Shown: positions 1 through 32,283 of the stretch, piece by piece
How the letters are laid out: the number at the start of each line of letters is the position of its first letter
Position numbering within the stretch: position 1 is the stretch's first letter
Virus record (IMG/VR): IMGVR_UViG_3300033144_001557
Location: 1 to 32,283 of that record
Length of the DNA: 32,283 nt
Source of the DNA: a virus
Strand: one strand, 5' to 3'
The notes under the pieces: generated by a model
The model's input: only the letters and a program-made list of their open reading frames with translations
Databases searched by the model: none
Told to the model about the DNA's origin: nothing
Made by a program: the position numbers and the translations under genes

Positions 1-291
1 ATCGTGAATGATCTTGTCAAGCACGGGGAGAGAATCTTCGAGCAGAATCTCTGCCTTCATCTTGATTCGGTTAGATGAACCGATGTCGCCCGTAAATTTC
101 TGCAGGGCTTCTTTCAGCATGGCACGAAACGCAGCGTTGCCTTTCAGCCGCTCCCACTGCGCATCGGACAGCTCATACTTGTCTTTTATTCCAGCTGAGT
201 CGGTTAATCCAGCTGCCAGTTCAGCGCATATGGTTGCGCTTAGATGTGCAAGTTCGAGCTGATCGTCCTGAATTGCGAGTTCACTTGCCAA
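1..291 (-). CDS. Partial phage protein, possibly packaging-related (5' part; runs off left edge)
   Basis: The minus-strand frame is open from a TTG at 291-289 to the window edge (97 codons seen). The TTG has a strong ribosome site: GGAAGGG at 303-297, five bases upstream. There is no ATG between the in-frame stop at 312-310 and the TTG. The protein is helical, with an N-terminal stretch SELAIQDDQLELAHL, then YELSDAQWERLKGN and a basic/acidic helix NRIKMKAEILLEDSLP. From memory, this 'LSxxxWxRLKxNxxFRxxxxEA...RxxxKAxxxLEDxLP' pattern is common in small phage proteins next to terminase genes, so a small-terminase-like or DNA-binding role is possible. That is an inference, since no catalytic motif is visible. 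The start overlaps the end (TGA 283-281) of the alternative frame of the upstream membrane ORF. I am fairly sure it is coding and unsure of its function. Confidence 0.65.
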   Translation of the reverse strand, partial: MASELAIQDDQLELAHLSATICAELAAGLTDSAGIKDKYELSDAQWERLKGNAAFRAMLKEALQKFTGDIGSSNRIKMKAEILLEDSLPVLDKIIHD

Positions 292-330
292 AACGACCCT
301 TCCATTTCTTCACTTTTTCGACGAAATCCT

Positions 331-435
331 TTACGTCTGCGACCCATTCGTAGCCCCAGACACCACACCGCCTGCGCCGTAACCGGCAAGTAAGAACCCG
401 AGATACCAAAGAGCGTCCTTCATAAAATCTTCCAT
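331..435 (-). CDS. Tiny single-pass membrane protein, probably frameshifted
   Basis: An ATG at 435-433 with GGAG about eight bases upstream opens a 34-residue frame, MEDFMKDALWYLGFLLAG..., ending at TAA 333-331. Residues 8-25 form a hydrophobic segment with Gly-rich packing. At the GGGG run at 355-358 the -1 frame takes over convincingly: it reads GYEWVADVKDFVEKVKKWKG and stops at TGA 283-281, overlapping the downstream TTG start. A fused product of about 50 residues (membrane helix plus amphipathic basic helix) looks more natural than the 34-residue one. Either a real -1 frameshift, a sequence error or a decayed gene would explain this. It could be a small lysis or membrane accessory protein; the function is unknown. 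Confidence 0.45.
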   Translation of the reverse strand: MEDFMKDALWYLGFLLAGYGAGGVVSGATNGSQT

Positions 436-481
436 CGGTCAGTCTCCATTAGATTGACAACAGGCGTATATTACCCGCAAA

Positions 482-2620
482 ATGAGCTTCATGGCTACTT
501 CCTCCGTCCCACAGGCTATTCCTGTCAACTCCGGCATGGGACGCGGCCTTCTGCAAATTGTGTCCAACACGCAGTTGGATCAGCAGGAAAATGAAGCCGC
601 CGAGCAAGCAAAAGCAGCACAACGTGAGGATTTGGTCGAAGACCAATTAGCGAGTCATATTCGGGCAAGAATGACGGATATGCGGAATTTCCGAAATGCG
701 GAGGGGATCAGCGAGCGGTTGCTCAACGCCCTCCGAACCTACAAAGGCATGTACGGCGCAGACAAACTAGCCGAGATTTCTACGTTCGGTGGCAGTAATG
801 TTTTCGCGAGAGTAACACCCACGAAATGTCGTGCTGCCACTGCTCTACTCCGTGATGTATATTTATCTCAAGAACGCGCTTGGGACGTAGAGCCAACCCC
901 CCACCCCGAAACACCCGATTCAGTTAATCAAGACATTCAGCAACTCGTCAATATCGAAGTTGCTACCATGATGCAGGGTGGTCAGCAGATTGACCAGCAG
1001 ATGGTTGCAGATCGCGTAGCGGGGCTTAAGAAAGCTGCGGAGAAAGCGTCTAAGAAAGTTGCACATGACGAAGCAGAAAAAGCCACAGAAAAACTCGATG
1101 ACATTCTTACCGAAGGTAATTTTTATGATGCGTTTGCAGAATTCCTGATCGACCTTCCGATCTTCCCCTTTGCTGTTATGAAAGGGCCAGAAGTTCGGCG
1201 TGTCACTCAAACGAAATGGGTTGACAAGAAACCCGTCCAACAGTCGATCCCGAAAATGTTCTGGAAGCGTGTCTCACCGTTTGATCTGTATTGGTCGCCC
1301 GGTGCGGCTACGGTGGATCAAGCAGAGTTCGTGGAGCGGATCAAAGTTACCCGCCGAGAACTCGTCAATGTCAAAGGACTGCCGGGGTATAACTCCGAAG
1401 CTATTGACGAGATTTTGGAATTGGCATATGTCGATGGACTCCATGAGTGGTGGGATACGATCGACACTGCACGAGCTGAGCTTGAAGATCGCGAACGATG
1501 GGCACGTACAGCTACATCTCTGATTGACACCGCCGAGTTTACCGGACACGTGTCAGGCAAATTACTGAAGATGTGGGGCATGTCGGAAGATGAAGTTTCT
1601 GACGAGCATGAGGAATACTTTGTCACCGCGTGGCTAATTGACCGCCGTGTGATCAAAGTACAGATCAACCCGGCAACCAACCAGCGTGCCCCGTACTTCA
1701 TTACTTCTTTCGAGCAGGTGCCCGGCGCACTTCTAGGCTACGGCTTACCAGACTTGTTAGAAGATGTTCAGACGATCTGTAACGCTTCAGCTCGTGCGAT
1801 GGTCAATAACGCGTCTATCGCATCCGGCCCGCAAGTCATAATCAACGACGCCGTATTGCAGCCGGGAGAAACAGACGATCTCTACCCGTGGAAGCGATGG
1901 CATGTTAATTATGATCCTGTACTTGTATCTTCTGGCACGAAGCCAATCGAGTTCTTCCAGCCCTCTATGAATGCACCTGAACTCATGGGCATCTATGAGA
2001 AGTGGTCGATCATGGGTGACGAAATCAGTGCGATTCCGAAGTACATGACCGGCAGTGAAAAAGTCGGTGGTGCTGGACGCACTGCATCAGGCTTGGCAAT
2101 GCTGATGGGTAATGCGAGCAAGACGCTGCAAAATATCGCTGCAAGTATTGACCGCGATGTTATTAAGCCAGCTTTGCTACAGCTGTATGATCTTATTATG
2201 CTCACCGAACCGGATACGTTCCGAGGCGATGAGCTAGTTGTTGTGAAGGGTGTTAATCACGCCGTCAAGCGCGAGCAGGATCGCATGAGACAACTCGAAT
2301 TCTTGCAGCTGACTGCGAACCCGATCGACATGGCTATCGTTGGACCGGAGGGACGCGCAAACATCTTGAGAAGCATTGCTCAAAACCTCGGGCTGGAGCA
2401 TGAACGAACAGTTCCCGACGACGAGCAAATCAAGCAGAACATCGCGCAACAACAGGCGGCAGCTGGACAGGGCCAGCCTACCCCTGCAGCACAAGGGGGT
2501 GATCCCAACCAGACTCCGGCACCCGAAAATGCACGAGCCGGACCCGAAGAAGCGCGGAGAGAAGTTGAAGGCGATTTCACAGGGCCAACAGGTAGGCCGG
2601 GTATGAGAGCTGGAGGATGA
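482..2620 (+). CDS. Portal protein
   Basis: This 712-residue protein is the head-to-tail connector expected to form the dodecameric ring through which DNA is packaged and ejected. Its length, its place at the head of a scaffold-capsid-adaptor gene string, and its composition fit the large podovirus portals (P22/N4-like size class). Visible features include an N-terminal Gln/Glu/Ala-rich helix (residues about 30-60), a conserved-looking RTYKGMYG segment near 80, a long charged helix around 165-215, FWKRVSPFDLYWSPGA near 260, and a Gln/Pro/Gly-rich disordered C-terminus from about 655. No good Shine-Dalgarno precedes ATG 482; ATG 491 is three codons in and no better. The stop overlaps the next start as ATGA, implying translational coupling. 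Identification rests on family resemblance and synteny, and is strong as a whole. Confidence 0.88.
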   Translation: MSFMATSSVPQAIPVNSGMGRGLLQIVSNTQLDQQENEAAEQAKAAQREDLVEDQLASHIRARMTDMRNFRNAEGISERLLNALRTYKGMYGADKLAEISTFGGSNVFARVTPTKCRAATALLRDVYLSQERAWDVEPTPHPETPDSVNQDIQQLVNIEVATMMQGGQQIDQQMVADRVAGLKKAAEKASKKVAHDEAEKATEKLDDILTEGNFYDAFAEFLIDLPIFPFAVMKGPEVRRVTQTKWVDKKPVQQSIPKMFWKRVSPFDLYWSPGAATVDQAEFVERIKVTRRELVNVKGLPGYNSEAIDEILELAYVDGLHEWWDTIDTARAELEDRERWARTATSLIDTAEFTGHVSGKLLKMWGMSEDEVSDEHEEYFVTAWLIDRRVIKVQINPATNQRAPYFITSFEQVPGALLGYGLPDLLEDVQTICNASARAMVNNASIASGPQVIINDAVLQPGETDDLYPWKRWHVNYDPVLVSSGTKPIEFFQPSMNAPELMGIYEKWSIMGDEISAIPKYMTGSEKVGGAGRTASGLAMLMGNASKTLQNIAASIDRDVIKPALLQLYDLIMLTEPDTFRGDELVVVKGVNHAVKREQDRMRQLEFLQLTANPIDMAIVGPEGRANILRSIAQNLGLEHERTVPDDEQIKQNIAQQQAAAGQGQPTPAAQGGDPNQTPAPENARAGPEEARREVEGDFTGPTGRPGMRAGG

Positions 2621-2856
2621 AACCACGCGTACACAAATATGCCAATGGTGGTGCAGTGCATGGGACTCCCATAGGACTGCAGAAGCCGTCGAAGCGTAAG
2701 CGCCCGAAAGTTGGAGATAAAGACCCGAACTGGAAGCCCAGCAAACCGCGCAAGCCCGCTACATCAAGCAAACCGCCTGCCAAGAAGAAACCCAGCGGCT
2801 CTAGGTTTCGAGACTATCGAGGCACAGAAGGCGCGATCGACGACGCAACTGGATAG
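2617..2856 (+). CDS. Small basic protein with a YANGG motif
   Basis: This 79-residue protein starts inside the portal stop codon (ATGA) behind a GGAGG-like ribosome site. It begins MKPRVHKYANGGAVHG, carrying the same Tyr-Ala-x-Gly-Gly motif found later in the 361- and 709-residue virion proteins. Residues 20-65 are Lys/Pro/Ser-rich (for example KPSKRKRPK and PPAKKKPSG), so the protein is strongly basic and probably unfolded on its own. It could be a minor virion protein that contacts DNA or the portal; that is inference from charge, motif and position. It has no recognised enzyme motif. Confidence 0.7.
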   Translation: MKPRVHKYANGGAVHGTPIGLQKPSKRKRPKVGDKDPNWKPSKPRKPATSSKPPAKKKPSGSRFRDYRGTEGAIDDATG

Positions 2857-2883
2857 ACAGCTGTTACCAACATGAGCTAGTAT
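2854..2883 (+). promoter_or_regulatory. Weak sigma70-like promoter candidate
   Basis: TAGACA at 2854-2859 and TAGTAT at 2878-2883 are separated by 18 bases in the 63-base gap before the 88-residue gene. The first box matches the -35 consensus at five of six bases and the second matches -10 at four of six. The gap is one of the few real intergenic spaces in the head module. The match is weak and may be chance. Confidence 0.2.
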
Positions 2884-2919
2884 TGGCTCGAATCTCTACA
2901 CACACGTTAAGGAACTGAG

Positions 2920-3186
2920 ATGAAAAACACGAGCGAGGCCCATAAGGGCAAAATCGGTGGTAAGTTTTTGGGTGACACCAAAGGCAATGCTGATTTAGGC
3001 ACCGATAAAAGCTACATGTCGATGGGCGGTAGTGGTGAGGCGCATAAGCCTAAGACTGCCGACAAGTTCTGTGGTCCGACCAAGGGCAATAGTGATCTCC
3101 CACCGAATCGTACATCGGATACTCCGGGTGGTTACGGCGGCGGGCAACACAAAGCTGGCGGGTCAAGCAAGAAGATGGCCTATTGA
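2920..3186 (+). CDS. Gly/Lys-rich small protein with an internal duplication
   Basis: This 88-residue protein has a good ribosome site (AAGGA about eight bases before ATG 2920). It consists mainly of two imperfect repeats, residues 6-37 and 40-71, with a period of 34. Each reads EAHKxKxxxKFxGxTKGNxDL and ends in Gly-Gly. The C-terminus is Gly-rich (YGGGQHKAGG) and ends basic (SSKKMAY). The two copies differ a lot at DNA level, so the duplication is old or under selection for the motif only. The low-complexity, Gly/Lys-rich character and its place between portal and scaffold suggest a minor structural or assembly protein. I do not recognise a named family. Confidence 0.72.
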   Translation: MKNTSEAHKGKIGGKFLGDTKGNADLGTDKSYMSMGGSGEAHKPKTADKFCGPTKGNSDLPPNRTSDTPGGYGGGQHKAGGSSKKMAY

Positions 3187-3187
3187 A

Positions 3188-3391
3188 ATGGTGGTTAAGA
3201 ATAAAACCATCCAGTCCAAGCGACTAAAGAATTGGGACGGCGCAAAAGATTGCACGCCCGGTCCTTCCACTGTGGATGCACGGCGTCAGGGCGACTTCTC
3301 CAAAGACGGACAGGCTGTAAAAGCCAGCGAATCCGACCTTGAATACGATGACGTAGTAGCTCGGCAGGAGCGGTTCGGCTTGTTCTTTTGA
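3188..3391 (+). CDS. Small hypothetical protein between portal and scaffold
   Basis: This 67-residue protein starts at ATG 3188, one base after the stop of the 88-residue gene. The frame also runs open upstream to 3032, but that part is an Arg-rich shadow of the previous gene and there is no ribosome site there. The sequence begins MVVKNKTIQSKRLKNWDGAK, has a Pro/Gly turn (TPGPSTVDARRQGDF) and ends in an acidic-aromatic segment, ESDLEYDDVVARQERFGLFF. The tight spacing implies coupling with its neighbours. Its function is unknown; a minor head component is the likeliest role from context. Confidence 0.62.
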   Translation: MVVKNKTIQSKRLKNWDGAKDCTPGPSTVDARRQGDFSKDGQAVKASESDLEYDDVVARQERFGLFF

Positions 3392-3627
3392 GGAAGCTAA
3401 CCGAGAAAGCCGCACAAGGATTTTCGATGCTCCGGGGAAACCCGGACTTCACTGCAGTACTAGAATGGATTGCGGAAAACCGCGACGATGCAACTACGGA
3501 ATGCTGTGAGCATCTCGACAATAACTTGCTAAGAAGGGCGCAAGGTAGTCGAGCCGCTACGCAACACATCCTCCAGTGCAACGCCGAGGCTCCAAAAGTC
3601 CTTGAGAAGTTTAACGCCAACAAATAG
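3388..3627 (+). CDS. Small helical head-module protein
   Basis: The 79-residue reading starts at a TTG (3388) that overlaps the previous stop as TTGA. The alternative is ATG 3427, which has AAGGA six bases upstream and would give 66 residues. I keep the longer form because the extra helix (KLTEKAAQGFSMLRGNPDF) fits the pattern I recall for phage proteins of this type, which contain 'LRGNPDFxxVLEWI' followed by a long helix and a C-terminal helix ending EAPKVLEKF. Those proteins sit just before the scaffold gene. The fold is all-helical with no catalytic motif. The function is unknown, possibly assembly-related. Confidence 0.68.
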   Translation: MRKLTEKAAQGFSMLRGNPDFTAVLEWIAENRDDATTECCEHLDNNLLRRAQGSRAATQHILQCNAEAPKVLEKFNANK

Positions 3628-3636
3628 GAATACGCC

Positions 3637-4701
3637 ATGAGTGCGCTCCCAAAGCAAGTACAGAAGCAAGTTGATGAAGCCAATTCAATCCTCGACCAAA
3701 TAAATGCCCCGCCGCCAGAACTCGACGCCGAGGGCAAACCAATCCAACCCCCTGCCGAACCCGCTCCGCCACCAGCGGTGGAACCCGCACCAGTAGTAGC
3801 GGGAGAACCCGAACCCGCTCCGCAGCCAGCAGCCGAACCTGTGGTAGCAGACGATCCGGCTGAACATAAATATAAAGTCCTGCAGGGCAAGTACAACGCT
3901 GAAGTCCCTAAACTGAATCGAGAGCTGAAAGAGGCCAAGAGCGTAATTGGCGATATGCAGCAGCGCCTCACTAATACTGAGTCGTTACTCGCTTCAATGC
4001 AGCATGTAGCTACGCCGCCACGAGGCGAACCTGCGCCTGTAGATGATCTGCCGGTTGTTACCGAAGACGAGACATTACAGTTCGGTGCCGATCTTGAGAG
4101 CTATATCGAGCGTGTTGCTGCACGTAAAATACTGCCAGAACTCGAATCTCGTATTACGCCAGTTGCTACACGCGTTGATGGGCTTGACCATAATGCTTCC
4201 CAAGCTGCCCATGATGTGGCAGTATCAGAGCGTGATAGGGTTATGCTCGATCTCGCGGAAGCCGTTCCTGAATGGCAGCTGCAAAACGAGAATGAAGATT
4301 TCCTGAAATGGCTCAACGAAAACGACCCATATGCAGGAGTTCCAAGAGGACAACTTCTAACACACGCATTTAGGACAAATGACTCCACAAGGGTCATTGC
4401 ATTTTTTAAGGGCTTTCAGACAGAAAACGCTGTCGTAACACCAGAGCCGCCTGTTACTCCGCTAGAAACACCTGCGGAACCACAACAGACACTCGATAAC
4501 TTAGTTGCCCCCGGCACGCCAAAAACCGGGACGACCAGCGCTCCAAACGAAAGCGGTAAACGGGTATGGACCCAGCAGGATATTTCTGCCTTCTACGCGA
4601 AGAAGAATACCTTCGTCGTCAAAGGGATTAAAATTCCCGATGAATACGAAGCACTCGAAAGAGACTTGTTCGCAGCGCAACACGAGGGCAGGATTCGTTA
4701 A
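3637..4701 (+). CDS. Scaffolding protein (capsid assembly)
   Basis: This 354-residue protein lies immediately upstream of the capsid gene, the usual place for a scaffold. It has a short N-terminal helix, a long Pro/Ala/Glu linker (residues about 24-75), and then a coiled-coil region starting HKYKVLQGKYNAEVPKLNREL (about 80-125). That 'LQGKYNAEVP' string is typical of podovirus scaffolds in my recollection. A second Pro/Thr-rich linker (about 265-305) separates the body from a basic C-terminal helix, FYAKKNTFVVKGIKIPDEYE, which is a plausible coat-binding tail. Scaffolds of this kind direct procapsid size and leave or are degraded before packaging. The start is ATG 3637, nine bases after the previous stop. 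Confidence 0.82.
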   Translation: MSALPKQVQKQVDEANSILDQINAPPPELDAEGKPIQPPAEPAPPPAVEPAPVVAGEPEPAPQPAAEPVVADDPAEHKYKVLQGKYNAEVPKLNRELKEAKSVIGDMQQRLTNTESLLASMQHVATPPRGEPAPVDDLPVVTEDETLQFGADLESYIERVAARKILPELESRITPVATRVDGLDHNASQAAHDVAVSERDRVMLDLAEAVPEWQLQNENEDFLKWLNENDPYAGVPRGQLLTHAFRTNDSTRVIAFFKGFQTENAVVTPEPPVTPLETPAEPQQTLDNLVAPGTPKTGTTSAPNESGKRVWTQQDISAFYAKKNTFVVKGIKIPDEYEALERDLFAAQHEGRIR

Positions 4702-4733
4702 CCGTTAATAACCGATTGCAAGCGGGTACAATC

Positions 4734-4747
4734 ATTACCGAAGTAAT
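4734..4747 (+). other. Small hairpin in the capsid leader
   Basis: ATTAC at 4734-4738 pairs with GTAAT at 4743-4747 around a CGAA loop, five bases ahead of the capsid ribosome site. Outer CAA/TTG pairing is possible across a two-base internal loop. It could protect or process the capsid message, or be chance. Confidence 0.25.
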
Positions 4748-4761
4748 CGTTGGAGCAGGAC

Positions 4762-5766
4762 ATGAGCTTTCCAGTCGGAACACCGTGGTCGGGAGCCACG
4801 CCAGCACCAGCATATGCCGGTGTATTTATTCCCGCAGTATGGAGCGGCAAGCTCGTGGAGAAATTCTACGCAGCAACCGTTCTTGGCGCTATCGCCAATA
4901 CTGATTACGAAGGCGAGATCAAGAACAAAGGCGATACGGTCGAAATTCGGTCGCGTCCCGATGTTGTAATCGACGACTATCAAGCAGACATTGATTTGGT
5001 CGTAAGACGCCCATCTGTTGGCAAACAGTCATTGCTTATCGACAAAGGTAAATACTTCAACCTTGCGCTCGATGATGTAATGGAAATCCAGTCAGACATT
5101 GATCAGTTATCGGTTTGGGCAGAAGACGCCGCAGAGCAGATGAAGATTGTTGTCGATACTGGTGTCCTTGCTGACATCACCGATGTTACCGGCGCAGGTT
5201 TGCAGATCAACGCCTCTAACCGTGGCCTTACAGCTGGTGCAATATCCGGCGACATTGACCTCGGCATAGCGGCTACTCCGCAGTTTGTTTCCGGCGCTGG
5301 CGCTGGTGACTTCTCCGGCGCTTTGGCAACATCTGCTGAAAAGATCGTCGATTTCATCATCAACTGTGGTCAAGTCCTTGACGAGCAGAACCTTCCTGAG
5401 TCCGGTCGCTTCCTCGTGATCCCGGCATGGCTCGCAGCTCGGATCAAACGATCTGACCTGAAGGATGCTTCTCTCGCGGGCGATGGTGTTTCCATCTCTC
5501 GTAATGGACGCCTCGGCATGATTGATCGTTTCACGATCTACCTGTCGAATCTGATCCTCCCGGCAACCGCCACACCAACCGCGTATCCAATTCTGTTCGG
5601 CACGACTGCCGCACTGACCTTCGCGGCTCAGTTCACGAAGCTGGAAACATTACGCTCCGAGCGTTCGTTCTCCAATCTGCTTCGCGGTCTGCAGGTATAC
5701 GGCTACCGAATCGTGAACGGCGTCGCAATCGGCCTCGGTCACGTAGCGAAGGGTAACGAGGGCTAA
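4762..5766 (+). CDS. Major capsid protein
   Basis: This 334-residue protein is the main shell subunit. Its size, its place directly after the scaffold, and the segment GDTVEIRSRPDVVIDDY (residues about 55-71) match the P22-coat-like/HK97-fold capsid families, in which a 'GDTVxIR' strand is typical. The N-terminus is MSFPVGTPWSGATP, and LIDKGKYFNLALDDVMEIQSD lies near residue 95. I place the start at ATG 4762, behind GGAGCAGGA. An upstream TTG at 4750 would add four residues, but that TTG overlaps the ribosome site itself. The gene has its own leader of about 60 bases and is followed by a strong hairpin, consistent with expression set apart from the genes downstream. Confidence 0.87.
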   Translation: MSFPVGTPWSGATPAPAYAGVFIPAVWSGKLVEKFYAATVLGAIANTDYEGEIKNKGDTVEIRSRPDVVIDDYQADIDLVVRRPSVGKQSLLIDKGKYFNLALDDVMEIQSDIDQLSVWAEDAAEQMKIVVDTGVLADITDVTGAGLQINASNRGLTAGAISGDIDLGIAATPQFVSGAGAGDFSGALATSAEKIVDFIINCGQVLDEQNLPESGRFLVIPAWLAARIKRSDLKDASLAGDGVSISRNGRLGMIDRFTIYLSNLILPATATPTAYPILFGTTAALTFAAQFTKLETLRSERSFSNLLRGLQVYGYRIVNGVAIGLGHVAKGNEG

Positions 5767-5791
5767 GCTGCCTCGTAACTCAAGGAACAGG

Positions 5792-5821
5792 CCCCGGTCG
5801 TATCTTCGGGTACGGCTGGGG
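5792..5821 (+). terminator. UUCG-capped hairpin after the capsid gene
   Basis: CCCCGGTCGTATC (5792-5804) pairs with GGTACGGCTGGGG (5809-5821), giving a 13-pair stem with three G-U pairs. The loop is TTCG (5805-5808), closed by a C-G pair, the extra-stable UUCG tetraloop. Three T residues follow at 5822-5824, then CCC, so the U-tract is short. A partial terminator right after the capsid gene recalls the placement seen in T7-type phages, where it lets capsid mRNA exceed that of distal tail genes. It could alternatively be an RNA-stability element. Confidence 0.6.
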
Positions 5822-5841
5822 TTTCCCTCAGGAGGCTGGTG

Positions 5842-6219
5842 GTGGCTAAGACTTATCAAACATTAGTAACGGAAGCGCGGGAACTCCTGCAGGACACCGA
5901 TACTGATATTGAGCGCTACACAGACTTCACTCTGCTCAACGTATTGAACCGTGGCCTCCAAGACCTCGGCAAGTTGAGGCCAGATGCGTTTTACGCTACC
6001 TTTCTCAACAACTCTCTCAATGTGCCTGAAATAGTTCTTACAGGTGCAGTTGCCGGTCAGATAAATTGGACCGATGCATTCTCCATAGAGATGCAATTCT
6101 ATTCGCCGCTTGTAACATACGTCACTGCCGTAGCAGAGATTGTTGACGACGAGTACACTGTCGATGGTAGAGCTGGGTTGCTACTCAACCAGTTCAGATT
6201 GTCAACGATAGGACTCTGA
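5842..6219 (+). CDS. Head-tail adaptor protein
   Basis: This 125-residue protein follows the capsid gene. Two adjacent GTG codons (5839, 5842) could start it. I choose 5842, which lies six bases after the AGGAGG ribosome site (5830-5835). The N-terminal half is helical (YQTLVTEARELLQDTD, then LNRGLQDLGKLRPDAFY), the pattern of small podovirus adaptors that sit under the portal (the DUF6682-like group, from memory). The C-terminal half carries MQFYSPLVTYVTAVAEIVDDEYTVDGRAG in pieces, also typical of that group. It most likely forms the first ring below the portal. The family name is an inference. Confidence 0.72.
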   Translation: MAKTYQTLVTEARELLQDTDTDIERYTDFTLLNVLNRGLQDLGKLRPDAFYATFLNNSLNVPEIVLTGAVAGQINWTDAFSIEMQFYSPLVTYVTAVAEIVDDEYTVDGRAGLLLNQFRLSTIGL

Positions 6220-6220
6220 C

Positions 6221-6898
6221 ATGTCTGAAACATTCGGCGCAACTTTTGAGCAAATCCTCAACGACACGGTACCGCAAACGCCCGGTATTCAGCGAGACGT
6301 AGCGATGCGTGAGTTGCGACTCACCGCTCGTGAATTTTTTGAGCGGTCTTGGGCATGGACTCATGTGATCGAAGATGTCGATGGACCCGCTGGTGAGAAT
6401 GACATCGTTGTTGTGCCTTCAGTAGCAGCTTATGCAGCCGGGAGTGAAGTCGTCGGCATCTTGAATGTTGCCAAGACGACAGGGCAGGCCCTTAGTCTAA
6501 TGGCAGCTCGTCCTGATAGAACTGAGACTGGCGATGATACAGTTTTCTTCTTCATCAATGTTCCGCCTGATACGATCAGGCTGTTTCCTTATCTGAAGAA
6601 TGCTCAGACTGACTACCTCGACATTACGGTAGCGCTGATCCCAGACTTCTCGACTGCTACTTTGCCCGATGAAGTCACAACCAAATTTTACGACGCCCTC
6701 CTCAATGGATACTTGGCACGTGTGTATATGCACCCGAATAAGCCATACTCATCTCCTCAGAGCGCTGTATATTTGAGGCATAATTTTGTGCGGCAGATAG
6801 GCTACTATATGGGCCTACGAAAGACTGGCGGCGCAGGTGGTCAAGGCTGGACATATCCTCCCAGTTGGGGAGTTAGAAGGTTAGGCGGAAATGGCTGA
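6221..6898 (+). CDS. Connector / tail-tube A-like protein
   Basis: This 225-residue protein starts two bases after the adaptor stop. The first 55 residues hold VAMRELRLTAREFFERSWAWTH, matching the helical 'A-R-E-F-x-x-x-[ST]-W-x-W' start of podovirus neck proteins (T7 gp11-like role). The middle part is beta-rich (VVVPSVAAYA, TVFFFINVPPDTIRLFPY), and the C-terminal part holds a helix around LYNGYLARVY-like residues and a Gly-rich tail (GGAGGQGWTYPPSWG). It probably forms the ring joining the portal adaptor to the nozzle protein encoded at 8479. The last eight bases overlap the next gene. Function is assigned from context and pattern. Confidence 0.72.
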   Translation: MSETFGATFEQILNDTVPQTPGIQRDVAMRELRLTAREFFERSWAWTHVIEDVDGPAGENDIVVVPSVAAYAAGSEVVGILNVAKTTGQALSLMAARPDRTETGDDTVFFFINVPPDTIRLFPYLKNAQTDYLDITVALIPDFSTATLPDEVTTKFYDALLNGYLARVYMHPNKPYSSPQSAVYLRHNFVRQIGYYMGLRKTGGAGGQGWTYPPSWGVRRLGGNG

Positions 6899-8015
6899 CG
6901 TAATTTTTACAAATAATGCGAGTTCACTTCTCGCTGCATCCATCGGAACTGGTGATCTGACCGTACAGGTTGCAGCTGGTTTTGGTGTCAATTATCCAAG
7001 CCCTAGTGGGAGCCAATTCTTCTACGTGACGTTGGAAGATGACTCGGGCAACCTTGAGATTATGAAGTGTACGGCTCGTGCTACTGACTTACTGACAGTT
7101 GTCAGGGGGCAGGACGGAACGGTTGCACAGTCATTCACACTTAACGTCACACGTGTTGAGTTAAGAACCACTGCCGCCGTACTACAAGAATTTGTTCAGG
7201 TCAGCGGCGATGCGATGACCGGCAATCTTGACTTCGCCACTAACGAAATTCAGAACGCCTTCCTTACAGGCACGACAAGGATCACAGGCGGGCAGACAAT
7301 CGGTACCTCCATTCGCGGTACCTTAGACCAGACCGACAACGAGATCGTCGTCCCCGCAGCCAGTGGTGTACGTGCCACAGCAGGCGGCGCTGATCTCGTG
7401 GTTGATACTGATGACATCGCGGCTCTGCTCGATGTTGCTGGGGTAATCGACTTCGATGAAGCGACTATCGGTATAAAAATCGGTACCGCTGCCGCTAATG
7501 CTTACTTACGAATGTATGGCGGTGCTGTCAACTTTGCAAGCCTGTCCAGTGACGACACTGATCTTGTGTGGCTGAACTCCGGGCTGACCAACTTTAATTT
7601 CGACGGTTTCGACATTGGTATTCTCAATGGCGATTTAGCTTTGAACGACGGCAAGATTTTTCGACCAGAGTTCAAAGACATTGCTATGACCCGGCAGAAT
7701 GTTTCTGGGGTTGCTACGACTGCCATTGATTATGAAGACGGCAACTATGTTGTGCTTACCCTTGCTGCGAATATCTCAGCGTTCTCTATTACAAACCCGC
7801 CTAACCAAACTCCTGACGTATTTGGCACGTTACGCCTGAAAATTATTCAAGGTGGTAGCGCGTTCACTGTTGACTTCTCTGGCGCTAACGTCAAATGGCC
7901 GGGTGGAGCTGCACCAACCATCTCGATTGGTAGCGGTGACGTAGACTTTATTGACTTATGGACTGACGATGGCGGCACCACTTGGTACGGGTCGTTCGGT
8001 CAGGCTTGGTCGTAA
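6891..8015 (+). CDS. Tail fibre / appendage protein (short)
   Basis: This 374-residue protein starts eight bases inside the previous gene. The N-terminal domain (MADVIFTNNASSLLAASIGTG..., residues 1-100, including FYVTLEDDSGNLEIMKCTAR and LTVVRGQDGT) is a compact beta domain widely seen at the virion-attached end of phage fibres. It is followed by VSGDAMTGNLDF, a fibre-type joint, and then by repetitive beta-strand sequence rich in Asp, Thr, Gly and Ala (DLVVDTDDIAALLDV, NDGKIFRPEFKDI). The C-terminal 90 residues look like a beta-sandwich that also recurs as a style in the 1974-residue fibre. It likely trimerises, and could serve as an adaptor for host-range fibres. Confidence 0.7.
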   Translation: MADVIFTNNASSLLAASIGTGDLTVQVAAGFGVNYPSPSGSQFFYVTLEDDSGNLEIMKCTARATDLLTVVRGQDGTVAQSFTLNVTRVELRTTAAVLQEFVQVSGDAMTGNLDFATNEIQNAFLTGTTRITGGQTIGTSIRGTLDQTDNEIVVPAASGVRATAGGADLVVDTDDIAALLDVAGVIDFDEATIGIKIGTAAANAYLRMYGGAVNFASLSSDDTDLVWLNSGLTNFNFDGFDIGILNGDLALNDGKIFRPEFKDIAMTRQNVSGVATTAIDYEDGNYVVLTLAANISAFSITNPPNQTPDVFGTLRLKIIQGGSAFTVDFSGANVKWPGGAAPTISIGSGDVDFIDLWTDDGGTTWYGSFGQAWS

Positions 8016-8470
8016 TGTGGCCGTTTGGCGGATTACTAGCTAGAGGCGGAGTCTTCCTCACTGACAAGACGGAGGAGACTACTGGTGCGGGTATCAATCG
8101 CAACCAGAATATCAAATTCTTTGATGACGGCGGTTGGGGCGAGGCTGGCTTCGGCGGTATGCCCAGCGGTGGTACCTACTCCATATATGATGCAGAATGG
8201 TGGGCAGGACATCCTGTCACCGGCATAGGTGCTGGATTTGAGGTACGGAATTCAAACATCGTCTCTGGTGGATGGGACAATGCTTATGCGGCGGTAGGCG
8301 ACTGGGTAAATATCTCTAATAATCCGTGGTGGGGAATTACCCGCACAGGCGGTAAGGGCGGCGAAGGTGCTGGCTCGCAGAACATCGTCGCGGATTTTGA
8401 GATACGCGCCTCTGGCGGAGGCCCGGTGCTGGCTTCCTGTCAGGTAGACTTAACGACAACGCATACATAG
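8015..8470 (+). CDS. Trp/Gly-rich tail-region protein
   Basis: This 151-residue protein starts at ATG 8015, sharing one base with the previous stop (TAATG). An upstream in-frame start at 7982 would only add the shadow of the previous gene. It has nine tryptophans, mostly in Gly-rich contexts (DDGGWGEAGFGG, DAEWWAGHP, SGGWDNAYAAVGDW, NNPWWG), and an aliphatic strand near the end (NIVADFEIRASGGG). No signal peptide or membrane segment is visible. The composition suggests an exposed all-beta protein, perhaps a fibre-tip or decoration component that reads a surface polymer. I do not recognise the family. Confidence 0.62.
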   Translation: MWPFGGLLARGGVFLTDKTEETTGAGINRNQNIKFFDDGGWGEAGFGGMPSGGTYSIYDAEWWAGHPVTGIGAGFEVRNSNIVSGGWDNAYAAVGDWVNISNNPWWGITRTGGKGGEGAGSQNIVADFEIRASGGGPVLASCQVDLTTTHT

Positions 8471-8478
8471 GTGGTGAA

Positions 8479-10314
8479 ATGGCAGGCATTAAACTGGAGG
8501 CGTTTCAAGGGCTAGTCCCTCGTGCATCAAAGCGCCTGCTTGGGCCTATGAATGCCACTACCGCCCGAAACACCAAGCTACTCAATGGTGAGATACGTGG
8601 CTTTCGTCAGCCGCTTAACGATGCTAATTTAACCGGGCAGGTAAGCACTCTGCGGCGAGCTTTCCGTGTACCCGATACTCCTGATGATGCATGGATCGCA
8701 TTCACTTCACGTGAAGTAGATATTGTACGTTCACCACTCGTGAATGACGGCTTTGATCGTTACTTTTGGGCAGGTGATGGTCGCCCGAAAATGAATACCG
8801 GCGATCGTATTAAGAATGGCGACCCCGAGTTTTTCCTCGGCGTACCAACTCCTGTCGCCGCACCTAATGTTACGCCCCCAGCTGGATCAGATGCTACCCG
8901 AGCATACGTGTATACCTTCGTGTCTGCTTACGGTGAAGAAGGCCCACCGTCCCCTCCTACACTCGCTACCGGCGATGAAGGAACATGGGAACTGGACACG
9001 ATGGACACGACGGTACCTGATCAAGCGTCTCGTAATATCACACACAAGAATATCTATCGCACCATTCCCGGCAATGTATCGACTAGCTTTTTCTTTGTGG
9101 CACAGATCGACCTTAATGTGAGCGTTTATAGTGACGCTAACGCTGATGTTGATATAGTCACTAACAACCTTCTGGAGTCTACAACTTTCGTCGAACCACC
9201 AACTACGATGGAAGGTTTTGTCGTTATGCCTAATGGCTACCTCGTCGGGTGGGCTGGCAAGCGGCTACTATTCTCTGAACCGTATCGCCCGCACGCATGG
9301 CCCGCCGCGTTTGAGCTGGCAACCGAGTTCGAGATTGTCGGACTGGGAGTCTTCGGCTCTACACTCGTGATATGTACTGAGTCGCAGCCATACTACGGGC
9401 AGGGAGTTTCCCCGCTTTCATTCACAACTCAGAAGGTTGATGCTGTTGAGCCATGCTTGTCAAGACGAGGGATCGTATCAACAACTGCAGGCGTCGTGTA
9501 CCCGTCGATTAACGGTCTTGTACTAGCGAACTCCAGTGGAGTGAATGTCATAACTTCTGACATACTCACCAAGGAGGAGTGGGCGACCTACATGCCCGAG
9601 AATATTTACGCAGCTCAGCTTGGCCTCCAATACATTGCATTCAACAGTCCCAGCTTTGGGTTCATATTCGACCCTATGAATCCTATGGCACGGTTCGTTG
9701 AGATAGATGCGCTCTCCGATGTGGAGGGCATCGAGACTGATCGCTATTCCGGCAATGTCCTGATCCTGTCGAACAACATAGTCAGGGAATGGGACGCAGA
9801 AGGGCAGACTCGCATTCAGTGGCGGTGGCAGTCGAAAGTCTACCAGTTTCCGAAGCCTCTCAATTTCGGCGCAGCTCGGGTCAACTTTGAGTTAGGTGTC
9901 ACGAGTGGTGCTATTGATGTGGAAGGAATCTTCCGGCCATATAACACAGCGCTTTTCGCTGCTATCAATCTCGAACCACGCCCGCGATTGAATACGTTGA
10001 ATGGTGGCACACTCGGTGGGGTACCGGCACAGGGTGCTGGCCTTGTTGGTAGCCCTCCACAGCCGGAGACACGGCAACCTCTCGGTGCAAGTCTATTGTT
10101 CCCACTTACGTTCCTTGCGTTGCTCGTGCTGTCGGTACGCTTCGTCGTGAAGATACGGGATAAAACTATCCTCGATGCTATCGTAAATTCGGAACAAGTC
10201 ATACGCTTGCCGATGGGATTCAAGTCGGACCTCTGGCAGTTTGAGCTGATTGGCAATACAGAGGTCTACTCAGTACAGATCGCGGAGACGCCGAATGGGT
10301 TAGCGGCTATCTAA
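8479..10314 (+). CDS. Tail nozzle / tail-tube B-like protein
   Basis: This 611-residue protein fits the podovirus nozzle family (T7 gp12-like role), which builds a beta-propeller tube below the connector. It begins MAGIKLEAFQGLVPR, a usual opening for this group, followed by ARNTKLLNGEIRGFRQP. A fibronectin-like insertion, YVYTFVSAYGEEGPPSPP, lies near residues 140-160. Blade-like strands recur (MPNGYLVGWAGKRLLFSEPY near 250; GLGVFGSTLVICTESQPYYG near 290; SRRGIVSTTAGVVYPSINGL near 330). The C-terminal part is a separate beta domain ending EVYSVQIAETPNGLAAI. The ribosome site GGTGG is modest. The stop overlaps the fibre start as TAATG. Together with the 225-residue connector it should form the DNA exit channel. 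Confidence 0.8.
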   Translation: MAGIKLEAFQGLVPRASKRLLGPMNATTARNTKLLNGEIRGFRQPLNDANLTGQVSTLRRAFRVPDTPDDAWIAFTSREVDIVRSPLVNDGFDRYFWAGDGRPKMNTGDRIKNGDPEFFLGVPTPVAAPNVTPPAGSDATRAYVYTFVSAYGEEGPPSPPTLATGDEGTWELDTMDTTVPDQASRNITHKNIYRTIPGNVSTSFFFVAQIDLNVSVYSDANADVDIVTNNLLESTTFVEPPTTMEGFVVMPNGYLVGWAGKRLLFSEPYRPHAWPAAFELATEFEIVGLGVFGSTLVICTESQPYYGQGVSPLSFTTQKVDAVEPCLSRRGIVSTTAGVVYPSINGLVLANSSGVNVITSDILTKEEWATYMPENIYAAQLGLQYIAFNSPSFGFIFDPMNPMARFVEIDALSDVEGIETDRYSGNVLILSNNIVREWDAEGQTRIQWRWQSKVYQFPKPLNFGAARVNFELGVTSGAIDVEGIFRPYNTALFAAINLEPRPRLNTLNGGTLGGVPAQGAGLVGSPPQPETRQPLGASLLFPLTFLALLVLSVRFVVKIRDKTILDAIVNSEQVIRLPMGFKSDLWQFELIGNTEVYSVQIAETPNGLAAI

Positions 10315-13300
10315 TGCCTAGTCTCTCAACCCAACCAAACAGGGCATACCCGAGTATCCCTAATGTCGATGACAGTATTGAGTCGCATACGTTCGCGATA
10401 CAGGCGATCAAAGATGCGCTAACAACACACGAGCGTCGCGACAATAACTTCCTAAAAAGTTTCATTCGGTTCGAGGAGCTAGTCGATCTTGGCATTATAG
10501 ATAATAGTGGCGACTTCATACTCAACCTGCCAAACAACCCTAGTAATCCCGGTAGCACTGGCACGCTTGGTGGGCTTACCGATGTAGATATTACCAACGT
10601 CCAGAACGACGACATAATCCAGTACAACACTATTACGAGCATGTGGGAGAACAGCCAGATAGTTCTCCCCTCTCACGGACATCCATGGGGTGACATCACT
10701 GGCGTACCCTCGTTCCTGCTTAACATCTCTGGCGAGTTACTGGGCGACCTCAGTAACGTAGAGATAGAAGCATTTCCGCAGGAGTTTGAGTTCCTTGTTT
10801 ACGACGAGCCAACTGCAACGTGGATCAATCAGACTGCAACCGAGCTGGGCATAAGCGACAACATCGGCGGAGAAGCTGAAGATGGTGACATGCTGTACTA
10901 CGATCTCAATGACGGGCTGTATTACCCGACTGAGGGTGCGCTTCACTGGGATGTAGACGGCCTGTTCTTACAGCTTTCAAATGATCTAGGAATTAACTGG
11001 CTCGACGAGGGGCAGGTGACTCGTGAAATGCTCCGACTTGGAACAGAGTCGATCGCTGTCCCTATTAGCCATCAAGAACTCACGCTTCTCACCGGAGCCT
11101 CGACCACCAGCACATCATATGTCGATGTTACTGGCGCGTTTATTGACCAGTCAATTCTTGTGGATAATGACGATTACTTGCTCCTTGTAATGTGTCATGG
11201 ATGGAACGACGCCGACCATACTGCCGAGACTAACGGCATTCGTATGGTCAATGAGAATGGAACGCTGCTCAGTGGTAGTGAGCAAATATACGAGTCTCTC
11301 AGTGGATCAAGTGACACCCAAGCGCTTCAGTATTTTTATGTGAACTGGCTTAACGCTGACATCGCCACTGGTACTACGAAGTGGCAGTTGCAGCATAAGA
11401 TGGCAGTAGGATCAGGCACCGACCACACTACCAGTGGCATCTTCATGCAAGCCATTAACATCAGCCAGATTCCGAATACGCAGAAATCTCGAACCGTCGC
11501 TACAACTATAATCGACGGCGAAAATTGGGTCACGATTCCAGCTTCCGTCACGCTACCCGCTGGTGACTGGCTAATCTTCTGTAGCGCACAGCACACATCT
11601 TTCAACGGCAACGCAAATCCTTATCTTGGGCTTAACGACGGCACAATGGATATTGGTCCGTTGTGTGCAAGAGACATCCCAAACAGTACGGGAAGATTTA
11701 GTTCAGGGTTCGTCCATCACGTATCGAACACAGTAACGAAGACCTATACTGCAATCGGTCAAACAGGATCGGCAGCTGGTGATGCAGATAATATATTCAC
11801 TTCACTGGTTGCTATTCGTCTGGAGGAGTTCTCAGAGTTTCATATCTCCCGCACCGCAGGCGACACCGTACCGGCTGACGGCAATGAGTTTGATCTGGAA
11901 ACACTGTCGTTTACCGCTGGCACGACAAGCACCGACTGGATGTTCCTCGGTGCGTACCAAGTAAACCCCGTAGGGAGTGGCCCATTCAGTGTGTCTGAAG
12001 TGCAAGTGAACATTGCCGGTATGGGCGATATGCTGGCTTCAGGAGATAAAACATACACCCCCAGAAGTGAAAGCAGCGCTCCCAAGACCGGATTCATGCA
12101 GATACCCGGCACTGTACAAACGATTTCGTCAGGCCAATCTATCGTCGCAGATTTGAGGTTCACCGGGGATGTAGGATTCCCGACAGACAGCATCCCTAAC
12201 AACTCTATGCTGGTTGCGTTCCCAATGTCTGTCGGCGTATCTGGCGCAACAGCTTTCAACGTCGGACACACTGGCTTTGAGACTAGGCTCCACGGCACGG
12301 TTGTTCGGATGGACAACAACATTGCGTTTGATTGGCTCGACCCGCTTGGGTTCAATCAGGAAATGCTTATCCTGACCGCAGGGGTGGCTGGCGATACTGA
12401 GGTCGAGCTGCTCGCGGATATGGAAGCCAGCGACGGTGCCACTTCCTACACTGAGCTTTCGAGCAATGCTGCGAATATGGCGTTCACCGCTAATGCGCAG
12501 ATTGATACTGCACAATTTAATTCTCATTCGTCTTCGCTACTGCTCGATGGTGTTGGCGATTTCGGCAGTTTCCCCGACATCGCTGCATACACTCTTGGCA
12601 CTCAAGCATGGACTATAGAAGGCTTTGTCAGGTTCAACTCCCTGCCGACTGTCGGTTTTACTTCTGATCCGGGCTACACCGTTGCTGCTATTTGGGGAGC
12701 GGCAGCGGCAGACCAGATGTTTAATTTCGAGATCATCCGTGACGGTTTTGGCACACGAGTAAAACTGACAGTTCGCGGCGGTAGTTCGGAACAAGGCACG
12801 ATCTCTGGAGGTATAAATCTTAATCAGTGGTACCACTGGGCAGTCGCCCGAGATGTGGGTGGTGACGGCAATATCCGTGCGTACTTCAATGGCATTTATG
12901 AAACATCTGATTTCGGAACTGCACCTACTGATATGGGCAATTCGACGGAGCCGCTTCGACTTGGTAGTAAGGACGGCACTGACAGATACTTGGACGGTTG
13001 GATCGACGATGTTCGGTTCACGATTGGTACCGCTCGATACATTGGGACTGGTAGCCAATCTATACCGTCAACACCCTTTTCTTTGCCCGCCGCTGAACCT
13101 GCAGTTTTCATCGTCGGCAACATCGACTTTGACACACATATTCTCGGCCCACTTACGCACATACAGTCCTTAGCAACGGACATCGACGGCACGTTGAATG
13201 TTGATGGTGCTACAACCATCCAGAACACGCTGGATGTTGAAGGCCCACTCACGATAGCGCCAGTAGTAACAGCTGAACCGATCCTTAAATGGGTAGACAG

Positions 13301-16238
13301 CAACGGAGCAGCGGATAATAGAGCGTGGCGAGTCATAGTTGATGACGCTGGACTCACGTGGTCGCTACAGGCGGCTAACGACGCAGACACAATTTTCGGT
13401 GACGCAATGACTGTCACCCGAACCTTCGCCACTATTAGTAATGTCACCTTCCCTCGCCCGGTGTTCTTCACTGACGAGGCTCAGTTTTTCGACGACAACC
13501 CGCTCCAGTTTGGTACTGGGTTCGACATAAGTCTTATCTGGGATTCAACAGCAAGTGCGCTGGAGGTCGAGAGCGCATCAACCAATCAGACATGGGTATT
13601 CCGTAACGGAATGCACGTTACGTTGACCGGAGTTGGTAATAACGAGACAGTAGATTTCCACCACGACGAGACGGACTTAAACACAGTCGCCGTTAATACG
13701 GTGGACTGGAACATCACTGGTCTGACAGGCGGCATGGTGCTTGGTGCTGGGGTGAACATGACCTCAGACTTCCACCGCACTGTTACTGCCATTACTGGTG
13801 GTCTTGAAGCTAACAACTTAGAGACTGGTGCTGGCTTCGAGCGTGTTCTGACCACATCAGATATTACTACTGGCGGTGCCTCTCTCGCAGCCGCGTATAG
13901 GTTTGATACATCTATCGTTGAGGCTGATCCGGGTAACGGCGACTTCCGCATGGACAATGCGACACCGGCATCCGTCACTGAGATATTTGTCTCAAGCACG
14001 ACCGACAACGGCAACGACTTCAATACCATCCTTAGTCTGGTAAGCACTGATGATCAGATTTATATACAGCAGGACAATGACTCGACCAAGTTCATTCTGC
14101 TCAATGTCACGGCGAACGTAGACAACACTGGCTGGTGGTCGATAGCTGGCACGATCGCATCCAGCGGTACGGTCTTCGACAGCAATGCCAAGTGCCACAT
14201 CCTGATTCTGTTCGATGGTAATGCCACTTTTGGCGACGTATTTAAGGTCGGCACTCCGGTCGATGGTCAGGTCGGTGTCTGGACTGGCGACGGCACGATT
14301 GAAGGCGATCCTCAGTTTACTTTTGATGAGGCGACAGGCTTTCTACACGTTGCTTCGGCAGCTTCGCCGGGACTCGGTGCGAGTCAGACGATGGCTTATC
14401 TGCTTGAACAAGCCGATGGCGAATTGATCGGAGTGTTTGGCTACGGTGCTACTCCAGACTTTCAAATCACAAACCTGAATCATGGCGGCGATATAGTCAT
14501 CAACGGTGAGGACGCTGGCGGCGTACCGATACCGTTTGTGGTATTCGACACTGACAATAATAGAGCTAAATTTGATGTGAACATTTACATCAAAGAAACG
14601 CCAACGAAAAACTTTAGCTACTTGCAGTACGGACAATTTTGGGTACGCGATGACGCGCCAAATGTCCCGATGTACACCAACAGAAACGGTACTGATTTCC
14701 GACTGGACGCAGACGTATTCAAGGTCGGTACTCCGGTCGATAATCAGGTCGCCATATGGACGGGTGATGGCACTATAGAGGGCGATGCGAATTTCCTATA
14801 CACCCATGAGTACCTTCAAATACTCGTAGATACCAACCTAGTTAATGAGTTGGGGATGCTGTTCATTGACACTGACAGCGTTCTGAACCCCTTTGGTTGG
14901 AACATTGTTCCGGGGCAGGCTGGTATACACGATGGAACGCTCATCTTTTCAAACGACCCAACTGATGTCGTTAATAATCGTGCGATGACGATACTACCGG
15001 GAAGCAAGACCATATTTGGATACGGTGCGTCGGTAGCTGCTGATGTTTCTTTCGGATCAGAGTCAGCAGGCGCACTCGCTTACTTCCAGCCGCTTGACAC
15101 TACCGGACGCGAAGAAACGAAACTCTCTGGTGTTGGCTTTGTCGGCGGCACAGGACACGAAGGCTTGCTGTCGTTTGAAGTTTACGGCTACGGCGATTCA
15201 GGGCTGCAATTCTCTCGCCAGCTCCAGCTTGTTCTTGATGCTGATGCCACGATACACGCCGACTTTTACGGCACGATCAGACTCGGTGAGTTCTTTGAGG
15301 GGCCAGTCGAAGCTGGCAACAACGCTGCGTTTGGCTGGACGGCGGTCAACGGGCTGGAGATAACTGGTCAGGGTTCGACCAACGATCTTGTTATTTTTAA
15401 TGACCTTCACCGTGAAGTTCTCTCCATCCCTTCCAGTTCAGGCAAAGTCAGAATCCACTATCGGTTTGCGGCAAGCCGATATATGCAGATGGAGCAGAAC
15501 AATACTAATTTCCAGATGATTGGAGTCAACAATATCAATGACTTTACAATCACAGGTCTTGGTGGCGAGTTCAATGTTGACAGCGATGCCACTTTTCAAG
15601 GCGACTTAGTAGCCGTAGGCTTCCGTCCATCCGGCACTGTCGAGTGGGACAAGGGTGCTGACATCGCCAGCGCATCAGCACTGGTGCTTGGCTCAGACGG
15701 CAACTATTTCGACGTTACCGGCACGACGACCATCAACTCGATTAGTGCCAAGCCAATCGGCACGATCATCGTGTTGCAATTCGATGCAGCGTTGGTGGTG
15801 CAGGACAGTGCGGTTGCCCTGATTCTTGAAAACGATGTGACTTACGGTGCTGAACCCGGCGACACTTTAGGGCTGATCTGTTACGACGGTACGAACTGGC
15901 GCGAGATTTTCAGGACTGACCCAAGCCGTGTCCGGTCATCGTCCAACATTGCTGACATGGCGATGGTGCGCGGCAACGGTGGGGCCAAGCGCATCACAGG
16001 CACAGGCAATCTCATTGGTGACGACGATGAGATGATTATGGCTGGCACCGTCATACTCGCCAACTTCACGGATGCGCAGTTGAATGCTATTGGCAATTCA
16101 GTGAATACGAACGCTGGCAAGGCAGCAGGTGCAATGGTATTCAACAGCACTCAGGGTCACGCGGTCACGGCGCAAGGTTCGACGGCTGGTAGCGTTTGGA
16201 ACGATGGTGTTGGCACTTTAACGAACACGCCGGTTTAG
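10314..16238 (+). CDS. Giant modular tail fibre with LamG-like domain
   Basis: This 1974-residue protein is the largest tail gene and the likely receptor-binding fibre. The N-terminal 45 residues (SIPNVDDSIESHTFAIQAIKDAL) look like a helical attachment segment, followed by a Gly/Asn/Pro-rich linker. Residues about 260-650 hold three successive beta-sandwich units that end in similar strands (MQAINISQI, LVAIRLEEF, LVAFPMSV). Residues about 697-915 form a LamG/concanavalin-type fold: SLLLDGVGDFGSF, WTIEGFVRFN, QWYHWAVARD, RAYFNGIYE, GWIDDVRFTIG. Further on, a 27-residue module (DVFKVGTPVDxQVxxWTGDG) occurs twice, at 1308 and 1467. The C-terminus, from about 1900, is Asn/Thr/Gly-rich. No catalytic or autocleavage motif is evident. 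The fold names are inferred from pattern. Confidence 0.82.
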   Translation: MPSLSTQPNRAYPSIPNVDDSIESHTFAIQAIKDALTTHERRDNNFLKSFIRFEELVDLGIIDNSGDFILNLPNNPSNPGSTGTLGGLTDVDITNVQNDDIIQYNTITSMWENSQIVLPSHGHPWGDITGVPSFLLNISGELLGDLSNVEIEAFPQEFEFLVYDEPTATWINQTATELGISDNIGGEAEDGDMLYYDLNDGLYYPTEGALHWDVDGLFLQLSNDLGINWLDEGQVTREMLRLGTESIAVPISHQELTLLTGASTTSTSYVDVTGAFIDQSILVDNDDYLLLVMCHGWNDADHTAETNGIRMVNENGTLLSGSEQIYESLSGSSDTQALQYFYVNWLNADIATGTTKWQLQHKMAVGSGTDHTTSGIFMQAINISQIPNTQKSRTVATTIIDGENWVTIPASVTLPAGDWLIFCSAQHTSFNGNANPYLGLNDGTMDIGPLCARDIPNSTGRFSSGFVHHVSNTVTKTYTAIGQTGSAAGDADNIFTSLVAIRLEEFSEFHISRTAGDTVPADGNEFDLETLSFTAGTTSTDWMFLGAYQVNPVGSGPFSVSEVQVNIAGMGDMLASGDKTYTPRSESSAPKTGFMQIPGTVQTISSGQSIVADLRFTGDVGFPTDSIPNNSMLVAFPMSVGVSGATAFNVGHTGFETRLHGTVVRMDNNIAFDWLDPLGFNQEMLILTAGVAGDTEVELLADMEASDGATSYTELSSNAANMAFTANAQIDTAQFNSHSSSLLLDGVGDFGSFPDIAAYTLGTQAWTIEGFVRFNSLPTVGFTSDPGYTVAAIWGAAAADQMFNFEIIRDGFGTRVKLTVRGGSSEQGTISGGINLNQWYHWAVARDVGGDGNIRAYFNGIYETSDFGTAPTDMGNSTEPLRLGSKDGTDRYLDGWIDDVRFTIGTARYIGTGSQSIPSTPFSLPAAEPAVFIVGNIDFDTHILGPLTHIQSLATDIDGTLNVDGATTIQNTLDVEGPLTIAPVVTAEPILKWVDSNGAADNRAWRVIVDDAGLTWSLQAANDADTIFGDAMTVTRTFATISNVTFPRPVFFTDEAQFFDDNPLQFGTGFDISLIWDSTASALEVESASTNQTWVFRNGMHVTLTGVGNNETVDFHHDETDLNTVAVNTVDWNITGLTGGMVLGAGVNMTSDFHRTVTAITGGLEANNLETGAGFERVLTTSDITTGGASLAAAYRFDTSIVEADPGNGDFRMDNATPASVTEIFVSSTTDNGNDFNTILSLVSTDDQIYIQQDNDSTKFILLNVTANVDNTGWWSIAGTIASSGTVFDSNAKCHILILFDGNATFGDVFKVGTPVDGQVGVWTGDGTIEGDPQFTFDEATGFLHVASAASPGLGASQTMAYLLEQADGELIGVFGYGATPDFQITNLNHGGDIVINGEDAGGVPIPFVVFDTDNNRAKFDVNIYIKETPTKNFSYLQYGQFWVRDDAPNVPMYTNRNGTDFRLDADVFKVGTPVDNQVAIWTGDGTIEGDANFLYTHEYLQILVDTNLVNELGMLFIDTDSVLNPFGWNIVPGQAGIHDGTLIFSNDPTDVVNNRAMTILPGSKTIFGYGASVAADVSFGSESAGALAYFQPLDTTGREETKLSGVGFVGGTGHEGLLSFEVYGYGDSGLQFSRQLQLVLDADATIHADFYGTIRLGEFFEGPVEAGNNAAFGWTAVNGLEITGQGSTNDLVIFNDLHREVLSIPSSSGKVRIHYRFAASRYMQMEQNNTNFQMIGVNNINDFTITGLGGEFNVDSDATFQGDLVAVGFRPSGTVEWDKGADIASASALVLGSDGNYFDVTGTTTINSISAKPIGTIIVLQFDAALVVQDSAVALILENDVTYGAEPGDTLGLICYDGTNWREIFRTDPSRVRSSSNIADMAMVRGNGGAKRITGTGNLIGDDDEMIMAGTVILANFTDAQLNAIGNSVNTNAGKAAGAMVFNSTQGHAVTAQGSTAGSVWNDGVGTLTNTPV
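14235..14792 (+). repeat. Repeated fibre module (two copies, 14235-14315 and 14712-14792)
   Basis: Two 81-base copies begin 477 bases apart in the fibre gene. Both encode DVFKVGTPVDxQVxxWTGDGTIEGD. Many third-codon positions differ, so this is a diverged duplication of a beta module within the shaft rather than a recent copy. The intervening segment is probably one module length (159 residues). Confidence 0.7.
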
Positions 16239-16246
16239 GAAACGAC

Positions 16247-16576
16247 ATGGCTAATCCAAATCAACTCGGGATCAAATGGTGGAAGTACTGCCAAGTCTGC
16301 GAGTGGCGATCGAAAACGAAAGGCGCAGTCGGCCAGCGCGAGACTGATATGACGGTCTGCCCGAACTGTAACAACCCGAATCTCAGCGTGGAGATTGACG
16401 AGAATGTATTCGAGGAGCGACGCTACGATGTTCGCGTCCGTAACAGCAAAGGGCAGGCGATAGCCGATGAGGTCAGGCAGAATCAAGGCCGACCGCCAGC
16501 TCCACCTGACACCGAGGACAAATCAAACAACGGCCACCACTACGGCAACGGCCCGAAGCCTTTCCCTGATCCATGA
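16247..16576 (+). CDS. Zinc-ribbon-like small protein
   Basis: This 109-residue protein starts at ATG 16247 behind AGGAAA, nine bases after the fibre stop. Residues 15-41 contain CQVC and CPNC pairs (Cys 15, 18, 38, 41) separated by 19 residues, a likely four-cysteine zinc-binding loop. A basic/acidic segment, FEERRYDVRVRNSKGQAIADEV, follows, and the C-terminus is Pro/Asp/Asn-rich and disordered (PPAPPDTEDKSNNGHHYGNGP). It could bind nucleic acid or simply be a structural cap near the fibre. No known family is recognised. The stop overlaps the next start (ATGA). Confidence 0.68.
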   Translation: MANPNQLGIKWWKYCQVCEWRSKTKGAVGQRETDMTVCPNCNNPNLSVEIDENVFEERRYDVRVRNSKGQAIADEVRQNQGRPPAPPDTEDKSNNGHHYGNGPKPFPDP

Positions 16577-17238
16577 CGCTTGAATTCGCACCGTACTTAT
16601 ACGACAAAGACCTCTACCACATGACTCCTATCGAGCATCGGTGGATATTCAATAAGCTCACCCTTGCTGAAAAGCTAGGTCAGGTGTGTGGCCCAACAGG
16701 AATGGCGGCACCGGCAGCGATTTACTGCATCCGCCCCATCTACAACATGCACGGCTCGGGACTTGGCGGGTTTTATAAGTACGAGCATCGCGGCGGCAAC
16801 ATACCTAATCGCCCCGGCTACTTTTGGACGCCGTGGCTTGATGGTACAGTCGAGTGGACGCAGTGGATCAATGATGTACCAGTTTATGGGTCCAAATACG
16901 AACTCGATGGTATTCACATGACAGGCCGTTGCTTCAAAACTCCACCAGACTATGGCAGGCTACCCCCCTGCCTGAAAGGGTTCAGTCGATACCTTCTCAC
17001 CGAGCATATCGACGGCACGATGATTGAAGCGTCACCTCGCTTGCTTACCTCGAACGCTCGACAAGAAATAATTGATTTCCACCGAGAGAACTACGATCCA
17101 GACTATGAACCCGGCGACATTGAGCGTGGCACTAGCGATATGATTCGCTTAGATACTGGCGATGGTGGCTGGTACTGGGGAGAGAGCAGTAGAACGCCAT
17201 ATGAGGTTGACAATCAGAATGAAGGCGTGGACAATTAA
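16573..17238 (+). CDS. Phage-conserved protein of unknown function (221 aa)
   Basis: It starts in the ATGA overlap with the zinc-ribbon gene. Residues about 31-70 read LAEKLGQVCGPTGMAAPAAIYCIRPIYNMHG in pieces, followed by GSGLGGFYKYE and then NIPNRPGYFWTPWLDG (about 76-92). I recall the pattern 'GPxGxxxPxxxxYxxRPxxNxxGMGxG...PPGYFWxxxFxG' from many phage genomes, including marine phages, without an assigned function. The 'RP..N..G.G' region followed by a hydrophobic strand slightly resembles ATP-grasp-like enzymes, but I cannot see a full active site. The C-terminus is acidic and Gly/Trp-rich (DTGDGGWYWGESS). Its place next to the fibre suggests a role at the virion or in fibre modification; this is unproven. 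Confidence 0.7.
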   Translation: MTLEFAPYLYDKDLYHMTPIEHRWIFNKLTLAEKLGQVCGPTGMAAPAAIYCIRPIYNMHGSGLGGFYKYEHRGGNIPNRPGYFWTPWLDGTVEWTQWINDVPVYGSKYELDGIHMTGRCFKTPPDYGRLPPCLKGFSRYLLTEHIDGTMIEASPRLLTSNARQEIIDFHRENYDPDYEPGDIERGTSDMIRLDTGDGGWYWGESSRTPYEVDNQNEGVDN

Positions 17239-17259
17239 GGCCCATCTTTGGAGACAGCT

Positions 17260-17529
17260 ATGAATCTTACCAAACCACAAGTCGAAGCAGCTATCGCTGC
17301 CGGACTCGCCGTTACCGACCCCGAGTCTGAGACTCTTATCGCCATGAAGTATGCACCGGGACTACTCGTCCTGCGTGGGCTACTTCAAGCTATCGGTAGC
17401 GGCCAGCTCGCACTGAAACAAGTAGAAGGCATGGCACCGGCTGAGCCGCCTCCGCCGACTCCTCCGAAGACTCCGAAGAAAGTCGCCAAGAAGAAAGCCA
17501 GCAAGAAGAAAGCCAGCAAGAAGAAATGA
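17260..17529 (+). CDS. Small protein with histone-like lysine tail
   Basis: This 89-residue protein starts at ATG 17260 with GGAGA at 17250-17254. An upstream TTG at 17248 sits on the ribosome site and is unlikely. Residues 1-62 are a compact helical part, MNLTKPQVEAAIAAGLAV and MKYAPGLLVLRGLLQAIGSG. Then comes a Pro-rich hinge (EPPPPTPPKTPKK) and a Lys/Ala/Ser tail made of KKKAS repeats. The tail resembles those of histone H1-like bacterial and phage proteins and would bind DNA or membranes electrostatically. It lies directly before the endolysin and shares the ATGA overlap with it. Its function is unknown. Confidence 0.65.
   Translation: MNLTKPQVEAAIAAGLAVTDPESETLIAMKYAPGLLVLRGLLQAIGSGQLALKQVEGMAPAEPPPPTPPKTPKKVAKKKASKKKASKKK
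17488..17526 (+). repeat. 15-base tandem repeat encoding the lysine tail
   Basis: The unit AAGAAGAAAGCCAGC occurs at 17488-17502 and 17503-17517, with a partial third copy (AAGAAGAAA) at 17518-17526. The unit length is a multiple of three, so copy-number change would lengthen or shorten the tail without breaking the frame. The repeat runs into the endolysin start codon. Confidence 0.8.
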
Positions 17530-18047
17530 TCGACGAACTCATAACAGAAGTTATGAAGGCAGAGGGGTGGGATACGTACACTGACCACCCCGCCGATCGC
17601 GGTGGCCCCACCAAGTGGGGCATTACCTTGAAAGCGTGGCAGGAATGGCGGGCGCACGATATAAGCGCTGACGACATAAAGGCCATCACCGAGTCCCAAG
17701 CTCGGGACTTCTATGAGAAGCTGTATGTCATCGGCCCGTCGTTCCATTTACTGCCCGAGCGTATTGTCCCGCTGGCGGTTGACTGCGGTGTTAATCACGG
17801 CACCGGGCGTGCATCCAAGTGGGTGCAGGAAGCAGTGGGCACCAAGCAGGACGGGGTTCTCGGCCCTATATCTCTGAAAGCGGTACAGGACAGCAACCAC
17901 ATAGCTACCTACCTCCAGATCGTGGCTACGAGGGTCAAATTCTACGGTCGGCTGGTGTCGAAAGACCATACCCAAGCGGTCTTCGCTTCTGGATGGAACA
18001 ATCGAGCCGCCAAGTTCCTCGTCACACTTGCTCAGAGCCTCAAATAG
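17526..18047 (+). CDS. Endolysin, GH108-type N-acetylmuramidase
   Basis: This 173-residue protein should cut the peptidoglycan sugar backbone at lysis. The N-terminal domain has EGW at 13-15, the place where the catalytic Glu of the family's EGG motif lies, followed by DHPADRGGPTKWGIT (20-34), the GH108 signature. The second half (ESQARDFYEKLYV, AVDCGVNHGTGRA, KWVQEAVGTKQDGVLGP) matches the peptidoglycan-binding domain (PG_binding_3) that normally follows. No signal peptide is visible, so it needs a holin for release; one is encoded 35 bases downstream. The start overlaps the lysine-tail gene (ATGA) and has no separate strong ribosome site. Change of the second Gly to Trp in EGG is a variation worth noting. 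Confidence 0.88.
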   Translation: MIDELITEVMKAEGWDTYTDHPADRGGPTKWGITLKAWQEWRAHDISADDIKAITESQARDFYEKLYVIGPSFHLLPERIVPLAVDCGVNHGTGRASKWVQEAVGTKQDGVLGPISLKAVQDSNHIATYLQIVATRVKFYGRLVSKDHTQAVFASGWNNRAAKFLVTLAQSLK

Positions 18048-18082
18048 CAGTTAGAATGGCCCCAACTATGTAGGAGCCATCG

Positions 18083-18520
18083 GTGATCCAGTCACTCCTC
18101 AAATTTCTCGGCGGTGGGGCAGCTGAACAGATCGGCCAGTACTTTGCCGATAAGCAGAAGCTAAAGCAACAGCTTACACTTGCCAAACTGCAGGGGAAGA
18201 TCGACGTTCAGACAGCTAAAGCAAAAGCTGCGATCATGCGTGAGGAAAACACTCACACGTGGGAGATGGCTCAGATAGCCAACTCCGGTTACAAGGATGA
18301 GATCGTACTTGGCGTCTTGCTGTACCCCTACATCGGATCGTTCATACCCGGCATACAAGATTCAGTTTTAGTTGGTTTTGAGTACCTTGAGAAAATGCCC
18401 TATTGGGCTGTCGGATTAACTGTTACAATCTTTCTTGCAATCTACGGAATACGCCATAAAAATGCTTCCCGCATTAGCGCTCCGGGCCTAAAGGACTCAG
18501 ACGTTGAAGGAGTGAAGTGA
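18083..18520 (+). CDS. Holin-like membrane protein
   Basis: This 145-residue protein starts at GTG 18083, six bases after AGGAG (18072-18076). The N-terminus (MIQSLLKFLGGGAAEQIGQYF) is amphipathic. Residues 22-60 form a basic/Gln-rich helix ending HTWEMAQIANSGYKDE. Two hydrophobic segments follow, about 74-91 (IVLGVLLYPYIGSFIPG) and 107-123 (YWAVGLTVTIFLAIYGI). The arrangement 'W...A..S.WKDE' followed by two helices and a C-terminal 'G(I/L)R' matches a group of phage holins found beside GH108 lysins, from memory. Its role would be to permeabilise the inner membrane and release the muramidase. It is the best holin candidate in the window. Confidence 0.72.
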   Translation: MIQSLLKFLGGGAAEQIGQYFADKQKLKQQLTLAKLQGKIDVQTAKAKAAIMREENTHTWEMAQIANSGYKDEIVLGVLLYPYIGSFIPGIQDSVLVGFEYLEKMPYWAVGLTVTIFLAIYGIRHKNASRISAPGLKDSDVEGVK

Positions 18521-18897
18521 TGCCAAGCGTTACCGAAACCGTAAGTTTATTCCTCGATAAAAATAGCAGGACACGGCTGGTGATAGTCGGATTTACAGTC
18601 GTAGCATTTTGGTTTTTCGCTGCATGGACAGTTGGGCTTGCTCCAGCGTTCGGCGCGGGCTTTGCATCGTCTGAAGATGTGAAGGGAATCAAAGTCCAGC
18701 TGCTCTCTGAATCTATTATCCAAGCTCGGATTCAATACTGCACCGCACCGAAAGGGAGTCGCATGAAAACTTTCTTCTCGACGCAGGTGAATGAGCTGAC
18801 TCGCGAATACCAAGATGCAACTGGAGCGGCGTACAGCCTTCCAGATTGTGATGAGCTAGTCTTTGTTGCAGAAGTTGCAGACAGTGACACAGCCTAA
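18520..18897 (+). CDS. Single-pass lysis-cassette protein, possible inner-membrane spanin
   Basis: This 125-residue protein starts at ATG 18520, seven bases after AAGGAG (18507-18512) and overlapping the holin stop. Residues 20-43 are a hydrophobic membrane segment (LVIVGFTVVAFWFFAAWTVG) after a short N-terminus. The rest would lie in the periplasm: helical DVKGIKVQLLSESIIQAR, then RMKTFFSTQVNELTREYQDATG, with Cys at 74 and 110. The N-in single-pass topology with a periplasmic helix directly after lysin and holin fits an i-spanin (Rz-like). No lipoprotein partner (o-spanin) is seen in frame, so this is a tentative call. It could also be an unrelated membrane accessory protein. Confidence 0.65.
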   Translation: MPSVTETVSLFLDKNSRTRLVIVGFTVVAFWFFAAWTVGLAPAFGAGFASSEDVKGIKVQLLSESIIQARIQYCTAPKGSRMKTFFSTQVNELTREYQDATGAAYSLPDCDELVFVAEVADSDTA

Positions 18898-19432
18898 GGT
18901 AAAAAAATATTACGGTTTCGTACCGTCGCAAGAAGGCCAGATTACTTTTGGCCTTGAGCGTCTTGCTGAAATCGAGGATGAGATTCGTGTACTGCACGAG
19001 GAGCATTACCTTGAGACAGAAACCACCTACTTGCCGACCCCATTCAGTCCGTCGTATGACAGATACAAAGCGTCTGAGGAGATCGGCCAGTATGTGCAGT
19101 TCACAGCTAGAGTAGGCGATAAGCTGGTTGGTTACTTGCAGTACTATGTCTTTGACGACATGCACACGAATATCAAACAGGCTCGTGAAGATGCTCTGTT
19201 TGTGAGTAAGAAGTTTCGAGGCCAGAAGCTCGGCCCCGGTATGTTGTCCTACGCTGAAGATGCCTTAAGGCAACTCGGCTGCAGGATGATCGGGATGACG
19301 AGCAAGCACCCTATCGGTGCGCCGGACTTGGGGCCGTTTTTAGAGAGTCAGGGCTACAAACCAGTAGCCGTGTTCTATACGAAGGAATTGGAGAGCGAAG
19401 ATGTGTTGCAGCAGCCCACCACCGCCGCCTGA
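18884..19432 (+). CDS. GNAT-family N-acetyltransferase
   Basis: This 182-residue protein is read from GTG 18884, which overlaps the previous gene by 14 bases. Upstream TTG codons at 18863 and 18866 are possible but lie deeper in the neighbour. The core has beta strands VQFTARVGDKLVGYLQYYVF and then ALFVSKKFRGQKLGPGML, whose QKLGPG fits the acetyl-CoA pyrophosphate-binding motif A (Q/RxxGxG/A) of GNAT enzymes. A helix (LSYAEDALRQLGC) and the strand RMIGMTSK follow. The C-terminal part, FLESQGYKPVAVFYTKEL, is a typical GNAT end. The substrate is unknown: in a late operon it might acetylate a virion or host protein. Placement between lysis and internal-virion genes is unusual for metabolism. Confidence 0.82.
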   Translation: MTQPKVKKYYGFVPSQEGQITFGLERLAEIEDEIRVLHEEHYLETETTYLPTPFSPSYDRYKASEEIGQYVQFTARVGDKLVGYLQYYVFDDMHTNIKQAREDALFVSKKFRGQKLGPGMLSYAEDALRQLGCRMIGMTSKHPIGAPDLGPFLESQGYKPVAVFYTKELESEDVLQQPTTAA

Positions 19433-20486
19433 CTTAAGCGGTATGTCTGATGCTTCTATCGAAGTAGCAGAGATGGCGCGTCAAACAGGCCAAGAGCAGC
19501 TTGAGTGGGCGCGTGAGCAAGACACTATGAATCGTGCGACACTGGACGAAGTACTCTCTGTTCAGCTTCCTGCCATGCGTGACCAGTTTGAGAATGCTCG
19601 CGCTGACCGTTCGCGCTGGGAAGATGTCTTCAAGCCGATGGAAGACGAGTTCGCACAGTACGCTAAAGACTTCGATACACCGGAGCGGCGTGCAGATGAA
19701 CGCGCTAAAGCCATTTCAGATGTCAGCACTCAGTTTGATGCTTCTCGCCGTAATGCGTTACAGCGTCTTGAAGGCTACGGTGTTGACCCGAGCCAAACTC
19801 GTAACAGCGCTATGGACATTGGTGTACGCACTGCTCAAGCAGCAGCACAAGCCGGTGCCGGTTCCGCTTCTGACAAATATATTGAAACCAGAGGCGAACA
19901 GTTACGCGGTCAGGCTATCCAACTTGGTCGAGGAGTTGTTGGTGGTGTCGGCGGGCAGTACGCCGGAGCTGTGGGTGCTGGCGGTGCTGCTGTAGGTGGC
20001 GCTAACCAGACGACAGGTACCAGTTCGGGAGCTATTAACGCAACACAGGGTTGGGGCCAGCAAGCACTTGGTGGATACAACCAAGGCTCGAACATTATGA
20101 CGCAGGGTTATAATAACGAGATGGCAGGTTACAACGCCCAGAATGCTCAGACAGCTGGGATGCTGCAAGGCATCGGGAGCATCGCTGGTGCAGCCATGGC
20201 TATTAAGCATGGCGGGTACATGGACCCAAGATACGCACACGGTGGTCAAGCCATTGACCCGGATTCAAATGTGATCGAGGGAGAGTTCACTGATGTTACC
20301 GGCGATGTAGAAGGTCCGGGCGGTCCCATGGATGATGAAATCCCTGCCATGCTGTCTAATGGTGAGTACGTGATTCCCGCTGACGTTGTTCGTGCGAAAG
20401 GGGAAGAATTTTTCGATCGGTTGCTTGAGCAGTACCATGACGGTCCTTCTCCTGACAGCCTTAAGATCGAAAGGTTGGCGGCGTAA
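19401..20486 (+). CDS. Internal virion protein (small), DNA ejection
   Basis: This 361-residue protein starts at ATG 19401, overlapping the acetyltransferase by 32 bases. The N-terminus MCCSSPPPPPDLSGMS is of the Cys/Pro type common to phage internal virion proteins. Residues 20-110 are helical (EMARQTGQEQLEWAREQ, MRDQFENARADRSRW). Residues 140-260 are Ala/Gly/Gln-rich and low in complexity, with small-residue helices that could insert in membranes. The C-terminal part has KHGGYMDPRYAHGGQ (near 270), the Tyr-Ala-x-Gly-Gly-type motif, and IPAMLSNGEYVIPADVV (near 314), a recurring segment in phage ejection and tape-measure-like proteins. Its role would be to form part of the trans-envelope channel after adsorption. 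The next gene starts in its stop (TAATG). Confidence 0.75.
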   Translation: MCCSSPPPPPDLSGMSDASIEVAEMARQTGQEQLEWAREQDTMNRATLDEVLSVQLPAMRDQFENARADRSRWEDVFKPMEDEFAQYAKDFDTPERRADERAKAISDVSTQFDASRRNALQRLEGYGVDPSQTRNSAMDIGVRTAQAAAQAGAGSASDKYIETRGEQLRGQAIQLGRGVVGGVGGQYAGAVGAGGAAVGGANQTTGTSSGAINATQGWGQQALGGYNQGSNIMTQGYNNEMAGYNAQNAQTAGMLQGIGSIAGAAMAIKHGGYMDPRYAHGGQAIDPDSNVIEGEFTDVTGDVEGPGGPMDDEIPAMLSNGEYVIPADVVRAKGEEFFDRLLEQYHDGPSPDSLKIERLAA

Positions 20487-22615
20487 TGGGTAGCTTTAAT
20501 CTCGGCGCATTTACGAGTGGGTTTCAGGACAGCTACCAAGCTGTTCGCAAGAACCAACGTAGTAAGCTGATTGACAAAGCGCTCACGCATGAAATCGCCA
20601 GTATGGGCGAGAAGCGGAAAGCTCGTGAAGCTGGATACGAACGCTTCGGGGAAGATTACGCCAGCGACGAACAGTTCTTGCCTCAGTCTTGGGGATCGAA
20701 AACTTTAGGCTGGTTGGGCAAGAAGCTCGGTATGGGTCAGGGTGCCAGTAACACAGCTATATCACCGAGTGAAATGGGTCCACCTGCGCCTGCAATGGAA
20801 CTGAACGAAGCACAAGATTTTTCAAACAGAGCCTATGAAGGCGAGCAAGCATCTGGCATGGCTGGTCTGAACCAGATGCCTACGATGGCAGCTCGTCATG
20901 GCGGCGCGATTGAGCGCTATGCAGATGGTGGTTCTGTTCGTCACTTGGTTAAGAAGTATGCGAGTGGCGGTCGAGCCACAGCGCTTTATTCAGGTGTGAA
21001 AGGATTTGCAAACGGCGGGCGTTCGCTTGCGCCTAACCGCACGATAGGCCATTACGAGCAAGGCGGCATGGCGATCAGGCCAGCAGGTTACGCTGATGGT
21101 GGTGTGCTTCAGTATTCAGGTGTAGCAGGTGAAGGTGGTCCGAGAGCTAATGTACCGAGGCCAGTTGGCATGTTCGCTGATGGTGGTCGTGCATACACAG
21201 ATGAAGAACGGATGGAGCGCTCCTACGGCGACTACTACCTTACGGAAGAAGAAGCAGCTGAGCGTGTTGTTGGCAAAGGTGCTGGCATGAGCGGTGCAAC
21301 AGAACCTCGCGGTTCCCCCGGTGTACAGCGTCAAGCTCTCTATGACGACAACACAGGTGGTGGGCCACGAGAGGCGCTTCGTGACGTAGGCCGTGCAACT
21401 TCAGAGTATTTTGACGACACCGTTAAAGGTGCGCTCGGCGGGCAAAAACTGATCGACGACGCTGATGCAAAACTGGACAAAGCGAAGGGCGCGAAAGAAG
21501 TAGGTCGTGCCACTCGCGAAACCGGAACAGCTGCACTTACCGCCGCCGCTGAAACAACGCTGGGGCTACTAAAAGATGTAATGCTTGACAACCCGATCAC
21601 ACAGGGTGTCATGGGCTTCTTTAGTGGTGAGGAGAACGAAGCCGCACCGCGTGATGAAAAAGTTGCTGCAGTACAAGCTCTCGATCCAGACGAGGATGTT
21701 TCTGCACAGCCCGGCCCTCCTGTTGCTGGCCCCGGCCAAGTTGCTGCCGCCGCTCCGTCAACAGTTGCAGAGGCGATAGCAGCAGAACAAGACCCGATCA
21801 TTGATATGTCAAAGGTGCGTCAGATTCGTCCCGAAGACATGCCCAACAAAGGCCAGAAGGAATGGGAAGACGAGCGTAACTTCTACGCTGCTCAAGCTAT
21901 TGCTCATGGGGAAAATCCACTCGATGCAATGAAAGCGGTTGACGAGAAACAGTTGCGCGGCTTCACCATGTACGGCCAGCAAGCTGCGAATCTTCTGATG
22001 GCCGGTGATGCAGACTCCGCTGCGAAAGCGCTCTACGCTGCTTACCAGTACTTCCCCAACGGCACCAATGTAAGGTTCGGTGTTATGAAGGGCAAGGACG
22101 GTCAGCCTGTTGTTATTGGGATGGGCACGAACGAAGAAACAGGTAAGCCGGAAGGTGAGCCGATGGTTATGACCGCCGAATCAATCAATGTTCAAGTCGA
22201 GAACATGCAGAAGCCCGGAGCGCATCGAGCATGGACGAAAGATTGGCGCGACACTGAGCAAGCTATTCGTGAATGGATGGAAGTTGGTAAGCCAGCTGCG
22301 CAGAGCAAAGCGATCTATGAAGATAGAATGGGTAGAGCTGCGCTTCTGAGGTCACAAGCGCTACTGACTACAGCGCGTTCTAATCCGCACGGGCTGAAGA
22401 AGTCTGATTACGACCGTGCGTTTGGTGAGTTCATCGACTCACAAGACCTTCGTTCTTTGGAGGACGAGCCTCTTGCCCAAAACCTCGCAAGTCTCATGTC
22501 GCAAATGTATCTTCGGAATCCGAACACACCGTACCCGACTATTATTGACGAGGTTATGCAAGCTCTTAACTCAAATGAGCTTAGGGCATTGCAAGAAAAA
22601 TACGGGCTACTCTAA
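20486..22615 (+). CDS. Internal virion protein (middle) with YAxGG repeats
   Basis: This 709-residue protein is the second ejection-type protein. Residues 1-60 are helical and basic. Residues about 137-235 carry seven Gly-Gly motifs in 100 residues: RHGG, RYADGG, KYASGG, GFANGG, HYEQGG, GYADGG and MFADGG. An Asp/Glu-rich helix with YLTEEEAAERV follows. The middle (about 290-400) is Ala-rich with a weakly hydrophobic helix; residues 410-440 are Pro/Ala/Val. The C-terminal half is a folded-looking helical domain, NPLDAMKAVDEKQLRGFTMYGQQ, AKALYAAYQYFPNGTNVRFGV and later DRMGRAALLRSQALL. No enzyme motif is seen. Its position and companions suggest a scaffold of the ejection channel. Confidence 0.72.
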   Translation: MGSFNLGAFTSGFQDSYQAVRKNQRSKLIDKALTHEIASMGEKRKAREAGYERFGEDYASDEQFLPQSWGSKTLGWLGKKLGMGQGASNTAISPSEMGPPAPAMELNEAQDFSNRAYEGEQASGMAGLNQMPTMAARHGGAIERYADGGSVRHLVKKYASGGRATALYSGVKGFANGGRSLAPNRTIGHYEQGGMAIRPAGYADGGVLQYSGVAGEGGPRANVPRPVGMFADGGRAYTDEERMERSYGDYYLTEEEAAERVVGKGAGMSGATEPRGSPGVQRQALYDDNTGGGPREALRDVGRATSEYFDDTVKGALGGQKLIDDADAKLDKAKGAKEVGRATRETGTAALTAAAETTLGLLKDVMLDNPITQGVMGFFSGEENEAAPRDEKVAAVQALDPDEDVSAQPGPPVAGPGQVAAAAPSTVAEAIAAEQDPIIDMSKVRQIRPEDMPNKGQKEWEDERNFYAAQAIAHGENPLDAMKAVDEKQLRGFTMYGQQAANLLMAGDADSAAKALYAAYQYFPNGTNVRFGVMKGKDGQPVVIGMGTNEETGKPEGEPMVMTAESINVQVENMQKPGAHRAWTKDWRDTEQAIREWMEVGKPAAQSKAIYEDRMGRAALLRSQALLTTARSNPHGLKKSDYDRAFGEFIDSQDLRSLEDEPLAQNLASLMSQMYLRNPNTPYPTIIDEVMQALNSNELRALQEKYGLL

Positions 22616-25600
22616 ATGGCCTCGTTCCGCGCCCAATACGAGGAGCTGTTTGGCCCCATCGACGATTATGACCCGATAGACATAACCGCGCCTGATGAAG
22701 AAGCTACACAGCTTCGTGCCGATCGAATCCAAGAGGAAGTTCCTGACACAAGTGACGGGATCATTCCGTATCGGCCTCTCGACAGAAAAGCCATTGACCC
22801 TGATCAGGGTATCGCTGGCAACATCGCTGACCTTACAAAGACTGGCACCGCCATGCTTGGCGAAGCTGTTCTTGGTGTGGGCGAATACGCTGCCCGGCAA
22901 GTTGATCGCACAGTATTCGGCGGTGACATTGCTAAAGGTGTAGCAACCGGCCTCGAAAGCGCACGCGGGGAACTCGCTGCTTACCGCCAGAGCGTCTACG
23001 ACATGATGCCCGAAGAAGCTATCGCCTTGAAGGGCGCTGAGTTTCTTACGCTCGATCCCGACAAAACTATTTGGAAAGGAAGCCCGCTCGATGTAGGCGA
23101 GGCGATCCTCTATAAGTTCTGGGAGTCTGTTCCCATGATGGCTGCGACGATTATTCCCGGCGCAGTTATGATGAGAGCAGGCGCATCAGCGAAAGCCTTA
23201 ACATATCTCGGTGCATCTGAAGGTGGGCTGTCAGTTGGATTCATCGCCAACGACATTACCGATGGCATACAGGAGATGGACGATGAAACGCTCGCACAAG
23301 AATCGCCCCGTTTCGCTGAACTCCTGCGAACCATGGATTCACCGGAAGCCGCACGGGATCAACTCATTGCAGAAGCACAAGGACTCGCCCCTATTATCGG
23401 CGGTGTTCTTGTCGGTGCAGTTGCGCACACCGCTGGTCGCTACCTCGAACCCATCATCACAGGCAAAACCGCCACAGGCGCGGCAACTGGATTCGGAGCA
23501 GGACAGCGAGCATTGCGTGGCGCTGTCTCAGAAGGCATAGCACAAGAAGGCCCGCAGGAATCAATAGAAACCATTGCCCAGAACATTGCCGCTGCTGTAT
23601 ACGACGGTGATCGTGCCACTCTTGAAGGCGTAGCCGAGGCGTACATTCAAGGCGCAGTTGTTGGCGCACCGGGCGGCGCAATCGTCGGTGCCGTTGGTGG
23701 CACTACGGGAGAAGTCCCGCCAGAAGAAGACACGCCGGAAGGACGCGATCGACCGGGCGCTCCATCCAGCTTCAGAGATGTGTTTGGAGAGCAGGTACCA
23801 CCACCGGGTGGATATACTGGTGCGCAGCCAGAGCAAGGTGACTTGTTTGGGGATGACCCTGATCTGCTAGATGAGGCACCTCTGGATGGATGGGAAGATG
23901 CTCGCGAGCTGCAGGAAGGCGCGAGAATGACGCGTGCCGATCGAATCCGTGCGGAAGTAATCGGTCGCAAGAAAAAAGGCAAGAAGAAGCGCGAGAAAGC
24001 TAAGGCTACCCGGTTAGCTGGCGTATTGAATGAGGAGCTGGTTGATCCTGCTCTCGCTGCTGCTGTCTCTGCAAGCATTCGTGAAGATGATGTCATGGGC
24101 GACATGATCGACAACATCGCATCGCAAGACCCTGCTGTTACTGGACAGGAAGGCAACCTCGGTGGCCGGATGCAAGGTGATCTTGACCTACGTGGTGGAG
24201 CGATGACCCCACCATCACCACCGCCCGGCACTGATTTCGTTATGGAAGGCAGAGATGCAGTCGGACGGCCAATCCGAACTACTCCAGCCCAGCCTTTCGA
24301 GGAAGTGATGCCAGAAGTGCCGGGTCCACAACAGCCGCCACCCGGTGCGCCACCCGGTGGTGCTGCGTTCCCAACTGGACAACAAGGTGAGTTATTTGAC
24401 ACACCTCAAGGTGTCGCGCCTGAGCCTGCACCGGGAGCAGCGCCGCCTGTAGGACTCACACAGGAACAACGTGGAGCTACCCCTGTCGATGGGTGGGTCG
24501 TAACGATGACAGACGAGAGCGGAGCTGTCATTGAGGAAGACATTTTCGCAACCGCAGAGGAGGCCGAGGTAGTAGCCGACCAGTGGCACGACGATCTACC
24601 TGATGCATTCATAAATGTTACGCGATCAAAAGGGGCACGCACAGGGACCGCAGCTGCGGGAGCGCCACTTAGCGCGGAAGGCATTGCGGATCAGCCGACA
24701 GCCGAACCGCTGGCTGATATACAAGCGCAGCTTGAGGATATGGCGCACGAAGGGACGACTCGGGAGGCTGTGTTCCTCTCAGCTGCGAATGTAGCTCGCA
24801 TCCAACGTGACAATCTTGCCGACCAGATACCCGAAGTAGGTATTGCCATACCTAATTTCGATGGTCAGGGCGGGATGCTTATTGCTCGCGACGAGGAAGT
24901 TGCACAAGGCGCTTTCGAGATGCTTGAGCTTGGTATGCCTATGCAGACAGTACTGGGTCAGCTCACTCGTGCCGGTGCCGGTAAGCCGATGGGTGACACC
25001 GTTGTACAGATACGTGACGAGGCTGGCCGGGTCGTTCGTGAGACGCTCGTAGCAAGCGAAGACGAAGCGTTCGCAATGGCCGAGGAGATAGGGGACAGCG
25101 CTGTGGTATTGACCAGCGCCCAAGCGCTCAAGAGGCGTGAGACTCTTATAGCCGCCGAGCAAGCCGAGGTCGAGCTTGCCCGCGAAGGTAGGCGTCAGCA
25201 AGAGATCATTCGTGAGCAGCTTCCCATGGATGAACGCGGCCCGGTAGAGAAAGTTGCGGGCGAAGGCAAGCGTAAGACTCGCACCCGTGCTGCTGCTGCA
25301 ACACTGGGCGTAGGAGCTAAGAGAGCTGACGTTGAAAAGGCGAAAGCGATTGGCGGTTTCTTCCCACCTGACACGTTGGAGTTTGCAAATGACCAACAGG
25401 AACAGGACTACCGCGAGGCGTTCGACCGGCTCGTGGACAACCAGATTGCTCAAGAGCTTGCCGGAACATACCCAATCGACCGCAAGTCCAAACTCAAGGC
25501 GGAAGAAAAGAAGCTATTCGAGCAAATTGGAAAGCTCCGTCAAGTCTCGAAGCCGAAGCGGAAGGTAACACGTGTTCTGAAGACAGCTGCGAAGATAGAT

Positions 25601-28600
25601 CGGCCTACGGTAGCTGCAGCACAGAAAGACTTGTCGATTGAGCCGCTGGAAACCGACCAGCCCGGCAAGGATTACTTTGTCGGCCAACCAGTAACGCGTC
25701 GTTCACGTGAGGAGATAGATGCGCTTTCACCACTGAAGCGATCGTCTGTACAGCTACAAGAAGCATTCGGTGAAGCTGCCTACTGGCTGGCCGGGCAGTT
25801 CAGAAAGATCGAGATTGTACCCGAGTATTTCGGAGTCGAGATAGCGGAAGGAGTTCGTGAGGGGCTTGACACACGTTCTGTAACAGAGCGCGAAATATCC
25901 GGCTCTGATGATGTCTTGACCACGGGTGCTGAAGCAGAGATCGACCCGCTGCTAGAGAGAGGTGAGAGGCGGAAGCGTACAAGCAAGGATTCACGTGAAA
26001 CATCGGAAGCTAACGACGCAGCCGAATCGCTGCAAGAGATACTTGAGATAGAGTCTGTAGCGGAGCTTAAGAAGATTCTTGAGCAAGGTGATCCGCTCAA
26101 GTTCATTGCCGATCAGTATGCTTTACCCGGCCAGCAGAAGAAGCTGATTCGCCGCGTCAATAATTACATCACTCGCCGCGAGCATGGCGGTAAGTCAGCT
26201 GCTCGTGAGTTGGGCAAGCCCGGAAAAAGGACTGGCCGTAAACAGGGTTCATCCACGGCTGCATTTGATACAGGTGTTCTAACGCAGCAAACTCTCCCTC
26301 AAGATGAGTCAATAGCGGATAAACTGAAGCGCGAGCAACGATCGCAGCAAGCGAAGAAAGAACTTCAGTCAACTGTCAACGCAGCGACCAAGCTGGTTGA
26401 TCGTCTGGAAAATCCAAACAGCGCCTACAGCAAGCTGATAGGTGAGCGCGATATTGACGGCAACCTGACTGAGAAGGGCCAGTCGATGCTGGTAGCCATG
26501 CATTACTTTATCGCACTCAATGATTTTGCATTGTCGCTTTTGCAGTCGGGGCAGAACACTTCTAATTCGAGCAAGGTTATGGAGCAGCTGAGTAAGCATC
26601 TCCGTAAGTTGATTAAGTTCAAGCCTGAAACATTTGCAACGCATGTGTCAGAGATTGCAAGGGCAGATGAGAGAGCATCACTGAAAACCATAGCTGATCC
26701 AGCTACACGTGCTAGGGGTCTGGACCCTACTGTGCGCGAAGCTACCATGCAGAAAAGCAACAAGGCGCTGCTGGCACTTGTAGCCTCTAGGTTACGTTTA
26801 CATAGCCGCTGGCAGGATAATTTCCTATACAAAAATAACATCGCTGCGCTGATGAATAAGTTCACTGGCGCGATAGCAGCTCGGGGATTCGACTATGACT
26901 CTGTTCAGGTCTGGAGCGCGTATGCGCCGACCGAAGCGGAGCTGACACACCTGCAGTATGCGATGAACGGATGGCGGAAAGACCCCGAGCTTAAGAAAAC
27001 TTTCTACAACCCTATGAAGCAGTTCTTCAGTGGTGTCGGCGTTACTTTCGACAGGCGTGGCGATGTTGTAATACCTCTTGCAGAAGGTGGCTTGAGATAC
27101 ATCGGTAAAAAAGAAATTGGGGTTGGGTACGGCTCTGTCACCGTCAAAGAGGACCGAGTAACTGAGGGCGGTAAGTATGAGTGGAGGCCATCGGATAAAG
27201 CCCTTGACGCAGAGTTGGAGTTCAAGAGCAGGGGAGGGACTAACGCTTCTGGCAGAGGGCAGACTACTAAAGAATACAACGCGGAAAATGCACCTGATCC
27301 GATCACTGGCATGTCTGAGCTACAGAGGAAAAGAGAAGTAACTGCACGGAAAAAGGACGAGTCTATAGACGCCGAGCAAGCTGATGTGCTTAACGGTGCA
27401 AACAAAGCGATCAATGCGTTACTCAGGATCGTAAGCAACAAGAAATCTACGATTCAAAAACTCGTGAAAGCAGAGCAGGCATTCATTAGGAAGATGAAAG
27501 CCTTGGGCGTGTGGGCAGACACCAGCTCTCCAATGATTGGTAGGATATTAGTAGGTACTGTGAAGCGGTACCATAAGATCGGACTGCGCCTGTTGCAGAA
27601 GAAAATCTCGAAGCAGGAAGCACGCTCGATCATGGGTAAGATCAAACCTTTCCCGATACCGAAGGGCTTGGAGCAGAAGAAGTTCTCTATCTCTGAAGCA
27701 GAGAGTGAGCTTGATCTGCTGCACGCAATGGTTGACCCCGAAATCAATGCACCTGAGTTGCTGCAAACTGCACAGGCGCTAGGCGTTAAGCTAAGCCGTC
27801 GTGACATTGCGCCGAGCATGAGCGCGATGCTACGTACCATGCTTGAGACGTTGCCGCAGGATCATGTATATCGAGCGCTTGCTGAGAAGCTGTTGGCGCT
27901 GGACATAAACGATGTTGGCGTACAGTGGGATTGGGATGGCAAGCTGCTCAACAAGAAGACGATGGGCCGTTTCAGAATACGTCAAGAAACTGGGCGTCAG
28001 ATTTATTTGAACAAGGGCCAGCTCCAGCGTGAACGTGATCTTGGCGGCGATATGTCTGCCAGCGTCGTGCATACCATGCTGCATGAGATGGTTCACGCCG
28101 CGACTCACCGCGCTATACGGAAGAACGCTGGCTTACGTAACACCATGCTCCAGATGCGTCAGTACACGATTGATCACTGGATTGGAGACTTACGTATACC
28201 CTACGGCCTGCAAGATGTCACCAATAAAAATGGCGATCAGATAGCTGACGAGTTTGTAGCAGAGGCGTTCTCAAATCCTGAGTTCCAAAATCAGCTAAAG
28301 CAAATCTTCCTCGACGGTCGTTCGATGTGGCAAAGGTTCAAGGACATGGTTCGTAACGTCCTTAACCTGCCTCCCAATACGCCAACCTCGGTGTTGGATG
28401 TGATCATGTCGCTTGAGTCACAACTGTTCGAGGGGTCAAACCTCCAGATAGGCGCTGAAGAAGCCGTCGATCTGAATATGGATATGTCTTTGCGCCCAGC
28501 TGTGTCAAAAATTCTTGACTCGCTTGGGCAGGGTGTCGGTAGCATGAAGTCGATTTGGGATGGAATCAGTCCCCCACTCATTGCGATGACACAAGAGCAG

Positions 28601-31522
28601 ATTCGCGACACGTATCAGCAGTACTTCGGTGGCTCAACAGGCCCGATGCGGAAATACATGGACGCGTTCTTTGCACGCAACGCAGAGAACACCCGGCTTA
28701 TGGCTGATGCCGAAAAGATCACTCGCAAATGGACAGCGTTGGACGAGAAGCACGACCCTGCGTTCGGCGTCGAGATGTCTAGGATAGCTACTGACACCAC
28801 CTTGCAAGGTGTGTCTATGGCACCGATAACGCACAAGCGCAACGAGCATGTCAAGTCACCGAGGAAGAAGGCTAAACATGCAGCGTTATACAGCCGGTTC
28901 AAGAAGCTGCCGCAGGAATACCAGACGCTCTACAACGAACTGCAAGCATATTACCAGTCAACGCTTGAAAATGAGGTTGATCTGCTGACTCATAATGCGT
29001 TGCGTGGTCTGCTTCAGAAAGAGATGACCGTTAAGGAGTTCGAGGCAAAGTATTCAGTTGAAAAACTGAGAGCATTCGACACGCCTGAGAAGTTTAAGGC
29101 TGAGTTCAAGAAGTATCTTGACGACGACATGCTTGGAACTCTTAACCAGATGACACACGTGCGGCAACAGCGGTTGGGCGATTACTTCCCAATCAAGCGG
29201 TACGGGGATTACATTGTGTATGCAGAGAAAGAGATCGGACGCAAAGTGTTCTCCGACTCTAAGAAAGCATACGCGTATGCAGCAGAGCGGCGGCTCGAAG
29301 ATATAACTTGGGATGTAAGTGTTCTGGCGCAGGAGGATGGGACGTTCAGGGTTAAGATTCTGGATAAGGACTTCCGTATAGCTGAGACGAAAACAAAGGC
29401 CGAGGAAAATCGTCTCGACATGATTGAGAAGCATGGCGCGAACGCTAAAATAACTCCGGTTCAGTTGAAGTCAACCAACTCACAAGAGTCGGTGATCACC
29501 TCCAACTCGCAGTTGAACTCGATCATTACATCATTGGATGGCAACCCAGCTGCACAGGCGGCGATTAAAAACTTCTACCTTGAGTCGTTGTCGGATGCGT
29601 CGTTCCGTAAGCACGAAATGAAACGTAAGAATCGTGCTGGTGCGGCGACTGACATTCAACTCCGTAACTTTACCGTCTATGCGAAGCAGTCCTCGTACTA
29701 CTCAGCGCAGTTGAAGTTCGGCAGCAAGATGGCTGAAGGTTTAGCCGAGATGCAGACGTTCATCAAGCAGAGGACGGACGAGAGCGAGATTACTTCCGTT
29801 CGTTTGGGACAGGTGCATAGAGAGTTGGTCAAGCGCGATGAAATGACCGTGGACATCAACGAGATTGCGAAGTTTGCGAAGAAGTCGGTGGAGATCACGC
29901 AGTTTATGATGCTCACCTCGCCGTCTTACTGGATGATCAACGCGTCGCAGCCGTGGATGGTTACGCTGCCATGGCTGACCTCGAAGTACGGCCTCGCGAA
30001 TTCCCTCTCTGCCATGAAGGATGCACAGAAGCTCATTGCTCCTGATCTCATCCATGCATCGGCTGAAACAAAGGGTGGCTTGTCAGCGCTGTTCTCTAAG
30101 GCTAAGGCCGAGAAAGCCTTCAACGTCTTGGACGATGTGTTAGTAGGTATCAAGAAACGCGACCCAGCGAACTACAAGCAGTACAAAGAGATGCTTGACG
30201 AGCTGAAGCAGCAGGGTGTCATCGACCTGTCGTGGATCGCTGAACTACGTGACATAAGTGAGGGGATTGATACCGGGAAGTGGCAGAAGACTCTGGACGC
30301 CTCCCGCGTGATGGCTCATCTGACCGAGGTGAATAACCGTATTCTCACAGCCTTGGCAACGTATGAGTTGGCGAAGAAGGACGCACTCGGTAAGAGCAGC
30401 ATCGACGCCGCGACTGCACACAAGGTAGGCATCAAGATGGCGAAGCTCGCTGTCTCGCAGACGCAGTTCAATTACTCCTCGCCCAACAAGCCTCGCCTGT
30501 TCCAATCTGGCGGTCCTTTAGGGGCTGGTGGGCCGATGGTGTTCCAGTTCATGCAATGGCCGCAGCATATGTACGCTCTGATGATCCAGAACTTCAGCCT
30601 GATGGCCGGACCTGACCCTGTACGGCGCAAAGAGGCGCGTAAGCTACTCGCGGGCCTGTTTGCCACTCACCTCGCGGCTGGCGGCATCTTAGGCGCTGCG
30701 CTGCAACCTGTGAAATGGGCGTTCGGTATGCTCGCGATGGTCTTTGGCGACGAGGGCGAGGACACACTCAAGGGAGCTATCTCGGGCGAGACGTTTGACC
30801 GAGGAACCATGAAGCTCTTGACAGACATGTTTGGTAGCGAGATCGCACTGATACTTAGTAAGGGCCTGCCAACGATTGTAGGCGGCGACCTCTCTCAACG
30901 CATGTCACTAGGTACCGTGTACTACCTGAACTTCAGGGGCAACAACGCCGAGTCTGCTCTGGGATCGCTCGCCTTAGGTCTGGGCGGTGCGTCGGTCAAC
31001 CTTGCCGCGAACTTTGGTAGAGGTGTTGAGCATTTCTTCGATGGAAACTACCGCCGAGCTATCGAGTCTGCCAGCCCGAAAATCCTGCGTGACGTTGTAC
31101 GCACGACGCGGTATTGGGACGAAGGTTTAGTGAACCGGGCTGGTGACACAGTTATACCAAGCGAAGGCTTATCGGCTTGGGATTTGGCGCTGCAATCCAT
31201 GGGCGTGCAGCCTGTCGTAGTCAGTAGGTTCTACGCGGGGCAGTCAGCGATCAAAGACAAAGAGATTTTCTTCCGCGACAAGAAGTCCGACATACTCAGG
31301 GACTTCCGAGCAGCTGTAGGGAATCCATCAATGATGGCACGTGTGATGCGTAACGTCGCAGAGTTCAACCGCAACAATCCTGCCATTGCGATCAGGCGGT
31401 CTGCATTAGTATCGTCTGCGAAAAGTAAGTACGAGCGTGAGGCAAGGTATCGTCGGTACGGCGCGAACATCGACGAGAAAGCGGCAACGCAGTTTGCGGA
31501 AGAAGCTGACCCGTATCGTTAG
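22616..31522 (+). CDS. Giant polyvalent internal virion protein with zincin domain
   Basis: This is one continuous frame of 2968 residues starting directly after the previous stop (TAA-ATG). The N-terminal 60-370 region has weak hydrophobic helices (MMAATIIPGAVMM near 172; APIIGGVLVGAVAHT near 258) and the segment SEGIAQEGPQESIETI (near 305), common at the start of phage ejection proteins. Residues about 370-660 are Pro/Gly-rich linker. Around 1823-1827 is HEMVH, with DEFVAEAF at 1878-1885, the HExxH...E pattern of a zinc metallopeptidase (zincin). Near 2431 is LTSPSYWMINASQPWMVTLP and near 2619 NYSSPNKPRLFQ. Residues about 2640-2860 look like the LPD38-type region of 'polyvalent' phage proteins, with hydrophobic helices. 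It likely travels in the capsid and enters the host with DNA. Confidence 0.85.
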   Translation: MASFRAQYEELFGPIDDYDPIDITAPDEEATQLRADRIQEEVPDTSDGIIPYRPLDRKAIDPDQGIAGNIADLTKTGTAMLGEAVLGVGEYAARQVDRTVFGGDIAKGVATGLESARGELAAYRQSVYDMMPEEAIALKGAEFLTLDPDKTIWKGSPLDVGEAILYKFWESVPMMAATIIPGAVMMRAGASAKALTYLGASEGGLSVGFIANDITDGIQEMDDETLAQESPRFAELLRTMDSPEAARDQLIAEAQGLAPIIGGVLVGAVAHTAGRYLEPIITGKTATGAATGFGAGQRALRGAVSEGIAQEGPQESIETIAQNIAAAVYDGDRATLEGVAEAYIQGAVVGAPGGAIVGAVGGTTGEVPPEEDTPEGRDRPGAPSSFRDVFGEQVPPPGGYTGAQPEQGDLFGDDPDLLDEAPLDGWEDARELQEGARMTRADRIRAEVIGRKKKGKKKREKAKATRLAGVLNEELVDPALAAAVSASIREDDVMGDMIDNIASQDPAVTGQEGNLGGRMQGDLDLRGGAMTPPSPPPGTDFVMEGRDAVGRPIRTTPAQPFEEVMPEVPGPQQPPPGAPPGGAAFPTGQQGELFDTPQGVAPEPAPGAAPPVGLTQEQRGATPVDGWVVTMTDESGAVIEEDIFATAEEAEVVADQWHDDLPDAFINVTRSKGARTGTAAAGAPLSAEGIADQPTAEPLADIQAQLEDMAHEGTTREAVFLSAANVARIQRDNLADQIPEVGIAIPNFDGQGGMLIARDEEVAQGAFEMLELGMPMQTVLGQLTRAGAGKPMGDTVVQIRDEAGRVVRETLVASEDEAFAMAEEIGDSAVVLTSAQALKRRETLIAAEQAEVELAREGRRQQEIIREQLPMDERGPVEKVAGEGKRKTRTRAAAATLGVGAKRADVEKAKAIGGFFPPDTLEFANDQQEQDYREAFDRLVDNQIAQELAGTYPIDRKSKLKAEEKKLFEQIGKLRQVSKPKRKVTRVLKTAAKIDRPTVAAAQKDLSIEPLETDQPGKDYFVGQPVTRRSREEIDALSPLKRSSVQLQEAFGEAAYWLAGQFRKIEIVPEYFGVEIAEGVREGLDTRSVTEREISGSDDVLTTGAEAEIDPLLERGERRKRTSKDSRETSEANDAAESLQEILEIESVAELKKILEQGDPLKFIADQYALPGQQKKLIRRVNNYITRREHGGKSAARELGKPGKRTGRKQGSSTAAFDTGVLTQQTLPQDESIADKLKREQRSQQAKKELQSTVNAATKLVDRLENPNSAYSKLIGERDIDGNLTEKGQSMLVAMHYFIALNDFALSLLQSGQNTSNSSKVMEQLSKHLRKLIKFKPETFATHVSEIARADERASLKTIADPATRARGLDPTVREATMQKSNKALLALVASRLRLHSRWQDNFLYKNNIAALMNKFTGAIAARGFDYDSVQVWSAYAPTEAELTHLQYAMNGWRKDPELKKTFYNPMKQFFSGVGVTFDRRGDVVIPLAEGGLRYIGKKEIGVGYGSVTVKEDRVTEGGKYEWRPSDKALDAELEFKSRGGTNASGRGQTTKEYNAENAPDPITGMSELQRKREVTARKKDESIDAEQADVLNGANKAINALLRIVSNKKSTIQKLVKAEQAFIRKMKALGVWADTSSPMIGRILVGTVKRYHKIGLRLLQKKISKQEARSIMGKIKPFPIPKGLEQKKFSISEAESELDLLHAMVDPEINAPELLQTAQALGVKLSRRDIAPSMSAMLRTMLETLPQDHVYRALAEKLLALDINDVGVQWDWDGKLLNKKTMGRFRIRQETGRQIYLNKGQLQRERDLGGDMSASVVHTMLHEMVHAATHRAIRKNAGLRNTMLQMRQYTIDHWIGDLRIPYGLQDVTNKNGDQIADEFVAEAFSNPEFQNQLKQIFLDGRSMWQRFKDMVRNVLNLPPNTPTSVLDVIMSLESQLFEGSNLQIGAEEAVDLNMDMSLRPAVSKILDSLGQGVGSMKSIWDGISPPLIAMTQEQIRDTYQQYFGGSTGPMRKYMDAFFARNAENTRLMADAEKITRKWTALDEKHDPAFGVEMSRIATDTTLQGVSMAPITHKRNEHVKSPRKKAKHAALYSRFKKLPQEYQTLYNELQAYYQSTLENEVDLLTHNALRGLLQKEMTVKEFEAKYSVEKLRAFDTPEKFKAEFKKYLDDDMLGTLNQMTHVRQQRLGDYFPIKRYGDYIVYAEKEIGRKVFSDSKKAYAYAAERRLEDITWDVSVLAQEDGTFRVKILDKDFRIAETKTKAEENRLDMIEKHGANAKITPVQLKSTNSQESVITSNSQLNSIITSLDGNPAAQAAIKNFYLESLSDASFRKHEMKRKNRAGAATDIQLRNFTVYAKQSSYYSAQLKFGSKMAEGLAEMQTFIKQRTDESEITSVRLGQVHRELVKRDEMTVDINEIAKFAKKSVEITQFMMLTSPSYWMINASQPWMVTLPWLTSKYGLANSLSAMKDAQKLIAPDLIHASAETKGGLSALFSKAKAEKAFNVLDDVLVGIKKRDPANYKQYKEMLDELKQQGVIDLSWIAELRDISEGIDTGKWQKTLDASRVMAHLTEVNNRILTALATYELAKKDALGKSSIDAATAHKVGIKMAKLAVSQTQFNYSSPNKPRLFQSGGPLGAGGPMVFQFMQWPQHMYALMIQNFSLMAGPDPVRRKEARKLLAGLFATHLAAGGILGAALQPVKWAFGMLAMVFGDEGEDTLKGAISGETFDRGTMKLLTDMFGSEIALILSKGLPTIVGGDLSQRMSLGTVYYLNFRGNNAESALGSLALGLGGASVNLAANFGRGVEHFFDGNYRRAIESASPKILRDVVRTTRYWDEGLVNRAGDTVIPSEGLSAWDLALQSMGVQPVVVSRFYAGQSAIKDKEIFFRDKKSDILRDFRAAVGNPSMMARVMRNVAEFNRNNPAIAIRRSALVSSAKSKYEREARYRRYGANIDEKAATQFAEEADPYR

Positions 31523-31719
31523 ACCGGCCCGTTGGTGAATCCGTCTGGAAACCCACCGACCAGTACAATATGTGTGTCCCATCCTATTCTGGTGTCAATA
31601 CCAGTGCCGTACTTCTCCACGACTACGTTCGATCCAGATTCGTCCACACCGTTGCACCAACTCTTACGTAGATGCTCGATAAGTTCTTGCCGTCCGGTTA
31701 TTTCCACGACCTCTTTCAT
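31519..31719 (-). CDS. Small conserved phage protein (RIGWDTHIV type)
   Basis: This protein is read from ATG 31719 (66 residues): MKEVVEITGRQELIEHLRKSW..., ending RIGWDTHIVLVGGFPDGFTNGPV in pieces. A longer frame from TTG 31767 would add 16 residues and overlap the upstream stop as TTGA; neither has a clear ribosome site. The helix plus beta-hairpin ending 'DERIGWDTHxVxVDGxxxGFTxGPx' is a pattern I recall from short, uncharacterised phage proteins. Its stop codon shares bases with the stop of the giant gene on the other strand. It is the last gene of the minus-strand group. Its function is unknown. Confidence 0.65.
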   Translation of the reverse strand: MKEVVEITGRQELIEHLRKSWCNGVDESGSNVVVEKYGTGIDTRIGWDTHIVLVGGFPDGFTNGPV

Positions 31720-31763
31720 TGCCGTAGACAATGCGCCGCGATGTGGTCTGTAAAGAGTGGGAG

Positions 31764-31922
31764 TCAAAATGAATTGCCGCCAGCCCTACGCTTAGGGGTT
31801 CTGTATCCCCAACTTCTACCGATGCCGGGGTCGGGTATGTCCACTACGATCAACTGCTGTCCCTTGTTGCTGCCCCGATCAAACGCACCCAAACAATAAA
31901 GTTGCAGATTACGTTCCCCCAC
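31764..31922 (-). CDS. Small hypothetical protein
   Basis: This 52-residue frame is read from GTG 31922, which has a strong ribosome site GAGGAG at 31935-31930, seven bases upstream. An upstream ATG at 31967 would give 67 residues with no ribosome site and greater overlap. The sequence runs MGERNLQLYCLGAFDRGSNKG, then QQLIVVDIPDPGIG and RSWGYRTPKRRAGG, a short strand-turn-strand with a basic end. It overlaps the upstream small ORF by 14 bases. No family is recognised. Confidence 0.5.
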   Translation of the reverse strand: MGERNLQLYCLGAFDRGSNKGQQLIVVDIPDPGIGRSWGYRTPKRRAGGNSF

Positions 31923-31986
31923 TAACAGGCTCCTCGGGATCGTAGCCTTCATACGCGTCAAACTCATATCGGTCTGTTCTTGGCAT
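31909..31986 (-). CDS. Very short acidic ORF (start uncertain)
   Basis: The frame ending at TAA 31911-31909 encodes MPRTDRYEFDAYEGYDPEEP and then VSGGT if read from ATG 31986 (25 residues). Earlier starts at ATG 32055 and GTG 32094 are in frame but lie inside the HNH-like gene. The acidic, Tyr-rich end is unlike the basic HNH frame it overlaps, and the downstream gene's ribosome site lies within it. It may be a real mini-gene or an overlap by chance. Confidence 0.3.
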   Translation of the reverse strand: MPRTDRYEFDAYEGYDPEEPVSGGT

Positions 31987-32221
31987 CGCGACGATACGAA
32001 CGGTTGGTCTTACGCGATACGACCCGTTGGTTTGAACGAGCGTTGCTTCCCCCATTTGACAGGGCTTGCTTGTGATCAACTTCTTTGCCGTCACCTTTGC
32101 TCACCGCGCCGCGTTTTACCGCGTCTCTCCGGGCTTTATTTCGAGCCGCTCGCTGCTTCTTTGCCTTCGGAGTCCCGTGGTATCTGTCATAGTAGGCTTT
32201 GCTCTGTTCTCTTGTTCCCAT
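31964..32221 (-). CDS. HNH-endonuclease-like small protein
   Basis: This 85-residue protein is read from ATG 32221, seven bases after GGAGA. The first 40 residues are basic and helical (SKAYYDRYHGTPKAKKQRAARN). Residues 43-76 read GDGKEVDHKQALSNGGSN, then ARSNQRVVSRKTNRS, the short HNH-like pattern of phages: DH at 49-50, Asn in GGSN at 60 and Asn at 73. It lacks zinc-binding CxxC pairs, as many such minimal phage forms do. Phage HNH proteins can assist terminase cleavage or act as nicking or homing enzymes; which applies here cannot be told. It overlaps its neighbours on both sides in other frames. Confidence 0.7.
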   Translation of the reverse strand: MGTREQSKAYYDRYHGTPKAKKQRAARNKARRDAVKRGAVSKGDGKEVDHKQALSNGGSNARSNQRVVSRKTNRSYRRDAKNRPI

Positions 32222-32283
32222 TTCAATTTCTCCAGCCGCCGAAGCTCCCGGTTAGCATACCAGATTATCTTGTTCAGATCGTA
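32116..32283 (-). CDS. Partial small phage protein (3' part; runs off right edge)
   Basis: The minus-strand frame is open from the right edge to TAA 32118-32116, with 55 codons seen. It begins YDLNKIIWYANRELRRLEKL, a clean amphipathic helix, and continues KWEQENRAKPTMTDTTG before a basic Arg-rich end. The last 35 residues lie in an alternative frame of the HNH-like gene (about 106 bases shared). The helical part is convincing as protein; the tail may simply be what the overlap allows. The start is outside the window. Its function is unknown. Confidence 0.5.
   Translation of the reverse strand, partial: YDLNKIIWYANRELRRLEKLKWEQENRAKPTMTDTTGLRRQRSSERLEIKPGETR

What the first reader, a model, noticed from the sequence alone, without database searches (positions are those of the whole stretch)
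22616..31522. 2968-residue ejection-type protein with an embedded HExxH metallopeptidase motif
Seen: a single open frame with HEMVH (1823-1827), DEFVAEAF (1878-1885), N-terminal weak membrane helices and a C-terminal hydrophobic region. Known: giant 'polyvalent' phage proteins carry zincin and LPD-type domains and enter the cell with DNA. Inferred: this protein may cut a host or phage target, or the cell wall, during entry. Long middle parts (about 700-1780 and 1900-2430) match nothing I recognise and may hide other effector domains.
Basis: partly seen in the sequence, partly recalled or inferred. Interest (0 to 1): 0.65.

Follow-up and report, generated by a model that had tools for sequence, protein, structure and literature searches.

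The report
Phage ejection protein with built-in peptidase
This giant phage protein is very probably packed in the virus head and injected into the bacterium. It shares its front end and an embedded zinc-peptidase domain with the giant injected RNA polymerase of phage N4, but it carries a different, unknown payload where N4 has the polymerase.

Summary
Window 22616-31522 is one 2968-aa frame. HEMVH (1823-1827) and DEFVAEAF (1878-1885) belong to a real zincin domain. H1823, E1824, H1827, E1879 and E1883 are invariant in 59 relatives whose mean column identity is 21%, and a confident AlphaFold2 model gives the zincin topology. The same domain occurs in solved podophage ejection proteins, among them PhiM1 gp48 (8vb2), and in the C1 domain of the N4 virion RNA polymerase gp50. 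These keep HExxH and the E1879 position but not E1883, so E1879 is the likely third zinc ligand. New here: the N-terminal domain (60-365) is homologous to the gp50 N-terminal domain, and N4's polymerase is absent. I read the protein as an N4-gp50-type ejection protein with other cargo: N-terminal domain, cargo including an unknown module at 694-849, zincin, helical C-terminal module. Seven of eight divergent DarB-like giants also have HExxH or HExxxH just before that module, while their cargo varies. This favours a peptidase that releases cargo from its own chain after ejection over a host-targeting effector. Activity, substrate and virion location are untested. New variant of a known kind (polyvalent proteins, Iyer 2017).

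The parts
22616..31522 (+). Giant ejection-type polyvalent protein, 2968 aa
   Evidence: Single open frame; C-terminal half matches PHROG 10089 'DarB-like' E 1.5e-61
22793..23710 (+). N-terminal domain, residues 60-365, homologous to the N4 gp50 (vRNAP) N-terminal domain
   Evidence: Profile A8 matches N4 vRNAP PDB chains at residues 293-445, E 2.5e-10 over the whole PDB; hhalign 97.3%, E 1.8e-11; close-relatives-only profile matches N4-like vRNAPs at E 1e-7 to 5e-6, reversed profile finds none
23711..24694 (+). Proline/glycine/alanine-rich linker, residues 366-693
   Evidence: Composition; poorly conserved among close relatives; only its last part (640-693) was modelled, pLDDT about 30
24695..25162 (+). 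D2: conserved alpha/beta module of unknown function, residues 694-849, starting at PTAEP
   Evidence: 45-49% identity among four relatives; 18 loci in IMG/VR; small separate ORFs in L103 and L105; AlphaFold2 confident; no Pfam match
26108..27115 (+). Helical middle region, residues 1165-1500, found only in close relatives
   Evidence: Profile search and model
27833..28450 (+). Zincin metallopeptidase domain, residues about 1740-1945
   Evidence: A3 profile against PDB: 9sfn_G E 2.6e-19, 8vb2_A E 3.7e-13, 23sg_S E 4.4e-10; SprT-like Pfam E 4.9e-5; model; N4 gp50 C1 domain 97.2%, E 4.3e-11
28082..28096 (+). HEMVH, residues 1823-1827: two predicted Zn-ligand histidines and catalytic Glu1824
   Evidence: Invariant in 59 of 59; on helix 79-102 of the model
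28247..28270 (+). DEFVAEAF, residues 1878-1885; E1879 is the predicted third Zn ligand
   Evidence: E1879 and E1883 invariant in 59 of 59; only the E1879 position is kept in 9sfn_G, 8vb2_A, 23sg_S and N4 gp50
28568..31519 (+). Helical C-terminal module, residues 1985-2968, shared with DarB-like giant proteins; includes LPD39 (2007-2130)
   Evidence: Pfam LPD39 E 3.4e-8; PHROG 10089; phage relatives; model pLDDT 82, pTM 0.73
20486..22615 (+). 709-aa protein directly upstream; possible gp15-type member of an ejection cassette (by position only)
   Evidence: Homologue in the same place in 8 close relatives; no detectable N4 gp51 homology
19401..20486 (+). 361-aa virion structural protein, possible third member of the cassette (by position only)
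   Evidence: PHROG 8003 virion structural protein E 1.1e-61; homologue in 15 relatives; no N4 gp52 homology

Best explanation
The protein is a giant ejection protein built on the same chassis as phage N4 gp50, with the RNA polymerase replaced. It is packaged in the head, threaded out through the tail ahead of or with the DNA, and its N-terminal domain lodges in the cell envelope. The rest reaches the cytoplasm and refolds. The zincin, sitting between variable cargo and the constant helical C-terminal module, then cuts its own chain at exposed linkers (candidates 366-693, 850-1165, 1500-1740), which frees the cargo, including module D2. Shown: domain homologies, invariant zincin residues, zincin fold in a confident model, fixed position of the peptidase, virion-gene context. 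Inferred: packaging and ejection (from N4 gp50, PhiM1 gp48 and P1 DarB), membrane insertion (from N4), catalytic activity, self-cleavage, timing and cargo function.
For: Zincin homology to virion ejection proteins: 9sfn_G E 2.6e-19, PhiM1 tetrameric ejection protein 8vb2_A E 3.7e-13, 23sg_S E 4.4e-10, N4 gp50 C1 (control 111). NTD homology to N4 gp50. N4 gp50 is reported as packaged (4 +/- 1 copies) and ejected, with an NTD that enters lipid nanodiscs and with HExxH in C1 (PMC12633501). Five invariant residues. Peptidase slot: 6 of 8 DarB-like giants have HExxH 194-366 aa before the C-terminal module (chance 1e-12 under composition shuffles, rows treated as independent although related) and a seventh has HExxxH, although cargo differs: SLT, InPase, methylase-helicase. 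P1 DdrB, also with an MPTase, is proteolytically processed, and self-processing was proposed for the class (PMC5512222). Late-gene context.
Against: Recombinant N4 gp50, with an intact HExxH (HELVH at 2228), was purified without evidence of degradation, and N4 gp50 is packaged unprocessed, so any self-cleavage must be triggered. No cleavage site is known. The C-terminal module shows no detectable homology to N4 C2. One relative (L010) lacks HExxH in the slot. Most relatives carry no Pfam-recognisable cargo. Zinc-site geometry was not measured: no coordinates were available.
Confidence: 0.45

Rival explanations
1. Ejection protein as above, but the zincin is an effector that cleaves a host protein (for example a defence or regulatory protein) after entry.
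For: The nearest non-phage relatives by profile are metallopeptidases that act on host proteins (lethal factor entries E about 1e-5; Pfam Tox-MPTase4 in 10 and ATLF in 16 of 59 members). Iyer 2017 also allows this.
Against: The domain keeps one fixed place next to the C-terminal module while cargo is swapped; an effector would be expected to vary in place and presence like other cargo.
Confidence: 0.22
2. Ejection protein in which the zincin domain is mainly structural (part of the core or ejectosome), with little or no peptidase activity.
For: In PhiM1 gp48 the equivalent region is an ordered part of the core inside the capsid; N4 gp50 stays intact when purified; one relative lacks the motif.
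Against: All catalytic residues are invariant in 59 divergent sequences, and HExxH recurs in the slot in sequences too diverged for the profile to detect.
Confidence: 0.2
3. The zincin helps cut the cell wall during entry, as the first reader suggested and as the PhiM1 authors proposed for the overlapping 'endolysin/exotransglycosidase-like' region.
For: PhiM1 gp48 residues 268-528 were called endolysin-like; relatives L003, L004, L005 and L100 carry wall hydrolases elsewhere in the same polypeptide.
Against: Those wall enzymes are separate domains near the N-terminus of the same chain, which leaves the zincin another task. The window has its own endolysin gene (17526-18047), though that serves lysis. 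In the N4 model the corresponding domain ends up in the cytoplasm.
Confidence: 0.08

Closest known systems
Phage N4 virion RNA polymerase gp50 (and Schitoviridae relatives)
   Same: Homologous N-terminal domain and homologous zincin C1 with HExxH and third Glu; order NTD, cargo, zincin, large helical C-terminal part; giant size
   Different: No RNA polymerase; different cargo (D2, helical middle); C-terminal module not detectably homologous to N4 C2; N4 zincin lacks the E1883 equivalent
Polyvalent proteins of phages (Iyer 2017, PMC5512222)
   Same: Giant multidomain protein in late genes with MPTase and an LPD domain
   Different: Only one recognisable enzyme domain; homology to the N4 gp50 N-terminal domain was not reported there (its searches with that region recovered only related phages and prophages)
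DarB-like giant proteins (PHROG 10089; phages PEp14, LASTA, POI1126)
   Same: C-terminal module; N-terminal domain in L005, L006 and L010; HExxH or HExxxH in the same slot
   Different: Carry methylase, helicase, SLT or InPase cargo that is absent here
PhiM1 tetrameric ejection protein gp48 (8vb2), 9sfn_G internal virion protein, 23sg_S gp10
   Same: Same zincin domain by profile
   Different: About 1240-1340 aa; no shared N-terminal or C-terminal module detected by sequence

Membership tests
Zincin metallopeptidase | HExxH motif conserved across relatives | tested here: met
   59 of 59 aligned relatives, including nine found through another domain
Zincin metallopeptidase | Third ligand Glu on a downstream helix | tested here: met
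   E1879 invariant and kept in solved homologues, on helix 144-152 of the model; metal geometry not measured
Zincin metallopeptidase | Helix, three strands, HExxH helix, ligand helix | tested here: met
   Model H19-27, E34-38, E50-55, E59-65, H79-102, H144-152; best fold match 2ejq_A Z 6.4, rmsd 2.9, 83 aligned
Zincin metallopeptidase | Zinc-dependent proteolysis | not testable with these tools
   Needs biochemistry
Phage polyvalent proteins (Iyer 2017) | MPTase and LPD domains in a giant chain encoded among virion genes | tested here: met
   Zincin, LPD39, portal/head/internal virion neighbours
Phage polyvalent proteins (Iyer 2017) | Several disparate enzymatic domains | tested here: inconclusive
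   Only the zincin is recognisable; D2 unassigned
N4 gp50 (vRNAP) family | N-terminal ejection/membrane domain | tested here: met
   membrane function itself not tested
N4 gp50 (vRNAP) family | T7-like RNA polymerase domain | tested here: not met
   N4 RNAP profile finds no match in P0001 or in the relatives
N4 gp50 (vRNAP) family | C2 helical domain | tested here: inconclusive
   hhalign aligns the zincin only; helical C-terminal module of similar size
Podophage ejection protein | Present in virion and delivered to the cell | not testable with these tools
   Inferred from homologues and gene order

The most novel reading that the evidence does not exclude
N4 gp50, DarB-like giants and T7-gp16-sized ejection proteins share one delivery system: an envelope-anchoring N-terminal domain, interchangeable cargo, and a peptidase that releases the cargo after ejection. 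In this view the N4 virion RNA polymerase is one cargo variant of a widespread injected-protein chassis, and the domain called endolysin-like in PhiM1 gp48 is a metallopeptidase.
Probability: 0.33. Interest if true: 0.75.

Novelty: new variant of a known kind. Interest (0 to 1): 0.5.

Why it matters
It links three groups that are usually treated apart: N4 virion RNA polymerases, DarB-like polyvalent proteins and podophage ejectosome proteins. It makes an open question directly testable: why giant ejected proteins carry a zincin, and whether they cut themselves after entry. It also suggests reading the PhiM1 gp48 'endolysin-like' region as a zincin.

Tried and rejected
Full-protein and single-region scans of IMG/VR with P0001 alone found nothing; an alignment was needed. 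Foldseek with both large models gave no significant match; VIA-align gave only middling Z (best 6.4 for the zincin; nothing specific for D2 or the helical middle), so the absence of a fold match for these parts is not evidence of a new fold. D2 has no relative in bacterial species genomes or in cultured phages at the sensitivity used. The zincin part is not found in plasmids by tblastn. The 709-aa and 361-aa neighbours are not detectable homologues of N4 gp51 and gp52. A repeated linker motif as a cleavage-site candidate was looked for: PTAEP occurs once, at the D2 border. LPD38 membership as suggested was not found by Pfam.

Full report
Observation. The window (an IMG/VR contig of 32,283 bases) has one 2968-aa frame at 22616-31522. 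HExxH alone would arise in 2.4% of shuffles of this protein, so conservation was tested.

Relatives. tblastn in phages found 29 records, all under 60% identity, mainly to the C-terminal half. The best, Rhizobium phage RHph_TM27A, includes the zincin and has an acyltransferase gene, a homologue of the 361-aa gene and one further large gene upstream of the giant. An alignment of the two opened IMG/VR: 341 relatives, 80 kept, of which three are close (39-43%). A second module, D2 (694-849), brought 18 loci, most of them new, independent of the zincin motif.

Zincin. In 59 sequences H1823, E1824, H1827, E1879 and E1883 are invariant at 21% mean column identity. Scanning the PDB with this profile gave three virion proteins (9sfn_G, 8vb2_A = PhiM1 gp48, 23sg_S), then lethal factor entries and the N4 virion RNA polymerase. 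The virion proteins keep HExxH and the E1879 position but have W, Q or G at the E1883 position, so E1879 is the likely third ligand. AlphaFold2 of 1735-2934 is confident (pLDDT 82.3, pTM 0.73) and shows helix, three strands, the HExxH helix and the Glu helix. Best fold match: 2ejq_A, Z 6.4.

N4 gp50. Profile comparison aligns the zincin with the C1 domain of the N4 gp50 family (97.2%, E 4.3e-11; from the longer profile 96.5%). The middle region as a control gives 0.35%. The N-terminal domain (60-365) matches N4 gp50 residues 293-445 at E 2.5e-10 over the whole PDB and by hhalign 97.3%. A profile from close relatives only still finds N4-like polymerases (E 1e-7 to 5e-6), and the reversed profile finds none. 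No N4 polymerase domain is present in this protein or its relatives. The N4 paper describes gp50 as NTD (enters nanodiscs), RNAP, C1 with HExxH, and helical C2. The window protein has the same order without the polymerase. Homology of the C-terminal modules could not be shown.

The peptidase slot. The C-terminal module is shared with DarB-like giants carrying other cargo: SLT, InPase, methylase and helicase. In six of eight of these an HExxH lies 194-366 aa before the module. Composition shuffles put the chance of at least six at 1e-12, but the rows are related, so this is only indicative. L008 has HExxxH there, a variant described by Iyer 2017, and L010 has a JAMM/RadC-like HNHPSGGPLSPYD stretch instead. 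The fixed place next to variable cargo is the main argument for self-processing over a host effector.

Context. Upstream lie a 709-aa gene and a 361-aa virion structural gene, both conserved in place. Three genes ending in the giant one is the layout of ejection cassettes (DEV gp73-gp72-gp71), although gp51/gp52 homology was not detected.

D2 and the middle. D2 is confidently modelled but has no Pfam match. Small separate ORFs carry it near terminase genes in L103 and L105. The helical middle (1165-1500) is limited to close relatives. What these do is unknown; they are the cargo candidates.

Literature. The class and the self-processing idea are Iyer 2017. The PhiM1 paper calls gp48 268-528 endolysin-like; a term search found no metallo-, protease, HExxH or lethal factor in its main text. 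P1 DarB is packaged in the head. I know of no report of the N4 gp50 N-terminal domain in proteins without polymerase, but only open-access papers were searched.

Noticed in passing
L103:9740-10468 and L105:7332-7874: D2 occurs as a small separate ORF within a few kilobases of the terminase large subunit gene in other phages, suggesting it works as an independent unit.
   Followed up: partly
L010 (phage PBC5), about 200 aa upstream of the C-terminal module: A JAMM/RadC-like motif HNHPSGGPLSPYD stands where other relatives have HExxH: possibly a different metallo-hydrolase in the same slot.
   Followed up: no
PDB 8vb2 chain A (PhiM1 gp48) residues 382-513: The region overlapping the published endolysin-like domain matches the zincin profile with HEAAH and a downstream Glu; possible re-annotation.
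   Followed up: partly
window 10314-16238: 1974-aa protein with a Laminin_G_3 (concanavalin A-like) domain at residues 759-902, otherwise unassigned; perhaps an adhesion protein.
   Followed up: no
window 18863-19432: GNAT-type acetyltransferase gene just upstream of the putative ejection cassette, also found there in several relatives.
   Followed up: no
L002 (RHph_TM27A) giant protein residues 860-994; L100 residues 179-282: Relatives carry an InPase domain or an SLT transglycosylase upstream of the zincin, consistent with swapped cargo.
   Followed up: partly
window 22616-31522, P0001 residues about 640-672, 788-830 and 2240-2275: Short strand-strand-helix stretches of similar look recur (for example VVQIRDEAGRVVRETLVASEDEA and FRVKILDKDFRIAETKTKAEENR); not tested for significance.
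   Followed up: no
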